Assembly: GCA_016185015.1 (NCBI GenBank)
Contig: JACPOI010000020.1
Coordinates: 62,001 to 126,000 of the forward strand
Length of the DNA: 64,000 nucleotides
Direction of reading: 5' to 3'
Source of the DNA: Burkholderiales bacterium
GTDB taxonomy: Bacteria > Pseudomonadota > Gammaproteobacteria > Burkholderiales > Burkholderiaceae_C
Shown here piece after piece: positions 1 to 64,000 of this stretch. The translations under genes were made by a program, and so were the position numbers. The notes below the pieces were generated by a model. That model made no database searches. It worked only from the letters and a program-made list of their open reading frames with translations, and was not told the DNA's origin. How positions within the stretch are numbered: the first letter of the stretch is position 1; each line of letters starts with the position of its first letter.

Positions 1-26
1 TTTCAAGCGTAGACCACACTGATCCG

Positions 27-686
27 CTAGATACCCTTGTCTTTTTTGTATCTGGATTGCCAAGTATCAAATGCGAGAACGATGGAAGATATGACTCGGT
101 CGACATCACGCCAGAATTCCTCGGCATCTACCGCATCAGTATATTGAGCGCACTGGATCTGTAGCTGTACGTCAGGGACAACGCGTATCCAATAAAGCTT
201 AACAAGCATCTTGCGCTTTCCGGTCGGAACTTCATAGGTGAAAAGCTTTCCGGCTAGGCCGGAAATGGCCACATCCTCGACCTTAGATCCAGGGTAATTC
301 CTCTCAAACGTGACAAGTTGATTCTCAATCTGAGCCGAGATATTGTTTACATAATTTGGCTGAACGGGTCGAAGGCGAAAGTTCATGCCTACAGCCCCGC
401 GGGTGTCTTCATATCGACTGACCAGGTTGAATTCGCCACCCGCAAGGCGAGCCGGGCTGTCTTCAGCGGTCCAAGAAACAGGAGCTAAAAGCGACATCCC
501 ATAGTTTGGATATACCAGCTCTTTAAAATTTGGATTCTTGGAGTATCCAAAACTTATTCTCTTGCTGGTAAGTTCGCTCTTTGTCTCGTACGCCTCAGTC
601 GTCTTAGAACCTTGAAGATAGCCAAAAACTGCAGTGAGACAGGCGGGGACAATCGCAATGAGAGCAAGCACGATCCGATGATTCAT
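27..686 (-). CDS. Exported or membrane-anchored protein, possible PsbP/DcrB-like fold
   Basis: The 219-residue protein begins with a short hydrophobic segment (residues 4-23, rich in A, L, I, V) that should act as a signal peptide or signal anchor, so it probably works in the periplasm. After a charged linker comes a region starting NYGMSLLAPVSW near residue 61. This 'peptide-like sequence then aliphatic-P-x-x-W' opening, followed by alternating beta-type segments and a short C-terminal helix, reminds me of DcrB/PsbP-type single-domain proteins, but no diagnostic motif proves it. The start ATG follows a GGAGG-like ribosome site on the minus strand. It is a single gene with no operon partner in view. 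Function unknown. Confidence 0.6.
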   Translation of the reverse strand: MNHRIVLALIAIVPACLTAVFGYLQGSKTTEAYETKSELTSKRISFGYSKNPNFKELVYPNYGMSLLAPVSWTAEDSPARLAGGEFNLVSRYEDTRGAVGMNFRLRPVQPNYVNNISAQIENQLVTFERNYPGSKVEDVAISGLAGKLFTYEVPTGKRKMLVKLYWIRVVPDVQLQIQCAQYTDAVDAEEFWRDVDRVISSIVLAFDTWQSRYKKDKGI

Positions 687-894
687 CTTGTGGTTCCTCC
701 TTGATATTTGAGAATACTTTACAGATGCGGGCGAGCTTGATCAAGCCAGAATTCTCTGAAGAGACCGCAAGGTTAGATTCGTGGCTTATTACGGATCAAG
801 GTGGAGAGTTGAGAAAGGCCCGAACGGACTGCTAGGCTAAGGGTGGGAGTAAAAATGCAGCGCGCACGGCATGGGGCTTGCGGCTTGCTAATGC

Positions 895-1323
895 CTAGGA
901 GTCAGCCAGTCGCGCCGCAGCGCCTCGTTTACCGAGCTTGCGCACTTCAGCGATGCCCTGCAGCTGGCTGGCCCGTGGCTTTGACTGCCCCTTTTCCCAG
1001 TGGTAGATCGTCTGCAGCGAAACGCCCAGCAGTTTTCCCATTTCGGCAGCCGACAAGCCCAACTTTTTGCGCAGGCTGGCAAAGCCGTCAGCTCGAAAGC
1101 GCAGCTGAATCGTTTCTTCCACCATGTCCTTAGTGGCGGCGGCAGGCTTGTTCTTTTTTAGTTTGGCAATCAAGCGGTCCTGTTCGGCCAGACGCCGCTT
1201 GAGGGCGGCGATGTCGCTACGGTACTGGGACGAGGCTTTCTTCAGGGCCTCGGTTTCGGCACGGATCTCTTTACGGGCAATGCGGGAGATCTCTGCTTTC
1301 AGAAGGCTAGCGATATTGGCCAT
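895..1323 (-). CDS. XRE-family helix-turn-helix regulator with N-terminal coiled coil
   Basis: A 142-residue protein. Residues about 1-60 are Lys/Glu/Ala-rich with heptad-like spacing and should form a coiled coil. Residues about 80-125 hold a Cro/C1-type helix-turn-helix: LRKKLGLSAAEMGKLLGVS followed by TIYHWEKGQSKP, the usual 'recognition helix then W-E-x-G' pattern. A DNA-binding regulator is therefore likely. Proteins with the same layout are common on plasmids and islands. Which genes it controls is not evident: it stands alone, about 200 bases from the exported protein and 50 bases upstream of the end of the AAA operon on the same strand. Confidence 0.75.
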   Translation of the reverse strand: MANIASLLKAEISRIARKEIRAETEALKKASSQYRSDIAALKRRLAEQDRLIAKLKKNKPAAATKDMVEETIQLRFRADGFASLRKKLGLSAAEMGKLLGVSLQTIYHWEKGQSKPRASQLQGIAEVRKLGKRGAAARLADS

Positions 1324-1380
1324 TTTGTTCTTTGTTGTTGGTAACGATCACATCATCTTACAAGCCCGTCGAGTTCTCGG

Positions 1381-1530
1381 TTATTGACCCCAGCGGGGTT
1401 GCAGCTCGACCTCCATCAGACGCCTGGCCAGGTCCTTGAACTCGGAATGGATATCGCCCACGAACCAGTTCCGGCGCAATGTCTCGCCGTAGCGCTGGTC
1501 GAACTCGGTGATCATATATTCGGTCGTCAT
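1381..1530 (-). CDS. Small hypothetical protein, last gene of the AAA+ operon
   Basis: A 49-residue frame beginning MTTEYMITEFDQRYGE. It starts 8 bases after the stop codon of the preceding gene, on the same strand, which suggests translational coupling. A longer in-frame start upstream would overlap that gene by about 100 bases and is unlikely. The composition (acidic and aromatic residues, amphipathic helix near LARRLMEVEL) looks like real protein, but no family is recognised. It could be an accessory subunit of the ATPase operon. Confidence 0.45.
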   Translation of the reverse strand: MTTEYMITEFDQRYGETLRRNWFVGDIHSEFKDLARRLMEVELQPRWGQ

Positions 1531-1537
1531 CTCACGG

Positions 1538-2071
1538 CTACCCGTCCTTAGTGTCACGGAGCTTGTCCCAGAAGGGCGGCAAGCCTTCAGGCCGGCGACG
1601 CTGTGCCTTGTGCTCGGGACAAAGCACCAAGGCGTAACCGCCATCTACGTCCTGGACTCCTTGCTTTCCACACACCAGGCAGACGCGCCTGGTTGCCTGC
1701 TCAGCCAGCAAGGCCAGCCGACGAATCTCGGAATTGATCTCCTCAAAACCGTGGTCCCGGTTGTCAAGGGCCTCTTGCCCACCGGGCTCAAGCTGGGTCA
1801 GGACACCCTCTGGCGTCTGGATGTCCATGCGCAGGTCCGGCTCACGGCCCTCGAACTCGAAGTAAAAGCGTGCCGAGCCGAACTTCTCTTTGACCTGGGT
1901 CCAGTGGAAGCCACGCTTGTTCGGTCCCAGTACCTGGTCTACGTCTGAGCACAGCTGGGCAAAGACCACCACCCAGCCCTTGGCCATGGCGATGCCCAGT
2001 TTCGGGTCGCTGAACTGGTAGGGGTAGCGTGCTTGCAGATCTTTGAGTGACTGGGGTTGTTGGGTATCCAT
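1538..2071 (-). CDS. Hypothetical protein with C-terminal Cys pair, partner of AAA+ ATPase
   Basis: A 178-codon gene lying 24 bases downstream of the AAA+ ATPase gene in the same operon. I chose ATG 2071 because AAGGA stands seven bases before it; a TTG two codons upstream is possible. The middle (residues about 40-75: GFHWTQVKEKFGSARFYFEF) is beta-rich. Near residues 130-155 the pattern CLVCGKQG...LCPEH could bind a metal ion, though it has only three Cys and one His. Its position beside a Lon-like ATPase suggests a substrate adaptor or effector, but this is inference; no named family is recognised. Confidence 0.6.
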   Translation of the reverse strand: MDTQQPQSLKDLQARYPYQFSDPKLGIAMAKGWVVVFAQLCSDVDQVLGPNKRGFHWTQVKEKFGSARFYFEFEGREPDLRMDIQTPEGVLTQLEPGGQEALDNRDHGFEEINSEIRRLALLAEQATRRVCLVCGKQGVQDVDGGYALVLCPEHKAQRRRPEGLPPFWDKLRDTKDG

Positions 2072-2095
2072 TTGCAATCCTTTTTTGCATGAGAT

Positions 2096-3397
2096 TCAGT
2101 GCAGCAAGCCGGCTGGGGGCGTGTCCTCGCCAGAGAACTCGCTGGCGTCACGATGCACCTGTTCCGGCAGATCGGTCAGGGCTATCTGGTGGCGCCGATC
2201 CACTCTGGCCGCGGCATAGGCCCGCTTGAGCGCCTGGATCTGTTCTCGGGCACTGAGGTGGGCGACGAAGCGCACAAGCTGCTTGGCCGGCGGCTGGAAG
2301 CCAGGCAGGTTCATTTCCTGGTGCACTTCCTGGGCGATCACCTCGGCCATCTGAAGCGCTTGAGCTCCTGTGGGCTGCTCGATCCAGAACTCCTGGAACC
2401 GGGAGCGCAGGGAGGCAGGAATCCTGTCCAACTCATTGGCTGTGGCGATCCAGACCACCCGGCTGGCGTTGAACTCGAAGTCCAGGCTGATGTCGCGCAC
2501 ATGGCTCGAAGTCACTGGCTCCAAAAGGGAGTGCAAGGAGGCAACGGCGTCACCCTCGCGCCGCTTCCCAGCTTTGTCGATCTCGTCCAGCAGGATGACC
2601 GGGTTTGCGTATCTGCCCAGCACCACTGTCTCAAAGACGGAGCCATAGGTGGTGTTGCCCCAGTGCTTGTCCGAGCCGAGCAGAGAAGAGGCGTTGCGCC
2701 CGTTGTCGAAGGGCATGCGATGGATGTCGGTTCCCAGTGCCTTGGCCAGCTCCTGCGAAAAGCGGGTCTTGCCGATGCCCGGGTCTCCTCCCAGCAGGAT
2801 GGGCGGGATGAGGAAGGGCTTGCCCGTCAGTCGGGCGAAGGCGAACTGATCCCGGACCAGCTCCAGCACGGGCAAGAAGTGCGGGAAGGCCCGGCACAGC
2901 CGCTTGTAGTCCCGCCGGCCGATCACTGGTTGGGCTAGAACACGATAGTTCCCCTTGACCTTGAGCTGCTTGTAGAGCGCCTCATTGCGCCTGTGGATGT
3001 CCTTGTCGGGCGTGCGAGCCTTGTGGTCTTTGATGAGCTTAAGGGGTTCGAGCACGTCGTGGACGGCGATGAACCCCTCGGTCTCGGCCGCCTTGGCAGT
3101 TTCGGCTGCGGCCTCTTCCAGTTCCTTCTTCTCGATAACAGGGTCGAGTTCGCTGCCTAGCCCTGACCGTGGCGCGAAGGGCGTGGGCGGGGGTGACGCG
3201 GTGGCGGACCTGCTGTTCCGGAGGTCCAGTTCTTCCTGGGCCTTGACGGCCTCAGCGGCAAGCCGCTCCTCGCTCAAGGTCTGCAGCAGACGGCTGGGCA
3301 GGACGAGCGCGATGCTCCGAAAAGAACGGTCTAGATCGACGGAGTGGACACCGTAGCCTGGAGGGGCTGAGGTCTCATCATCTGTGTTCTGTCTCAT
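2096..3397 (-). CDS. Lon-type AAA+ ATPase without protease domain
   Basis: The 433-residue protein has a charged, low-complexity N-terminal half (Pro/Ala/Glu-rich, residues 50-110) followed by an AAA+ module. Walker A is GGDPGIGKT (residues about 203-211), Walker B is VILLDEIDK (about 267-275), a sensor-1-like segment is IATANELDRIP, and an arginine-finger segment is SLRSRFQEF. The order and wording match the ATPase part of Lon, but the chain ends after the lid, with no Ser-Lys protease domain. It may therefore remodel or unfold a partner protein. AAGGAGCCC precedes the ATG. It is second in a minus-strand operon with three small unassigned genes. Such stand-alone Lon-like ATPases occur in mobile and defence regions; a defence role here is inference. 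Confidence 0.85.
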   Translation of the reverse strand: MRQNTDDETSAPPGYGVHSVDLDRSFRSIALVLPSRLLQTLSEERLAAEAVKAQEELDLRNSRSATASPPPTPFAPRSGLGSELDPVIEKKELEEAAAETAKAAETEGFIAVHDVLEPLKLIKDHKARTPDKDIHRRNEALYKQLKVKGNYRVLAQPVIGRRDYKRLCRAFPHFLPVLELVRDQFAFARLTGKPFLIPPILLGGDPGIGKTRFSQELAKALGTDIHRMPFDNGRNASSLLGSDKHWGNTTYGSVFETVVLGRYANPVILLDEIDKAGKRREGDAVASLHSLLEPVTSSHVRDISLDFEFNASRVVWIATANELDRIPASLRSRFQEFWIEQPTGAQALQMAEVIAQEVHQEMNLPGFQPPAKQLVRFVAHLSAREQIQALKRAYAAARVDRRHQIALTDLPEQVHRDASEFSGEDTPPAGLLH

Positions 3398-3436
3398 GCT
3401 GGGCTCCTTTGACTGGTGAGTCAGGAGCCCTGGCGT

Positions 3437-3712
3437 CTAAGCGTGTATTGGGGTGATTCGCTTGAGCCGGAACTCCTGGACGGAATTCGCGATGGGGGTG
3501 GTACTCCGGGTGACGGTCCAGGCGCTGCCTGCGAACCGACCAGCGGATACCACCGAGCGAATTCGTGCGTCGTAAGAAAACCGCATGGACATGGAGAGGA
3601 CGGAGCGTTTGACGGAGGATGTCAAGGCACGCGCAGGCACCCGGCCGGCGTGCGGCTGGTTAGGTAACTGGGGTGCGGGGGTGAACACTTGTTTGCTCCG
3701 GTCGGTGGTCAT
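3437..3712 (-). CDS. Small hypothetical protein, first gene of the AAA+ operon
   Basis: A 91-residue frame starting MTTDRSKQVFTPAP and ending 39 bases before the AAA+ ATPase gene on the same strand. The C-terminal half (RFSYDARIRSVVSAGR...SAWTVTRS) has a plausible beta-strand pattern. There is no known domain and no strong ribosome site, so it is a likely rather than certain gene. Its promoter region contains two back-to-back 15-base repeats (3747-3776). Confidence 0.4.
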   Translation of the reverse strand: MTTDRSKQVFTPAPQLPNQPHAGRVPARALTSSVKRSVLSMSMRFSYDARIRSVVSAGRFAGSAWTVTRSTTPIANSVQEFRLKRITPIHA

Positions 3713-4128
3713 AGATTACCGGAGACCCTTAGAAACGCAAAGCCAGCTAAAAAATTCCCGACTAATAAATTCCCGATATCGGTTTTGATATTGAGTCGCT
3801 TGTGTTGAATCGCTCGTACGTTCAAAAGAATCGAAGAAGTGATCGCTATCGGGTAAAAGGGGCAGCTTGCATTTAAAGGATGTCCGACTGCTTTTGGCCG
3901 CTGAATCTAGGCGTTCAGCACAGATGTTCGGGAAGACTGCCGATTTGATAACCAGCAATTCACTGTCGTCGGCCTCAACTAACCACTACAGCTGAGGCAT
4001 CGGCCATTGATGCTGTACAAGAGTATGTAGCGGTTCGCCGCTGGCTTACCGCAGCCAGATAGAGGCTTTAGATTCCGCGCTGATAGCCGAACGAGCCTAG
4101 CCTATGAAAGTGTCGCCGACTAGATCTG
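3713..4128. other. Gene-free stretch between the AAA+ operon and the PfkB gene
   Basis: About 415 bases without a convincing gene. It holds the tandem 15-mers above and AT-rich promoter-like sequence near 3740-3800. An 80-codon open frame on the minus strand (3716-3958) has no ribosome site and an implausible composition. I see no terminator hairpin after the PfkB gene. Confidence 0.5.
3747..3776. repeat. Two adjacent 15-bp direct repeats, possible operator
   Basis: CTAAAAAATTCCCGA (3747-3761) is followed without a gap by CTAATAAATTCCCGA (3762-3776), identical in 14 of 15 positions. They lie 35 to 64 bases upstream of the start of the AAA+ operon, where a regulator could bind. A further partial echo (GATATCGG then TGATATTG) follows. 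Confidence 0.5.
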
Positions 4129-5211
4129 TCAAAAGAACGACGAAAGTCGCCCAGGCTGAGGTGTAGCAGAAGTTAGATCCACACAGCAAACCGAATCGAG
4201 CCGCTGGTGCGAAAGGTCCGGGCCAGTCCACTCCGGTGCGCAGACACCGTCCAGGATCTGTTGCGCCATCGCTAAGGCGTCCGACGCTTGCCAAGCACGC
4301 ATCATTCCGCGCGCGCCGACGTGTCGCACGCTTAGAGAAGCGATGGACTGTCCCAGCCGCAAAGAACGATAGATGTCGTTATAGTCAAGATCTTGAAGTT
4401 CCGTTGTCTCACGGCTAGCGAAAAGTGCGTGCAGGAAGCCCGCCGTGCACCAATCGCCGGCCCCTGAAGTGTCAGCAACCGAACTTGTGCGAAGTGCCGG
4501 CAAATGGACCCAGTCTGCCGCTAGAGAATGCTTTCGGAAACGTAGGCCAGACGCACCTAGCGTTTGAATCTCGACGAAGCCTAAAGATAGATGGTGATCC
4601 AGTGGTTCAGAGATCCGGTCGACCGAATACTTCACCACGTGCGCGCTGCTGAGCGCAGCGTCAAAGAGAGTGCGGTCCGTAGCAATGGATGAAGGCTCGA
4701 AGACTACAAAGGCGCCACCTGCACGAGCGGCCCGAGCCATGCGCACTGTGCCGGCGGTGACCCGGTCAAAGAAGAAAACATTCGACTCAGCGGCGCAGCG
4801 TACGAATTCATCACCGCCGCTGTCGACGAGGTTCTCATGAAACCGCCTTGACTGACCGCAGACAGGGCAAGCGAAGCTGTAGCGAGGTGCATCGGATGGT
4901 CCGCCGAAAAACTGATAAAGCAGGGGACTCGTGAGCCCGCGGTCCAGCCTCACATGACGCATGTTCGCGCCGAGCTTGGTGAATTCTCGGTGGATGGTCG
5001 CGCCTACGTGGTCACGCCCCAGATTCACGAGCGGAAGGGTTTCCCAACCCAGGAAGGCGAGGATCGAAAGTACGTTTCCCGTGGATCCACCAATGCCTGT
5101 GTAGGCCAGTTGAGATCCCGTGCCCAGCATTACGTCAAGCGTTATGAAACCCGCTCCCGATACGCGGGAGCGCAGACTCTCAGTCGCTGATAGTAACGAG
5201 CTTGTCAACAC
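4129..5211 (-). CDS. PfkB/ribokinase-family sugar or nucleoside kinase with possible zinc knuckle
   Basis: A 360-residue member of the PfkB carbohydrate kinase family. It shows the N-terminal glycine motif GGSTGNV (residues 41-47), the substrate-domain entry LVNLGRDHVG (61-70) and the anion-hole/catalytic signature DTSGAGD (247-253), whose Asp is the general base. Expected reaction: ATP-dependent phosphorylation of a ribose- or nucleoside-like substrate. Unusual: residues 115-139 contain C-x2-C-x6-H-x13-C (CPVCG, H125, C139), a possible zinc-binding insert not seen in ordinary ribokinases, inside the lid region that normally closes over the sugar. It is last in the seven-gene run. Its start overlaps the end of the previous gene by 32 bases, though a shorter start is possible. 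The exact substrate cannot be read from sequence. Confidence 0.85.
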   Translation of the reverse strand: MLTSSLLSATESLRSRVSGAGFITLDVMLGTGSQLAYTGIGGSTGNVLSILAFLGWETLPLVNLGRDHVGATIHREFTKLGANMRHVRLDRGLTSPLLYQFFGGPSDAPRYSFACPVCGQSRRFHENLVDSGGDEFVRCAAESNVFFFDRVTAGTVRMARAARAGGAFVVFEPSSIATDRTLFDAALSSAHVVKYSVDRISEPLDHHLSLGFVEIQTLGASGLRFRKHSLAADWVHLPALRTSSVADTSGAGDWCTAGFLHALFASRETTELQDLDYNDIYRSLRLGQSIASLSVRHVGARGMMRAWQASDALAMAQQILDGVCAPEWTGPDLSHQRLDSVCCVDLTSATPQPGRLSSFF

Positions 5212-6247
5212 GGAAATGCCATCGGTGAGTCGGGGTTCTTCGTACGTCAGGTGATAAGTTACCTTTCACATCGTAACCGACTGTCTCCAAGTAGAAAATT
5301 GGTAGTCTATAGGAGAGCGCCGCAAGAAGCATACCGATACCAGGAAGCCTACGCCCAACTGGGGACAAAACGGTTTGCGACATTAGACCGGGGCCGGTGA
5401 GAGCTTCCACACGAGTCGTATGGAGGCGCACTATCGACTGGAAGACATCCATCGGATCTGACTCATGCGCACGGATGAAATTCAGCGGTGATTCGAACCA
5501 CTCCCGCTGCCAGTAATCGCGATGTTCGAACATCAGCTCGTCAGCGCGGCGTGGATTCACTGCCGGGAAAGGCAGGACCGGGCAGACCTCTTCGGGTGAG
5601 TCTAGCTCTCGGAACATTGTCTGCAGCGACGTACCCGCCCTCTCGGACAGCTGCACGACCCACAGTTTAAGCGCTTTGGTGAATTCGTCGGTCTCAGTTT
5701 CAGCGGGAAATCCGTGCATCCAGTCGCCGCGGTCGTTCGAAACGGACTCGACGTTAGAAAAGGCTTGGTTGCTGTCAGCCACAAGAAGATGTACACGAAT
5801 TGGAGTTCGCTGCGACAGTTGGTAGAGGAGCTTGACTATCGGAAAGGCCGTGCATCGCGACATGCCCGTCGCGTCGACCACAACATCTGTATAGACCTTC
5901 GCGCTCAACCACTGGTGTACCTGCATGCAGGCATTGCGGCCTCCTACGGGGGCACCGTCTTCGGCAAGGATTGCTAAATCGACAAACTGTATGGGCGTAC
6001 ATGCGATGTCTCGGAGCTGTTGCTCGCGGGCAAAAGCCAATTGGGTGATCACCGCCGGAACTGCCGGACGCTTCTCGTGAAAAAAACACATGTCAACGTT
6101 CGGAAGCGGACCTAGGCGCTTCGGAAAATACAGAACGTCGGGGCTGAAGCCAACGTTACCGATCAACAGTGTGGCCCCAGCGGTCGGAAAATAGTCGGCG
6201 ATAAAATGGTCGACATCGTCAAGGGAGAGGTTGGGCACACGAATCAT
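5180..6247 (-). CDS. Unassigned 355-aa protein of the PRTase/ORC-CDC6 cluster
   Basis: I do not recognise a named family. The protein has no signal peptide or membrane segment, so it should be cytoplasmic. Residues about 110-165 look like a Rossmann-type beta-alpha unit (VYTDVVVDATGMSRC, then IRVHLLVADSN). The C-terminal third contains SQTVLSPVGRRLPGIGMLLAAL and IFYLETVGYD, read as a loop-helix followed by a strand. Its ATG overlaps the stop codon of the ORC/CDC6 ATPase gene (ATGA), so the two are probably made in fixed ratio. Such conserved but unnamed partners often provide the sensing or effector part of conflict systems; that is inference. It could also be a ligand-binding sensor domain. 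Confidence 0.65.
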   Translation of the reverse strand: MIRVPNLSLDDVDHFIADYFPTAGATLLIGNVGFSPDVLYFPKRLGPLPNVDMCFFHEKRPAVPAVITQLAFAREQQLRDIACTPIQFVDLAILAEDGAPVGGRNACMQVHQWLSAKVYTDVVVDATGMSRCTAFPIVKLLYQLSQRTPIRVHLLVADSNQAFSNVESVSNDRGDWMHGFPAETETDEFTKALKLWVVQLSERAGTSLQTMFRELDSPEEVCPVLPFPAVNPRRADELMFEHRDYWQREWFESPLNFIRAHESDPMDVFQSIVRLHTTRVEALTGPGLMSQTVLSPVGRRLPGIGMLLAALSYRLPIFYLETVGYDVKGNLSPDVRRTPTHRWHFRVDKLVTISD

Positions 6248-8133
6248 GCGGCACTCCCAACCGCGGTCTTGAGTTGGCGAAGCGTTCCTTCAACGAACCC
6301 TCCACGACTGTGCGTTAGACCCTTGGCGATGATGGCTACGCCACCGAGCTCTAACAACGCCCAGGTCTTACCTTTGCACTCATAGGGTTCAACGAGCACT
6401 AGCGCTTGATAGGCCAGCGCGTAATGAAGTACGCGTGCAAGCTCGTCGTTCGGATCCAGATTTTCCAGATCGGAACGCAGGATGCCGTAGGCATTCGCGC
6501 CGTCGGAAAGCGGGGCATTGGGACGGAGGGTCAGGTCCTGACACCTGCCGCCTATGAAGTCAACAAGCTTGCGTACCTGCGGGGCGTAGGGATAATCCCA
6601 TTGGGCAATCAAGTCCACGGCCTGCTCGCGCACGGCCTTGTGCTGCTGACGCGCATCCAGTGCTAGCGGCTTTCCTCGGATTGCCTGTGTCTCCAGTCGA
6701 TCTACCAACACACTCGCGAGGGTCACGAACTGCTCGATATTTTCGTTCGCAGCATCAGCTAGCCTCTCGAATCCAAAGTAGAACGGGCGGTCAAACCGAT
6801 GGAGCATCTGTAGCTCGGCTCCAATTACAACGTGACGCTGCACCTTAGATTGTTCCTCCTCTGATGAAACATCGGCGGGCACTCCGAACAACGAGCGCTG
6901 CGGCGTTCGCTTTAGTTCCCTCTCCAGCATGATGTGGGTAACGGCGGCCTTCACGTCGAGCGTGAGATCCGTAGGATAAGTCTCCTCCATGGCCTCTATC
7001 TTTTCGCTGGTCAATTGGTTTTCTTCAATGAGACGAGCGTTTTCAGAATGGAGAATATGCAAGTCTGTATCAGATAGAGCGGGTGGGCGGGCCGTGTTTA
7101 GCAAATTCTTGAGGCTCAGAAAGCTGCCGCGTCGATGAAAGGCCGCCAGGGGCTGTAGATAGCGTCGAGCGACATCCTCGGCAATTGAGCGGAAAGCTTG
7201 GCGGTTGCGGTTATCGGTATCCTGAAGCAGGATGCGTACGCGGTCTCGCCCAGGATTGGTGCCGGGCGAAGCGGTCTCTTCATCACGCAGGACGCGCCTG
7301 AAATCTTCCAAATTCAATGAGTCGATGCGCGTCAGCATCCAGCGCGCGATCTTGATCTCCCGATCCCGGAGCCAGAGGTCCACGTCTTCCAACTGGGTCG
7401 GATGCAACTCGTGCGCATCGTCGATGATGACCATGGGTTTGAGACGCAATGCCCTGCCACGCCAAGCGGCAGAGATCTCGACCGATTCGATAATGGCAAA
7501 TGGTGCATATGCCACATCGATCAGATGCTCACCCAATTCGTCTTCTGCGGGAGCAACCAGCGCATTAATGAGTCTGAAAATTGCGCGCTCCGTCATACGA
7601 GCTCGCTCGCGGAACGCTTCCAAGTCATCGGCGCTGACTGCGTCCCGTGCCGCCTCCGCATTAGGAGTAGTGATGATGTGGACGTGCTTTAGGTCGACGC
7701 CAACATCCTCCATTGCGCGGAGCCATCCTAGAACTGTCTTCGCTTCAATCATGGAGCGAAGTAGGCGGTGCCGTAGGCGAGCATCGTACGGCAAGTCCCA
7801 GATTGATCTAAGCTGACCACCAGCAGGGAGACGCAAGGCGAGAACGGCAGGCTCGAGATCGTCAAGGACATCTGCCTTTGCTAATGACGCTAATAGTTCC
7901 CGAACGTCGGAGTTTCCCTTGAAGTCCGGCACCGCTGCGAGCGTGCGAAGCTCAAGCAGGCGAGCCAGAGTAGTCTTGCCCGAGCCAGGCGAACCAACCA
8001 CCACTACCAGCCGATCAAACAGTCGCGTCGACTCTCGCTGGAAGAAGCGTTTGATGGGCTGAGGGCTGATCAGTGGCAGGAGCTCGTTGGCGTCGCGGAT
8101 GAACTCGTTTGCCCGTTTGTGCCAGGGATTCAT
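6244..8133 (-). CDS. ORC/CDC6-type AAA+ or STAND-like ATPase
   Basis: A 629-residue cytoplasmic protein. A short helical N-terminus precedes Walker A GSPGSGKTT (residues 47-55). Walker B is MVIIDDAHEL (234-243), with 'DDAH' of the ORC/CDC6 and STAND classes rather than DEAD or DEID. A long helical C-terminal region follows and could act as winged-helix or sensor module. ORC/CDC6-like ATPases encoded beside a PRTase-like gene are, to my knowledge, a combination noted in comparative genomics of prokaryotic conflict systems. Its ATG overlaps the stop of the PRTase-like gene (ATGA) and its own stop overlaps the next start, so it sits in the coupled core of the operon. Expected role: ATP-driven sensing or switching; the trigger is unknown. 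Confidence 0.75.
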   Translation of the reverse strand: MNPWHKRANEFIRDANELLPLISPQPIKRFFQRESTRLFDRLVVVVGSPGSGKTTLARLLELRTLAAVPDFKGNSDVRELLASLAKADVLDDLEPAVLALRLPAGGQLRSIWDLPYDARLRHRLLRSMIEAKTVLGWLRAMEDVGVDLKHVHIITTPNAEAARDAVSADDLEAFRERARMTERAIFRLINALVAPAEDELGEHLIDVAYAPFAIIESVEISAAWRGRALRLKPMVIIDDAHELHPTQLEDVDLWLRDREIKIARWMLTRIDSLNLEDFRRVLRDEETASPGTNPGRDRVRILLQDTDNRNRQAFRSIAEDVARRYLQPLAAFHRRGSFLSLKNLLNTARPPALSDTDLHILHSENARLIEENQLTSEKIEAMEETYPTDLTLDVKAAVTHIMLERELKRTPQRSLFGVPADVSSEEEQSKVQRHVVIGAELQMLHRFDRPFYFGFERLADAANENIEQFVTLASVLVDRLETQAIRGKPLALDARQQHKAVREQAVDLIAQWDYPYAPQVRKLVDFIGGRCQDLTLRPNAPLSDGANAYGILRSDLENLDPNDELARVLHYALAYQALVLVEPYECKGKTWALLELGGVAIIAKGLTHSRGGFVEGTLRQLKTAVGSAA

Positions 8134-9251
8134 GATCGGACGTCTGAGTGGCGTTGACGGCGGGGAAAAAGAGGCGACATGTGATTATCTTTGTCGTACT
8201 TTTCGGCTTTGGGATCGCTTCGTGCCCACAGAGTTGCTACCGAGTTGTTTGGCGTATTGTGGTCAAGCACCAGCGGCAGGCTGCACTGCTTGTAGCCCAG
8301 CGCGATGTTTTTCCCCGTGTGGGTGGTTTCGATCCCGGGGTCGTAGCGCTTTCCCAGCAGCGCGGCTAGGTCTGGATGGGCGGCCGAGGAAACCACGATG
8401 TCCTCTGGAAGCACGTACGAGAACGACGGAATGAAGCGCATTCCAGACGATTGAGCCTGAAAGCGCGCCAGCAGGTCCGTAACTTTAGTGCTCGCAGCCT
8501 TGGAAGCCAAATAGTGATGGACCTGAATGTGCGCGTCGTAACTAATCAGGGGCGCTTCATGGCGCGTCTTGTCGACCTCTTCGATAAAACGCTGTACCTT
8601 GCCGCCCCACTCGCCATTGCCTTCCTCTCTAATCGAGGTGGTGCCAGACGCAGTGAAGTCGTCGATCAGACACACCCACTCAAATGTTGCTGGTGCAGTC
8701 GATTTGATCGCATTCAGCCGTTCCTTTAGCTTCTCTTTCAGTTTGGCTTGTTTGAGCGCCGAAATCTCGATCATGGCGACAATCTGCTCATTGTTGACCG
8801 CGCCCTCGTTGTAACGGCGGAAAACGTCAATCCGGGCGCCATCGCTGACTCCGACGTAGAGGGTTCGGCACTGTATCTCCTTCAGGCGACGACTAGCTCT
8901 AGGGTCATCGTCGACACGGTAAACAGGCAGGTTAAGATCCCTTGCGACAGCGCTGCGCATCTCGCGCTCAATTGCGGGGCCAGTGAGACTGACAAGGTGA
9001 TGCATCTCGTCTTGGCTGATGTACACCAGTTGATCGCGCAGCAGCCTCCACATGCATTCGCGATCCACCTTGTCGTACTGCGACAGCCATCGCAGTAGAT
9101 GCACATAAAACCGATGGCCAGGTCCGTACTGTTGGTAGCTGTCGAACTTGTAATTCACCATCAGGTCGAGCCAAGCGAACTCGCTCGTCGCGCGTTCGAC
9201 TGCCCACTCCATTAGGTCAGCAACCAATCGCTTTGCCAATGTCTCCTTCAT
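8130..9251 (-). CDS. Phosphoribosyltransferase-like protein (PRTase-CE type)
   Basis: A 373-residue cytoplasmic protein. The key site is VCLIDDFTASGTT at about residues 193-205: two acidic residues followed by a T-A-S-G-T-T loop, the PRPP-binding signature of type I phosphoribosyltransferases. A second conserved-looking segment is LGYKQCSLPLVLDHNTPNNS (residues 318-337), which I associate with the PRTase-CE group found with ORC/CDC6 ATPases. The helical first 130 residues resemble no metabolic PRTase, and no orotate, adenine or uracil specificity element is seen. It may transfer or split a phosphoribosyl group as an effector. Its stop overlaps the ATPase start. GAGGGGG lies about 9 bases before its ATG. 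Family call fairly secure; substrate unknown. Confidence 0.75.
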   Translation of the reverse strand: MKETLAKRLVADLMEWAVERATSEFAWLDLMVNYKFDSYQQYGPGHRFYVHLLRWLSQYDKVDRECMWRLLRDQLVYISQDEMHHLVSLTGPAIEREMRSAVARDLNLPVYRVDDDPRASRRLKEIQCRTLYVGVSDGARIDVFRRYNEGAVNNEQIVAMIEISALKQAKLKEKLKERLNAIKSTAPATFEWVCLIDDFTASGTTSIREEGNGEWGGKVQRFIEEVDKTRHEAPLISYDAHIQVHHYLASKAASTKVTDLLARFQAQSSGMRFIPSFSYVLPEDIVVSSAAHPDLAALLGKRYDPGIETTHTGKNIALGYKQCSLPLVLDHNTPNNSVATLWARSDPKAEKYDKDNHMSPLFPRRQRHSDVRS

Positions 9252-9290
9252 GCACCCATCCCCCTCTTCTCTTTTTTTGCTCGATCAGTC

Positions 9291-11282
9291 CTAGCCTAGG
9301 CTCTCACGTACTGAATATTTGGCTTGGTCCGAGAACTCAGCTGAGAACCTCGCCTCGCCATCAGCTGATTCTAGATTTTTCAAATAGTACTCGGTACCGC
9401 GCACGCCGCTCAACATACGCGGCAGGAGATTCCAGCATTGATTAACGCCTGGGGGGACCGCGTCGACGCTTAGAGCAAGGCCCTCTGACAGCAGTTCGTA
9501 GTCGTTGCCACCGAAATCACCCCCATCGCCCATGCGGAGCACTTGCGTCAATGGGTTCAGTCCGAGCCGACTGCATACGGCTTTAACCACAAACAGCTTG
9601 CCGGCCTTCTCAGTGACAACGTCTATCGAATGCCCCGAGATGAATGCCCTCCAGCCTTCGCTGCCCTCTCGTGCGACCCACTCGTTGACTGCCGCGATGA
9701 GTCGCACCTTATCGCTACCGGAAACGCCGCGCAGACTTAGTTGTCCAGCATCCGCGCTGGGATCCACCTTCGTCGACAATGCCCTTGTTTTGTGCAGCCA
9801 TTGAGCCAGCTCTTTTAAGCGCGGGTCGGCAGGCGGCGCGATGACATGACTGTCCGTTAGATTGAAGATGCAGGAGCCGGTGTAGCATCCCATCGTTACC
9901 ATGTGCCACACATCCGCAGGCAGCTTGTTCTGTAATACCGTCCTGAGCTTAATTCCCCGCCCCGTGGCAATGGCCAGGTGGACTCCACTACGTGCCAATC
10001 GCGTCAGCTCAGATGTGATCCCAGAATCGATCCCTTCGAAACGCTTAACTGTGTCGCAGAACGTGCCGTCAAAGTCACATACCAAAAGTCGAAATCGCGC
10101 GGCCTGCAGGCGCTTTATGTAGCACCGAGCGTGCTCGATCAGCACCTCTGGGTTGTCACCGGAGACTTGCTTTCTTAGCACTGCTGGGGTTTGAGGTAGA
10201 ACATGGGGTACGAGGATCGAGACGTCCAAGGCGTAAAGATCACGACCAAACTGAGGCACGACTGGTTGACCAGGATCAATGTGCTCCCCAGCCCATGCCT
10301 GTGTGATCGCCATCCCAGCCAACACACTAGCGATCTCGGCGCCCGCATCGCTGATGCGAGGCAGAGCCACTTCAAGAATAGGCCCGGCCTCCGCTGGCAA
10401 CAGTCGGATGGTCTCTGCAGCCAGCGGGTCATCTTCCGTGCAGAAGCTCACCACAGTCACTGGTTCGGTGAGATTCGACAGCTGTAGATGCCGGCCATGG
10501 GCGAATTGCCTGAAATTGCAGACTTGGCCAAACGCCAGTGCTCCCTCTGTTAACTTCGACTCCAGGTCGATGGCCCCGAGACGGCCGATGGAACCGTACA
10601 GGATCAGCGCGCGCCTTGATCGCTTAACAGCACCAGCCTGATCAATGCGGCTCCTGAACCGCTGATACCAGTCGACCAGAAGCGGTAACTCGGATGTGAC
10701 GTCGGAATCGACTGCATATGCTCGCCAGAGCAGAACCAGGGTGGCGACAAGCGAGTTCGTCGCAAGATAACCGTCCTTGCCCCAGGGCATGTCGTAAGCT
10801 GCCAGAGATGCCGCTCCAGTCTTCTCACTCAACTCAACTAGCGGGCTGCTTGAGCGCAGCGTCAGGCCGATAGTTGGGCAGGCACGAAGCCGAAGCTGTT
10901 TGGCAGCGGCAAGGATGTCGAGGTTCTTGCCTTCTGCAGACAACAGTAGCCCTGCAGCATTCGTTGCTGCGTTTGAGGGCACCTGAAAGACATCGAGTGG
11001 TGTGATGGCTTGCGATGGGCGACCGTGTACCCGGAAGTGTTGATCCGCCGCAAAGGCGGCCGCCGTGAAGGAGCCGCCCGAGCCAACAGCCAGGAGGCCG
11101 CGATCGCCATATAGTTGAATTGCTCGGCGCAGTAGAGCAATGTCTTGCTCTGCCGCCCACTGTATGGTCGCGGGAAGCTGTTGCAGTTCGTCTATGAATC
11201 GTTTCCCCATGTGCCCAAGCGATTGAAGTCTCTTATTGTGGCTCATTGGTTCGATCTGCCAAGGTGGCGCGTTGCTAGTCAC
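9291..11282 (-). CDS. SIS-domain and HAD-phosphatase fusion protein
   Basis: A 663-residue two-part enzyme. Residues about 40-390 contain SIS-type phosphosugar-binding folds: the loop GSGGSFTAA (67-75) and a second module from about 220 (LILYGSIGRLGA). Residues about 398-630 are a Cof-type HAD phosphatase: nucleophile motif DFDGT (403-407), motif II IATGRG (438-443), and metal-binding motif GDGGDFGGND (585-594). Together these suggest recognition or isomerisation of a phosphosugar plus removal of its phosphate. SIS-HAD fusions are not a housekeeping arrangement. GTG at 11282 or ATG at 11246 may be the start; neither has a clear ribosome site. It lies 39 bases upstream of the PRTase-like gene and 122 bases downstream of the NADAR gene, all on one strand. 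Confidence 0.85.
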   Translation of the reverse strand: MTSNAPPWQIEPMSHNKRLQSLGHMGKRFIDELQQLPATIQWAAEQDIALLRRAIQLYGDRGLLAVGSGGSFTAAAFAADQHFRVHGRPSQAITPLDVFQVPSNAATNAAGLLLSAEGKNLDILAAAKQLRLRACPTIGLTLRSSSPLVELSEKTGAASLAAYDMPWGKDGYLATNSLVATLVLLWRAYAVDSDVTSELPLLVDWYQRFRSRIDQAGAVKRSRRALILYGSIGRLGAIDLESKLTEGALAFGQVCNFRQFAHGRHLQLSNLTEPVTVVSFCTEDDPLAAETIRLLPAEAGPILEVALPRISDAGAEIASVLAGMAITQAWAGEHIDPGQPVVPQFGRDLYALDVSILVPHVLPQTPAVLRKQVSGDNPEVLIEHARCYIKRLQAARFRLLVCDFDGTFCDTVKRFEGIDSGITSELTRLARSGVHLAIATGRGIKLRTVLQNKLPADVWHMVTMGCYTGSCIFNLTDSHVIAPPADPRLKELAQWLHKTRALSTKVDPSADAGQLSLRGVSGSDKVRLIAAVNEWVAREGSEGWRAFISGHSIDVVTEKAGKLFVVKAVCSRLGLNPLTQVLRMGDGGDFGGNDYELLSEGLALSVDAVPPGVNQCWNLLPRMLSGVRGTEYYLKNLESADGEARFSAEFSDQAKYSVRESLG

Positions 11283-11404
11283 CTACTCACATGGTGTGTT
11301 CGATCTTCCTGATGCAGCTGTTTCGTTTCTAGACGAAGGCTGTTGAAAGGTCACCTATGCATAGCGTTGCCTGCAAGATGCGGCCAACCTCATCGACGAT
11401 GATC

Positions 11405-12019
11405 CTACGCGGACAAGGATTCGGCTGTTGGTCGGCGCTTTGTACGGGGTGTGTCGCCTGCAGTCGTTTTCGGCTTCGCAGCGCTACTCCTGATTGCGAC
11501 CTTTGGTTCCGTCTTGCTCTTGATCTTCGCGGCAGCGGCGGTCGCAGCGAGTTCGGCTCGCACTTCCATAAGCAGTTCGCCTAGCTTGTTCTTGCCGACG
11601 CCGCCGACCTCACCCCATAAACGGTTCACGGCGTTGTCGACCGTAGCGGACTCCACCAATCGCGCCGTGCCGGTGCTCAGAAGCAGTTGCTTCAGATCTT
11701 CGTGCTGTGTGTACTTGGCATGCAGGACGCGTTTCATCCGGTCAAACTTGATTCTCGACCAATCCGAGTTGATATCCCAAACGTAAAGGCCATGGGCGGC
11801 CATAGCTAACAGCGCGGGGGACGGTGCCTCCATCAACCACTTCCGAACCTCAGGCTTACGGGCCTTGCCAGCTTGGTAGGCGTGTTCCGAGGTCGCGAAC
11901 TTCTCACCCTCGAACTCAATTTCTCGTCGATACAGATTGCTGAAGGCGCCGTATGGTTTCTCGCTCGCACGGTAGAAGCGTACTTCGGTCAACTCAATCT
12001 TGGTTTTGGTTTGGGTCAT
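11405..12019 (-). CDS. NADAR (YbiA-like) family N-glycosidase
   Basis: The 204-residue protein carries the NADAR/YbiA signature: GAFSNLYRREIEFEG near residue 24, TSEHAYQAGKA near 43, and WGEVGGVGKNKLGELLMEVR near 136. A basic, low-complexity tail of about 50 residues follows. Family members cut N-glycosidic bonds: YbiA-type enzymes act on riboflavin-pathway intermediates, and others remove ADP-ribose from guanine bases modified by DarT-like toxins. Either chemistry would suit a cluster of ribose enzymes. Its ATG overlaps the stop of the upstream XRE gene (ATGA), so the two are co-expressed. Whether it belongs to the same system as the genes below, or is a separate two-gene unit, is open. Confidence 0.85.
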   Translation of the reverse strand: MTQTKTKIELTEVRFYRASEKPYGAFSNLYRREIEFEGEKFATSEHAYQAGKARKPEVRKWLMEAPSPALLAMAAHGLYVWDINSDWSRIKFDRMKRVLHAKYTQHEDLKQLLLSTGTARLVESATVDNAVNRLWGEVGGVGKNKLGELLMEVRAELAATAAAAKIKSKTEPKVAIRSSAAKPKTTAGDTPRTKRRPTAESLSA

Positions 12020-12297
12020 TTATGAGTCTCCTGCGCCGTTTCAGCGCTGGTGGGGTCCTGTGTTGCTGTTTTACGCCAAAGCGTCAGCACCTCTATGGCG
12101 TCGTTCGCTTCCAACGCAGACATTAAATTGAGGAGCCCGCCCATTGCCATGGGCGACGTGGCGCCGCGCATCCACTCGGCCATCGTTCTCTCGCTGGTGC
12201 CGGCCATCTGCGCCATGTCGCGATAGGTCAGACGGCGGTCCTGTGATACCTGGAGCCGGCGCATGATGTGACCTAGTGTTTTTTGTATTTGAGACAC
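12016..12297 (-). CDS. Small XRE-type regulator heading the operon
   Basis: A 93-residue protein with a helix-turn-helix: LTYRDMAQMAGTSERTMAEWMRG (about residues 23-45), where TSERTMAEW is the recognition helix. It probably binds its own promoter, since a TTAATTAA doublet lies 11 to 28 bases upstream. I take GTG at 12297 as start; no clear Shine-Dalgarno sequence precedes it, so translation may be weak or leaderless. It is the first gene of a minus-strand run of seven, and its stop overlaps the NADAR start. Confidence 0.75.
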   Translation of the reverse strand: MSQIQKTLGHIMRRLQVSQDRRLTYRDMAQMAGTSERTMAEWMRGATSPMAMGGLLNLMSALEANDAIEVLTLWRKTATQDPTSAETAQETHK

Positions 12298-12307
12298 ATT
12301 TAAATGT

Positions 12308-12325
12308 TTAATTAATTTTAATTAA
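12308..12325. promoter_or_regulatory. Paired TTAATTAA boxes, putative operator of the NADAR/PRTase operon
   Basis: TTAATTAA occurs at 12308-12315 and again at 12318-12325. Each is a perfect palindrome and the two are ten bases apart, one helical turn. They sit just upstream of the XRE gene in a very AT-rich promoter region (12298-12350), a likely binding site for that regulator. Function not proven. Confidence 0.4.
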
Positions 12326-12480
12326 TATATCATTAACACAGAAAAATGTATCTCCTTGCTAGATTTTTTGTTGCAATCGTTGTAGAGCCATCCTAGACTT
12401 AATGTGAAGAGAGCCGTGGCGACTTATCGCGGGCAGCTTACGGAAGAGACACAGTTCGGGTGTGAGAAATTGGTGGGGAC

Positions 12481-13815
12481 TTACAGCGCTGCGACGACTT
12501 CCGCGCCAACTACACGTCCCACTTTCAATCCCTCATCGTTGTCGCTGCGGAAATGAATGCCTCCCCATAGTCGCGATACAGCTGCCTCGTCGGCCATTGC
12601 ACTGAGGGCGGATGTCTCTGTGGGCCAAAAATGAGACAAAACCGTGGAGGTGGCCCCTGAGAGGGTGGCGTGTCCGGACACGTAGCCAGGGAAGCCGGGT
12701 GTCACCAAGGGCGTTGTGAATCCTGGATCGAGATCGCGTCGGATCGCAGTGATGGGGCGTTCGCTCCAGTCGCGGAACTTGATGCGCCAGCAGGCAATGA
12801 ATGAGTCCTCCATGGCGATAGCGGTGGCGGTCAGGACGGCCGTGGCTGCTTCGAAAGCATTATTAGGGAGCTGCGAGCGCAAAAGCAGGTTGATAGCGTG
12901 CAGCATCCAGACGCCAGCGGGGGTGACTGAGCCTGCTTCAAGGTGCCAAAGTTCGGCAGCCTCGCGCTCCTTCGCGGTCAAATTCCGGACGGCATGCAGA
13001 ACTTCCAACGTTTCCCTGCGATGCTGTTCCGATCCCGGGCGCGGGGCGGTAGGTGGCTGATATCTCTGGGGATTTGGCTTCAGCCAGGTTCGCCATTCCC
13101 CAGCGTAAGCCTCAGTTGGATTGACCGAGTACAGCGGATACGCAGCTTGCCAGATGCCAGGGAAATCCTTGGGGCGGTCCCGTATCGGCCAAGTCCGGCC
13201 GGCCCCATCACGCAAGCTGCGGTTGATGATGGCTTGAGCGACTCGAGTCCCCAAATCTTCAATAGAAGCCAGTCGTGCATTGCTCAGGGACACCCGAGAC
13301 GCAATCCATGCGAATTGCGCCTCGAAGAAGCCAGGTGTCTCGTTCGGGTAGAGGTGACTGAGCACGAGGGAGGCGGCTCGATGTGCGCAGAACTCCCGCT
13401 CTTCTGGCGTTGCGCCCTCAGTTGCAGCCAGGAGCCATGCATCGTGCAGGGCTGCCTGGACGTGTGCAATACAACGAGCTGCACGCAAAGGGTTTTGCTG
13501 GTACTTCACCACGAGCTTCAACCACTGCCGTGACCAGTGAACCGCGCGTTGAACGGCAGATAGATCGACATTGCCTGGGAGCGGCAGTTGTGATGAGTCC
13601 AGGTTCCTTCGAGCTTGAGCGATCTCAACAAACCACGGTCGATGTATCCCGCTGTTTATCAGCAACGGTATTGACGTCGATGCTCCGAGTGCCTGTGCTC
13701 TTACCGGACGCAAGAGCGTTGCGATGAGGGGAGGCGTGACGCCAGTCGCAAACAGAAGCCGGATAAATACTCGCTTATTTAAGCAAGTGCCAATTTGTGT
13801 ACGAATTGAATTCAA
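12481..13815 (-). CDS. Vanadium-dependent haloperoxidase / PAP2-type protein
   Basis: A 444-residue exported protein: a hydrophobic N-terminal segment ends near PVRAQA (about residue 40), fitting a signal peptide. The C-terminal part has the vanadate/phosphate-binding signature of the PAP2 and vanadium haloperoxidase fold: IKFRDWSERPITAIR, then PGYVSGHATLSGA, then SRLWGGIHFRSDNDEG. The Lys/Arg, Ser-Gly-His and Arg-x4-His ligands are all present. Enzymes of this kind are non-specific acid phosphatases or halide oxidases; the long helical N-terminal half and the GGIHF wording favour the haloperoxidase group. It stands alone, divergent from the next gene, with an 88-base shared promoter region. 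Confidence 0.85.
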   Translation of the reverse strand: MNSIRTQIGTCLNKRVFIRLLFATGVTPPLIATLLRPVRAQALGASTSIPLLINSGIHRPWFVEIAQARRNLDSSQLPLPGNVDLSAVQRAVHWSRQWLKLVVKYQQNPLRAARCIAHVQAALHDAWLLAATEGATPEEREFCAHRAASLVLSHLYPNETPGFFEAQFAWIASRVSLSNARLASIEDLGTRVAQAIINRSLRDGAGRTWPIRDRPKDFPGIWQAAYPLYSVNPTEAYAGEWRTWLKPNPQRYQPPTAPRPGSEQHRRETLEVLHAVRNLTAKEREAAELWHLEAGSVTPAGVWMLHAINLLLRSQLPNNAFEAATAVLTATAIAMEDSFIACWRIKFRDWSERPITAIRRDLDPGFTTPLVTPGFPGYVSGHATLSGATSTVLSHFWPTETSALSAMADEAAVSRLWGGIHFRSDNDEGLKVGRVVGAEVVAAL

Positions 13816-13903
13816 GGTGTGACATCAGAAAAAATGTGTGTTAGAAACCAACCTAATTAAAAGCGCCAAAAAATAAAAGGCGCCAAAACGGGAGGAATGC
13901 ATT

Positions 13904-16894
13904 TTGCTGCGGCTTTTTGCCAGATCGCAAGCGTTGTTGTCCAGCGTGTGGAGCCTAGTCGCTCTGATCGCGTTTGTTTGTGCTGGGCTCTACTTTCAGC
14001 CAGCGCATGCAGCGATTGAGCGCTACAGCTATGACCCACTGGGCCGGCTCATCCAGTACGTTGATAGCGCTGGACAAGTCACCGAATATACCTATGACGC
14101 AGCCGGCAATCTGACCTCGGTGACAGGAGGTGGTGCCGCTTCGAACTACGTGCCCGTGCTGAGCTCGGTCGCACCCAGCTTGATTCGTCGCGGAGAAACC
14201 AAGAGCCTGCTCATCACAGGCCAGCGCTTGCAAGCCGGGAGTCTGCGCACCTCCAACCCAGGGTTGGATTTGCTCAACGTTCGACAGACTGCAACTCAGA
14301 TTCAGGCGGACCTGATTGCCGATCAGGCGGTGCCAGTGGGTGCGCAAACTCTGAGTTTCACCAATGCCCAGGGCACAGCTTCTATCGCCATCACCGTGGC
14401 ACCTGTGCTGCCCACCCTCTCTGTGGAGCCTTCGCCGCTGGCTCTGCCACCAGACAACAACGCACGAAACATCACCTTGCGCCTGTCAACCTCCGATGTC
14501 GTATCTCACACCATCAACCTGGTCATGAGCGACACCAGCAAGGCCACTATTTCACCGGCTTCTGTCACCATAGCTCCGGGTCAGTCGTCTATCCAGGTCA
14601 GCGTTACACCCAAGGTAGCAGGCTTCACGTCGTTGCAGCTCAGCTCCACCACATTGGCGTCGACGTCGGTGCCGGTCTTCATCACGGCCGACTTCAGGGG
14701 TGTCAATACAAGTCAGGCGATGCCTGTCGGCGTAGTTGTGGGTTCCGCAACCCAGCAGCCGTCCAACACGACGTTAGCGTTATTCAATGCTCCCCAGGTA
14801 GGTGTGGTGGTGGGGCCCGTGCTCAAGGGCATCAACCCGGCTGGCATGCCAGTCGGACAAACGCAGAATCTGGTGGTCAGTGGTAGCGGCATCCCGGTGG
14901 GCGCCACTTTGTCGGTCTTGCCGGCGACAGGCTTGAGTCTGGGTGCACCAACTGTAGCGGCCGATGGTTCGCAAATCTCCGCAACCATAAGCGTCGGGGC
15001 GGCTGCGGCTACAGGCGGCCGCAGTGTCGTGGTCAAAGACGCGAGTGGCAAGGTTTTGCCTTTCGTTCCGCCGGCATCCTCGCAGCTGATTCTGACCTCG
15101 GGTCAACCCGAAATCGACGCCATCGAGCCCCTGTATGCGAGGGCGGGCACCCTGCTTCAGCTCAAGGTGCGCGGGCGTCATTTGCAGAACGGGCGACTGG
15201 CAATCTTGCCCGGAACGGATATCGCGGTCGATTCGCAGCCCGTGATCAACAGTGCCGGTACCGAGCTCACCGCTACGTTCCAGATTTATCCGCTGGCCGC
15301 ACTGGGACCACGTCTGATTCAGATCACCACGCCTTCGGGCCAGAGCAGCGCCGAATTCAACGCGGCCAACCAGTTCAACATCGTGAGCCAGATCAACGGC
15401 ACGGTGGGCCCGGTCTTCGCACCGGTCGTGGGCATCATGGTGGGCAACGGCTCAACTGCAACGTCCAGCCAGTCCATCGGTCCGGTCGCAGCGGCCGCGC
15501 TGGGGGTTGTAGTAGGCCCCGCAGCCTATGGCGTCACGCCCAAGGTTGCCGTGGTTGGCACGTCGCTTAATCTGACGGTCACGGGGGTTGGCCTGCAGGC
15601 GGTGCAGTCGGTCAGCTTGCTGACTCCAGATGGCATCACCACTTCAGCCTTCAGCGTGAATCCCGAAGGCACGATCCTGACCCTGCCCATCTCGGTGGAT
15701 GCCGCAGCGGCCAAGGTGTCGCGCAAACTCGTGCTTCGCACGGCCACAGGCCGGCTGCCTTTTGTGCGCGACGCTGAGAGCAGTTTCCTGGTCGCCGCCC
15801 CGGCGCCGGAGATCATCGCCACCGCGCCTCAGGTCATCAAGGCGGGTACGAGCACCACGCTCAACCTGCGCGGCAAGAACTTCCGCGATGTGCTGGGTGT
15901 GCGCTTCGAGCCGGCCGATGGCCTCGCTGTCACCGCCAATGCCACCATCACAGCCAGCGCCGACGGTACTCTGCTCACGGTGCCCGTAACAGCCACGGCC
16001 TCTGCTGCCACGGGGCCGCGCACTGTGATCGTGATAGCCGCCGGTGGTGAGTCCAGCAATGTGGCGATGGCGGCCAACACCGTGCAGGTTGCTCAGCAGG
16101 TCGGGGCTACCTATGCAGACATCAGTGCGCCGGCAGTTGGCTTGCTAGTGGGTGCCGCTACAGCAGAGCCAGCCGGCAGCGCTTTGCTGGTGTCGGCACC
16201 GCTGGTTGGTGTGTTGGTACAGACGCCGCCTGTTGCAGTGACGGATAACCGGATTGTGGCCAGTGCCAATGTGGGTGTGACTGTTGGCGCATTCGTCAAC
16301 AGCATTGCCCCGGCCACGCCAGATGGTTTCCTGATCGGCTCCACCTCGACGCTGGTCGTACAGGGCCTGGGTCTTGACCGGGTCAGCGCCATTACATCGC
16401 TGGGTCAGGCAGGCATCACTTTTGGCAGTTGGACGGTGAATACGCAAGGAACCTTGCTGACGGTGCCGGTGACGGTTGCCGCCAATGTGCCCTCAGGCCG
16501 TTACGGCGTGTCCCTGAGGCAGACCGTCAATGGTGTTACCAGCAGACTCACGACGGTCCCCGCCAGTGCCTTGCAATTCAATGTGGGGTCCTTGCCTACC
16601 TTGCTCGAATCGGTGGCGCCCATCGTTCTGGAGCAGGGGAAGAATTACACCTTCACCGTGCGCGGAGACGGGCTCAAGGATGTCTATGAGCTGTTGACCG
16701 AGCCTGGCACCGGTGTGCAGTTCGGCACTGTCCAGTGGGCCACGGATGCTCTGGGTGAATTGCTCACAGTCAGCGTGCGGATCGACGCGACTGCCGCCAT
16801 CGGCAGCCGTGTCGTGCGTCTGCGCGTGCCAGGTAGCTTGACTTCTTCCGAGGCTGTACCCGCCAACACAATCACCATCGTTTCGCCGCAATGA
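13904..16894 (+). CDS. Large exported protein with YD motifs and IPT/Ig-like repeats
   Basis: A 996-residue secreted or surface protein. The start is TTG 13904, because GGAGG stands eight bases before it and the ATG seven bases upstream is out of frame. A signal peptide (residues 1-36, ending AHA) is followed at once by two YD units (RYSYDPLGRLIQYVD and EYTYDAAGNLTS) of the RHS kind. The rest is a series of beta-sandwich repeats of IPT/TIG type, each opening like ISSVAP...RRGETKSLLITGQRL, separated by linkers with the recurring phrase VGVVVG (near residues 266, 300, 508, 540, 748, 773). Likely an adhesin-like or matrix protein. It is first of three exported proteins upstream of a secretion operon, which may export them. 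Confidence 0.75.
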   Translation: MLRLFARSQALLSSVWSLVALIAFVCAGLYFQPAHAAIERYSYDPLGRLIQYVDSAGQVTEYTYDAAGNLTSVTGGGAASNYVPVLSSVAPSLIRRGETKSLLITGQRLQAGSLRTSNPGLDLLNVRQTATQIQADLIADQAVPVGAQTLSFTNAQGTASIAITVAPVLPTLSVEPSPLALPPDNNARNITLRLSTSDVVSHTINLVMSDTSKATISPASVTIAPGQSSIQVSVTPKVAGFTSLQLSSTTLASTSVPVFITADFRGVNTSQAMPVGVVVGSATQQPSNTTLALFNAPQVGVVVGPVLKGINPAGMPVGQTQNLVVSGSGIPVGATLSVLPATGLSLGAPTVAADGSQISATISVGAAAATGGRSVVVKDASGKVLPFVPPASSQLILTSGQPEIDAIEPLYARAGTLLQLKVRGRHLQNGRLAILPGTDIAVDSQPVINSAGTELTATFQIYPLAALGPRLIQITTPSGQSSAEFNAANQFNIVSQINGTVGPVFAPVVGIMVGNGSTATSSQSIGPVAAAALGVVVGPAAYGVTPKVAVVGTSLNLTVTGVGLQAVQSVSLLTPDGITTSAFSVNPEGTILTLPISVDAAAAKVSRKLVLRTATGRLPFVRDAESSFLVAAPAPEIIATAPQVIKAGTSTTLNLRGKNFRDVLGVRFEPADGLAVTANATITASADGTLLTVPVTATASAATGPRTVIVIAAGGESSNVAMAANTVQVAQQVGATYADISAPAVGLLVGAATAEPAGSALLVSAPLVGVLVQTPPVAVTDNRIVASANVGVTVGAFVNSIAPATPDGFLIGSTSTLVVQGLGLDRVSAITSLGQAGITFGSWTVNTQGTLLTVPVTVAANVPSGRYGVSLRQTVNGVTSRLTTVPASALQFNVGSLPTLLESVAPIVLEQGKNYTFTVRGDGLKDVYELLTEPGTGVQFGTVQWATDALGELLTVSVRIDATAAIGSRVVRLRVPGSLTSSEAVPANTITIVSPQ

Positions 16895-17022
16895 GGAGTC
16901 GGATCATCATGAAAACCTGTTTGGATACCTCGGTGCAAACACCCGCTCTCAAGCAAGCGGTCGTGTGCCCAGAAAACCCCGAGATTTCAGTTGTATTGCC
17001 TTTGATGTTCAGGAGGATCGCC

Positions 17023-18585
17023 ATGTTCAAGAACCACACCGTGTCAGGTACGCAGTCGCGTATTTCCCACACCTCGCTACGTCCGCGCACGCCCCTGGCT
17101 GCGCTCGTGCTGGCCCTAGCTGCATCTGGTGCCTGGGCCTTCAACAGCGGCAGTACCGGGGTCGATGGGGCGCTCGCACCGGTGGTCAATACCGAAATCC
17201 AACTTCCGCCCTCTGGCGTTTTGAACTACACGACGATCAATATTCCATCCGGGGTTACGGTGAGGTTCAAGCGCAATGCACTTAACACGCCTGTGTATCT
17301 GTTGGCCAGCGGCAATGTGACGATTGCCGGAACTATTGATATCAACGGTAAGACAGCTCCCAACACGGGAACCGCCGGTGATGGTGTGGTGGCTGACGAT
17401 GGTGTGCCCGGAGAAGGAGGTCCAGGGGGCTATGACGGTGGTCGCGGCGGGCGCGATGATCTTGCGCAGGTGCCGGCAGTGATTCGAGGCGGCTCTGGTC
17501 TTGGCCCGGGTGGAGGCCTTGGCGGTATTGAGGGAGGGGATGGCTGTGGCAGCGATAACCGCCAGTACAGGTATATCGGGATTTCTGCCGGGTATGCGAC
17601 AAACTCCGCTGAAGGAACGGCTACGAATGGTAGCCAAATATGGTGCGGCGTTAGTTTGGTTCTCGGCAAGCCCTATGGCTCAGCTATCCTGCAGCCCTTG
17701 ATCGGTGGCTCGGGAGGTGGTGGTGGCCGAGGTGGTGCCAATTTCCCGGGTTCCGGTGGTGGTGGTGGCGGCGGTGCTTTGCTGATTGCTAGCTCGGGGA
17801 CAGTTAATCTGACGGGGACCATCGGTGCATCTGGTGGCTATGGCGGTGCAGTTGCTGGGACGAATTCTGGCGGTTCGGGTGGCGGCGGTTCGGGTGGAGC
17901 GGTGCGCATTGTTGCCACCAGTGTGACAGGCAATGGATCGATCTTCGCGCAGTATGCCTGTCCGCAAGGGGTGACGGGCTCTATCAATACCGTCATGAAC
18001 TGCAACTATTTCCGCAGTTCCGTAGGCCGTATCCGTATCGAAGCTGAAGCCCTGACCTACAGCGGCGCTACAACGCCGGCCTACACGACCGACGTCCCCG
18101 GCCCCGTCTTCCTGGCCAGCCTGCCTTCGCTGCGTATCGCCACGATCGCAGGTGTGGCCGTTCCGCCTAGCCCGACGGGCAATGCGGACGTGACTTTGCC
18201 GGCTGATGTGGTCAACCCGGTGACGGTCACTTTCGAGACGGTCAATGTACCAACGGGCAATACCATCCTCTTCAAGCTGATCCCGGCCTATGGCACACCC
18301 ACCGAGGTGTTGAGTGCGGCCATCGCCGGCACCGCGGCCGCTGGCACCGCCAGCATCACAGTGGCTTTGCCCCAAGGCCCCAGCACGCTGCAGGCCACCA
18401 CCACTTACACCGTGGTTGTCGCCATGGGCGAGGCCTTGTCTGTCTTTGCACAGAACGAGCGGGTCGAGAAAGTGCAGCTCATCGCCACGCTGGGTGGTCC
18501 GGGCCAGGCCAAGCTGATCACGATCAGTGGCAAGGAGTACACGGTGCCCATGTCGGTGCTACAGCAGGTGGGCTTCGCGGGTTGA
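17023..18585 (+). CDS. Exported glycine-rich surface protein
   Basis: The likely start is ATG 17023, preceded by AGGAGG at 17011-17016, giving 520 residues; a longer frame from 16891 has no signal sequence at its front. The chosen start gives a clear signal peptide ending ASGAWA. The middle (around 17400-17900) is strongly glycine-rich (GGSGGGGGRGG and GSGGGGGGG blocks with ALLIAS and AVRIVA strands), a pattern that recurs in bacterial extracellular proteins forming parallel beta or collagen-like structure. The last third is a beta-sandwich-like domain. There are no catalytic motifs. It is the second gene of the exported trio. Confidence 0.65.
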   Translation: MFKNHTVSGTQSRISHTSLRPRTPLAALVLALAASGAWAFNSGSTGVDGALAPVVNTEIQLPPSGVLNYTTINIPSGVTVRFKRNALNTPVYLLASGNVTIAGTIDINGKTAPNTGTAGDGVVADDGVPGEGGPGGYDGGRGGRDDLAQVPAVIRGGSGLGPGGGLGGIEGGDGCGSDNRQYRYIGISAGYATNSAEGTATNGSQIWCGVSLVLGKPYGSAILQPLIGGSGGGGGRGGANFPGSGGGGGGGALLIASSGTVNLTGTIGASGGYGGAVAGTNSGGSGGGGSGGAVRIVATSVTGNGSIFAQYACPQGVTGSINTVMNCNYFRSSVGRIRIEAEALTYSGATTPAYTTDVPGPVFLASLPSLRIATIAGVAVPPSPTGNADVTLPADVVNPVTVTFETVNVPTGNTILFKLIPAYGTPTEVLSAAIAGTAAAGTASITVALPQGPSTLQATTTYTVVVAMGEALSVFAQNERVEKVQLIATLGGPGQAKLITISGKEYTVPMSVLQQVGFAG

Positions 18586-18755
18586 TCTGCGGTCATCCAC
18601 CAGCAGATAACGATCCTCACCAGAAAAGAACGTGAGCAGGGTCCGTGCGCTTGATCGGGGTGGGCTGGGAGGCCCACCTCGTATGCCGTGTGCCATGTTA
18701 GCCGCGGCACGAGCGCGCAGGATCTGCGGTCTACAAACTCAGGGATAGGCACGAT

Positions 18756-21700
18756 ATGTCGTGGATCACAAGCAGTAATGTGCAGACGCTTCGGCGTCGG
18801 CTGCAAGGCTGGCTCATGAGCTGGGGTGCAGTATTGCTCCTCTTGGCCAGTAGCCATGCCGCAGCGCAGACCACGATCTACGGCCCGCAAAGTGCCACCA
18901 TCACACCCACGGGGCGTGGTGCAGCTTCCTATGCAGACATCGATGCTTTTCTGCTCGGCCGCAATATCAGCGGCCCTTTCTACATTTCTGTTAACAACAA
19001 CTCTGAGCAGTGGCCTATCGGCAAGACTGCATCTGTCGAGATCTGGGTCAATTTCGAAAAAGTCGTCAGTACCTCTAATGTCTTTACCGCGCAAGGGGCG
19101 CCGATTCCGATTTTTCAGCGAAGTGTGGCTTTGCGCACCGGCGCACCCAATCTGATTTTGGTGAAGATGAGCGGCACTGCGCCGGCTCGCATCAACTACC
19201 AGATCCAGGCGGGCCAGATCCCCGTTGTGCCTTCCACGCTCAGCAGCCTGACGCCCAATCCGCTGGCGCTGATCAACGGCAAGAGCGGTGTGCTCACAGC
19301 CACGCTCAGCCCTACACCCTCCGTCGCCGGCGCCCTGTCGCTCAGCGGTGCTGATGCGAACATCGCCGCTGTGGCCAGCAGTGTTGCCTACGACGCCGGT
19401 CAATCCCAGGTGGCGATCCCCGTTCAGGGCAAAGGGGTTGGGCAGACCTCGCTGACGGCCAGTCTCAATGGCAGTTCACTGAGCGCGACTGTGAATGTGT
19501 CACCGGCGCCGCCGCATGTCATTTCGCTACGCCCCATCTACAGTGCCGTTCAGCAGGGAGCCACTGGCCAGCTGCAGCTTCGCATCTCTTCCAGCCAGCA
19601 GCAAGATACGACGGTAACGCTGGCCAGCTCGGATGCGGCCAAGCTCGGCGTGCCGGCCAACGTTATCGTTCCTGCCGGCCAGTCCCTTGCCAACTTCGCC
19701 GTGCAAGGCTTGGCGACAGGCCTGGCGCGTGTCACGGCAACGCTGCCGGGTGATGTACGGCCATCACGTGCTTCGGCCGTCGTCCGCGTCGTGCCGGCCA
19801 CGGTGTCGGTGACGTCCTTGCTGCCTGCCACCAGCGTACTGACCAAGGGCAGTGTGGCCCCATTGACCGTGCAGCTTTCGGCCGCGCAGGGCACCGATAC
19901 CGTGGTGGCGCTGCAGGCCCGCACCGGCGGCATCGTCAGCATCCCTGCCAGCGTGACTGTGCCAGCGGGTGCCATGCAGGCGAGCTTTGCTGTCAATGCG
20001 CTGGAGGTGGGCAACACCCTGGTGGCTGCTACGCTCAATGGCAGTACGGTCGAAGCGGCCGTGCAGGTCACGCCAGTGCCAGCTGCAGTTGCAGCCCTTG
20101 CGCCGGCGAGCAGCACGCTCATCGTCGGGGCCAGCGGTACGCTGACCGTTCGGCTCAACAGTGCGCAAAGCAGTGTCACCACCGTGGCGCTTTCAGCCCA
20201 GCCCGCCGGTACGGTGCAGGTGCCGGCCACGGTCCTTGTGCCGGCGGGGCTCAGCCAGGCCGAATTCCATGTCAGCGCCTTGGCCGTAGGTCAGGCTCAG
20301 GTGGTGGCCAGCCTTAACGGCACAAGCCAGAGCGCCACGGTGCTTGTCACCCCGCAGCCAGCTGCCATCGCTTCCGTTCTGCCCAGTCCCCTGGCCTTGC
20401 AGCAGGGTGCCAGCGGCGCCGTCACGGTGCGCCTGAACGCTGTACAGAACGAAGACGTCACGGTCGACCTGGTCGCCGCCAATCCTGCCCTGCTGCAGGT
20501 CCCCGAGACCCTGTTGATTCCCGCCGGTCAGACCGAGGCAGAGGTCAGCGTCCAGGCGCTGGCTGCTGGCAGCACCCAACTCACAGCCAGCCTTAACGGC
20601 GCAACGCAGTCCATCAGCGTCACCATCACCTTGCCGCCACCCGTGCTGGCCAGCCTGATGCCGGCCAGCCAGGACCTGCCCAAGGGCAAGCTGGGGCAGT
20701 TGCGCCTCACGCTGGACCGTGTGGCGCAGGAACCTGCCATCGTCAGTCTGAACAACAGCAACACCGGTGCGCTGGGCCTGCCCAGCCAGGTGACCGTGCC
20801 TGCGGGTGTACTGGCCATTGATGTGCCCATGACGGCGATTGCGCTGGGCCAGTCCAACGTGGTCGCCAGCCTGAACGGCAGTACGGCCCAGGTGGTGGTC
20901 AATGTAGTGGCGCCCGAGATCACGGGCATCACGCTCACGCCCTCCAGCGTGATCCTCACACCAGGCCAAAGTACCGAGGTGCAGGCCACAGGCACCTATT
21001 CCGATGGCAGCACGCGGGATATCAGCGTCGACGCCAACACCAGCTGGTCCGTGGCCGATTCCGGCTTGGCCAGCGTCAGTGCCCAAGGCCGCGTTACGGC
21101 CCTCGCCCAGGGCACTACCGTGCTCAGTGCCAGCCAGACTGTGACACCCACCTACGGCAATCCCACACCCAGCGCCGTCGTCGGCCAGGCCAATGTGACT
21201 ATCGGTAGTCCCGCGCCCTTGGCTATGTCGGCAGCCAAGACCAACCTGGTGGTGGGTGAGACGGTGTCGGTCAGCATCACCGCACCTTATGCCGCCGGTG
21301 CCACGCCCTACACGGTCAACCTCAGCAGCAACGGCACGGCGGCGTTGCAGCATCCGTCCAGCGTCACCATCAACCCCGGCCTGACCAGCGTGACCTTCAG
21401 CGTCCAGCCCACCAGCGCCGGTACCGTAGTGCTCAGCGCCTCGGCCGTACCTTTTGCGCCGGGCCAGCTGAGCTTCACGGCTACGCCGCCCGTGGTCACG
21501 GCCATCGTCATAAGCGGCATCAGCCCCACCAGCGGCATCGTGGGCAGTGTCGTCACGCTCAGCGGTGAGGGTTTTGCCTCGCCGGCCAGCGCCAACACGG
21601 TGGCTTTCGCTGGCAATGTGCCGGCCATCGTGCAGTCCGGCACGGCCATCGAGCTCAAGGTTCTGGTGCCTGATGTGGCACAGAGCGGCCCCATCACCGT

Positions 21701-24700
21701 GAGCAACAGCCTGGGCTCTGCCCAGAGCCCGGTCTTCACCGTGATCCGTGCGCAGGACTTCAGCTTCCAGGTCAGCCCGTCCAATGTGGACGTGATCCAG
21801 GGCTCCAGCGCCAGCCTCGTACTCAACATGGCCAGCACCGGTACCAATGCCTACCAGGGCTTGGCCAAGCTCAGCGCCAGTGGTCTGCCCACCGGCGTGA
21901 CAGCCCAGTTTGACCCGCCTTCGCTCAGCGCCTACCAGACCGGCAAGCTCACCCTGCTGGCCGACAGCGCGGCAGTCCTGGGCCAGGCCAGCGTGACCGT
22001 GCGCGCCGAAGCCACCCTCAACGGCCTGCCCTGGGTGCGTGAAAGCCAGGTGACCATGCGCGTGGTCACCAAGGACAACGTCACCGGCGTCAAAGGTCGT
22101 TTCATCACACCGACTGGTGCGGGTATTGCCGGCATCATCGTCCGCCAGGACACCAGCACCAACCAGGTGGTGACGGACGCCGGCGGTAACTTCACGCTCA
22201 CGGGCCTGCCCAGCGGCGTGACCACGCTGCGCCTTGACGCTACACCGGCCAACAGCCTGTACCCCATCTGGCCCTACAACGTGACGCTGGCAGCCAATGA
22301 GGTACTCACCTTGTCGGACTGGATCCTGCAGCCGCCGCCAGCCGATGCGTTGTTCAAGCCTATCGACAACGCCACGCAAGATCAGCAGATCACGGACGAG
22401 CGTTTCCCCGGCTTTTCTGTCACCTTACCTGCGGGTGCCACCATCACCGGTTGGGACGGCGTGCGTAAAACCCGCCTCGCCGTGCAGAAGATCGACCCCG
22501 ACAAACTGCCCGTTGGCGCGCCACCTTTCCCCATGAAAGAGGCTTACCAGCTCTATTTCGGCACCCCCATGGGCGGCATCCCCAGCACGCCCATCCCTGT
22601 GAGTCTGCCCAATGTCTCCGAAAAGGACCCGGGCGAGAAGGTCGAGATCTGGTGGTTCGACGGCTCGCCCATGGGTGGAACGGGCGAATGGAAGATGGCC
22701 GGCCTGGGTACCGTCAGTGCCGATGGCAAAACCGTCAACAGCGACCCGGGTGTGGGGATCCCCCGTTTCTGTGGCGTGTGTGGTCTGTTCAGTTTGAGCT
22801 GCCCGCCCGTGCCTAAGCCGCCGCAGCCTTGCCCGACCTGTGATGGTCAGGCCCAGGCTGCGGGCACCGCCGGCAACCCGGTGGACCTGTTTACCGGCCA
22901 GGAAATGGCGCGCTACAACAGCGGCCTGTCCTTCGGTGGAGTGACCGCTGTGGATTCAGGTCTGCGCTACAACCCTGTCGACGCTTTCGACAACCGCGCG
23001 GGCGCTATTACCAGCTTTGGTTATGGCTGGACGTTTGATTACGACATCAGCTTCTGGCCCCAGGAGGGTGCACAGAAACGCCTGGTCATGCCCGGCGGCA
23101 TTTACGTCAATCTGGTGGACGACGGCACGGGCAAGTACCGTCCAGTGGATGACACCCGTTATTCTGGGGGTTATGCCCGGACACTGTCCGGTGGCAATTG
23201 GGAATTTGTACTCAAGGACGGCACGCGCTGGCAGTTCGAGCCTTTTGCGGGCATTCCGGGTGTCATCCGTGGCGGCCCGCCGCAGTTCGCGACCAAGATC
23301 ATCGACACCAGCGGCAACACGACCACCATCAGCCGCCAGAGCAATGGCCGCATCCTGTCCATCAACGGGCTGGCCAGCCGTGGCCTGAGCATGAGTTACG
23401 GCTCCAATGGTTTTGTTTCCCGAATAACTGACCACACAGGCCGCCGCGTGGACTATGAATACACCGGCGAAGGCCGCGTCAGCAAGGTCACGGATGCGGC
23501 CAGCCGCGTCACGCAATATACCTATCAGCCGGTGCCGATCTATATAAACACAGACAGCGGTACACCACAGATCGCCTGTTCTGCCGACCTCGTGCCGCCC
23601 AGTATGCGTCTGCTGAGCTCCATCCTCTACCCGGATTCGGACACACCCACCGTCAACACCTACGGCACAGACCGTGTCGTCAAGCAAGTGACTTCCCGTG
23701 GAGAAACCTGGAAGTTCGCCTACCGCCGCACAGGCGCCTGTGTGGTCAAGACCCTGGGCGGTGAAGGTGGTCTAGAACCGGCCGGCGGTGGCAGCGGCCG
23801 GGTTTGGGACTACACCTGCAGAGCCGGCCAGTCACTGGCTACGCGAACTTTGGCCCCCAGCGGCGGGAACACCATCACGCCTTCCCTGGCGGGTACGTGC
23901 CCGGATACCGAATCCGAAGAAACCCGCGCCGCCGGCTGGCGCTTCTTCGGCGGTACCGTGCAGGAAGTCATCGTCACCCAGCCTGATGGCCAGGTGCGCC
24001 GCAGCAAGTTCAACGCCCGCGGCCTGGCCACCGAGGCCATCGACCCCTTGGGCCAGCGCACCCAGTTCGTCTACGACGCCAAACAGCAGAAGACCAAGTC
24101 CATCGACCCGCTGGGTCGTGAGACCAAGTACGAGTACGACGCTGTAGGCAACCTCACGGCCGTGGTCGACGCCCTGGGCCAGCGCATTGAGGCCATGTAC
24201 GACCCCACTTTCAACAAACCCGTGCAGGTCACGCGCTTCCTGCTCGGCGTGCCCAGCACCCAGGGCGGGGTGAGCCTCAGCTACACACCGGTCTTCACCA
24301 GTGGCGCTTATGACAATGCAGGTCGCTTGACGAACGTGACCAACCCCGTGGGTCTGCAAGGCAGCCTGAGCTACAACGCACAGGGCCTGGTCAGTCAGGC
24401 CGTGGCACCAGCCCAGGTCAATGCCAGCAGCATTCCTACCATCAGCAATGGCGTGGGCAGCAGCATCGCGCCCAGCCAGCGCAAGGTCAGCCTGGGCTAC
24501 AACATTGCCGGTGACCTGGCCCAGATCACCGACGCCCAGGGCAATGAGACCCGCATGGGTACGGACGCTCTAGGCCGCATGACGGGCAGCACCGACGCCC
24601 TGGGTTACACCAGCAGCCTGCAGTACAACAACCTGGATCAGGCCACCCAGACCACCGATCCGCTGCAGCAGAACACCGGCCTGAGCTACGACAGTGTCGG

Positions 24701-26729
24701 GCGGGTCACGGCTGTCACCAATGCTGCCGGCGTGCAGATTGAACGTTATGGCTACGATGCCAAGGGAAGATTGACCAGCAAGACCGACGCGCTCAACCAG
24801 AGCGAAACCTATGAGTACGACGCTGCGGGCCGCTTGAGCAGGGTGATCAACCGCAAGGGCCAAGTCAGCACCCTGCGCTACAACGAGCGCGGCCAGCTGA
24901 CGAGTCTGGAGCTACCCGACCGCACGGTCAGCTACCAGTACGATGCGACGGGCCGCCTCAGCGAGGTGCGTGATGCCAGCAGCGTCAACAGCTACGTCTA
25001 CGACGCCATTGACCGGATCGTCCAGACCACCAGCACCACGGCCGCGGGTAGCCATACCCTGGCCTATCAGTACGACAGCCTGGGCCGCATGACCCGCCGC
25101 ACCTTGAGCGGCACGGGCATCACCACCCCGGAAGTCACCAACTACCGCTGGGACAACGCCGACCGCCTGCTGGGCCACACCACCAATGTGGGCGGGCAAG
25201 ACCACACTACCAATTACAGCTATGACGCCGCAGGGCGCCTGAGCGCACGCAAGGTCCAGGTCGGCAACACCCTGGACCTGATCACCCAGGCTTATGGCTA
25301 CGACAGCCTGGACCGCCTGAGCCAGATTAAGTACCTCAAGGCGGCGGGCACGGCCGGCGAACAGCTCATCGAGCAGATCGACTACGAATACGACGCCAAT
25401 GGCAGAAGGACGGCCCGGTCCACGCTCAACGCCAATGGCACGGGCCAGGGCGAGACGCCCATGACAGCCAGCTTCGATGCGGCCAACCGCATGACGACCA
25501 TCACGCTCAATCTGGGTGGTGAGAGCAAGACCTACAACCTCACCTATGACGCTAACGGAAATCTGGTGCAGAAGCAGAACGCGGCGGATACCAGTGAGCA
25601 GACGCTTTATGTCTGGGACGCAAGCAACAGGCTAATCCGGATTGAGCAGAGTGCAGCGGGTGGCGCCAATCTGCTAACGGCCAGCTACGGGTATGACGCG
25701 TTTGGGCGTAGGGTTCAGAGCACGGTATCTCAGGGTGGGCAGACCAGCACAGTGCAGTACCTTTATGAGCGTGCCCAGGCATTGGGTGAAGTTCGGGACG
25801 GAAAACTTAGTCATCGTTTGCTCACGGGCCTGAGCCTGGATGAAGTGATTGCCAGAATTGCATTGAATACGGCGGGCAGCAAAGATGCTATAGCCAGTCG
25901 CCTCTACATCACGGATGCCTTGAGTAGCGTGATTGCGCAGGTGAGTGATGACAACAGCGCCAATCTGCAGAACAGCTATGCCTACAGTCCGTATGGGCAG
26001 AGCAGCACTGTGGGGCCAGATGCGACCAGTAATCCGAATCAGTACACGTCACGGGAAAATGACTACCAGGCCGGCTTGTACTTCTATCGGGCGCGGTATT
26101 ACGACCCGGTATTGAAAAGATTTATCAGTAGCGATCCAATTGGACTTGCCGGTGGCATCAACACTTACACCTATGTAGAGGGAAATCCAGTTCAGTTGTT
26201 TGATCCATATGGTTTGTGGTCGGCTGAGGGTGGAGTTTATGTTGGCGTTGGAGCGTCAATGTCTATTGGGCGCGATCCGGACACAGGAGGACGCTTTATG
26301 TCTTTCAAGTTTGGCAAGGGTCTCGGGTGGGGTGCATCCTACGACCCGTTGGGTGGACGAGCGGGCGCAAATGAAGGACAGGCATGCGAGCGTGGTGTTG
26401 GCGTGGGATTTTTTGCTGAAGGTGGGGGGCATGCAGGTCCGGTAACGGGAAAGATTGAAGCAAATGCAGGAAGAAACTTTTTCTTTGGTGGTGGCAGCCA
26501 AGGGTATGCTGGCGTCGAACCTAAGGCTACGGTAGATGCGAAGCTACGAGGAATTAAGGCTGGTGCCGCAGCTGGTATTGAGATAACGATATTTGGCGCG
26601 GGTAATTCACCCAGCTGTGGCTGCAATCCCGGTCCTGTTCAAGGGAGTTCGTCTTCTGTGATTCCATCGGTTAAAGCGGAAGAAGAGCCCTGGACGCAAG
26701 CCGATTTCCTATATGGACGTAGACGTTAG
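18756..26729 (+). CDS. Giant RHS-repeat protein with Ig-like stalk and variable tip
   Basis: A 2,657-residue exported protein. A signal peptide (about residues 1-40, ending AAAQ) is followed by roughly eight tandem Ig-like repeats (about 19200-20900; recurrent phrases such as VTVPAG and VVASLNGS), a Big_2-type repeat (20930-21200), an IPT domain (ISGISPTSGIVGSVVTLSGEG, near 21510), and a carboxypeptidase-regulatory-like repeat (22090-22250). The RHS part starts with GNPVDLFTGQEMARYNSG near 22875, runs through many YD repeats to about 25800, and ends in the core hallmark ARYYDPVLKRFISSDPIGL near 26095. After DPYGLW comes a glycine-rich tip of about 170 residues with no known toxin motif. RHS proteins form a shell that delivers or displays such tips. 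Long, repetitive, GC-rich; only the tip is AT-richer. Confidence 0.88.
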   Translation: MSWITSSNVQTLRRRLQGWLMSWGAVLLLLASSHAAAQTTIYGPQSATITPTGRGAASYADIDAFLLGRNISGPFYISVNNNSEQWPIGKTASVEIWVNFEKVVSTSNVFTAQGAPIPIFQRSVALRTGAPNLILVKMSGTAPARINYQIQAGQIPVVPSTLSSLTPNPLALINGKSGVLTATLSPTPSVAGALSLSGADANIAAVASSVAYDAGQSQVAIPVQGKGVGQTSLTASLNGSSLSATVNVSPAPPHVISLRPIYSAVQQGATGQLQLRISSSQQQDTTVTLASSDAAKLGVPANVIVPAGQSLANFAVQGLATGLARVTATLPGDVRPSRASAVVRVVPATVSVTSLLPATSVLTKGSVAPLTVQLSAAQGTDTVVALQARTGGIVSIPASVTVPAGAMQASFAVNALEVGNTLVAATLNGSTVEAAVQVTPVPAAVAALAPASSTLIVGASGTLTVRLNSAQSSVTTVALSAQPAGTVQVPATVLVPAGLSQAEFHVSALAVGQAQVVASLNGTSQSATVLVTPQPAAIASVLPSPLALQQGASGAVTVRLNAVQNEDVTVDLVAANPALLQVPETLLIPAGQTEAEVSVQALAAGSTQLTASLNGATQSISVTITLPPPVLASLMPASQDLPKGKLGQLRLTLDRVAQEPAIVSLNNSNTGALGLPSQVTVPAGVLAIDVPMTAIALGQSNVVASLNGSTAQVVVNVVAPEITGITLTPSSVILTPGQSTEVQATGTYSDGSTRDISVDANTSWSVADSGLASVSAQGRVTALAQGTTVLSASQTVTPTYGNPTPSAVVGQANVTIGSPAPLAMSAAKTNLVVGETVSVSITAPYAAGATPYTVNLSSNGTAALQHPSSVTINPGLTSVTFSVQPTSAGTVVLSASAVPFAPGQLSFTATPPVVTAIVISGISPTSGIVGSVVTLSGEGFASPASANTVAFAGNVPAIVQSGTAIELKVLVPDVAQSGPITVSNSLGSAQSPVFTVIRAQDFSFQVSPSNVDVIQGSSASLVLNMASTGTNAYQGLAKLSASGLPTGVTAQFDPPSLSAYQTGKLTLLADSAAVLGQASVTVRAEATLNGLPWVRESQVTMRVVTKDNVTGVKGRFITPTGAGIAGIIVRQDTSTNQVVTDAGGNFTLTGLPSGVTTLRLDATPANSLYPIWPYNVTLAANEVLTLSDWILQPPPADALFKPIDNATQDQQITDERFPGFSVTLPAGATITGWDGVRKTRLAVQKIDPDKLPVGAPPFPMKEAYQLYFGTPMGGIPSTPIPVSLPNVSEKDPGEKVEIWWFDGSPMGGTGEWKMAGLGTVSADGKTVNSDPGVGIPRFCGVCGLFSLSCPPVPKPPQPCPTCDGQAQAAGTAGNPVDLFTGQEMARYNSGLSFGGVTAVDSGLRYNPVDAFDNRAGAITSFGYGWTFDYDISFWPQEGAQKRLVMPGGIYVNLVDDGTGKYRPVDDTRYSGGYARTLSGGNWEFVLKDGTRWQFEPFAGIPGVIRGGPPQFATKIIDTSGNTTTISRQSNGRILSINGLASRGLSMSYGSNGFVSRITDHTGRRVDYEYTGEGRVSKVTDAASRVTQYTYQPVPIYINTDSGTPQIACSADLVPPSMRLLSSILYPDSDTPTVNTYGTDRVVKQVTSRGETWKFAYRRTGACVVKTLGGEGGLEPAGGGSGRVWDYTCRAGQSLATRTLAPSGGNTITPSLAGTCPDTESEETRAAGWRFFGGTVQEVIVTQPDGQVRRSKFNARGLATEAIDPLGQRTQFVYDAKQQKTKSIDPLGRETKYEYDAVGNLTAVVDALGQRIEAMYDPTFNKPVQVTRFLLGVPSTQGGVSLSYTPVFTSGAYDNAGRLTNVTNPVGLQGSLSYNAQGLVSQAVAPAQVNASSIPTISNGVGSSIAPSQRKVSLGYNIAGDLAQITDAQGNETRMGTDALGRMTGSTDALGYTSSLQYNNLDQATQTTDPLQQNTGLSYDSVGRVTAVTNAAGVQIERYGYDAKGRLTSKTDALNQSETYEYDAAGRLSRVINRKGQVSTLRYNERGQLTSLELPDRTVSYQYDATGRLSEVRDASSVNSYVYDAIDRIVQTTSTTAAGSHTLAYQYDSLGRMTRRTLSGTGITTPEVTNYRWDNADRLLGHTTNVGGQDHTTNYSYDAAGRLSARKVQVGNTLDLITQAYGYDSLDRLSQIKYLKAAGTAGEQLIEQIDYEYDANGRRTARSTLNANGTGQGETPMTASFDAANRMTTITLNLGGESKTYNLTYDANGNLVQKQNAADTSEQTLYVWDASNRLIRIEQSAAGGANLLTASYGYDAFGRRVQSTVSQGGQTSTVQYLYERAQALGEVRDGKLSHRLLTGLSLDEVIARIALNTAGSKDAIASRLYITDALSSVIAQVSDDNSANLQNSYAYSPYGQSSTVGPDATSNPNQYTSRENDYQAGLYFYRARYYDPVLKRFISSDPIGLAGGINTYTYVEGNPVQLFDPYGLWSAEGGVYVGVGASMSIGRDPDTGGRFMSFKFGKGLGWGASYDPLGGRAGANEGQACERGVGVGFFAEGGGHAGPVTGKIEANAGRNFFFGGGSQGYAGVEPKATVDAKLRGIKAGAAAGIEITIFGAGNSPSCGCNPGPVQGSSSSVIPSVKAEEEPWTQADFLYGRRR

Positions 26730-26752
26730 TTTTTATTCTTTGGTAAAAGTTT

Positions 26753-27088
26753 ATGGAATTGAATAAAAAAAATATAGCTAGCGGATTTCGATGGTCTGTC
26801 GTCATTGTTTTGTCGCTTGTTTTTGTTCCTCCAGCACTTGTCCCATGGTTGTCTGTATGGGTTGATGCAAACAAAATAGCCTCAAAAGAATATGAATTAA
26901 ATCACGCATGTGGTGAGGGGGCGGAGATTACTCTTAGCCGATGGTTTTATGCATACAGATTTTCTGGTGAATATGAATGGGCAAGTTTTCGGGGAAACGT
27001 TGCTAAATCTAATTGCTCTCGCAATTTTCGTATACACATAGAGCGGTCTGGCGGTGAGTGGAGGGTTTCTCGACTTGAGTTCAAGTGA
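26753..27088 (+). CDS. Small membrane protein downstream of RHS tip, possible immunity protein
   Basis: A 111-residue protein with one hydrophobic segment (residues about 13-36, VVIVLSLVFVPPALVPWLSVWV) followed by a soluble domain with three Cys. It begins 24 bases after the RHS gene and is clearly AT-rich, like the end of the RHS gene and unlike the GC-rich secretion genes beyond. That position and composition match immunity genes of polymorphic RHS toxins, but the tip has no proven toxin, so this is inference. No family recognised. Confidence 0.6.
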   Translation: MELNKKNIASGFRWSVVIVLSLVFVPPALVPWLSVWVDANKIASKEYELNHACGEGAEITLSRWFYAYRFSGEYEWASFRGNVAKSNCSRNFRIHIERSGGEWRVSRLEFK

Positions 27089-27272
27089 ATCTAAGGGTCA
27101 AGTCTCGCCTCTTTGCTTTTTATAAAGTATCTAACAATTGTGGTTTTTTACCGGTCATCAAGACTGAAGTTTCACGGAGCTTTGCACCAATCGAGATTGG
27201 CAAAAGAAGCGCGTACAGGCGGTTTGTGAGCTGATACTTGTCTTCGGATTTGCTCACTACGTTTAAAAAAAT

Positions 27273-27713
27273 ATGAAAAGTACATTGACTAAAAACCCCA
27301 AAAAAGAGGTAGGCTTTACTCTCCTAGAGTTACTGGTTGTCGTCGCCATCATTGGCCTCCTAGCCGCCTACGTCGGTCCCAAATACTTCGGCCAACTCGG
27401 CAAATCCGAACAAGCCGTCGCCAAATCCCAGATCGAAGCCTTCAGCCGCGCCCTCGGTGCCTACCGTATTGATGTGGGCAACTACCCCAGCACCGAAGAA
27501 GGCCTGGGCGCCCTGGTGAACCGCCCCGCCGACAGCGCACGTGCCGCCAAGTGGAACGGTCCCTACCTCGAAAAAGCCGCCCCGCCCGACCCCTGGGGCA
27601 AGCCTTACCTCTACACCAGCCCGGGCAGCAAGGGCGACTTCGACCTGCTGAGCTACGGCAAGGACGGCCAGCCCGGAGGTACGGGCGATGCGGCCGACGT
27701 CAGCAACCATTGA
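27273..27713 (+). CDS. gspG: Type II secretion major pseudopilin GspG
   Basis: A 146-residue prepilin. The type IV leader ends in G|FTLLELLVVVAIIGLLAAYV, with Glu at position +5, followed by the pseudopilin core: YRIDVGNYPSTEEGLGAL, PDPWGKPYLY and the C-terminal calcium-loop wording SYGKDGQPGG. These are GspG hallmarks. The subunit builds the periplasmic pseudopilus. It is first in a run of about a dozen plus-strand genes with short gaps or overlaps. The 184 bases before it hold no gene and probably the operon promoter. A prepilin peptidase (GspO/PilD) is not in the window and must come from elsewhere. Confidence 0.93.
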   Translation: MKSTLTKNPKKEVGFTLLELLVVVAIIGLLAAYVGPKYFGQLGKSEQAVAKSQIEAFSRALGAYRIDVGNYPSTEEGLGALVNRPADSARAAKWNGPYLEKAAPPDPWGKPYLYTSPGSKGDFDLLSYGKDGQPGGTGDAADVSNH

Positions 27714-27734
27714 CGGGGCGCGAGGGGCGCCGCC

Positions 27735-28922
27735 ATGAAGTTCGAGGTGCGGGCGCTCAGCGCACAGCAGCAGATCGAGGCCTTTGAACTGGAGGCGCTG
27801 GACGCGGCGCATGCGCAGACTCTGATTCAATCCCGCGGCTTGGCGCTGCTTTCGCTCAAGGCTGCAGCTGGCAAGTCTTGGCTGCCGGCGCGGCGCAGCA
27901 AACCCTTTGACTTGCTGTTGTTTGCCCAGGAGCTGCTGGCCCTGGTCAGTGCGGGCCTGAGTGTGGTGGAGGCGCTTGACGCCTTGCTGGAGCGTGCGGG
28001 GCAGGCCCATCTACGGGCTGTGCTGCAGCGCCTGCGTGATGCGCTGCAGCAGGGGCAGCGTCTTTCCCAGGCGCTGGCGCAACAGGGTGATGTGTTCCCC
28101 CCGCTTTTCGTTGGCGTGGTGCAGGCAGCCGAAGGCACCAGCGATTTGCCCAAGGCGCTGGAACGTTATGTGTCTTATGAGACCCGGCTGCGTACCCTAC
28201 GCCACAAGGTGGTGAGCGCGGCCATCTACCCCTCCATCCTTTTCACCGTGGGCCTCGCCGTGGCACTGTTTCTGCTGGGCTATGTGGTGCCGCGTTTTGC
28301 CTCGGTCTACCAGGGCGGCGGGCGCAGCCTGCCCTGGGCCTCGCAGGTGCTGCTGGCCTGGGGCCAGTTTGCGGCCAACTATGCGTTGTGGCTGGTGGCG
28401 GGCCTGGCGGCGGCCGTGGTGGCGCTGGTCTGGGGCGCGCGTCGGCTGCTGCGCACGGGCCAGTGGAGCCGCCTGCTGCGGGTTCTGCCCGGTGTGCGGC
28501 AGCGCCTCGAGATTCTGACCCTGACGCGCCTGTACCTCACGCTGGGCATGTTGCTGGACGGGGGTATCCCCATCATGCGGGCCATGCAGCTTTGCGAAGC
28601 TGTTTTGCCGCTGGACACCGTGGGCCGCCTGCAGGCCGCACGCGGGGCCGTGGGCCAGGGCGAGAGCCTGTCCAGTGCCCTGGAGCGCCAGGGCCTGGCC
28701 ACGCCGGTATCGCTGCGCATGTTGCGTGTGGGCGAGCAGACGGGGCAGATGGGTGTGATGCTGGGGCGCACGGCGGCGTTCTACGACACTGAGACCACGC
28801 GCTGGATCGAGCAGTTCAGCAAGGCCTTTGAGCCCATCCTGATGGCGGCCATCGGCCTGGTGATCGGGGTCATCGTGGTGCTGCTCTACATGCCCATCTT
28901 CGAACTGGCGGGGAGTATCTGA
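27735..28922 (+). CDS. gspF: Type II secretion inner-membrane platform protein GspF
   Basis: A 395-residue protein of the GspF/PilC family: two repeated helical domains (about residues 55-180 and 255-380) and three hydrophobic membrane segments (near 160-190, 210-240 and 365-390). Phrases such as FAQELLALVSAGLSVVEAL and LGMLLDGGIPIMRAMQL mark the two halves. It anchors the assembly ATPase and pseudopilus at the inner membrane. Its stop codon overlaps the gspE start (TGATG), implying coupled translation. Confidence 0.92.
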   Translation: MKFEVRALSAQQQIEAFELEALDAAHAQTLIQSRGLALLSLKAAAGKSWLPARRSKPFDLLLFAQELLALVSAGLSVVEALDALLERAGQAHLRAVLQRLRDALQQGQRLSQALAQQGDVFPPLFVGVVQAAEGTSDLPKALERYVSYETRLRTLRHKVVSAAIYPSILFTVGLAVALFLLGYVVPRFASVYQGGGRSLPWASQVLLAWGQFAANYALWLVAGLAAAVVALVWGARRLLRTGQWSRLLRVLPGVRQRLEILTLTRLYLTLGMLLDGGIPIMRAMQLCEAVLPLDTVGRLQAARGAVGQGESLSSALERQGLATPVSLRMLRVGEQTGQMGVMLGRTAAFYDTETTRWIEQFSKAFEPILMAAIGLVIGVIVVLLYMPIFELAGSI

Positions 28923-30607
28923 TGAGAGACACGGTGGCGGCACCGAAGCTGGAGGACCTGCAGGGCTTGCGCGCCCGTGCGCAGGCCAGCGGGCGGCCGC
29001 TGGTGGATGTGCTGGCCGAGGCGCATCAGCTGCACCCCCGCGAAGCCGCGGGCTGGCTGGCGACCCAGTTCGACCTGCCCTTTTGGGACAACCTGACGCT
29101 GAATCCGCAGACCGCTCGGCTCGACCTCTGGCCCATGGCCCGGGCGCAGGCCCAGCGGGCCGTGCTGCTGCAGCGTGCCGACGACGCCAACGTCTGGGTG
29201 GCGGCTCTGACCGACCCTTTTGACGGGGACGTTCTGGCCCAGCTGGAGCAGGCGGCAGGCCAGGCGGTGCAGCAGGTGCTGTGCACGCCGGAAGACTTGC
29301 ACGCCTATCTAACGCAGCAGGAAGCCTCGCTGCGCGCGGTGGACAGCCTGGAGTCCATGCGCTCGGACTCGACGGATGCCGAGCAGGGCATAGAGGTGCT
29401 GTCCCTGGTGAGCGCCACGGATGCGGCCAGCCCAGCAGTGCGCCTGGTGAATTCCACGCTCTACGACGCGCTGCGCGCCGGGGCCAGCGACGTGCATCTA
29501 GAGTCCACACCCGTCGGGCTGGCGGTGCGCTACCGGATCGACGGGGTTCTGGACGATGTGACGGAGATCCAGGACCGGACCGTGGCGGAACAGACCATCT
29601 CGCGCCTCAAGGTGCTGGCTGAGCTGGACATCGCCGAGCGGCGCGTGCCGCAGGACGGCAGTTTCCAGGTACGGGCCCAGGGGCGCTTGATCGACCTGCG
29701 CGTGTCCATCATGCCGAGCATCCACGGCGAAGATGCGGTGGTGCGGATTCTGGACAAGCAGGCCATGATCGAAGCGCATGGCAAGCTGAGCCTGGAGGCG
29801 CTGGGTTTTGATGCTGTGGCGCTCAAGACCATGCGTACCTTGACCGAGGCCGCCTACGGCATGCTGCTGGTGACGGGGCCCACGGGTTCGGGCAAGACCA
29901 CCACGCTCTATGCGGCGCTGGCCGAGACCTACACCGGAAAAGACAAAATCATCACCATCGAAGATCCGGTGGAATACCAGCTTCCCGGGGTGCTGCAGAT
30001 CCCCGTGAACGAGAAAAAGGGCCTGACCTTTGCGCGGGGCCTGCGCTCTATCTTGCGGCACGACCCCGACAAGATCATGGTCGGCGAAATCCGCGACCGC
30101 GAGACGGCTGAGATTGCCGTGCAGTCTGCACTGACCGGCCATCTGGTGCTGACTACGGTGCATGCGAACAATGTGTTCGACGTGTTCGGCCGATTCACAC
30201 ACATGGGCCTGGACCCTTACACCCTGGTGTCGGCGCTCAACGGTATATGGGCGCAGCGCCTGGTGCGTGTGAACTGCACGCATTGCCGCCAGCCCTACGA
30301 GCCCGAGGCGCAGGAGTTCGAGAAGCTGGGCCTGGACGCCGGGCATTGGACGGAGGCGAAGTTCATGAAAGGCGCGGGCTGCGGCGACTGCCGTGGCACG
30401 GGCTTTCGCGGGCGGCGCGCAATAGCAGAGTTCCTGATTCTGGACGATGAGCTGCGCGAGATGATCATCCAGCGCCTGCCGGTGCGCCAGATCAAGGAGG
30501 CCGCGCGCCAGCGCGGTACGCGCACGCTGCTGGAGGCGGCGCTGGACCTGGTGCGTGCAGGCGCGACCACGCTGGAGGAGGTGCGACGTGTCACGCTGGC
30601 GCAGTAA
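28922..30607 (+). CDS. gspE: Type II secretion / pilus assembly ATPase GspE
   Basis: A 561-residue GspE/PilB-type ATPase. It has an N-terminal MshEN-like domain (residues 1-150), Walker A GPTGSGKTT (about 319-327), Asp box and Walker B region (ITIEDPVEYQLPG, then DPDKIMVGEIRDRETAE), and a C-terminal zinc-binding tetracysteine (CTHC ... CGDC). It powers assembly of the pseudopilus from the cytoplasmic side. The start overlaps the gspF stop, and the end overlaps the next gene by 20 bases. Confidence 0.93.
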   Translation: MRDTVAAPKLEDLQGLRARAQASGRPLVDVLAEAHQLHPREAAGWLATQFDLPFWDNLTLNPQTARLDLWPMARAQAQRAVLLQRADDANVWVAALTDPFDGDVLAQLEQAAGQAVQQVLCTPEDLHAYLTQQEASLRAVDSLESMRSDSTDAEQGIEVLSLVSATDAASPAVRLVNSTLYDALRAGASDVHLESTPVGLAVRYRIDGVLDDVTEIQDRTVAEQTISRLKVLAELDIAERRVPQDGSFQVRAQGRLIDLRVSIMPSIHGEDAVVRILDKQAMIEAHGKLSLEALGFDAVALKTMRTLTEAAYGMLLVTGPTGSGKTTTLYAALAETYTGKDKIITIEDPVEYQLPGVLQIPVNEKKGLTFARGLRSILRHDPDKIMVGEIRDRETAEIAVQSALTGHLVLTTVHANNVFDVFGRFTHMGLDPYTLVSALNGIWAQRLVRVNCTHCRQPYEPEAQEFEKLGLDAGHWTEAKFMKGAGCGDCRGTGFRGRRAIAEFLILDDELREMIIQRLPVRQIKEAARQRGTRTLLEAALDLVRAGATTLEEVRRVTLAQ

Positions 30608-31445
30608 GTCCGGGAAACAGGACCATCCGCTGGTGCTGGGCGTGTCCGGGCAGGGCGTGGCCTGGCTGGCGCCGGAGGCGACGGACTGGCAGAACTGGAA
30701 CTGGCCTGAGGATGTGGATGGACCGACCGCCTTGCGGGAGTGGGTGCTGAACCAGGCGCCGCAGCTGAGTGCCGCGCAGCAGCCGGTGCAGGTGTGCCTG
30801 GCGCCTAGTCTGGCCCAGCATTGGGTGCAAAGTGTGCCGGCCCAGACGGCTTCCTTGTCCGAGTTGCATGCGGTGGCTGCAGCCAGAGCCCAGCAGCTCT
30901 GGGGCCCCGGCCCGTCAGGCGGCTGGATGGTGACGGGTGATTGGCAGGCCGAGGGCGCGTTTCTGTGCACCGCGGTGCCGGCCGCGTGGGAGCCGGTCTG
31001 GGCGGCCATGCGGGCGCGCTGGGGCCAGATTGCGCTGCACACGCCTTTGCTATTGGCTCAGCAACAGGGGCAGACCCAGTGGCCGCAGACGGGCTGGCTG
31101 GCCGTAGCCGTGGCGCAGCGCCTGTATGTGCAGCGGCGCGAGGCCGGGCGCATGGTGTCTTTGCGCAGTGTGCGTTGCCCGGTAGCCAGTAATCTGGAAT
31201 CCTTGGAGCTTCTGGCTGCACAGGAAGGACGACGTGAGATGTTGCGTGTGGATGGCAGGCAGGAAGACTTGCATTGGCTGGCTTTGTGCGAGGGGGGTGA
31301 CAAGGCTGCAGGGCATGCATCGTTGAAGAGCTTGCCCTGGCGCCCGGCAGGTGCACAGCCAGCCGTGCCGCTGGACGCCCCGGAGGCGGTGCAGGCAGCC
31401 TGGTGTGCGCGACAGTGCTTGGAAGGGGCCCGGCATGCAGCTTGA
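30588..31445 (+). CDS. PilM/GspL-like cytoplasmic component
   Basis: A 285-residue soluble protein read from GTG 30588, which has GGAGGAGG six bases upstream. The first part (PLVLGVSGQGVAWLAPEA) resembles the start of the actin-like fold of PilM or the cytoplasmic domain of GspL, but the ATP-binding motifs are not evident, and there is no membrane segment. In MSHA- and PilMNOP-type systems the equivalent protein sits under the inner membrane and links the ATPase to PilN. The gene position between gspE and a PilN-like gene supports this. Family call rests largely on context. Confidence 0.65.
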   Translation: MSRWRSKSGKQDHPLVLGVSGQGVAWLAPEATDWQNWNWPEDVDGPTALREWVLNQAPQLSAAQQPVQVCLAPSLAQHWVQSVPAQTASLSELHAVAAARAQQLWGPGPSGGWMVTGDWQAEGAFLCTAVPAAWEPVWAAMRARWGQIALHTPLLLAQQQGQTQWPQTGWLAVAVAQRLYVQRREAGRMVSLRSVRCPVASNLESLELLAAQEGRREMLRVDGRQEDLHWLALCEGGDKAAGHASLKSLPWRPAGAQPAVPLDAPEAVQAAWCARQCLEGARHAA

Positions 31446-32076
31446 ACCTTTCAAGGCGATGTTCCACTGGGAGAGTGCGCCGCGCTGGACGCTTTGGGGC
31501 CGACAGAGCCGGGTGCATACAACAGTTGCCGCGTTGGCGTTGGCTGGTTTGGCGCTGACAGCGTTGGCCTGGGGTGGCTGGGTGGCTTGGCAGCAGAGGC
31601 AAGCGATAGAGGCGGTGCAAGCCCAGGTGCAGGCGCTGCGTGTCTCGCCCGCGAAGCCGTTGACAGCACGCGCATCCACCGCGGTACGCCGTGACGCAGG
31701 GTTGGTGCTGGGGCAGGCCTTGAGCACGGACCAGCGGCAAGGTCTGCTGGCGGTAGCGCGACAGCTCAACATCCCCTGGCAGGAGCTGTTCGAACAGTTG
31801 GAGCGCTCCACGCCGCCGCAGGTGGCCCTGGTCAGCGTGGAGCCGGACGGGCAGCGGGGCACGGTGCGGCTGCAGGCGGAAGCCAAGTCGCTCGACACCT
31901 TGTTGCAGTACGCCGCTGCTCTGCAGGGCCAAGGCGTGCTGGGTCGCCTGAATTACAACAAGCATGAGACCAATGGCCAGGACGCGAACCGGCCCATGCG
32001 CCTGACCTTCGAGTTGGTGCTGCTGCCTTCACGGCAAGCGTCGATGGCCCCGACCCTGCAGGAGAGCGCGCGATGA
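31435..32076 (+). CDS. PilN-like inner-membrane protein
   Basis: A 213-residue bitopic protein: a short basic cytoplasmic start, a membrane segment (about residues 30-50, VAALALAGLALTALAWGGWVAW), then a coiled-coil stretch (QQRQAIEAVQAQVQALR) and a periplasmic ferredoxin-like domain (QVALVSVEPDGQRGTVRLQAEA). This layout is typical of PilN and of the periplasmic half of GspL. ATG 31435 overlaps the previous stop codon. The gene order M-N-O-P supports the call. Confidence 0.75.
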   Translation: MQLEPFKAMFHWESAPRWTLWGRQSRVHTTVAALALAGLALTALAWGGWVAWQQRQAIEAVQAQVQALRVSPAKPLTARASTAVRRDAGLVLGQALSTDQRQGLLAVARQLNIPWQELFEQLERSTPPQVALVSVEPDGQRGTVRLQAEAKSLDTLLQYAAALQGQGVLGRLNYNKHETNGQDANRPMRLTFELVLLPSRQASMAPTLQESAR

Positions 32077-32666
32077 AGTCGGCCTGGATGAACCTGGGGC
32101 ACTGGCGCTTGCGGCTGGAGATTTTGCTGTGGCGTCATGGCGCAATTTGGCTGGGCGTGCTGGCGCTGCTACTGGCGACGCTGGTGCTCTGGTTAGCCGT
32201 TTTGCCGGGTGTTGCACAGCAATTGGCGCAGGCCGAGGCAGAGTTGCAGGCCATCCAGTCCGGGCAGGCCGTACGCACGGTGAGCCCGTCGGAACGGGCG
32301 GGGCAACAGGACTTGGCACTGGTGGCCGAGCTGGACCGCGTGGTGTTGTCCGAGCCAGAGGTCAGCGAAGTGTTGCGACGGCTGGGGCGGATTGCGCAAA
32401 GCAAGGGTTTGACGCTGTCGGAGACGGATTTTCAGGCGACGGGGGAAGGGCTGGGCGGTCTGCGACGCCTGCAGCTGACCTTTCCGCTGCGGGCCGCGTA
32501 CCCCCAGGTGCGACAGTTTGTGGAGGCCGTGTTGCTGGAGTTTCCGGGGGTGAGCGTGGACCAGATGCTGCTCAAGCGTGATTCCGTGGGGCAGCGACAG
32601 GGCGAGATCCGTCTGCGCCTGTCGATCTGGAGTAACCCGGCCAAGTCCGCTCGGGGGAGCACTTGA
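32073..32666 (+). CDS. PilO/GspM-like inner-membrane protein
   Basis: A 197-residue bitopic protein: a membrane segment (residues about 25-50, LGVLALLLATLVLWLAVLPG), an alpha-helical coiled coil (QQLAQAEAELQAIQSGQ), then a ferredoxin-like periplasmic domain (LRRLGRIAQSKGLTLSETDF). This is the PilO/GspM pattern. It should pair with the PilN-like protein. Start and stop codons overlap those of both neighbours. Confidence 0.75.
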   Translation: MKSAWMNLGHWRLRLEILLWRHGAIWLGVLALLLATLVLWLAVLPGVAQQLAQAEAELQAIQSGQAVRTVSPSERAGQQDLALVAELDRVVLSEPEVSEVLRRLGRIAQSKGLTLSETDFQATGEGLGGLRRLQLTFPLRAAYPQVRQFVEAVLLEFPGVSVDQMLLKRDSVGQRQGEIRLRLSIWSNPAKSARGST

Positions 32667-33208
32667 TGGCTACGCAGGGACAGAACAAGCGCTGGTGGAT
32701 CCTGGGGCCCTTGCTGCTGGGGTCGTTCTTGCTAGCCGTGTTCGGCGATAAGACACCAGCCGATGATGTTGTTGCTGTGGTGGCACCGCGCGTGCAGCCG
32801 GCTGAACTCCCAGGGCAGCGTGTGACCGTGGCGGCCATGCCGGCACCAGCTCCTGACGCGCAGGTCTTGGTGCCGCGTCACCAGTTGGTGAAATCCGGCC
32901 AGCGTGCGCCAGTGCGGGATTTGTTCAGCCAGCAAAGCTGGTCCCCGCCGGCGCCCAAGCAGCAGCCGGTGGTTGTCCCTGTGCCAGCACCGACCGCACC
33001 GCCCATGCCTTTTGCTTATCTTGGCAAGAAGCTGGAAGGTGGTGCCTGGGAGGTCTACCTGGGACAAGGTGAGAAGACGTTTGTGGTGCGCGAAGGCCAG
33101 GTGCTGGAGGGGCAGTATCGTGTGGAGTCGATCAAACCGCCGCAGATGGAGTTGATGTATTTGCCGCTAGGCCAGGCCCAGAACCTGTCGATTGGAGAAA
33201 CACGATGA
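32666..33208 (+). CDS. PilP/GspC-like protein
   Basis: A 180-residue protein with an N-terminal membrane segment (WWILGPLLLGSFLLAVFG), a long Pro/Ala/Val-rich periplasmic linker, and a small C-terminal beta-domain (PFAYLGKKLEGGAWEVYLG...TFVVREGQVLEGQYRVESI) of homology-region type. PilP and GspC use such a domain to contact the N0 domain of the secretin, which is encoded next. The start ATG overlaps the upstream stop (TGATG). Confidence 0.75.
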   Translation: MATQGQNKRWWILGPLLLGSFLLAVFGDKTPADDVVAVVAPRVQPAELPGQRVTVAAMPAPAPDAQVLVPRHQLVKSGQRAPVRDLFSQQSWSPPAPKQQPVVVPVPAPTAPPMPFAYLGKKLEGGAWEVYLGQGEKTFVVREGQVLEGQYRVESIKPPQMELMYLPLGQAQNLSIGETR

Positions 33209-35499
33209 AATGGATCGGGAACGGACGCCCCCGGCGGTATCTGCTGGGCTTGCTGATCGGTCTCGTGTTGGCGGGCTGTGCCAGTGAACGTGCTTACCGT
33301 GAGGGACAGGATCTGGCGCGAGAAGGGCGTACCGAGGATGCCTTGGTTCGTTTCGAGGAGGCGAGCCGGCGTGATGCGGACTCGGCCAAGTTCCGTATCG
33401 CCGTTCTGCAGACGCGTGAAGGGCTGGTTTCCGCAGCCCTGGCGGCGGGACGCAAAGCCCTGGACGAAGAGCGCTACGACGATGCACGCGCGGCCTATCA
33501 GCGTGCGATGACCTGGCAGCCAGGCAATTCGCGAGCGCAGGAGGGGCTCAATGCGATTGCGGCTGCCCAGCGGCATACGAAGTGGATGAGTGCGGCGCAG
33601 CAGGCCCTGGACCGCAAGGAAGACAAGGAGGCGGAGAGCTGGGCGCGGATGGTGCTGACGGAAGACCCACAACATCGCAAAGCACGGACTTTCCTGCAGA
33701 GCTTGGAGGACAGCAGTCAAAAAAAGGCTGGTGTTGCGTTGTTGGCGGAGGCCTACCGCAAACCCATCACGATTGAGTTCAAAGACACGCCCCTCAAATC
33801 GGTGTTTGAGGTGATTTCGCGCACCTCGGGCCTGAACTTCCTGTTCGACAAGGATGTACGTGCGGACCAGAAGACATCCATCTTCCTGAAGAACTCGACG
33901 ATCGAAGCGGCCGTAAACCTGACCCTGCTGACGAACCAGCTGGAGCAGCGGGTGCTTGATGCGAATTCGGTGCTGATCTATCCCAACACGCAAGCCAAGC
34001 AGAAGGACTATCAGTCTCTGACGGTGAAGGCTTTCTACCTGGGCAATGCGGAAGCCAAGGTGGTGGCCAGCACGCTGAAGACCATCCTCAAGTCGCGCGA
34101 TGTGGTGGTAGACGAAAAGCTCAATCTGCTGATCCTGCGCGATACCCCGGAGGCGATACGGATGGCTTCGCGGCTGGTGGCCATGCATGACGTGGGCGAG
34201 TCGGAGGTGATGCTGGAGGTGGAGATCCTGGAGGTCAAGCGCACGCGCCTGCTGGACCTGGGGATTCGCTGGCCAGACCAGATCGCTCTCAGCCCTCTGG
34301 CCGCATCGACCGGCGCGGTGACGGTGGCCGATCTGCGCGGCCTGAATTCCGAAACCCTGGGCGCGACGATCGGGCCGACCACCATCAATGCCAGGAAGGT
34401 CGATACGGACACCAACATCCTGGCCAACCCGCGCATCCGGGTGCGTAATCGCGAGAAAGCCAAAATCCTGATTGGCGAGCGCGTGCCCAACATCACATCC
34501 ACCTCGACGGCGACCGGCTTCGTGGCGGAATCGGTGAACTACGTGGATGTAGGCCTAAAGCTGGACGTGGAGCCGACGATCTCCATCGAGGGTGATGTGG
34601 CCATCAAGATTGCGCTGGAAGTGAGCAGTGTGACCAGCCAGATACAGACCAAATCGGGATCTTTGGCCTACCAAATTGGCACGCGAACAGCGCAGACCAT
34701 GCTGCGCCTGAAGGATGGCGAGAACCAGGTGCTGGCCGGTTTGATCAACAGCGAAGACCGGCAGACCGGCAACAAGGTGCCAGGTCTTGGGGAGATCCCG
34801 TTACTGGGGCGGCTATTTGGTCAGCAGCGTGACGATACGGCCAAGACCGAGATCGTGCTGTCCATCACTCCGCGCATTCTGCGCAATCTGACGCGTCCTG
34901 GTAGCGCCAATCTGGAGTTCGAGTCGGGAACAGAAACCAGCCTCAGTGGTTTCAGCTGGGGTAGCCCGGACGCCGCGACGAAAGCTGCTGCCGCCACAGG
35001 AAATGCGCCGGCTGATGGGGGTGCCAAGCCAACGAACGGAGCAGCTGCGCCGCAGAGCAATGGCGATGCCGGTTCGCAGACACCTACGGCACTGACTTGG
35101 CAGGGTCCGGAGAGGGTCAAGGTTGGCGACGTGTTCGCGGTGCAGCTGACGATGCAGTCCAGCCAGCCCGTGATGAGCCTGCCGCTGGCGGTCGGATTCG
35201 ATGCTCGCAGCATGCAAGTGGTGTCCGTAACTGAAGGAGATTTCCTCAAGCAGGGTGGTGTACAGACAAACTTCAGCAGCCGGGTAGACCCGAGCGGCCA
35301 GATCGTGCTGACGGTGACGCGTTCCGGGGATTCAGGGGCCACCGGTAGCGGGGTGGTGGCAACGGTGAACCTGAGGGCCACGGCGGCCGCCGGCGCCGAT
35401 GCACGTGTCCAGCTGTTGACTGCGGCACCTGTGGCCCAGGGCGGTAAGGCGGTGAGTGCGCCTTTGCCGTCGCCGCTGGTGATCGGCGTTGTTCCTTGA
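33205..35499 (+). CDS. gspD: Secretin lipoprotein with TPR head and C-terminal cohesin-like domain
   Basis: A 764-residue outer-membrane secretin. Lipobox LVLAGC (Cys near residue 25) follows the signal peptide. TPR-like helices occupy about 26-165. Secretin N-domains start at KPITIEFKDTPLKSVFEVIS. The pore domain ends with the signature KVPGLGEIPLLGRLFG and VLSITPRILRNL. After a Gly/Ala/Pro-rich linker, residues about 630-764 form a beta-sandwich resembling a cohesin (RVKVGDVFAVQLTMQS...LPLAVGFD...VTEGDFLKQGG). Cohesin tails on secretins are unusual; this one could hold a cargo protein or another secretin at the cell surface. Together with the gene order, it marks a secretion-pilus hybrid, closer to MSHA or PilMNOPQ than to a classical GspC-D-E order. 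Confidence 0.88.
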   Translation: MKWIGNGRPRRYLLGLLIGLVLAGCASERAYREGQDLAREGRTEDALVRFEEASRRDADSAKFRIAVLQTREGLVSAALAAGRKALDEERYDDARAAYQRAMTWQPGNSRAQEGLNAIAAAQRHTKWMSAAQQALDRKEDKEAESWARMVLTEDPQHRKARTFLQSLEDSSQKKAGVALLAEAYRKPITIEFKDTPLKSVFEVISRTSGLNFLFDKDVRADQKTSIFLKNSTIEAAVNLTLLTNQLEQRVLDANSVLIYPNTQAKQKDYQSLTVKAFYLGNAEAKVVASTLKTILKSRDVVVDEKLNLLILRDTPEAIRMASRLVAMHDVGESEVMLEVEILEVKRTRLLDLGIRWPDQIALSPLAASTGAVTVADLRGLNSETLGATIGPTTINARKVDTDTNILANPRIRVRNREKAKILIGERVPNITSTSTATGFVAESVNYVDVGLKLDVEPTISIEGDVAIKIALEVSSVTSQIQTKSGSLAYQIGTRTAQTMLRLKDGENQVLAGLINSEDRQTGNKVPGLGEIPLLGRLFGQQRDDTAKTEIVLSITPRILRNLTRPGSANLEFESGTETSLSGFSWGSPDAATKAAAATGNAPADGGAKPTNGAAAPQSNGDAGSQTPTALTWQGPERVKVGDVFAVQLTMQSSQPVMSLPLAVGFDARSMQVVSVTEGDFLKQGGVQTNFSSRVDPSGQIVLTVTRSGDSGATGSGVVATVNLRATAAAGADARVQLLTAAPVAQGGKAVSAPLPSPLVIGVVP

Positions 35500-35505
35500 G
35501 GGCGT

Positions 35506-36024
35506 ATGCGCGGCCTATTTGTACCGCTGAAGCAAGGGTGCGGCCGACTGACGCAGCGGGGGCAAGGCTTCACGCTGGTCGAGCTACTCGTGACCCTGGC
35601 CATCCTGGCGGTGCTGGCCAGTCTGGTGGTGCCGGTAGCGCAAATCCAGGTGCAGCGAGGCAAGGAACAGGAACTACGGGCGGCGCTGACCGAAATTCGT
35701 GCGGCTATTGATGCCTACAAAAAAGCTGGCGATGAAGGACGGGTACCACGCGATGCGGGCACGACGGGGTATCCCAAGACTCTGGATGTCCTGGTCGAAG
35801 GAGTCATTGACCAGCGAGATCCGAAGCGCGGCAAGCTGTACTTTCTGCGGCGCATTCCCCGCGACCCATTTTTCGAAGACCCGAATGCCGAAGACGCCCA
35901 GACCTGGGGCAAGCGCTCCTATGCAAGTGAACCGACAGACCCGGCCGAAGGGGACGATGTGTACGACGTCTTCACCTTGTCGACGCTGACGGGTTTGAAC
36001 GGTGTGGCTTTGAGGCGCTGGTGA
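35506..36024 (+). CDS. Type II secretion pseudopilin (GspG-like)
   Basis: A 172-residue prepilin with a long leader (about 21 residues) ending in [20 protein letters not shown], with Glu at +5. The mature part has a helix rich in Glu/Lys ([22 protein letters not shown]) and a C-terminal domain containing [16 protein letters not shown], the G-type core. It is a pseudopilus subunit of the same operon. Confidence 0.85.
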
Positions 36025-36401
36025 TGACGATGCACAGAAGAGGATTCACCCTGATCGAGCTGCTGGTGGTGCTGGCCATCGTGGCGACGCTGCTGACATT
36101 GGTGGTTCCCCGCTATGTCGACCGGATCGACTTGGCCAAGGAGACCGTACTTCGGGACAATCTGCGCGGCGTGCGCGATGTCATCGACAAGTTCTACGGA
36201 GACTGGGGGCGTTTTCCGGAGAGCCTGGAGGAATTGGTTGAGAAGAAATACCTAAAGACGCTGCCGGTTGATCCACTGACCGAATCTGAGCTTACGTGGC
36301 AGATCGTTGAGGTGCCCAGTGGCTACAAGGGGCGGATTTTCGATATTCGGAGCGGCGCCCCTGGGAACGGGCGCAACGGGCGGCCTTATGCGGAGTGGTA
36401 G
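36024..36401 (+). CDS. Type II secretion pseudopilin (GspG-like, small)
   Basis: A 125-residue prepilin: short leader [24 protein letters not shown] with Glu at +5, then an amphipathic helix and a GspG-like C-terminal part (FYGDWGRFPESLEELVEKKYLKTLPVDPLT). The ATG overlaps the stop of the previous gene. One of four pseudopilin-type proteins in the operon. Confidence 0.85.
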   Translation: MTMHRRGFTLIELLVVLAIVATLLTLVVPRYVDRIDLAKETVLRDNLRGVRDVIDKFYGDWGRFPESLEELVEKKYLKTLPVDPLTESELTWQIVEVPSGYKGRIFDIRSGAPGNGRNGRPYAEW

Positions 36402-36975
36402 CCGGCAGGCCTCGTCCAGGCTGCAGGCCGAGCATGGCTTTGCCTATGTGTTGCTGCTTTTGGGTGTCGCTGTCCTGGCGTTGGGCGCCTCGGCTGCCTT
36501 GCAGTTGAGCGCTCAGTCAGGACGCAGAAATGCGGAGCAATCGCTGCTTTTTGTGGGGGGCGAGTTTGAGCGAGCGTTGTACAGCTACGCGGGCGTCCCC
36601 GCTGCGATGGTCGTCACTGGGGCTCAGCCCGGTGCACTAGCGGCGCGTGGACCACGCAGCCTAGAGGAGTTGTTGAAAGACCCGCGGGTTCCGGGCGTGC
36701 GGCGGCATCTGCGCCAGCTGTACGCGGACCCAATGTCCGGAAAGTCGGAGTGGGGTGTGGTGCGCGACCCTGCTGGTTTCATCATCGGTGTGCACAGTCT
36801 GGCAGAAGGTCAACCAATCAAGCAGCTGGGATTCGACGCCAGACATGCGCATTTCGAAGAGGCGCCCAACTACGCCAAGTGGGTTTTCGGCCTACCGATG
36901 GCGCAGATGCAGACTTTGCAAAAAGCTGGCGCACCAGCCATGCCTGCTGCAGCTAAGCCCGCGGGTGAGAAATGA
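36388..36975 (+). CDS. Minor pseudopilin without Glu+5 (GspK-like)
   Basis: A 195-residue protein read from ATG 36388, which overlaps the upstream stop. A leader ends in HG|FAYVLLLLGVAVLALGASAAL, like a prepilin, but position +5 is Leu instead of Glu. Lack of Glu+5 is typical of GspK, the tip subunit, which does not need to pair with a neighbour helix. The remaining domain (ALYSYAGVPAAMVVT..., VRRHLRQLYADPMSGKSEWGVV) is short compared with GspK. A tip role is inference. Confidence 0.7.
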   Translation: MRSGSRQASSRLQAEHGFAYVLLLLGVAVLALGASAALQLSAQSGRRNAEQSLLFVGGEFERALYSYAGVPAAMVVTGAQPGALAARGPRSLEELLKDPRVPGVRRHLRQLYADPMSGKSEWGVVRDPAGFIIGVHSLAEGQPIKQLGFDARHAHFEEAPNYAKWVFGLPMAQMQTLQKAGAPAMPAAAKPAGEK

Positions 36976-37661
36976 AGATGTCCTTGAAATGCACCCTATG
37001 GCTTGGGATGATCCTGAATGGCGCATGCTCAACCGGAGCTTGGGCGCAGGCGGCATGCGAAAGATACGAACTGTTGACGCCGCAGCGGGGGACACAGATT
37101 GCAGATCGTCAGCCAGAGTTGCAGTGGGGAGGTGACCCACACACCAGTTATAGAGTGCAAGTGGCTGTGGTCCTTCCCGAAGGACGCGTGCTTGAGTCTA
37201 TTGATACCGTGGTGATCGGGAATCGCTGGCGCCTTGGCGCACCCGTTTCCGTCTTGACGTCTGCGGTGAAGGTCATCGTGAGTCGCAACTGTTCTTCTTA
37301 CTCAGTTCAGGATCTGCATGCCCAGGGGCCACTTTTTGTAATTCAAGCGGCGGAACAATGTGCCTTGACGCCACGTTCACTTCGGCGGCAAGGCGATACT
37401 CTCTATTGGATGGCCCCTGCTCACGCGGATAAGTTTTTGATCCAGGTTTTTGTTGTGACACAGACTCCGGATGGTGCAGCTACAACCCGGCGGATCGGTG
37501 ATTACGATATGACGGTGGCAGCGTGGAATCTACCCGCGAGTATCAAAGCGCTGCTCGACTCCGGTAGAAGCACAGATAGTTCTTGGGTGGCGACAGTTCA
37601 AGCGCGCTGCGGAACACTGTGGAGTCATCCACAGGCAGTGCCATTGAACGCCAATCCGTGA
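36972..37661 (+). CDS. Exported protein, last gene of the secretion operon
   Basis: A 229-residue protein with a signal peptide ending GAWAQA and about four cysteines in the mature part. The text PQRGTQIADRQPELQWGGDPHTSYRVQV recalls fibronectin-like or Big-type beta-sandwich repeats; two such domains may be present (residues 30-115 and 120-225). The start overlaps the previous stop, so it belongs to the operon. Possible cargo or surface-exposed component; no family named. Confidence 0.65.
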   Translation: MKMSLKCTLWLGMILNGACSTGAWAQAACERYELLTPQRGTQIADRQPELQWGGDPHTSYRVQVAVVLPEGRVLESIDTVVIGNRWRLGAPVSVLTSAVKVIVSRNCSSYSVQDLHAQGPLFVIQAAEQCALTPRSLRRQGDTLYWMAPAHADKFLIQVFVVTQTPDGAATTRRIGDYDMTVAAWNLPASIKALLDSGRSTDSSWVATVQARCGTLWSHPQAVPLNANP

Positions 37662-37843
37662 GTTCGAGCATTCAAACTGACGATCCTTGGGTTATGTTAT
37701 GGATTCAAAAGAATTGGGATTTCTTCAATAATGACAAGCTCTTAGGATTGATCTACTGGACGGTTTATCACGCAGGCGCCGTTTTATTTCGCAAGTTTTG
37801 CGATCTACATTACGTTAGACCGCACAGCACACTGGGAGACCTT

Positions 37844-38533
37844 ATGCGCAGCTACCTTAATAGAAGAGAACTTTTTCGAGCGACGCTAGCTGTCGCCTCT
37901 GTTGGATTTCCTTGTGTGGTGAATGCAGAAAGTCCGGTCAATTCCTTACCAAACCAAGCTACCAGAGAAAAACATGACTTCGTTGTAGCGGCAATGAAGG
38001 AAAACGATGAAGCCTTTTCAAGGCGCCTTGCTGAGCTGGCGAGAAGTGGCATCCATCCGTTCATGATTGTCTCGACACTCATGCCGTTCGGTGACTGGGA
38101 TTTTTATTATGTGAAGGGCGGAAGCATTTCGTGGGGGCCAGACACTGGCGGCGATATGGTGAAGATTGAAGTAACCGTCCCAGAAGGGTTTGTGACGGAC
38201 TTGGCCAGCATACCGCGTGCCTTCTGGTCGATTAGACGGCCTGAAGGACGACACGCTTTCGCGGCTGTGGTTCATGACTATCTCTACTGGACTCAAATAA
38301 AGACGCGCGAGGAGTCCGACAGTATCTTTAGGCAAGCGATGCTTGACTCAAAGCTTGATAAATCAGAGGTTGAAGTTCTGTATCAAGCGGTGCGTCAGTT
38401 TGGTTCTGCGGCTTGGGAGGGCAATAAGAAGCTAAAGGCAACGGGCGAAAAGAGATTGCTAAAGGTTCTGCCCACCGACTACACGACAAGTTGGAGTGAT
38501 TGGAAGAAGCAGCCCGGGGTATTTCAGGACTAA
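37844..38533 (+). CDS. DUF1353 protein with Tat-type signal
   Basis: I take ATG 37844, preceded by GGGAG, giving 229 residues; the open frame reaches further upstream but overlaps the gene before. The N-terminus RRELFRATLAVASVG is a twin-arginine-like signal sequence. The C-terminal region has the DUF1353 wording: VPEGFVTDLASIPRAFW, HAFAAVVHDYLYWTQ and ESDSIFRQAMLDS. DUF1353 proteins are best known from phage and prophage tail regions and have a His/Asp-rich pocket suggesting an enzymatic or metal-binding role. AT content is higher than in the secretion operon before it. Confidence 0.8.
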   Translation: MRSYLNRRELFRATLAVASVGFPCVVNAESPVNSLPNQATREKHDFVVAAMKENDEAFSRRLAELARSGIHPFMIVSTLMPFGDWDFYYVKGGSISWGPDTGGDMVKIEVTVPEGFVTDLASIPRAFWSIRRPEGRHAFAAVVHDYLYWTQIKTREESDSIFRQAMLDSKLDKSEVEVLYQAVRQFGSAAWEGNKKLKATGEKRLLKVLPTDYTTSWSDWKKQPGVFQD

Positions 38534-38970
38534 TCGCCTAGTCAGCGCTCAATGCTGTCGTTTTTGAAGTGCGGTCCAACCTATCATTTCAGCAGACTGC
38601 CGAGGCGGTCGCTGAATTCAATCGTTGAGCGTGCAAAAACCTGCACACCCCCAGAACCATTAGCCTCGCCATCGAGTCCATGCAGTCCCCTTGAGAAGAG
38701 GAGTTGCGCATAGCCCCATACAAACCCGTAGATCGCAATCCACGACTGCTGCCCCTGGTGTTTAGTGAGCGATATGGGGCCGCAACTGGACGCTCAGAGC
38801 TTCAAAGTGATAGACGGCAATCGCTGCACAGCTGCTGACCTCCAAATCCGAAATTTCAGCTCTAGGCCGATCTTTAACCCTTGACTGGGGATTGGGAACG
38901 ACTCTGTCTGAAGTAAGCGGTAGTCCAATACAGCTGTGACTGATCTGCTGTAGTGCCAAGAGCCAAAGGT
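38534..38970. other. Gene-free stretch with decayed coding sequence
   Basis: About 435 bases with no convincing intact gene. On the minus strand a readable but start-less frame (about 38583-38760; WIAIYGFVWGYAQLLFSRG) and a neighbouring 70-codon frame (38762-38974) look like pieces of older genes. No hairpin terminator or promoter motif stands out. Confidence 0.4.
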
Positions 38971-40128
38971 TCACTCTTTGTCCGGTGGACCATAGTCCAG
39001 TTCGACTTCGAACCCTTCTAGGGAGTAGCTACCGTCAGCGATCTCTATGTCGGTGCTCCAGTCGCTCGGCTGGGTATCAAGGTGCACGTCGGCGCAGGAC
39101 AGGAAGACCTCGACATCGACCTCTGCCTCAGTGGTGAACTCCTGCGCTCCGAGGCTCAGTTCCTCCTTGTCGATTGAATCCCAGGCAAAGAACTCGACGG
39201 ACACGTCGACGTTCGCCTTGACGCGCGCCGTTAGTTCGACAACCCACGTGGTGGGTTCACCCTTCACAGACCAGACGCTTATATCTCCATCGATGCTGTA
39301 CTCACCGACATTAGCGCCGTAGACCTCTGGCTCGATACGGTGCGACGAGCCTGTGTACACCTCAAAAGCATCCCACCGCGCGTTGCCAATGTGTTGATCT
39401 AGCGCGTGAGCGAGGGCAGCACCCAACGGCGAACCGGCGTCCTTGACCGCAGCTGCGATCTGCGTCTTGATAGATTCGGCGTGTTCATTGGTCGCAGCGA
39501 AGAGCTCGGTCAGTTCGTCGATAGAAGCAGCGCAGTACAGTGTTTCAGACTCGGCTGCGAATTGCTTCCACCCCTTATCGTCCGATGCGATGATCCCAAT
39601 GGTTTCGTTGTCCTTGGCGTACTGCTCCAGCTGCCACAGGCACATGGCATCCGGGAACTCTGACTTCTTCTTTTCGCTTAGGCCGAATGGAGGCTTCTGG
39701 GCGAAGTAGTCGGCGAAGAGGCTTCTCACTGCGTCTACACCCGCCGTGGGTAGGACGGCGCCTCGGCATTGGGCCGCGTAATTATGAACCTGCTGGGTGA
39801 ACTGCTGTGTTGCTGCCTCAATGGCATTGAGCTTGTCAACCGATCCCTGGACCTCTGAGACGTCAATTGTTGTCAGCCGGTGCAGTTCATTGGCAGCAAC
39901 GTGGAGCTGTTTGTGCGCTTTGAGAACTGATTCCATACGATGCTTGACGATCTCGCTGACCACGATCTCCGGCAACTGCAGTCCGATCGACTCGGGTAGT
40001 TGATTCGGCAGTTGATGTAGAGCGCCTTGCCCAAAGTTGTATCCAGCGGCCTGAATGAGATTGGTGTCGATCGAGAAGAAGGTGACCTTTTCCCATGCTT
40101 GGGCGGCAGTTGGTAAGTTTTTTGGCAT
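38971..40128 (-). CDS. PIN-domain protein (DUF4935-like)
   Basis: A 385-residue cytoplasmic protein. The first 200 residues resemble a PIN-type nuclease: first Asp in FFSIDTNLI (residue about 21), a Glu in the helix PEIVVSEIVKHRM, and the C-terminal acidic cluster FPDAMCLW...IIASDDKGW. This order fits the DUF4935 group (PIN-like). The last 120 residues form an acidic beta-rich domain. PIN proteins cut single-stranded RNA; large DUF4935 members often occur in defence or mobile DNA. Its role here is unproven. It is a single gene, facing away from the ietA-like gene. Confidence 0.75.
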   Translation of the reverse strand: MPKNLPTAAQAWEKVTFFSIDTNLIQAAGYNFGQGALHQLPNQLPESIGLQLPEIVVSEIVKHRMESVLKAHKQLHVAANELHRLTTIDVSEVQGSVDKLNAIEAATQQFTQQVHNYAAQCRGAVLPTAGVDAVRSLFADYFAQKPPFGLSEKKKSEFPDAMCLWQLEQYAKDNETIGIIASDDKGWKQFAAESETLYCAASIDELTELFAATNEHAESIKTQIAAAVKDAGSPLGAALAHALDQHIGNARWDAFEVYTGSSHRIEPEVYGANVGEYSIDGDISVWSVKGEPTTWVVELTARVKANVDVSVEFFAWDSIDKEELSLGAQEFTTEAEVDVEVFLSCADVHLDTQPSDWSTDIEIADGSYSLEGFEVELDYGPPDKE

Positions 40129-40697
40129 GTCTGATTTTCACCTATCGACACCTGTGACAGCCGTCACGCTGCTTCACAGGTCATCGGTTGACATCACTTC
40201 AGCAAGTAGCGCAACGACCGCCCCATACCAGGTAGCGATCGGCCACGCGCCTAGGTCGACTTGCGGAAACCGCTGGGCGGCTGATGTCGCCAGTTCCACC
40301 CAGCCTCGCTGAGGCCGGCAACTCCGAGGAAGCATATCCGTGCCTCATATCCACAAAGTCACGTCCAAAACGGGCTTTTTTGAGCGAACAGCTCGGCTCG
40401 TTCGATTTCTACAGACAAGCCCAAATGAGGCTATCTCTCTGAATTGATTGGGAAATTTCGTTTTCGAGTCAGCGGGGCGATGGCTTGGCTGCCAGGATAA
40501 ATCGTGGAAGCATGAGCAGGCCGCGCACAAAAGAACCATAAGCGTGCCGAAGCGGCACGCTTATGGTTCCAGCGACAAGGCCATGTTCGACGGATCATGC
40601 TGACCTTGGTAAAAAACTCATATTGACGAACTTATAAAACTAGTCATAAAATTAGGCATAATAGATTGAGCAAAATTTCAGGTGCAAAAAATTACAA
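40129..40697. other. Gene-free stretch before the ietAS-like pair
   Basis: About 570 bases between the divergent PIN gene and the ietA-like gene. It contains the 16-bp hairpin and, near its end, an AT-rich promoter-like region: TTGACG at 40623-40628 and CATAAA at 40645-40650, 16 bases apart, which could drive the ietAS-like genes. No open frame here is convincing. Confidence 0.45.
40533..40569. repeat. Perfect 16-bp inverted repeat with 5-base loop
   Basis: GAACCATAAGCGTGCC (40533-40548), a 5-base loop, then GGCACGCTTATGGTTC (40554-40569). It lies in the 570-base gene-free stretch 40129-40697. There is no T-run after it, so it is not a textbook terminator; it may be a protein-binding or recombination site, or part of a small RNA. 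Confidence 0.6.
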
Positions 40698-41578
40698 ATG
40701 ACGGCCATCGCTGACGAGTCTCATGAAATCGAAAAAGATTTCGCCAGTTTAGCCCGGCTGGCGTCCCAAGACGCGCATGACGACGTCCGGTTGTTGCTTG
40801 CTCGTCTCGTCCGCAAGTACCGACAGAAGCGCCCAGCATTGGCAGCTCAGCTGGACCAGACGCTTAAGAGCTCACAGACTCGCGGCGTGGGAGGTGTACT
40901 ACGCCGCGGCGACTTCGCCCCCAGTCCTATAGCGAGTGCTACTCCCGTGGATAGTGATTCAAGGTTAGCGCTCATCCGCGAATTCGATGATCGCCATGGA
41001 TTGCAGCCGCCGCTGCTCTCTGCTTCCGTGCATCGGCAGATCGAGTCCATTGTGCTCGAACGCCAGGGGAGCGAACGTCTCGCATCAAGGGGGATCACAC
41101 CGACTCGTTCCGCTATCCTCGTAGGCCCGCCAGGTGTGGGTAAAACCCTTTCGGCGCGCTGGATCGCCGCACGCCTGGGCAAACCGCTATGGGTTCTCGA
41201 TCTCACAGCCGTTATGAGCAGCCTGCTCGGAAAGACCGGCAACAACATGCGCGCGGCACTCGATCACGCGAAAGCGAACTCCGCTGTCTTACTGCTTGAT
41301 GAGATCGACGCGATCGCCAAGCGGCGCAGCGACGAATCGGACATTGGTGAGCTCAAGCGCCTCGTGACAGTCATTCTTCAGGAGGTTGACTCGTTGACCA
41401 ACTGCTTGACGACGGCATGGCCGCGCTTAGCAAACCGCAGCGATTGGCGCTCGCGATCGAGCTGGCTAAGAGTGGGCAGCACACTCACCAGGAGATCAGT
41501 AAGCTAACTGGCGTGGCCCGCGATACGATCCGGAGACATGCAGGGCCTTCGCCCCGAAAAGGAAGGGGACTCAAGTAA
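40698..41578 (+). pseudogene. ietA: IetA-like AAA+ ATPase gene with internal deletion and frame change
   Basis: The first 231 codons encode the N-terminal part of an AAA+ ATPase of the IetA type: Walker A LVGPPGVGKT (residues 141-150) and Walker B LLLDEIDA (198-205). After QEVDS the original frame ends in nonsense and stops at 41507. The +1 frame from about 41388 reads on sensibly (LVDQLLDDGMAALSKPQR, then a helix-turn-helix-like HQEISKLTGVARDTIRR) to a stop at 41576-41578, directly before the protease gene. The sensor-1, arginine finger and lid (about 100 or more codons) are missing. So a deletion with frame change joined the ends. Unless a sequencing error is involved, the ATPase cannot work normally. 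IetA partners the subtilase IetS in a phage-defence pair. Confidence 0.75.
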
Positions 41579-43807
41579 ATGGCGACAGCACCGCGATACC
41601 TAATCGGCAAAGGTGAACTACTTACTTTCGGCATCGACGCGCCGAAGAAGAAGCCCTCCGAGAAAAAGCACCCGTACACGTTGGCAGAAGCCAAGGCGGC
41701 TTTGATCCCACAGCTTGAGGAGGCGAATGCCGTCTTCTCGCAGTTGCCGGACAATGCGTGCCCGGACGATCAGGCGGTTGCTCGCATAACCCTGCACCCC
41801 GCATACATAGCGAAGAGTTTTTTTCCCCGCGTTCTACTGCAACAAGCTGGGTTGGTGTCAGTTGGAAGCCGTAACCGACGCATCCGACCGCGTAAGGTGG
41901 TTGCAAAGACCGCCTCGGCAGAAGCAGACACGACGGAGTTGTTCGTGGCCGGGCCTCGCAGCGCGCTTCGTCGGCTGGTTAAGCAAGCCCGACTCCTCAC
42001 AGCGGACATGCCAGCAGCCCATGAGTTCGCGCAAATCGAGACCATAGAGCCGATGACGCCGTCCGACCGGCTGCGTCCCGGAGGCGAAGGTGCGGCCAAG
42101 GAGGTCTATGAGGTGGGTCTGCATATTCCTCCAGGCGATTCCGCGGGCCGTGTGCGCGCGCAGTTCAGCGTGTACGCGCAGGCCTGCGGCTTCAGGGTAG
42201 ACGACCGTTTTGAGTTCGAGGCAGGCCGGCTCCTCTTCGTACCGGTTGAAGGTCTGAAAAGACAGTTGTCGAAGCTGGCACTCTTCACCCTGATCAGGGT
42301 AGTACGGCCCATGCCCCGCCTGCGCAGCGCTCGCCCGATTTTTCGAAGCACCAAACTGCCCGTTGCTTTCGAGCTACCGACAGTGGAGCCGCTGTCGCGC
42401 GAGCCGAAAGTAGCTGTATTGGACGGCGGACTGCCAAAGGAACATGTGCTTGGCAGCTTCGTACGCCGGTACTTCCTCGCAGACGAAGACGCGGGTGACG
42501 TACAGGAGTACACGGAGCACGGCCTGGCAGTGACTTCGGCCCTACTGTTCGGGCCGATCGAACCCGGGCATCGAGCGGAACGCCCCTATGCTGCGGTGGA
42601 CCACCATCGCGTGCTGGACGCGGAATCTGATAACGAAGACCCGTATGAGCTGTACCGGACCCTTGGGCATGTCGAAGCCATTCTGCTTTCGCAAAACTAT
42701 CAATTCATCAACCTGAGCCTCGGGCCTGATCTCTGCGTCGAGGATTCTGACGTGCATGCCTGGACGGCCATCATCGATCACATCCTAAGCGACGGTTCTA
42801 CCCTTTTGAGCGTCGCCGTCGGCAACAATGGCGAAGGTGATGAGGCTCTAGGGCTGAACCGAATCCAGGTACCGGCCGACAGCGTCAACGCCCTATGTGT
42901 GGGCGCAATTAATCACACGGGGGTCGACTGGTCTCGTGCTGCGTATAGTGCATGTGGTCCCGGCCGAAGTCCTGGTCGCCGCAAGCCGGACGTTGTGGCC
43001 TTCGGGGGATCCCCGAAGGAATACTTCCACGTGGTTGCGCCCGGCAAGAGGCGCAGCCTTGCTACGCAGCTAGGCACCAGCTTCGCCGCGCCGCTTGCGC
43101 TTCGTTCTGCAGTCGGTATCCGCGCGATTCTGGGGAGTGACGTGCACCCGCTTACGATCAAGGCACTACTGGTGCATGGCGCGGAAGAAAGCGTGACAGA
43201 AGGTGCGGAGGCGGTAGGTTGGGGTCGCGTGCCATCCGATCTGAACAGAATCATTACATGCGGCGATGGGGTGGCACGTATCATCTACCAAGGCGAGCTC
43301 ACTCCGGGAAAATACTTGCGTGCCCCCGTACCGTTACCGCCTGGAGGGATGCAGGGCAAAGTCGACATTACGGCTACGTTCTGTTACGCCACACCTGTCG
43401 ATCCGCAAGACGCGAGCGCGTACACAAAGGCGGGGCTTGACATCACGTTCCGTCCCGACATCAATAAGTTCAAGCCCAAAGCGAAGCAGCCGAGTAGCTA
43501 CAGCTTCTTTCCGTCGAACGAGTGGCGCACGGAAACCGAGATGCGGAACGATCTTGGCAAATGGGAAACCCTGCTCCATGCGAGCCACAACTTCCGAGGG
43601 ACGAGTCTGAACGGATCGGTATTCGATGTCCACTATAACGCGCGCGACAGTGGCGCGAACGCCGGTGGCCGCGCAACGAAGATCCGGTATGCGCTGGTGG
43701 TAACTGTGCGAGCACCGAAGCATATCGACCTTTATCAAGAGATCTTGAGGTCGCACGCGAAGCTGGAGGCGCTGGAGCCCCAGATCTCTCTGCCGATCCG
43801 CATCTGA
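41579..43807 (+). CDS. ietS: IetS-like S8 (subtilisin-family) serine protease
   Basis: A 742-residue subtilase with the catalytic triad in standard order: Asp in VAVLDGG (residue 282), His in EHGLAVTS (314), Ser in LGTSFAAP (501), plus the oxyanion Asn in AVGNNGEG (416). An N-terminal region of about 270 residues and a C-terminal beta-rich region of about 200 flank the protease. There is no signal peptide, so it is intracellular, as in IetS. The gene starts immediately after the AAA+ gene (stop TAA, then ATG). In the known IetAS pair, an AAA+ ATPase controls this protease; here the ATPase gene is broken. Whether the protease is then silent, unregulated or useless is unknown. Confidence 0.85.
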   Translation: MATAPRYLIGKGELLTFGIDAPKKKPSEKKHPYTLAEAKAALIPQLEEANAVFSQLPDNACPDDQAVARITLHPAYIAKSFFPRVLLQQAGLVSVGSRNRRIRPRKVVAKTASAEADTTELFVAGPRSALRRLVKQARLLTADMPAAHEFAQIETIEPMTPSDRLRPGGEGAAKEVYEVGLHIPPGDSAGRVRAQFSVYAQACGFRVDDRFEFEAGRLLFVPVEGLKRQLSKLALFTLIRVVRPMPRLRSARPIFRSTKLPVAFELPTVEPLSREPKVAVLDGGLPKEHVLGSFVRRYFLADEDAGDVQEYTEHGLAVTSALLFGPIEPGHRAERPYAAVDHHRVLDAESDNEDPYELYRTLGHVEAILLSQNYQFINLSLGPDLCVEDSDVHAWTAIIDHILSDGSTLLSVAVGNNGEGDEALGLNRIQVPADSVNALCVGAINHTGVDWSRAAYSACGPGRSPGRRKPDVVAFGGSPKEYFHVVAPGKRRSLATQLGTSFAAPLALRSAVGIRAILGSDVHPLTIKALLVHGAEESVTEGAEAVGWGRVPSDLNRIITCGDGVARIIYQGELTPGKYLRAPVPLPPGGMQGKVDITATFCYATPVDPQDASAYTKAGLDITFRPDINKFKPKAKQPSSYSFFPSNEWRTETEMRNDLGKWETLLHASHNFRGTSLNGSVFDVHYNARDSGANAGGRATKIRYALVVTVRAPKHIDLYQEILRSHAKLEALEPQISLPIRI

Positions 43808-43946
43808 GAAGCCCGAGAACAGAGAACTGGAATGGCTGACGAAGTCCGCCTTGATGTATGCATCGGCTTGAAATGTGCAGTTTCACCTCTTGCCAACACA
43901 GGTTTGTAATCCAAATTTTTCCGGTCGTGAGGACAGAATCAAAGGA

Positions 43947-45809
43947 TCAAAGGCTCAAAGGTGCCAAGATACTCTCGTGAATTCGCTGCGCCAAATCTTG
44001 CGGCGTAGTTACATTCAGATGACTGGCTCGCTCACCCGAGATGCTCCTGCCGGGAATTAGAAACTTACGAGTATCTACATCGTATTCGGGCCATCTCTTG
44101 CGGCTTACAACCTCGCTTGCGATGGCCGCCAATTCACTTCTTGCATCACTTGAGTGATTCAAACTGAAGCCCGCTACAAAATGTTTGCGAGATTCTTTTT
44201 GCTCTCTGCCGGGCTTGGGAGGATCGGGCTCAATTTCACCAATCAAGCAAGCTCCGCGCGGGGATTCAACGAGTAAAGCTACCAATAACTTGCTTCGATA
44301 GTGGCCTCCTAGCCCTGCATTCGCGGTGATTGGAATGAGTGTCCAGCCAGTACGGCGGTTGGGTGAGGCTATAAGGTGGTTCAAGTGCACGTACGGTAAT
44401 TGAGTTGCCTTGTAGCCATATCCGTCTAAAAAGGGCGCTGACGCAATGAGCATCCTCAGTCCCTCATCTTCAAGTAGGGCCTGCTTTGAATTCAAATTGA
44501 CTGGAGCAACGGGCTGTGATCCTCTAGTTGATGCTGTCGAGATTTGCTTTCCAGTTACAGGAAGGTGTACTTGATCTGATTTCTGGGCACGATACTTTTG
44601 CAGCTCCTTGGGAGCGAGTTTGGGGAGTTCATCAAAGCCTGGGTAGCGGTTCTTGGCCAAATGGATCTCGAGTAACCCAGATGACTTCATGGGTCTACCC
44701 AGATTGTCCCCGGCTCGTGCTTCACTTGCCAATTTTTCGAGATTGTTGATAGTGGGTACAACAAGCCCCGACGGATCGTTGCCTAAAGGACTCTTCTTGT
44801 TCTGAGGCAGATGCATGGGCAACAGGTCTGGGTCATCCTTGTTACTTCCTTGCTGCGGGTGGAGCTGTGGCCAAACGAAGCAGCGCTTGAAAGGAATTGG
44901 CCTCTGAACTTGAATCAATCGCGTGATAAAGAATCGCACACCGCGCTGAGTCTTAGCACAAGTCCGAATCACCTCAGCCTCGATTTTTACTGGCTCATTT
45001 AAAGGAAATCGGCACTCAATGGCCGGTTGGCCAAAGCGGTTCCAGGTTTCCTGCATTGTTTGGTGGATCCCGCGTAAACAGGATTTCGTAAGCGGATCTA
45101 CGATGGCAAAAGCAAGATCGTATGCGTGGGGCCAAGTAAGACCTTGGACATTTCGCAGGCCGACCACTACCGTGTCAGGCATGCCCTCCGTATTGCAGTG
45201 CTCTCTAAGCAACAAGTCTTCCCATCCAGACGAGAACAGGTGTCGCGCGAAAAGACTGGAGCCACAGAAGAAATATCTTGCGACTTCAATGCTAGGGATG
45301 GCCACATAGGAATCGTCTGTGCACGCATCGTCTGCGACAAGGAGATTTTGTGATCTTGCTGCCTGGGGGTAGGCTGCAGATCCGACCTTGAACTCCCGTG
45401 GCGTGACAACGGTAGTAGATGGCGTATTCGGAAAATGCCGATCAACGAGGTCACTCAACGGTACATACCGGAAGTGCGCAGGCGAAATCGTTAACCAAAC
45501 TCGGTCAGTTTGAGTTGGTAATGGCGTCACTTCGCGCCCCCGGTGAAAGACGGCACCAATGTGAAGTGCAGGCAAATACCCAACACCTAATTCAATGGCC
45601 ACTTGTCGGTCTGAGTCGGCAGCTTCTGGCGCCGTTATCAGTCCTTTGTAGTCCGGTCTAAGCGGGCTGAAAAAGACATTTATCGTGTGCTGAGACTGAT
45701 TTGGCCGAGGTTTACGGACTGCTCCTAGCCAATCCACTCTCCACTGGTGTGCAGATCCCAGTGGCTGAATCAGTTCTTGAATTTCAATCGAGGATGAAGA
45801 GTTCGACAT
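43947..45809 (-). CDS. Protein resembling Tn7 transposition protein TnsE
   Basis: A protein of 620 residues from ATG 45809; an ATG at 45836 is also possible but would lie inside the end repeats. From memory of Tn7 TnsE, three regions match in order: the N-terminus (IEIQELIQPLGSAHQWRVDW; TnsE has a similar G-x2-H-x-W-R pattern), the middle (IPSIEVARYFFCGSSLFAR; TnsE has a P-x-x-E-x-A-R-x-x-F pattern), and a C-terminal beta-alpha region ending in a Trp-Pro near RKRWPEYD. TnsE directs Tn7 to replicating DNA. The gene lies directly next to the point where comM is interrupted, as a transposon gene would. No tnsA, B, C or D is in view. Moderate confidence; otherwise an unassigned island protein. 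Confidence 0.45.
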   Translation of the reverse strand: MSNSSSSIEIQELIQPLGSAHQWRVDWLGAVRKPRPNQSQHTINVFFSPLRPDYKGLITAPEAADSDRQVAIELGVGYLPALHIGAVFHRGREVTPLPTQTDRVWLTISPAHFRYVPLSDLVDRHFPNTPSTTVVTPREFKVGSAAYPQAARSQNLLVADDACTDDSYVAIPSIEVARYFFCGSSLFARHLFSSGWEDLLLREHCNTEGMPDTVVVGLRNVQGLTWPHAYDLAFAIVDPLTKSCLRGIHQTMQETWNRFGQPAIECRFPLNEPVKIEAEVIRTCAKTQRGVRFFITRLIQVQRPIPFKRCFVWPQLHPQQGSNKDDPDLLPMHLPQNKKSPLGNDPSGLVVPTINNLEKLASEARAGDNLGRPMKSSGLLEIHLAKNRYPGFDELPKLAPKELQKYRAQKSDQVHLPVTGKQISTASTRGSQPVAPVNLNSKQALLEDEGLRMLIASAPFLDGYGYKATQLPYVHLNHLIASPNRRTGWTLIPITANAGLGGHYRSKLLVALLVESPRGACLIGEIEPDPPKPGREQKESRKHFVAGFSLNHSSDARSELAAIASEVVSRKRWPEYDVDTRKFLIPGRSISGERASHLNVTTPQDLAQRIHESILAPLSL

Positions 45810-45849
45810 GCTCGCTATTCTCATATAGCGAGGCATTTTCTAACTTAAC

Positions 45850-45880
45850 GTGAGCACTTTGCAAATTGCGAGCGCTTTGC
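45850..45880. repeat. Repeated 13-mers at the comM junction, possible Tn7-like transposon end
   Basis: GTGAGCACTTTGC (45850-45862) and GCGAGCGCTTTGC (45868-45880) match in 11 of 13 positions, 18 bases apart. A weaker copy, GCGAGGCATTTTC, is at 45828-45840. They stop four bases before the comM coding sequence resumes (45884). Serial short repeats at an end are the pattern of TnsB-binding sites in Tn7-like elements. The opposite end was not found in the window. Confidence 0.5.
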
Positions 45881-45883
45881 CAC

Positions 45884-46750
45884 GCCCCCCACCAGGGCCA
45901 CGGCGCTGGCGGAATGGTGCGGGCTGCAGGTGGGGCGACGCCCCCAGTGCCCCAGATCGAAGCGCCCGGCCAGGCTGGCCACCGCCGCGCTTTCCAGCGC
46001 CTCATCGGTGGACATGGGCGGCAGCAGGCCGGCCAGACGTTCGGCGAGCATGGACTTGCCGGCGCCCGGCGGGCCGCTGAACAGGATGCTGTGGCCGCCG
46101 GCCGCAGCGATCTCCAGGGCCCGTTTCGCACCGGCCTGGCCTTTGACGTCGGCCAGATCGGGGCCCTCGTCCCGGGGGTGCAGCGGCTGCGACGCCAGGC
46201 GTGACCAGGCGGTTGCGTCGCTCGCGGCCGGATCGCGGCCGGGCACGAACTGCTGCACCACATCGAGCAGGTGACCTGCCTTGTAAATGACGATGTCCGG
46301 CACCAGGGCGGCTTCTTCGGCACTGCCCGGCGGCAGCACCAGCCGGGTTGGCATGGCGCGCAGGGCCAGCGCCATGGCCAGCGCACCGCGTACCGGACGC
46401 AGCTCGCCCGAGAGCGAGAGTTCACCCGCGAACTCGTGGCCGGCCAGGGCGGTCGGGTCGATCTGGCCACTGGCCGCCAGGATGCCCAGCGCGATGGGCA
46501 GGTCGAACCGGCCGGAGTCCTTGGGCAGGTCCGCGGGTGCCAGGTTGACCGTGATGCGTTTGTTGTGCGGGAATTCCAGCCCGGCGTTCAGGATGGCCGA
46601 GCGCACGCGTTCGCGCGCCTCCTTGACCTCGGTCTCGGCCAGCCCCACCAGCGTGAAGCTGGGCAGGCCATTGGCGAGATGGACTTCCACCGTGACCGCG
46701 GCGGCCTCCAGCCCCAGCAGGGCCCGGCTATGCACCAGTGACAGGCTCAT
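45884..46750 (-). pseudogene. comM: comM (yifB) 5' fragment, Mg-chelatase-like AAA+ ATPase, interrupted
   Basis: The first 289 codons of comM/yifB: start MSLSLVHSRALLGLEA, N-terminal domain (VTVEVHLANGLPSFTLVGLAETEVKE), then Walker A SGPPGAGKS and SPHHSASAVALVGG. Intact members are about 500 residues and continue through Walker B and the C-terminal Mg-chelatase region. Here the sequence leaves the family after ALVGG at 45884 and ends 12 codons later in foreign sequence, at 45845. ComM is a helicase that promotes branch migration in natural transformation, and comM is a recognised insertion site of Tn7-like islands. The remaining 3' half is absent from this window. I chose the ATG at 46750; an ATG nine codons upstream is less likely. 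Confidence 0.85.
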
Positions 46751-46801
46751 GGCAACTTCCTCCACAAATCGGTGCAAGTCTTGTGCTTGCTTGTCAGAAG
46801 A

Positions 46802-46818
46802 CGCACGCTATTGGTGCA
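46802..46818 (+). promoter_or_regulatory. Putative NtrC-binding site
   Basis: GCAC (46803-46806), six bases, then GGTGC (46813-46817) approximates the NtrC consensus, GCAC and GGTGC half-sites about 7 bases apart. It lies 84 to 99 bases upstream of the sigma-54 promoter, a usual activator distance. Confidence 0.55.
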
Positions 46819-46900
46819 ATCTGTATGTTTGTACAGTTATCTTAACGCAGCTTGTACGGATACGTGTACACATTCGTGTGGAAATTCTGTGCGCCAGAGC

Positions 46901-46915
46901 TGGCACGGTCCCTGC
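46901..46915 (+). promoter_or_regulatory. Sigma-54 (RpoN) promoter of torF-glnK-amtB
   Basis: TGGCACGGTCCCTGC fits the -24/-12 consensus (TGGCAC, 5 bases, TTGC), with GG at -24 and GC at -12 in place. It stands about 40 bases before the torF start. With the NtrC-like site upstream, it indicates induction under nitrogen limitation. Confidence 0.8.
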
Positions 46916-46956
46916 TTATTCAGTTCGTCCCCTTTAACCCCCTGATGGAGTAAGAC

Positions 46957-48077
<1,121 letters not shown>

Positions 48078-48105
48078 GGCTCCCACAACAAGAGAGAACA
48101 CTGAC

Positions 48106-49608
48106 ATGAAAAAACTAATTGTCTCCTTCGTGCTGGGCCTGGGCCTGCTGGCCGGCTCGGCTGCTGTCTGGTCCCAGACCGCTCCGGCCACCGAGGCTGC
48201 CGCTCCTGCAGCGGCTGCTGCCCCGGCCGCTGCGGCTCCCGCTGACGCTGCTGCACCGGCTGCCGCCGCACCCGTGCCCAACAAGGGCGATACCGCCTGG
48301 ATGATGGTGGCCACCCTGCTGGTCATCATGATGACCGTGCCCGGCCTCGCCCTGTTCTACGGCGGCCTGGTCCGCAGCAAGAACATGCTGTCCGTGCTGA
48401 TGCAGGTCATGGTGACCTTCTCGCTGATCGTCGTGCTGTGGTTCATTTATGGCTACAGCCTCGCGTTCACGGAAGGCAACGCCTTCATCGGCGGCTTTGA
48501 CCGCCTGTTCATGAAGGGCGTCTGGGACAACGTCGCCGGCACTTTTGCCAATGCTGCCACCTTCAGCAAGGGCGTGGTGATCCCGGAAATCCTGTTCGCC
48601 GCTTTCCAGGCCACCTTCGCCGGCATCACCTGCGCGCTGATCGTCGGCGCCTTCGCCGAACGCATGAAGTTCTCGGCTGTGCTGATGTTCATGGTGCTGT
48701 GGTTCACCTTCAGCTATGCGCCGATTGCGCACATGGTCTGGTTCTGGATGGGCCCGGACGCCTACACCGCCAAGGAAGTCGTCGATGCCATGAACGGCAA
48801 GGCCGGCTACATCTGGCAGATGGGTGCGCTGGACTTCGCCGGCGGTACCGTGGTGCACATCAACGCCGCCGTCGCTGGCCTGGTGGGTGCCTACATGGTG
48901 GGCAAGCGCATCGGCTACGGCAAGGAAGCCATGGCCCCGCACAGCCTGACGCTGACCATGGTCGGTGCCTCCCTGCTGTGGGTGGGCTGGTTCGGCTTCA
49001 ACGCCGGCTCCGCCCTGGAAGCCAACGGCTTCGCCACCCTGGCCTTCGCCAACACCTTCGTGGCCACCGCCGCCGCCGTGCTGGCCTGGTCCATCGGTGA
49101 GGCGCTGCTCAAGGGCAAGTCCTCCATGCTGGGTGCTGCTTCCGGCGCCGTTGCCGGCCTCGTGGCCATCACTCCCGCTGCCGGCAACGTCGGTATCGGT
49201 GGCGCGCTGATCATCGGCCTGGTCGCCGGTTTCGCCTGCCTGTGGGGTGTCAGCGGCCTGAAGAAGATGCTCGGTGCCGACGACTCGCTCGACGTGTTCG
49301 GCGTGCACGGTATCGGCGGCATCGTCGGTGCCCTGCTGACCGGCGTGTTCAACAGCCCGGCCCTGGGTGGCCCGAGCCTGGTCGGTGACTGGGTCACGGC
49401 CGGCATGGTGGCTCCGGCCGACTATTCCATCGCCGCACAGGTGTGGATCCAGGCCAAGGCCGTGCTGATCACGGTCGTCTGGTCGGGTGTGGTTTCCTTC
49501 ATCGCCTACAAGATCGTGGACCTGACCATCGGCCTGCGCGTCAGCGAAGAAGACGAGCGTCAGGGCCTGGACATCACGGCCCACGGCGAAACCGCCTACA
49601 ACCGTTAA
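48106..49608 (+). CDS. amtB: Ammonium transporter AmtB
   Basis: A 500-residue inner-membrane channel. I read it from ATG 48106, which gives a signal peptide (KKLIVSFVLGLGLLAGSAAV) followed by an Ala/Pro-rich linker of about 40 residues, longer than in E. coli AmtB. Eleven membrane helices follow. Recognisable parts are FYGGLVRSKN near the start, the pore His in IAHMVWFWMG, the Asp site in DFAGGTVVHINAA, and the second pore His in FGVHGIGGIVGA. It ends in ERQGLDITAHGETAYNR, the GlnK-binding tail. It is third in the torF-glnK-amtB operon and is followed by a strong terminator. Confidence 0.96.
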   Translation: MKKLIVSFVLGLGLLAGSAAVWSQTAPATEAAAPAAAAAPAAAAPADAAAPAAAAPVPNKGDTAWMMVATLLVIMMTVPGLALFYGGLVRSKNMLSVLMQVMVTFSLIVVLWFIYGYSLAFTEGNAFIGGFDRLFMKGVWDNVAGTFANAATFSKGVVIPEILFAAFQATFAGITCALIVGAFAERMKFSAVLMFMVLWFTFSYAPIAHMVWFWMGPDAYTAKEVVDAMNGKAGYIWQMGALDFAGGTVVHINAAVAGLVGAYMVGKRIGYGKEAMAPHSLTLTMVGASLLWVGWFGFNAGSALEANGFATLAFANTFVATAAAVLAWSIGEALLKGKSSMLGAASGAVAGLVAITPAAGNVGIGGALIIGLVAGFACLWGVSGLKKMLGADDSLDVFGVHGIGGIVGALLTGVFNSPALGGPSLVGDWVTAGMVAPADYSIAAQVWIQAKAVLITVVWSGVVSFIAYKIVDLTIGLRVSEEDERQGLDITAHGETAYNR

Positions 49609-49683
49609 ACGAGCAATGGACGGCAGCCCGCACCGCGTGTGCAGGCTGCCGCACCAGAGCAAGCGAGAGTCTCCTCTGGTTCA

Positions 49684-49719
49684 GGCCCGCCCAAGCTTCG
49701 GCTCAGGCGGGCCTTTTTT
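49684..49719 (+). terminator. Rho-independent terminator after amtB
   Basis: GGCCCGCC (49684-49691) pairs with GGCGGGCC (49706-49713), a 14-base loop, followed by six T (49714-49719). It ends the nitrogen operon and precedes glcE by 34 bases. Confidence 0.9.
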
Positions 49720-49753
49720 CGTCCGCACGCCGGCCACCCGTTAACATGGCGGC

Positions 49754-50833
49754 ATGGATACAGCCCTCCAAAACATCATCGAGCGCGTGCGCCAGGCCGC
49801 CGAGGCCGGCACCCCCTTGCGCATCCGCGGCGGCGGCAGCAAGGATTTCTACGGCCAGTCGCTGCAAGGCGAGCTGCTGGACACCCGGCCCCTGCAGGGT
49901 ATCGTCAGCTACGAACCCAGTGAACTCGTCATCACCGTGCGTGCCGGCACCCCGCTGGCCGAGGTCGAGGAAGTACTGGCCGAGCGCGGCCAGGCCTTGC
50001 CCTTCGAACCCCCGCACTTTGCCGCCAGCGGCGCCATGGCCACCGTGGGCGGCATGGTGGCTTCGGGCCTGAACGGCCCGGCGCGTGCCAGTGTGGGCGC
50101 GGTGCGCGACTACGTGCTGGGCCTGGAGCTGCTCAACGGCAAGGCCGAACTGCTGACCTTCGGCGGCCAGGTCATGAAGAACGTGGCGGGCTACGACGTC
50201 TCGCGTCTGATGGCCGGCGCCATGGGCACCCTCGGTGTGATCACCGAGGTGTCGCTCAAGGTGCTGCCGCGCGCCGTGGCCGAAAGCACCCTGGTGTTCG
50301 AGCTGGACGAAACCCGCGCTCTGGCGCAGCTCAACACCTGGGGCGCCTTGCCCCTGCCCGTCAACGCCTCCTGCTGGCATGACGGCGCATTGATGGTGCG
50401 CCTGCGCGGCGCGCAGGCGGCCGTGGCCGCTGCGCAGAAGAGCATGGGCGGCACCATCATGGACGCCGGGCAAGCCACGCTCTTGTGGAATGCGCTGCGC
50501 GAGCAGACCGCGCCGTTTTTTCAGCTGACCGAGGGCGAGTCATTGATGCGCCTGAGCGTGCCCGACACCGCACCGCCGCTGGGCCTGGGCCCCACGCTGA
50601 TCGAATGGGGCGGCGCCCAGCGCTGGCTCAAGCTGCCGCTGCCGCAGCGCCCCGACATGAGCAAGGTGCTGGACACCACCACCGGCCACGCCACGCTGTT
50701 CCGCGCCACGGACAAGAGCGCCGGAGTCTTCACGCCGCTGGCCGCGCCGCTGGACCGCATCACCCGTGAACTGAAGAAACAGTTCGATCCGGCCGGTATC
50801 TTCAACCGCGGCCGCCTCTACCCTGATTTTTAA
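49754..50833 (+). CDS. glcE: Glycolate oxidase FAD-binding subunit GlcE
   Basis: A 359-residue FAD-linked oxidase subunit: the PCMH-type FAD site LRIRGGGSKDFYG (near residue 24) and MATVGGMVASGLNGPARASVG, then GGQVMKNVAGYDVSRLMAGAMGTLGVITEVSLKVLP. It oxidises glycolate to glyoxylate together with GlcD and GlcF; glcD is not in the window. It is followed at 6 bases by glcF. Length and motifs agree with the family. Confidence 0.94.
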   Translation: MDTALQNIIERVRQAAEAGTPLRIRGGGSKDFYGQSLQGELLDTRPLQGIVSYEPSELVITVRAGTPLAEVEEVLAERGQALPFEPPHFAASGAMATVGGMVASGLNGPARASVGAVRDYVLGLELLNGKAELLTFGGQVMKNVAGYDVSRLMAGAMGTLGVITEVSLKVLPRAVAESTLVFELDETRALAQLNTWGALPLPVNASCWHDGALMVRLRGAQAAVAAAQKSMGGTIMDAGQATLLWNALREQTAPFFQLTEGESLMRLSVPDTAPPLGLGPTLIEWGGAQRWLKLPLPQRPDMSKVLDTTTGHATLFRATDKSAGVFTPLAAPLDRITRELKKQFDPAGIFNRGRLYPDF

Positions 50834-50839
50834 GCCGTC

Positions 50840-52060
50840 ATGCAAACCAACCTCGCCCCCGAGTTCAAGCACACGGCCGACGGCCAGGCGGCCGAAGCCA
50901 TCCTGCGCAAATGCGTGCACTGCGGCTTCTGCACCGCCACCTGCCCCACCTACCAGCTGCTCGGCGACGAGCTCGACGGCCCGCGTGGCCGTATCTACCT
51001 GATCAAGCAGGTGCTCGAAGGCGAGGCGCCCACGCGCAAGACCCAGGCCCACCTGGACCGCTGCCTGACCTGCCGCAACTGCGAAAGCACCTGCCCTTCG
51101 GGGGTGGACTACGGCCACCTGGTCGACATCGGCCGCAAGATCGTGGACCAGAAGGTGGCGCGCCCCGCCAGCGAGCGTTTTGTGCGCTGGGCGCTGAAAG
51201 AAGGCCTGCCTTCGCCGCTGTTCGCCCCCGCCATGAAGATGGGCCAGCTGGTCCGTGGCCTCCTGCCCGCCAGCCTCAAGGCCAAGGTGCCCGCTGCCCA
51301 AGATGCAGGGCAGTGGCCCACGCGCACCCATGCGCGCAAGGTGCTGATGCTGGCCGGCTGTGTGCAGCCGGCCATGATGCCCAACATCAACAGCGCCACG
51401 GCGCGCGTGCTTGACGCCGCCGGTGTGCAGACCGTGGTGGCCGCGAAAGCCGGCTGCTGCGGCGCCGTGAAATTCCACCTGAACGACCAGGACGGCGGCA
51501 AGGCCGAGATGCGGGCCAACATCGACGCCTGGTGGCCGCACGTGGAGAGCGGCGTGGTGGCCATCGTCATGAACGCTTCCGGCTGCGGCGTGACCGTGAA
51601 GGAATACGGTCACATCCTGCGGGACGATCCGCAGTACGCGGTTAAGGCCCAACGCATCAGCGACCTGACCCAAGATCTGAGCGAGCTGTTGCCCGATCTC
51701 GTGGACAAACTGCGCGGCAAGGTCAGTGCCAAGGCCGCGCAAGTGGCGTTTCACCCGCCCTGCACCCTGCAGCACGGCCAGCAGCTGCGCGGCGGCGTGG
51801 AAGAGCACATGGGTGCGCTGGGCTTCAAGATCAACACCTGTCGCGTCGAGCCGCACCTGTGTTGCGGCTCGGCCGGTACCTATTCGGTGCTCAACCCCAA
51901 GCTGGCTTACGAACTGCGCGACCGCAAGCTCAGGAACCTGGGCGAGATGCAACCCGAGCAGATCGTCTCGGCCAACATCGGTTGCATCACGCACCTGCAG
52001 AGCGGCACCGGCACGCCGGTGAAGCACTGGGTAGAGCTGCTCGACGAAGCGCTGGCCTAA
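50840..52060 (+). CDS. glcF: Glycolate oxidase iron-sulfur subunit GlcF
   Basis: A 406-residue iron-sulfur protein: two 4Fe-4S motifs (CVHCGFCTATCPTY and CLTCRNCESTCPSG) near residues 35-45 and 87-97, and two CCG repeats (AGCCGAVKFHL near 213, CCGSAGTYSVL near 342). It passes electrons from GlcD/GlcE. It is the second gene of the pair with glcE. A gene of different base composition follows 30 bases later. Confidence 0.94.
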   Translation: MQTNLAPEFKHTADGQAAEAILRKCVHCGFCTATCPTYQLLGDELDGPRGRIYLIKQVLEGEAPTRKTQAHLDRCLTCRNCESTCPSGVDYGHLVDIGRKIVDQKVARPASERFVRWALKEGLPSPLFAPAMKMGQLVRGLLPASLKAKVPAAQDAGQWPTRTHARKVLMLAGCVQPAMMPNINSATARVLDAAGVQTVVAAKAGCCGAVKFHLNDQDGGKAEMRANIDAWWPHVESGVVAIVMNASGCGVTVKEYGHILRDDPQYAVKAQRISDLTQDLSELLPDLVDKLRGKVSAKAAQVAFHPPCTLQHGQQLRGGVEEHMGALGFKINTCRVEPHLCCGSAGTYSVLNPKLAYELRDRKLRNLGEMQPEQIVSANIGCITHLQSGTGTPVKHWVELLDEALA

Positions 52061-52090
52061 GTCGTCGAATAACAACTACGGGAGTAACAC

Positions 52091-53053
52091 TTGGACCTTG
52101 GCGCTATTGAAAACCTGAGTCTTAAGAGTCTTTGGCCTGGTGAAGCCACGCATTTCACACCTTGGCTTGCTCAAAATCTTGAAATTCTTGGGAAGAAGCT
52201 GGGGATGGACCTGCAGTTGGAGTCAACGGAGGTGTCTGCTGGAGATTTTTCCGCCGACATAATTGCTCGGGACCTTTCTAGCAACAAACTGGTTGTAATA
52301 GAAAACCAGTTTGGAGGAACGGACCATAAACACCTCGGACAACTAATTACGTATTCCTCAGTGCTGGGAGCCGGCGCCGTTGTTTGGATTGCCGAAGCCA
52401 TTCGCCCGGAACACAAAGCGGCAATGGATTTCTTGAATCTGAATCTAAAGGAAAGTCTGAGCCTGTATGCGGTCGAAGCATCCGCAATCAGGATAAATGA
52501 CTCTAAGCCTGCATTTATTCTTTCGGTTGTCTCAATGCCAAGTGAAACGAATACTAGTGTGGCTGAAGCCACGCAAGGCACTTCCGAGACGCAGGAGAAG
52601 TATCGCAGTTACTTTCAACAACTCATTGATGAGTTGCGCGAGAAATACAAATTCACCAACGCCCGCTCCGGACAGCCGCAAAATTGGTACACATTCGCAT
52701 CTGAAAATTCGAAGGTGTACAAATTCGGCACCAGTTTCACCACTGGTGGCAAGTTGAGAGTTGAGATCTATATAGATTGCGGTGACAAAACAAAAAACGA
52801 GCAGTTATTCGACAAGCTGCTAGAACAAAAAAATGAAATACAGGCAAAGATCGGTCAGGAATTAAGTTGGGAGAGACTTGATAACAGGCGAGCTTGCCGG
52901 GTCGCGATTTATAGAGATGGCGAAATTGACGCAGAAACAGAAGTCCTCGGAGAAATAAGGCAGTGGGCTATACAAGGACTCCTCAAGTTCAAAGAAGTAT
53001 TCCCGCCATTCCTGCAAAAAGCCTTGCAACAGAGCATTGCAACCGGAAGCTGA
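52091..53053 (+). CDS. DUF4268 protein with PD-(D/E)XK nuclease-like N-terminus
   Basis: A 320-residue protein. The N-terminal half has a PD-(D/E)XK layout: FSADIIARD (Asp near residue 52), then LVVIENQFGGTDHKHLGQLITY (E-x-Q motif near 70). The second half has DUF4268-type wording: YFQQLIDELREKY and the C-terminal RACRVAIYRDGEIDAETEV. It starts at TTG 52091, with GGGAG 6 bases before. Its AT content is clearly higher than that of glcF and the peroxidase, so it was probably acquired. DUF4268 proteins occur as single restriction or defence-type genes; function unproven. Its stop is directly against the stop of the convergent peroxidase gene (TGATCA). Confidence 0.78.
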   Translation: MDLGAIENLSLKSLWPGEATHFTPWLAQNLEILGKKLGMDLQLESTEVSAGDFSADIIARDLSSNKLVVIENQFGGTDHKHLGQLITYSSVLGAGAVVWIAEAIRPEHKAAMDFLNLNLKESLSLYAVEASAIRINDSKPAFILSVVSMPSETNTSVAEATQGTSETQEKYRSYFQQLIDELREKYKFTNARSGQPQNWYTFASENSKVYKFGTSFTTGGKLRVEIYIDCGDKTKNEQLFDKLLEQKNEIQAKIGQELSWERLDNRRACRVAIYRDGEIDAETEVLGEIRQWAIQGLLKFKEVFPPFLQKALQQSIATGS

Positions 53054-53539
53054 TCACGCCGCGAGGGCTCGCTCGATATCCCGCTGCAGCCGCTCGGGTG
53101 TCGTGTAAGGCGCATAGCGCCTGAGCACCGTACCGTCCTTGCCGATCAGGAACTTGGTGAAGTTCCATTTGATGGACTTCGTGCCCAGCAGGCCCCGCGC
53201 TTCCCGCACCAGCCACTGGTAGAGCGGATGGGCCTGCGGCCCGTTGACCTGGATCTTGGCCATCATGGGGAAACTCACACCGTAGTTGAGCTGGCAGAAG
53301 CTGGCGATCTCGGTGTTGCTGCCGCGGTCCTGAGCGCCGAACTGGTTGCAGGGGAAACCTAGCACGACCAGGCCCTGGGGACCAAAGGTCTTGTGCAGTT
53401 CTTCCAGCCCCGCAAATTGCGGCGTGAAACCACAGGCACTGGCCGTGTTGACGACCAGCAAGACTTTCCCCCTGAACTGGTTCAGGGCGACAGGCTGGCC
53501 GCCGATCGTCTGGGCTTCGAAATCATAGACAGAAGGCAT
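53054..53539 (-). CDS. Glutathione peroxidase (BtuE type)
   Basis: A 161-residue peroxidase read from ATG 53539. It has the catalytic Cys in NTASACGFTPQ (near residue 36), the conserved Gln in FPCNQFGAQD (about 71), and the Trp in WNFTKFLIG (about 124), the usual tetrad of the GPx family. It reduces peroxides with thioredoxin or glutathione. It is encoded on the minus strand, next to the DUF4268 gene's 3' end. Confidence 0.95.
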   Translation of the reverse strand: MPSVYDFEAQTIGGQPVALNQFRGKVLLVVNTASACGFTPQFAGLEELHKTFGPQGLVVLGFPCNQFGAQDRGSNTEIASFCQLNYGVSFPMMAKIQVNGPQAHPLYQWLVREARGLLGTKSIKWNFTKFLIGKDGTVLRRYAPYTTPERLQRDIERALAA

Positions 53540-53580
53540 GGTGGTGGACTTCAAGTGGATGGCGGTAAAGAGGGTGCGAT

Positions 53581-54549
53581 TCAATCGATCGTCGCGCCTG
53601 ATTCCTTTACGATCCTGGCCCAGCGCGTGATGTCCTCCTGCAGCAGCGCGGCGAACTGCGCTGGTGTGGCGTTGGCCAGTTCCACGCCCTGGGCCTGCAG
53701 CTTCTCCTGTGTGTCGGTGGCGGCCAGCACCTTCTTCATGGCGTCCTGCAAGCGGCCCTCGATCTCCGGCGGCGTGCCGCGCGCGGCGAACAGACCCACC
53801 CACAGCGTGCCGCTGTAGCCGGGCACCTGCTCGCCGATGGCGGGCACGTCGGGCAGCACCGGGGAGCGGCTGGGCGAGCTCACGCCGATCGCCACCAGGC
53901 GCCCGGCCTTGAGGTGCTGCAGCACCGAGGGCAGGCTGGTGAAGGCCATCGGGACCTGGCCGCCGATCACGTCGGTCATGGCCGGGGCCACGCCCTTGTA
54001 GGGGATGTGCTGCAGCTTCACACCGGCGGTGCTGTTGAGCATCTCGCCCAGCAGGTGGTTGAGCGTGCCGTTGCCGGCCGAGGCGTATGGGTATTTGCCG
54101 GGGTTGGCCTTGACCAGTTTCAGGAAGTCCGCGAGGTTCTTCGCCGGGAAGGCCGGGTTGACCACCAGCACATTGGGCACGGAGCCCACCAGGGCCAGCG
54201 GCGTGAAGTCCTTCACCGGGTCGAAGCCCGGGTTCTTGTAGACGGCGGGGTTGATGGCCTGCGCGCTGCTGATCGTCATGAGCAGGGTGTGGCCGTCCTT
54301 GGGCGCCTTGGCCACGTAGACGGTGCCAATGTTGCCGCCCGCGCCGGGGCGGTTCTCCACCACGACGGCGCCGGGCAGGGTCTCACCCAGCTTCTGGGCG
54401 ATGAGACGGCCCACGATGTCGTTGGAGCCGCCCGCGGCCTGCGGCACGATCACGGTCACGGGTTTGCTGGGGTAATCGCTCGCGTAGGCACTGGCCGTGC
54501 CCAGCGCGAGCAGGGCGGCGGCCAGGGTGGCGATGAATCGGCGTTGCAT
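53581..54549 (-). CDS. Bug-family tripartite tricarboxylate transporter substrate-binding protein
   Basis: A 322-residue periplasmic protein with a signal peptide (MQRRFIATLAAALLALGTASAYA) and Bug signatures: YPSKPVTVIVPQAAGGSNDIVGRLIAQKLG, NRPGAGGNIGTVYVAKAPKDGHTLL and GTLNHLLGEMLN. Many such orphan binding proteins exist in Burkholderiales; they capture small carboxylates or similar compounds. No membrane subunits (TctA/B) are next to it. GAGGAGA lies before the ATG. Confidence 0.93.
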   Translation of the reverse strand: MQRRFIATLAAALLALGTASAYASDYPSKPVTVIVPQAAGGSNDIVGRLIAQKLGETLPGAVVVENRPGAGGNIGTVYVAKAPKDGHTLLMTISSAQAINPAVYKNPGFDPVKDFTPLALVGSVPNVLVVNPAFPAKNLADFLKLVKANPGKYPYASAGNGTLNHLLGEMLNSTAGVKLQHIPYKGVAPAMTDVIGGQVPMAFTSLPSVLQHLKAGRLVAIGVSSPSRSPVLPDVPAIGEQVPGYSGTLWVGLFAARGTPPEIEGRLQDAMKKVLAATDTQEKLQAQGVELANATPAQFAALLQEDITRWARIVKESGATID

Positions 54550-54598
54550 GCGGGTCTCCTCGTTGTTTGGGAGCCATCCTAGCAGCGCCAGGCCAGGC

Positions 54599-55471
54599 TC
54601 AGTGCCCGCGTTCTCCCCAGGAGGCCCACAGCGCCGCCAGCAGGATCAACGCCCCACCCAGCAGTGTGCGTATCTCCAGCTCGGCTGCACCGAGCAGCAC
54701 CGAGGACACACTGGCGAACACCACCTCGGTCAGCATGACCAGCGCGGTGGTGGCCGCGGGCAGGCGGGCTGCGCCGTACTGCAGGCCCAGGTTGGCCGCC
54801 AGGAAGGCCAGGCTGGTGAGCAGGACCAGCAGCAGCCAGCCGGTGGCCAAGGCGGGCGGCAGCGGCACCAGCCCCGAAGGGCCTCCCAGCAGCGCCGTGG
54901 CCAGGGCCAGCAGCGCGCCGCCACCGAACATGGCCGTCATGCGTGCTTCGTCGGGCGTGTCCTTGAGCTTGAGCAGCAGTACATTGGTCAGCGCGAAGCT
55001 GAAGCCGCCCAGCAGCGCCAGCCAGTCGGCCAGGCCGCTGGGGACGGGCCAGGATGAGCCGGGTGCCTTGAGCACGATGACCACGCCGGCCAGCGCCAGC
55101 AGCAGGCGCAGCAGCGCGCTCAGGCCCGGGCGTTCCCCCAGCAGCAGCCAGGCCAGCAGCACGGACCAGGCCGGCATCAGGTAGAACAGCAGCACCACGC
55201 GCACCACGTCGCCGATGGTGACGGCCCAGTTGAAGCCCACATTGGTCAGGCCCGAGGCCACCAGCAGCAGGCACAGCAGCGGGTGGCGCAGGAAATGACG
55301 CCAGGCCCCGGGGCGCCAGGCGAGCAGGCCGGCAAAGGCCAGCACGTAGATGAGGAAGGTAGACCACAGCGGGTGCAGGCCCTCGGCCTCCAGCAGGCGG
55401 AAGGGGTACCAGGAGACGCCCCAGACGAAGGCGTTGAGCACCAGGGCCCAGGCGGCAAGTTGTGTGTGCAT
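54599..55471 (-). CDS. EamA/DMT-family transporter
   Basis: A 290-residue membrane protein with about ten hydrophobic helices in two EamA repeats: WALVLNAFVWGVSWYPFRLLEAEGLHP at the start and the second repeat from about residue 150 (SGLADWLALLGGFSFALTNVLLLKL). An exporter of metabolites or amino acids of the drug/metabolite superfamily. Substrate not readable. Single gene, minus strand. Confidence 0.9.
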   Translation of the reverse strand: MHTQLAAWALVLNAFVWGVSWYPFRLLEAEGLHPLWSTFLIYVLAFAGLLAWRPGAWRHFLRHPLLCLLLVASGLTNVGFNWAVTIGDVVRVVLLFYLMPAWSVLLAWLLLGERPGLSALLRLLLALAGVVIVLKAPGSSWPVPSGLADWLALLGGFSFALTNVLLLKLKDTPDEARMTAMFGGGALLALATALLGGPSGLVPLPPALATGWLLLVLLTSLAFLAANLGLQYGAARLPAATTALVMLTEVVFASVSSVLLGAAELEIRTLLGGALILLAALWASWGERGH

Positions 55472-55505
55472 GAGAAACGCTGACAGGAAGGGCGGTTGGC
55501 CGGTC

Positions 55506-56339
55506 CTATTTCAGCAGGGTGCGGGACTGGGCGAAACGCACCTCGACCCGGCCCAGCAGGTCCGGCATCTTGTCTTCCCAGCCCTCGCCCAGCGCGCGCA
55601 GCGCCTGCGGGGCGAGGTGGCGGACTTCGTTGTCCGGCTGGAAGGGCAGGTCCAGGCCGCTGCAGATGACGGTCGCCAGATGGACAACGGCCACCAGAGG
55701 CGGCAGCGCGCCGTGCGGCGGCGTTCGGTAGCCGGCGATGGCCTGCACGATGTCACCGGGCAGATCCCAGTGTTCGGCCAGCAGGCCGCCGATCTCGAGG
55801 TGATCGAGGCCCAGCAAGGTGCGTTCGGTCTGCGCCAGGTCGCTGTCGTGCAGCTGTCGCTCGATCAGCACCTGCTGGTATTCGTGCGGGTGGCAGACCT
55901 GGAGCCAGAGGATGCCCACGCCATGTAGCAGGCCGGCGACCAGCGCGTGGTCCGGGTTCTCGTCGACCAGCCCGGCCAGCTCCTGCGCGCACAGGCCCAC
56001 GGCCAGGCTGCGCTCCCAGAACACGCTGGTGCAATGGCTGTTCTTCACAAAGTCCAGCAGGCTGGTGGACACCACGACGTCGTGCACCCGGTTCAGGCCC
56101 AGGTAGCTGACGGCGGTGTGCACATCGCCGACCGGCTCGCGCCCGGAGTGCCGGATCAGCCGGTTCGCGGCCGACAGGATGCGCGCGCTGATCACCGGGT
56201 CGGATTGCAGATGCTGCTCCAGCAGTTCCAGTGCGGCACGTTCGTCCTTGAGCGTTTCCAGGATGCGGGTGACGATGGCTGGAAACGCCGGCAGCGCCTG
56301 CAGGCGCACCACGACTTCGCTGGCCTGGATGGGCATCAT
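55506..56339 (-). CDS. HDOD-domain signalling protein
   Basis: A 277-residue protein from ATG 56339 (an adjacent ATG at 56336 is also possible). It has the HDOD pattern: VVVRLQALPAFPAIVTRILETLKD, then LLEQHLQSDPVISARILSAANRL, and the HD-like region GLCAQELAGLVDENPDHALVAGLLHGVGILWLQVCH. The metal-binding His/Asp pair is only partly kept, as is usual in HDOD. Such proteins link stress or motility signals to other partners. The start overlaps the preceding gene's stop (ATGA), so they are translated together. Confidence 0.85.
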   Translation of the reverse strand: MMPIQASEVVVRLQALPAFPAIVTRILETLKDERAALELLEQHLQSDPVISARILSAANRLIRHSGREPVGDVHTAVSYLGLNRVHDVVVSTSLLDFVKNSHCTSVFWERSLAVGLCAQELAGLVDENPDHALVAGLLHGVGILWLQVCHPHEYQQVLIERQLHDSDLAQTERTLLGLDHLEIGGLLAEHWDLPGDIVQAIAGYRTPPHGALPPLVAVVHLATVICSGLDLPFQPDNEVRHLAPQALRALGEGWEDKMPDLLGRVEVRFAQSRTLLK

Positions 56340-56662
56340 GCGCTCCGGTGCGTCAGCAGCGCCTGGACCAGCGCCTGGTTCTCCGGCGGGCTGAGATCGG
56401 CATGGCGAAAGATCATCTTCAGGCGGCCCGCCTGGCGCAGCGTGTCGGCCTCGCGCTGGGAGTCGGTGCGCGTGTCTTCCTGCTCGACCTGCACGCACAC
56501 GGCGTGGTGGCTGGCGAGCTGATGCTGGTTTTCCTGCGTCAGGACATGCCCGGCCGGCAGGGTGTAGGTGACGATGCCGTGCTCGACGAGGGTCAGGGCC
56601 TGGACCAGCACCATGCCGGCTTGCAGGTCGTGCGGGGCGAGGTGGCGGATGCGCGTGGCCAT
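56336..56662 (-). CDS. Small protein with DUF3391-like opening, partner of the HDOD gene
   Basis: A 108-residue protein from ATG 56662; an ATG at 56692 is less likely. The opening TRIRHLAPHDLQAGMVLVQAL resembles the N-terminal accessory domain (DUF3391-like) of HD-GYP proteins, here without a catalytic domain. It overlaps the HDOD gene by four bases. Possibly a regulatory subunit in cyclic-di-GMP signalling; inference. Confidence 0.55.
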   Translation of the reverse strand: MATRIRHLAPHDLQAGMVLVQALTLVEHGIVTYTLPAGHVLTQENQHQLASHHAVCVQVEQEDTRTDSQREADTLRQAGRLKMIFRHADLSPPENQALVQALLTHRSA

Positions 56663-56708
56663 GGTACAGGCAATATTAGCGCAGAGGGGCACGCGCAGCG
56701 CAGCAGTC

Positions 56709-56751
56709 TAGGGCCTGTTCACACTTGCGAAATTAGTGCGAACAGGCCCTA
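56709..56751. terminator. Perfect 12-bp inverted repeat at the lplT end, possible terminator
   Basis: TAGGGCCTGTTC (56709-56720) and GAACAGGCCCTA (56740-56751) pair perfectly around a 19-base loop. The right arm contains the lplT stop codon. It has no T-run, so termination is uncertain; it may be a repeated element that recurs elsewhere in the genome. Confidence 0.5.
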
Positions 56752-58032
56752 ACCGTGCAGATGGTCGTTGCGGGCGATGTCGAGCAGATGCTCGACTTCT
56801 TCCGGGTACTTGGCGCAGTTGCTGGCGTGCCAGCGCTTGATCAGCCACATGAAGCCGGCCACCAGGATGCCGAAGCTGGCAATGGCGCCGAAGGCCGAGA
56901 GGCCCATGCCGGTGGAGAAGCTGTAGAGGAAACCCAGGCCCAGGATGCAGGACTGTTCGTTGAAGTTCTGCACGGCGATGGAACGGCCGGCGCCCATGAG
57001 GTTGTGGCCGCGGTGCTGCAGCAGCGCGTTCATGGGCACCACGAGGAAGCCGCCCAGGCCGCCCAGCAGCACCAGGAAGGGCGTGGCCAGCCAGACGTTG
57101 TCGATGAAATTGAGCAGGATCACCAGCACGCCCATGGCGATGCCCAGGGGCATGACGCGGGTGGCGTCTTCCAGCCGCATGCGCAAGGACGCCACCACGG
57201 CGCCCACGGCCGTGCCGATGGCCACCACCCCCACCAGCGAGGAGGCCTGCGTGACGCTGTAGCCCAGCGCCGCCGCAGCCCAGGCCAGCACGATGTAGCG
57301 CAGGTTGCCGCTCACGCCCCAGAACAGGGTGGTGGTGGACAGCGAGATCTGGCCCAGGCGGTCCTGCCAGAGCCGGGTGTTGCAGCGCCAGAAGTCGGGC
57401 AGCAGGGCCAGCGGGTTCCTGGGCATCGGGCGCATCTCGACGCCGGTGTGCGGGATGCGGGTGTTGAACCAGGCCGCCAGCAGGTAGACCAGGATCAGCA
57501 CCGAGATGGCCGCTTCCGGTGCGCTATCGATGCCGGTGGTGACCAGGGGCAGGTCGATGGTCAGCAGCATGGACGAGATGGCGTGCCCGACCAGCTGGCC
57601 ACCCAGCAGCACGCCCAGGATGATGGAGGCGATGGTCAGTCCCTCGATCCAGCCATTGGCCTTGACCAGCTGCGAGGCCGGCAGCAATTCGGTGAGGATG
57701 CCGTACTTGGCGGGCGAATAGGCGGCCGCACCCAGGCCCACGATGGCGTAGGCCATCAGCGGGTGCGTGCCGAACAGCATCATCAGGCAGCCGATGATCT
57801 TGATGCCGTTGCTGATCAGCATGACCTTGCCCTTGGGCTGGGCGTCGGCAAAAGCGCCCACGAAGGGCGCCAGGATCACATAGAAGAGGGCAAACATCGG
57901 CACCAGCGCCGCCTGCTGCCACTCAGGCGCGCCCCCGCTGCGCAACAGCTGCACGGCCCCGACGAACAACGCGTTATCAGCCAGCGAGCTGAAGAACTGC
58001 GCCGACATGATGGTGTAGAAACCGCGTTTCAT
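56749..58032 (-). CDS. lplT: Lysophospholipid transporter LplT
   Basis: A 427-residue major-facilitator protein with 12 hydrophobic helices: start MKRGFYTIMSAQFFSSLADNAL, the loop FVGAFADAQPKGKVMLISNG, and LTELLPASQLVKANGWIEG. These are LplT landmarks. It flips lysophospholipids back across the inner membrane for re-acylation. It is divergent from alr, with a shared promoter region (58033-58170). The lplT-alr pairing is common in this bacterial family. Confidence 0.93.
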   Translation of the reverse strand: MKRGFYTIMSAQFFSSLADNALFVGAVQLLRSGGAPEWQQAALVPMFALFYVILAPFVGAFADAQPKGKVMLISNGIKIIGCLMMLFGTHPLMAYAIVGLGAAAYSPAKYGILTELLPASQLVKANGWIEGLTIASIILGVLLGGQLVGHAISSMLLTIDLPLVTTGIDSAPEAAISVLILVYLLAAWFNTRIPHTGVEMRPMPRNPLALLPDFWRCNTRLWQDRLGQISLSTTTLFWGVSGNLRYIVLAWAAAALGYSVTQASSLVGVVAIGTAVGAVVASLRMRLEDATRVMPLGIAMGVLVILLNFIDNVWLATPFLVLLGGLGGFLVVPMNALLQHRGHNLMGAGRSIAVQNFNEQSCILGLGFLYSFSTGMGLSAFGAIASFGILVAGFMWLIKRWHASNCAKYPEEVEHLLDIARNDHLHG

Positions 58033-58170
58033 GGGCTGGGGGACCGGGAACTCGTGCTTTGAGGCTTGTTGTGAAAATCCAATCGACGCTGGGTTATAGC
58101 ATGGCGGGCAATGTCACAATTCATGGCAAGGGGTTGACTGAATGCCCCGCCCAACGATAGTTCCGACCGC

Positions 58171-59286
58171 ATGTCTCGCCCGATCCAAGCCCTGATCCAC
58201 CTTGAAGCCCTGCGCCACAACCTGGCGCGGGCGCGCCAGTCCAGCCCCGATGCGCGGGTCTGGGCGGTGGTCAAGGCCAATGCCTATGGTCACGGCATCG
58301 AGCGCGTCTACGAAGGGCTGCGCGGTGCCGACGGCTTTGCCCTGCTGGATCTGGGGGAGGCCGAGCGCCTGCGGGGGCTGGGCTGGCGCGGGCCGATCAT
58401 GCTGCTCGAAGGCGTGTTCGAGCAGCGCGACCTGGAGCTGTGTTCGCGCCTGGACCTCTGGCACGCCGTGCACTGCAATGAACAGATCGACATGCTGGCC
58501 GTGCACAAGACACACGCGCCGCACCGCGTCTTCCTCAAGATGAACAGCGGCATGAACCGCCTGGGCTTCAAGCCGGATCAGTTCCGCGCGGCCTGGCACC
58601 GCCTGAACGCGCTGCCGCAGGTCGACGAGATCTCGCTGATGACCCATTTCAGCGACGCCGATGGCGCCAAGGGCGTGGCGCAGCAGCTGGCCGCCTTCAA
58701 CACCGCCACCCAGGACCTGCCGGGCGAACGCTCCCTGAGCAACAGCGCCGCGATCCTGCGCCACATGGGTCCACAGGCCGCAGCCAGCCTGCGCTCGGAC
58801 TGGATCCGCCCCGGTGTCGTGCTCTACGGTGCTTCTCCCGATTTCCCCGAGCACAGCGCGGCCCACTGGGAGCTGCAGCCCGCCATGACCTTGAGATCGC
58901 GCATCGTCGGCATCCAGCAGCTGGCCGCCGGCGACAGCGTGGGTTACGGCTCGACCTTCACCGCCGCGCAGCCCATGCGCATCGGCGTGGTGGCCTGTGG
59001 TTATGCCGATGGTTACCTGCGCGCCAGCCCGGGCGCACCCGGGCGCGGCACGCCGGTGCTGGTGGACGGCGTGCGCACGCAGATGGTCGGGCGCGTCAGC
59101 ATGGACCTGATCACGGTGGACCTCACGCCCGTCCCCGCCGCGGGCATGGGCTCGGAGGTCACGCTCTGGGGACGCGCCTCCAATGGAGCCCTCCTGCCCA
59201 TCGACGAGGTGGCCCAGGCCGGGGGCAGCGTGGGGTATGAATTGATGTGCGCGCTGGCGGCGCGCGTGCCGGTGGCGCTCGCATGA
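58171..59286 (+). CDS. alr: Alanine racemase
   Basis: A 371-residue PLP enzyme: the Lys in [12 protein letters not shown] (Lys35) forms the Schiff base, the second catalytic residue is Tyr in [12 protein letters not shown] (about 255), and the C-terminal domain has [11 protein letters not shown]. It converts L- to D-alanine for peptidoglycan. Its stop overlaps the next start (ATGA). Usual length for the family. Confidence 0.97.
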
Positions 59287-60494
59287 AGTACGTGCCCATC
59301 CCCATTGCCATGCTTCCGGTGGGCAAGCCCCTGCCGGTCAATGTCTGGAACCCCGACGGCCTGCTGCTGCTGCGCAAGGGCCAGCCCATCGTGTCCGAGC
59401 AGCACCGCGACAAGCTCTACGCCCACAACGCATCGACCACCGAGGCCGAGGCGCAAGCCTGGCAGCGCTCCTACGAGCGCATGGTGCACACCATGCTGAT
59501 GGAAGGCGTGGAGGTCGAGCAGATCGCGCGCCTGCCCATGCCCAGCGCCATCCGCGAGCGCGACTACATGGTCGGCGAGCAGCTCAACGGCGGCTGGATG
59601 GACCTGCAGGAGGTGCTGCGCGGCATCCTCTACCAGGGCGGGCTCGCGCTCAATCCCCTGCCGCGACTGGCGGCCCTGGAGAACAAGGCGCGTGCGCTGC
59701 TCCAGGCCGACGCGGACGACAGCCTGTTCTGCCTGTTCCAGGCCCTGGCCGACAGCAGCCTGGGTTATTGCGCCACGCATGCCCTGCTGTGCGCCTGCGT
59801 CTGCGAGCTGGCGGCACAAAAGCTGGGCCTGAACCCGCAGCAGCGGCAGTCGCTGATGAGCGCGGCCCTGACCATGAACATCGGCATGGCGCGCGAGCAG
59901 GACGTGCTGGCCCGGCAGAACGAAGCCCCCACGCCCGAGCAGCGCCAGCTGATCCAGGAACACCCGCAGCTCAGCCTCAAGATCCTGGTCTGGCTGGGCA
60001 TCGAGGACGTGGAGGAGCTGGACCTGGTGCGCTGGCACCATCAGCCCGACAGCGCCGAAGGCCTGCCGCACAACCTGCAGGCGCGCCGGCTGCTGAGCAT
60101 GACCGACGTCTTCGTGGCCAAGATGGCGGCGCGGCGCACGCGCGAGGCGCTTTCGCCGCTGGAGTCGGCCAAGTCCATCTACCTGTCGACCGAGAAGGAA
60201 GTCACGGCCTCGGTCGGTGGCGCGCTCACGGCGGCGGTCGGTTTCTATCCGCCGGGCACCTATGTGCGCCTGGTCAGCGGCGAGACCGCGGTGGCGGTAC
60301 AGCGCGGGCTGCGTGCCAACACACCCTGGGTCATCATCATCATCGACCGCAACGGCATGCCGGCCTTCAACTACCACTGCCTGGACACCTCGGACCCGGC
60401 CTACGCGATCGCGGCGCCCATGCTGTTTCGCACCGGCAAGGTGGCGGTCAACATCGAGCGCGTTCGGCGCGCGCGCGAAAAGATCCGGCGCTGA
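59283..60494 (+). CDS. Degenerate HD-GYP-type protein with DUF3391-like N-terminus
   Basis: A 403-residue protein coupled to alr (ATG 59283 overlaps the alr stop). The N-terminal domain (residues 1-110) is of the DUF3391-like kind: [25 protein letters not shown]. The second half follows an HD-GYP frame: a His in [14 protein letters not shown], then AALTMNIGM where HD-GYP proteins have H-D-I-G-K, then [14 protein letters not shown] and RWHHQP, but no DGxGYP. The metal ligands (His-Asp) are replaced by Met-Asn, so c-di-GMP phosphodiesterase activity is unlikely. It may act as a sensor or protein-binding factor. Confidence 0.75.
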
Positions 60495-60671
60495 CAACGA
60501 GCGACGCGCGGGGAGTCCCTCGCGCTCTGCCGTCCGTGAATTTTTCACACTGACGCAGGCTGGTGCGGGTTAGTCCCGAGCCGGCCGCCCGCGCTGGCCA
60601 GCAAGATTGCCCTGGGCCGCTCACGGCCTGTCTACCCATCCGGATAACAAGCAACTGATCAGGGAGCACCT

Positions 60672-61052
60672 ATGAATTTGAAACGCATGCTGGCGGCTGC
60701 CGCATTGTTGATGGCCGTGGCCGTCAATGCACACGCCAGGAACCCCGGCGAGAGCGCGCAGCGCTGCGTCGATGCCAGCGAACGGAACGGGCGCGTCACC
60801 CTCACCAACACCTGCAACAAGCAGATCTTCGTGCTCTACTGCGGCGACCTGAAGTACTCCAAAAAGGGCTGCGGCGAAGGCCCCAAGGGCGGTTTCTATA
60901 CCCACTCCAACAATGTGCAGCCTGGTGCCAGCACCGACTTTGTGGTCGAGGGCCAGTACCGTTATGCGGCCTGCGTCGGCGGCATCAGCTTCGGCAACAG
61001 CGGGGAATATGAAGACTTTCCCAATGGCAGTTTTCGCTGCCTGCCCAGGTAG
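60672..61052 (+). CDS. Small exported cysteine-rich protein
   Basis: A 126-residue protein with a signal peptide (LKRMLAAAALLMAVAVNAHA) and six cysteines in the mature part (RCVDAS, TNTCNKQ, LYCGDL, KGCGEG, AACVGG, RCLPR), which suggests three disulfide bonds. No family recognised. GGGAG lies eight bases before the ATG. Gene alone on the plus strand, convergent with the EamA gene; the gap holds no clear terminator. Confidence 0.7.
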   Translation: MNLKRMLAAAALLMAVAVNAHARNPGESAQRCVDASERNGRVTLTNTCNKQIFVLYCGDLKYSKKGCGEGPKGGFYTHSNNVQPGASTDFVVEGQYRYAACVGGISFGNSGEYEDFPNGSFRCLPR

Positions 61053-61081
61053 ACCCGTCGGGGGCTGGTGTGTGATGCCAC

Positions 61082-61924
61082 TCAGGCCAGCTTGATGACC
61101 ACCGCACCGGCGCACACCAGCAGCGCCGAGCACAGGCGCAGCCGGCTTAGGCCTTCCTTGAGGAACACCACACCGATCAGCGCCGCGAACACGATCGCGG
61201 TCTCGCGCAGCGCGGCCACCGTGGCGATCGGGGCCTGTGTCATGGCCCACAGCACCAGGCTGTAGGCCGCCAGGGTGCCGGTGCCGCCCAGCAGGGCCGC
61301 GCGCCAGGCGCCCGGGGGTGGTCGCAGCAGTGTGCGCCCGCGCAGCCAGGTGGCCGTGGCCAGCATGAAGACAGCCGTCAGCAGGAAGACCCAGGCGGTG
61401 TAGCTCAGGGCGTGGCCGGCCAGGCGCACGCCCAGGCCGTCGACCAGGGTGTAGAGCGCGATCACGCCGGCATTGGCCAGCGCTGCCAGCACCGCGCCCG
61501 GATGGCTGGCGCCGCTGCGACCGGCCCGGCCCGCCAGCGCCAGCACCCCGCCACAGATCAGTGCGATGCCCAGCCAGGCGCCCGGGGTGGGCGCTTCGGC
61601 CAGCAGCAGGGCCGCGGCCAGCGCGGTGAGCACGGGTGCCGCGCCGCGCATCAAGGGGTAGGCGAAGCCGAGGTCGGTACCTTGGTAGGCACGCGCCACC
61701 AGCGAGAAATAGACCACGTGGATCAGGCCCGACGCCAGCAGCCAGGGCCAGCTGGCCGGGGCTGGCGTGGGCAGGCCCGGCAGCACCAGCAGGGCCAGCG
61801 CGGCGGCGCCGCAGACCACGTGCAGCGAGGCCAGGAACTTGTCCTGGCTGGCGCGCACCAGTGCGTTCCAGCCCGCGTGCAGCAGGGCCGAGAAGAGCAC
61901 CACGGCCATCACCTCGATCGGCAT
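61082..61924 (-). CDS. EamA/DMT-family transporter
   Basis: A 280-residue membrane protein of about ten hydrophobic segments: HAGWNALVRASQDKFLASLHV at the front and the second EamA repeat near IATVAALRETAIVFAALIGVVFLKEGLSR. It is third in a minus-strand operon behind a PanE-type reductase and another EamA gene (gap 16 bases). Probably exports a small metabolite. Confidence 0.9.
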   Translation of the reverse strand: MPIEVMAVVLFSALLHAGWNALVRASQDKFLASLHVVCGAAALALLVLPGLPTPAPASWPWLLASGLIHVVYFSLVARAYQGTDLGFAYPLMRGAAPVLTALAAALLLAEAPTPGAWLGIALICGGVLALAGRAGRSGASHPGAVLAALANAGVIALYTLVDGLGVRLAGHALSYTAWVFLLTAVFMLATATWLRGRTLLRPPPGAWRAALLGGTGTLAAYSLVLWAMTQAPIATVAALRETAIVFAALIGVVFLKEGLSRLRLCSALLVCAGAVVIKLA

Positions 61925-61940
61925 GGTCGGCCCCGCTGCT

Positions 61941-62846
61941 TCAGCGCCTGCGCAGGCCCAGGGCCATGACGGTGCCCACCACGATGAGCGCGCCGGCCAC
62001 CTGCACCGGCGCGATCGCCTGGCCCAGCAGGACCCAGGCCAGCACCAGCGCCGCGACCGGCTCCACGTTCATGATGGGTGAGCTGCCGACCACGCCCAGC
62101 TTGGGCAGCAAGGTGAACATGATGGTGAAGGCCGTGCCGTAGAACAGCGTGAGGCCGGCCAGGCCCCACCAGCCGGCCGCCGCCTGCGGCAGGTGCAGGC
62201 CGCCTTGCAGCGGCACGGCCACCAGCGCCAGCAGGCCGACCAGGGCCATGGTGATGACCGTGCGCAGGCGGCCGTCGACGCTGGCCGCCTCATGCTGCGT
62301 GAGCACCAGGGCGGCGCCGAACACCGCGGCGGCCACCATCGCAAAGGCCACGCCCGCGCCGATGCGGCTCCACTGCCCGGCCGCACCCAGGCCCGAGGCC
62401 GCACCCAGCGCGTCGAGCGCCAGGGCCAGCCCGAACAGCAGCACCGGCATGGCCAGCAGCACGGCGCGTTCGGGCCGGTGCCGGTAGAGCAGCCAGGCGA
62501 ACAGGGCGGTCCACAGCGGGTAGGTGTTGAAGGTCAGCAGCGCCAGGGCCACCGGCAGGCGCACCACGGCGGCGTACAGGCACAGGCTCTGCACCGCGAC
62601 CAGGGCGCTGATGAGCAAGAGGAAGCCGCGCTGGCGCGGCGTGACGACGAGTGACACGCCTTGCTGCCAGACGATGGCGCCGACGACGACGGCTGTGACG
62701 AAGCTGCGCACCAGCACGGCGGTGGCCACGTCCAGGCCATGGTTGAAGGCCAGGCGCGCGGCCACATGGTTGGCGCCGAACAGGCAGGCGGTGAAGAGCA
62801 GCGTGAAGAAGGCGGCGCGGCTGAGCGCGCGGGGCGATGTGGGCAT
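61941..62846 (-). CDS. EamA/DMT-family transporter
   Basis: A 301-residue membrane protein with the EamA pattern: LLFTACLFGANHVAARLAFNHG, the first repeat end near LTFNTYPLWTALFAWLLYRHRP, and the second repeat ending VAALVLAWVLLGQAIAPVQV. It lies between the reductase gene (15-base gap) and the other EamA gene. The two genes are not close copies of each other. Confidence 0.9.
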   Translation of the reverse strand: MPTSPRALSRAAFFTLLFTACLFGANHVAARLAFNHGLDVATAVLVRSFVTAVVVGAIVWQQGVSLVVTPRQRGFLLLISALVAVQSLCLYAAVVRLPVALALLTFNTYPLWTALFAWLLYRHRPERAVLLAMPVLLFGLALALDALGAASGLGAAGQWSRIGAGVAFAMVAAAVFGAALVLTQHEAASVDGRLRTVITMALVGLLALVAVPLQGGLHLPQAAAGWWGLAGLTLFYGTAFTIMFTLLPKLGVVGSSPIMNVEPVAALVLAWVLLGQAIAPVQVAGALIVVGTVMALGLRRR

Positions 62847-62861
62847 TCAGTACTGCCTGGC

Positions 62862-63854
62862 TTACAGCAGGCCGCGCGTGCGGGCCTGCAGGCGGGCCAG
62901 CCCAAGCAGCACGTCGGTGTAGGGCGTGGCCACGCCGGTCAGCGTGCCCAGTTCCTGCACCACGGTGACCAGCGCGTCGATCTCCACGGGCCGGCCGGCT
63001 TCCACGTCCTGCAGCATCGAGGTCTTGAAGGCACCCAGCTTCATCGTGACGGCATGCCGATCCTCGGGCTGCTGGAAGATCGGGATGCCGATGCGCGCGC
63101 CGATCTCCTTGGCCTCGAGCATCACCTTCGAGATGAAGTCGCGCACCAGCTTGTCACCCAGGATCTTGTCGGTGGTGGCGCCGGTCAGCGCGCTGACGGG
63201 GTTGACCGTCATATTGCCCCAGAGCTTGTACCAGATGTCCTTCTGGATCTGGGCCGAGAGTTCGGTCTCGAAACCGGCCTGGCTGAGCAGCTGCACGAGT
63301 TGCTGCACGCGTTCGGTCTTCTGGGCCGAGGGTTCACCGACGATGAGGCGGTTGCCGAAATGATGTTGCGCGTAACCCGGCTCCCGGATCGAGCAGCTGG
63401 CGTGCACCACGCCGCCGACGATGTGCGCCGCAGGGATGGCCCTGGCGATCTCGCCCTTGGGGTCGATGGCCTTGAGCTGGGTGCCGGCGAACTTCTCGCC
63501 AAAGCCCTGGAAGAACCACCAAGGCACGCCGTTCATGGCCGTCAGCACCACGGTGGAGGGCCCCAGCAGCGGAGCGATCTGGCGCGCCACCTCGGGCAGG
63601 GACGGCGCCTTGACGGCCAGGATCACCAGGTCCTGCATGCCCAGCTCGGCCGGGTTGGCGCTGGCGCGCACCGGGGCGCTGAGCAGTTCCTTGTCGATCT
63701 GGCAGCGCAGGCCGTCCTGCTGCAGGGCACTGAGCGTGGCGCCGCGCGCGACCACGCTGACCTGGCAGCCGGCACGCGCCAGCCGCACACCCATCCAGGC
63801 GCCGATGGCGCCCGCACCGTAGATGCAAACCTTGCCGTAAGGCGTGTTGCTCAT
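62862..63854 (-). CDS. PanE/ApbA-type 2-dehydropantoate 2-reductase
   Basis: A 330-residue NADPH-dependent enzyme from ATG 63854, with GGGAGAG upstream. Nucleotide-binding motif VCIYGAGAIGAWMGVRLARAG, then LVILAVKAPSL, the catalytic Lys/Asn region KDIWYKLWGNMTVNPVSALTGAT and the C-terminal SMLQDVEAGRPVEIDALV. It reduces ketopantoate to pantoate, or a similar 2-oxo acid; several PanE-like paralogues of unclear specificity occur in Burkholderiales. It heads the operon with two EamA exporters. Confidence 0.9.
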   Translation of the reverse strand: MSNTPYGKVCIYGAGAIGAWMGVRLARAGCQVSVVARGATLSALQQDGLRCQIDKELLSAPVRASANPAELGMQDLVILAVKAPSLPEVARQIAPLLGPSTVVLTAMNGVPWWFFQGFGEKFAGTQLKAIDPKGEIARAIPAAHIVGGVVHASCSIREPGYAQHHFGNRLIVGEPSAQKTERVQQLVQLLSQAGFETELSAQIQKDIWYKLWGNMTVNPVSALTGATTDKILGDKLVRDFISKVMLEAKEIGARIGIPIFQQPEDRHAVTMKLGAFKTSMLQDVEAGRPVEIDALVTVVQELGTLTGVATPYTDVLLGLARLQARTRGLL

Positions 63855-63883
63855 GCTCTCTCCCTGTCGGACCGGTGAGCCGG

Positions 63884-64000
63884 TCAGTTCTTGTAGCTGG
63901 TGTCCAGTCGGTCCACCTGCCGTACCAGCGCGTCGAACACATCCTGTCCGGCGCCGTGGTTGGGGTTGAACTGTAGCGCGTCGCGCGTGCATTTGGCGGC
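63884..64000 (-). CDS. C-terminal part of a gene cut by the window edge
   Basis: The last 38 codons of a minus-strand gene, ending in DTSYKN before TGA. The readable part (AAKCTRDALQFNPNHGAG...QDVFDALVRQVDRL) is too short to name. It is 29 bases upstream of the PanE-type gene and may be in the same operon. Confidence 0.55.
   Translation of the reverse strand, partial: AAKCTRDALQFNPNHGAGQDVFDALVRQVDRLDTSYKN

Follow-up and report, generated by a model that had tools for sequence, protein, structure and literature searches.

The window that we analysed, a stretch of 64,000 nucleotides from a Burkholderiales bacterium, carries a seven-gene cassette that is probably an unstudied, mobile, phage-resistance system; no description of the full cassette was found in the literature searched, and our claim of novelty is limited to that search. 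Our main reading, to which we assign a probability of about 0.5, is that of a mobile conflict system, most likely directed against phages, in which a PRTase-CE phosphoribosyltransferase would act as an effector gated by an ORC/CDC6-like ATPase and a CARF-family protein, and in which a SIS-HAD fusion, a PfkB kinase and, in some copies, a NADAR protein would process its product. That the cassette is a dedicated mobile system appears almost certain, its belonging to the defence type likely, and the role of the PRTase as effector reasonably likely.

All seven open reading frames were found where the earlier note had placed them (4129-12297, all on the minus strand), and the tight packing that it had claimed is borne out, with spacings of at most 122 bp; in transcription order, the junctions are a 4-bp overlap, a 122-bp gap, a 39-bp gap, two further 4-bp overlaps and a 32-bp overlap. 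The same seven genes are also present in a relative, L003, at 79-82% DNA identity over 4128-12297, except for about 0.17 kb around the spacer between NADAR and SIS-HAD, and the flanks of the two cassettes gave no blastn match at E<=1e-5. Because all seven genes are shared at this identity between unmatched flanks, the cassette (4128..12297, minus strand, the extent of the stretch homologous to L003) is not a chance assembly. A promoter/terminator scan of the cassette gave a signal no higher than in shuffles, and a repeat search returned no flanking repeats worth claiming.

The PRTase, ATPase and CARF genes are contiguous, in that order, in 27/27 loci with flanks, CARF presence being by construction for nearly all of these, with only L053 found independently of CARF. 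SIS-HAD lies beside this triad in 26 of the 27 loci, PfkB in 23 and NADAR in 13, so that the seven-gene set previously proposed as a unit holds for its PRTase/ATPase/CARF core and not for NADAR or the XRE-type gene (window and L003), which are optional. Of 398 genomes sampled, the same 6 have full-length CARF and full-length SIS-HAD, 5 of them also have full-length PRTase, and the genes lie together; this rarity and joint occurrence uphold the idea of one dedicated system, neither a chance cluster nor a housekeeping sugar operon. Comparison of identity matrices (Mantel tests, sets of n 14-17, excluding L003 and, for L014 and L017, the second copy) shows that the cassette is made of two co-evolving modules, namely PRTase-ATPase-CARF (r 0.91-0.94) and SIS-HAD-PfkB (r 0.91), with r 0.49-0.66 between the two and 0/2000 permutations for each pair within and between them. 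For NADAR, the identity correlation both to the triad and to SIS-HAD is only weak (r 0.29-0.34; 0 to 124 of 2000 permutations). In L017 there are two PRTase-ATPase-CARF triads, and the sequence read there, cut at its left edge, contains no SIS-HAD. A mutual replacement of NADAR and PfkB, considered over the 26 SIS-HAD loci (13 with PfkB only, 10 with both, 3 with NADAR only, 0 with neither), is not claimed, because p is 0.22 and because the CARF sequences of two of the three NADAR-only loci (L023, L030) suggest a close relationship between them.

From the perspective of mobility, copies of the cassette reside on plasmids or a Mu-like prophage, and some lie close to transposition genes: the cassette adjoins MuA/MuB-type genes in L053 and phage primase and Cas4-type exonuclease genes in L051, and large plasmids carry the copies of L019 and L023, with catabolic genes adjoining. 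This last setting would suit a metabolic island spread by plasmids and devoid of a defence role, salvaging or repairing an unusual ribosylated base or an Amadori-type sugar amine, with PfkB and SIS resembling FrlD and FrlB, which the fructosamine pathway pairs; the best structural matches of the SIS half, annotated as glucosamine-6-phosphate deaminase or phosphosugar isomerase, point in the same direction. However, inspection by eye of the 17 annotated plasmid loci shows no transporter or further regulator recurring next to the cassette, the ORC/CDC6-like ATPase and the CARF would have no obvious place in such an island, and carriage by a Mu-like prophage as well as rarity (6/398 genomes) also speak against it, making it very improbable in our eyes.

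Defence genes are found near some copies, with type I restriction and PrrC in L055, Gabija in L013, Shedu in L025 and TmtA in L014. In the underlying PADLOC scan of neighbours of the cassette, 9/10 matched something at E<=1e-5, a figure that gives no rate because the 10 were hand-picked. PADLOC enrichment near the cassette is not significant (4/77 near vs 4/145 control proteins at E<=1e-30, one-sided p 0.28). We count this result against our main reading, together with the loci in which NADAR or PfkB is unseen, the arrangement in L017 and the weak correlation of NADAR. The Phages collection and a single-sequence scan of viral contigs returned no match to the CARF, and none was confirmed for the ATPase profile in viral contigs.

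The presumed effector or writer, the PRTase-CE protein (8130..9251, minus strand, 373 aa), matches PF24390 (E 3e-12, 47.6 bits vs a cut-off of 27). In its PRPP loop, D198, F199 and G203 are conserved in 18/18 homologues, D197 and S202 in 17/18 and T204 in 11/18, and its C-terminal part has H331, N332, P334, N335, N336, W342, F362, R364, R367 and H368 in 18/18; searches of solved structures gave no convincing relative. Phosphoribosyl chemistry would be the natural expectation from such a loop, ADP-ribosyl chemistry being without direct support. An H..PN...W motif is common to the cassette PRTase and the three other PRTase-CE proteins compared; PRTase-CE with a wHTH adjoins a reverse transcriptase in two genomes, and a third genome has a fusion of PRTase-CE with an OLD-type TOPRIM. 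With type III retrons (reverse transcriptase, ncRNA and PRTase/winged-helix effector), the cassette has the PRTase-CE family in common; H..PN...W is found in both retron PRTases compared and the PRPP loop aligns in one of them (L046). The cassette differs from these retrons in that the FxRxxRH end motif of its PRTase is absent from the two retron PRTases, that an ATPase and a CARF hold the control role, that sugar-phosphate enzymes are added and that no reverse transcriptase is recognised: RVT_1 was found in none of the 10 window proteins scanned, and there is no reverse transcriptase among the named gene products of the 17 annotated plasmid loci. For the type III retron PRTase, we know of no acceptor. 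A type III-A CRISPR reading of the PADLOC label "PRTase_III-A" was rejected, the label fitting retron type III. Type III retrons are characterised by PRTase and DNA-binding effectors (PMC12548924), and PRTase, which one not being specified, is among the abbreviations in a legend for phage-tested systems (PMC13092281). By analogy with the retron effectors, and given the prophage carriage, phage defence is plausible; once released, the PRTase might either use PRPP to attach 5-phosphoribosyl to some acceptor in the cell or deplete the PRPP itself.

Control of this effector could fall to the ORC/CDC6-like AAA ATPase (6244..8133, minus strand, 629 aa), which matches PF24389 over cut-off (E 8e-19) and retains Walker A P49, G50, G52 and K53 and Walker B D238 in 20/20 homologues, solved-structure searches giving no convincing relative beyond the P-loop. 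Both Pfam families (PF24390, PF24389) of the PRTase-CE / ORC-CDC6-like conflict systems, reportedly described by Burroughs and Aravind in 2020 from comparative genomics, are thus over cut-off in the cassette. Together with the CARF, the ATPase would form a switch, in which it may hold or load the PRTase.

The 355-aa protein (5180..6247, minus strand), previously left unassigned, is on its PADLOC matches a CARF-family protein and presumed ligand sensor, being placed in CARF6 by model PDLC01916 (E 3.5e-103). Indeed, 20/20 homologues match three CARF6 models, and 24/24 models touched by these homologues at E<=0.1 are CARF, Csx1 or CasR, those outside CARF6 matching weakly (1 to 7 homologues each, best E 1.7e-5). 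Pfam and PDB sequence searches with the protein gave no CARF match, and no fused effector domain was recognised in it. CARF6, of which it would be a direct member by these models, is said to come from the CARF census of Makarova et al. in 2020. CARF domains classically bind cyclic oligoadenylate (cOA), a sensor logic that the cassette would share with CBASS and type III CRISPR; it differs from them in having no recognised cyclase (no CD-NTase among 10 window proteins) and in residing in genomes mostly without one. Among eight genomes that have the cassette, whole or in part, a SMODS cyclase occurs in one, that of the window, and there far from the cassette (C17:229147, ~103 kb past the window end), Csm1 (TIGR02578) is over cut-off in 0/8, with two sub-threshold matches, and mCpol is found in 0/8, control genomes likewise being below cut-off, in a search where SMODS misses some CD-NTases, the use of PF22335 is confined to a single genome and not all of the genomes are complete. 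Two matches to Cas10-palm2 (PF22335), just over cut-off in the window's own genome, were set aside as Cas10 and read as GGDEF-type because an E. coli control also passes the cut-off. With cyclases mostly absent, the CARF ligand is therefore not obviously cOA. That the CARF answers cOA produced elsewhere by CBASS or type III CRISPR, the PRTase and ATPase being a stand-alone ancillary effector, would accord with the textbook role of CARF domains and with the SMODS and PF22335 matches of the window's own genome; the lack of SMODS in 7/8 genomes and of Csm1 over cut-off in 8/8, along with the missing mCpol, leaves such a supply very unlikely. That a CARF recurrently accompanies a PRTase, in genomes mostly without a recognised cyclase, points to an unknown ligand. 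In our main reading, the CARF would adjust the control of the ATPase and PRTase upon binding a small nucleotide-type ligand. More ambitiously, and we hold this to be unlikely, the CARF might sense, in place of cOA, a phosphoribosyl-based small molecule made within the cassette by its PRTase or its sugar-phosphate enzymes, whereupon the ATPase would release a phosphoribosylating effector and SIS-HAD, PfkB and NADAR would remove the mark, which would constitute a new signalling-and-effector class.

The second module comprises the SIS-HAD fusion (9291..11282, minus strand, 663 aa) and the PfkB/ribokinase-type sugar kinase (4129..5211, minus strand, 360 aa). The HAD-IIB phosphatase half of the former matches PF08282 over cut-off (E 2e-6); its NagB-II/GlmS-like SIS half matches PF01380 at E 0.007, alone below cut-off, and the family profile finds structures of SIS-type glucosamine-6-phosphate deaminases (2.5e-7). 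E246, H262, G263, R264, D403, D405, K562 and D586 are identical in 18/18 homologues. PfkB matches PF00294 over cut-off (E 7e-11), whereas its resemblance to ribose-1-phosphate kinase/ribokinase models is weak and falls far short of cut-off; it has D26, G41, G42, N46, E172 and D253 in 16/16. In the ADP-heptose route, GmhA, HldE and GmhB are the isomerase, kinase and phosphatase that supply an activated sugar phosphate; a trio of this type (SIS, PfkB and HAD) is present here, its match to rfaE domain I reaching only 16.8 bits vs 345 and its SIS half being glucosamine-6-phosphate deaminase-like. If SIS, PfkB and HAD supplied an activated sugar phosphate, the PRTase could make a nucleotide-like second messenger from PRPP and an unusual base or sugar, with the CARF as receptor and the ATPase as actuator. 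The tight co-evolution of PRTase, ATPase and CARF, the scarcity of the usual cyclases and the presence of SIS-HAD in 26/27 loci, as expected for a needed supplier, are consistent with such a synthesis, but the PRTase family serves as effector in type III retrons, PfkB is unseen in 4/27 loci, and no separate killing domain is recognised, so that the killer would be unexplained; we therefore find this scenario doubtful. Returning to the PRTase as effector, SIS-HAD and PfkB would be a co-inherited module handling its phosphosugar product; within this reading, reversing or detoxifying it is the likeliest role, although we give it, as against supply, slightly less than even odds. As candidate product-processing enzymes, SIS-HAD, PfkB and NADAR narrow what the PRTase product must be, and the question of the acceptor thereby becomes testable.

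The NADAR/YbiA-type N-glycosidase (11405..12019, minus strand, 204 aa) matches PF08719 over cut-off (E 4e-26) and YbiA 2b3w (E 5e-30), and the NCBIfam "NADAR family anti-phage protein" weakly (62.6 bits vs a cut-off of 240). Its catalytic and phosphate-binding residues E45, K52 and E123, mapped by alignment to 8bau/2b3w, are identical in 12/12 homologues and correspond by alignment and spacing to E43/K50/E125 of the P. nicotianae NADAR. NADARs cleave guanine-ADPr and riboflavin-pathway N-glycosides and are antitoxins of DarT1 and YarT (PMC11543638, PMC11125620). With the DarT1-NADAR and YarT-YbiA pairs, the cassette shares a YbiA-type NADAR that has its catalytic residues and, possibly, a writer/eraser pairing; it differs from them in that its writer would be a PRTase and not an ADP-ribosyltransferase, and in that NADAR is optional. 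This antitoxin role and the plasmid carriage could also fit an addiction module that stabilises plasmids instead of fighting phages, with the PRTase as toxin and NADAR and SIS-HAD/PfkB as enzymatic antitoxins; yet at some eight kilobases, with as many as seven genes, the cassette is large for such a module, the CARF/ATPase switch implies a conditional signal, and an optional NADAR also fits it badly, so that we judge it quite unlikely. NADAR is unseen in 14/27 loci, although for two of these, L056 and L053, the sequence stops within 0.5 kb and 1 kb, respectively, of the cassette; in the genome G187, rated 100% complete, the cassette is present and its NADAR family was not found at E<=0.001; NADAR as an obligatory eraser or required antidote is thereby ruled out. 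Where present, it could cut the N-ribosyl bonds of the phosphoribosyl product. The other optional member, an XRE/Cro-type HTH protein (12016..12297, minus strand, 93 aa), is a likely regulator with matches to HTH_26 (E 9e-4) and HTH_31 below cut-off; its profile matched solely the window and L003, and other HTH genes adjoin NADAR in L014, L019 and L021.

Transcribed from 12297 to 4129 on the minus strand, the cassette comprises, head to tail, genes for XRE, NADAR, SIS-HAD, PRTase-CE, an ORC/CDC6-like ATPase, a 355-aa protein, and PfkB. The close order on one strand described in the earlier note is indeed present: four of the six junctions are overlaps, and the remaining two are gaps of 122 and 39 bp. 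When the window proteins were scanned with Pfam, the NADAR, PRTase-CE, ORC-CDC6-like, PfkB, and HAD domains all scored above cut-offs; the HTH match of XRE and the SIS domain by itself fell below threshold, the latter being linked by a family profile to SIS-type glucosamine-6-phosphate deaminases (2.5e-7). The 355-aa protein, initially left unassigned, is by profile comparison a member of the CARF6 family (E 3.5e-103 against the PADLOC CARF6 models). To look beyond a single label, we scanned 20 homologues against PADLOC models (E<=0.1), and all 24 models touched were CARF, Csx1, or CasR, including CARF-HEPN and type III-associated Csx1; the non-CARF6 models among them were each touched by 1 to 7 homologues, with a best E of 1.7e-5. 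No CARF match to the 355-aa protein was found in Pfam and PDB sequences.

The DNA of the window aligns with that of L003, a relative carrying the same seven genes, at 79–82% identity across 4128-12297, save for about 0.17 kb around the NADAR/SIS-HAD spacer; no match was obtained between the flanks. Since only this interval is alignable, the coordinates of the finding coincide with the borders of the cassette. Homologues were drawn from 17 plasmid records (all 17 read), two genome-collection contigs, whole genomes, and viral contigs. Out of 31 locus entries, four (L002, L029, L051, and L064) end inside the cassette at a contig or stretch end, which leaves 27, two of them near duplicates (L011 and L026) and one with its left edge cut (L017); L056 and L053 offer just 0.5 and 1 kb of right-hand flank. 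The neighbourhood search that had been proposed for the core proteins brings out their association: PRTase, ATPase, and CARF are contiguous and in the same order at 27/27 loci (with broken frames in L020), and are adjoined by SIS-HAD at 26, PfkB at 23, and NADAR at 13, the presence of these partners alone being informative, as CARF was the entry point for all loci except L053.

A sample of 398 genomes from the phylum yielded CARF in seven, six of which are confirmed by profile (the match in G077 is a weak one of 45 residues, unconfirmed by profile), PRTase in eight (five full-length, three weak), and SIS-HAD in 69 (six full-length, 63 with partial matches that are weak, none above 37 bits). 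The five genomes with full-length PRTase lie within the six CARF genomes, which are the same six that encode a full-length SIS-HAD; in the sixth, G185, the contig ends inside the cassette. In a second sample of 240 genomes of one class, CARF occurs in three: the seed genome, one with all five core genes (L063), and one with a split CARF and PfkB on a short contig (L064). Alpha- and Betaproteobacteria are among the named hosts, as is one actinomycete, Paenarthrobacter. TniB/TniQ-type transposition genes lie near L011, L012, and L025, integrases lie near L010 and L012, and the L053 copy adjoins MuA- and MuB-type genes, which places it on a Mu-like prophage. Overall, the cassette is one unit, and a mobile one. 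In the window's own genome, L043 (G000:C42:1-18000) harbors at 4077-8896 a second SIS-HAD of 584 aa, convergent with a frame joining TniQ and a partial NADAR, with a TnsA-like gene and a RES-domain gene beside it; this looks like a decayed second cassette adjoining a Tn7-like element. Extra PRTase–ATPase–CARF triads devoid of their own SIS-HAD/PfkB were also seen, one beside a full cassette (L014 13960-18093) and two in tandem (L017 2-3598 and 5800-10056).

Within this unit, two modules can be told apart, PRTase–ATPase–CARF and SIS-HAD–PfkB. Pairwise identity matrices (L003 and second copies excluded) correlate at 0.91–0.94 within the triad and at 0.91 between SIS-HAD and PfkB, versus 0.49–0.66 between the modules, with 0/2000 permutations as high in each case. 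Gene order agrees with this division: SIS-HAD and PfkB either form a pair, to the left or to the right of the triad, or enclose the triad between them. NADAR behaves differently: its mean identity is 0.66 (12 sequences) versus 0.30–0.39 for the other families, and its identity to the window is 0.58–0.73 versus 0.20–0.49 at the seven loci with all six families (L003 excluded). Its matrix correlates at 0.29–0.34 with the triad and SIS-HAD and at 0.62 with PfkB (0 to 124/2000 permutations as high). This higher identity and weaker correlation fit either a part with a fixed chemical target or a later acquisition.

The principal catalytic positions are conserved. In the PRTase, D198, F199, and G203 of the PRPP loop are found in 18/18 sequences (T204 in 11/18), as are H331, N332, P334, N335, N336, W342, F362, R364, R367, and H368; the ATPase retains Walker A residues P49, G50, G52, and K53 as well as D238 in 20/20. 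SIS-HAD keeps E246 and H262-G263-R264 in 18/18, E246 being aligned to the Glu of the KLKE stretch in a deaminase structure, the residue that acts as catalytic base in GlmS, and its HAD part keeps D403, D405, K562, and D586 in 18/18 and D594 in 17/18. PfkB D26, G41, G42, N46, E172, and D253 (16/16) correspond to the positions that contact ribose or take part in catalysis in ribokinases; a CPxCG motif, perhaps a metal-binding insert, was also seen in 9 of the 16 aligned PfkB proteins (window 4129-5211 and homologues) and is missing from the other seven. NADAR E45, K52, and E123 (12/12) match, by spacing and alignment, residues E43, K50, and E125 of the P. nicotianae enzyme (PMC11543638).

The three weak PRTase hits of the 398-genome sample are informative as to control. 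Two are type III retron-like pairs in which a PRTase-CE with a wHTH precedes an adjoining reverse transcriptase (L044 8500-11172; L046 1639-4046), and the third is a PRTase-CE fused to an OLD-like TOPRIM (L045 8402-9949), in a stretch where P-loop ATPase-like and integrase-like frames were also noticed by eye. The H..PN...W motif of the cassette PRTases recurs in all three hits; the PRPP loop could be aligned in two of them, and the FxR end motif in the TOPRIM fusion alone. According to PMC12548924, type III retrons are characterised by PRTase and DNA-binding proteins. PRTase-CE thus appears to be a single effector family with no fewer than three modes of control, and in the cassette the ATPase together with CARF would be the controller. 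The legend of a figure on phage-tested systems in PMC13092281 also lists a PRTase, without indicating which.

Membership of this retron-effector family and carriage by a prophage speak for a role in defence, as do individual neighbours from a hand-picked set, such as Gabija, Shedu, TmtA, and type I restriction with PrrC. However, PADLOC matches (E<=1e-30) on 12 plasmids amount to 4/77 cassette neighbours versus 4/145 control proteins half a plasmid away (one-sided p 0.28, counting all four control hits, among which are two mad3 and one RtcR-type regulator), which is not a significant enrichment.

In the mechanism we propose, the PRTase would be the effector, the ATPase and CARF would gate it, and SIS-HAD and PfkB (and NADAR) would process its phosphoribosyl product. 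The direction of this processing is the weakest step: alternatively, they could provide a sugar phosphate, by analogy with ADP-heptose synthesis, or serve in the deglycation of an Amadori product, like FrlB/FrlD. The parts are known families, CARF6, PRTase-CE, and ORC-CDC6-like being named in comparative genomics papers; a description of the cassette was not found in the literature searched.

If the CARF read cyclic oligoadenylate, a cyclase would be expected in the genome. Of the eight genomes that hold a complete or partial cassette, the window's own alone has an SMODS-type cyclase (C17:229147-229614, about 103 kb beyond the window), so that this genome also appears to carry a CBASS-like gene. 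Csm1 was above cut-off in none of the eight (two hits below threshold), nor was mCpol, for which control genomes also all fell below the cut-off. In the window's own genome, PF22335 (Cas10-palm2) also gave two matches above its cut-off; these were set aside and read as GGDEF-type, because E. coli passes this cut-off too. In a survey including incomplete genomes and an SMODS model that covers part of the CD-NTases, this scarcity is only suggestive against cyclic oligoadenylate as the ligand; a bolder reading, in which the CARF has a new ligand, is given a low probability.

Elsewhere in the window, a run of genes at 27273-36975, several with prepilin-like N-termini (GFTLxELLV), resembles by eye a gene cluster for type II secretion or a pilus, and a single open reading frame of 2657 aa with a signal-like N-terminus spans 18756-26729.
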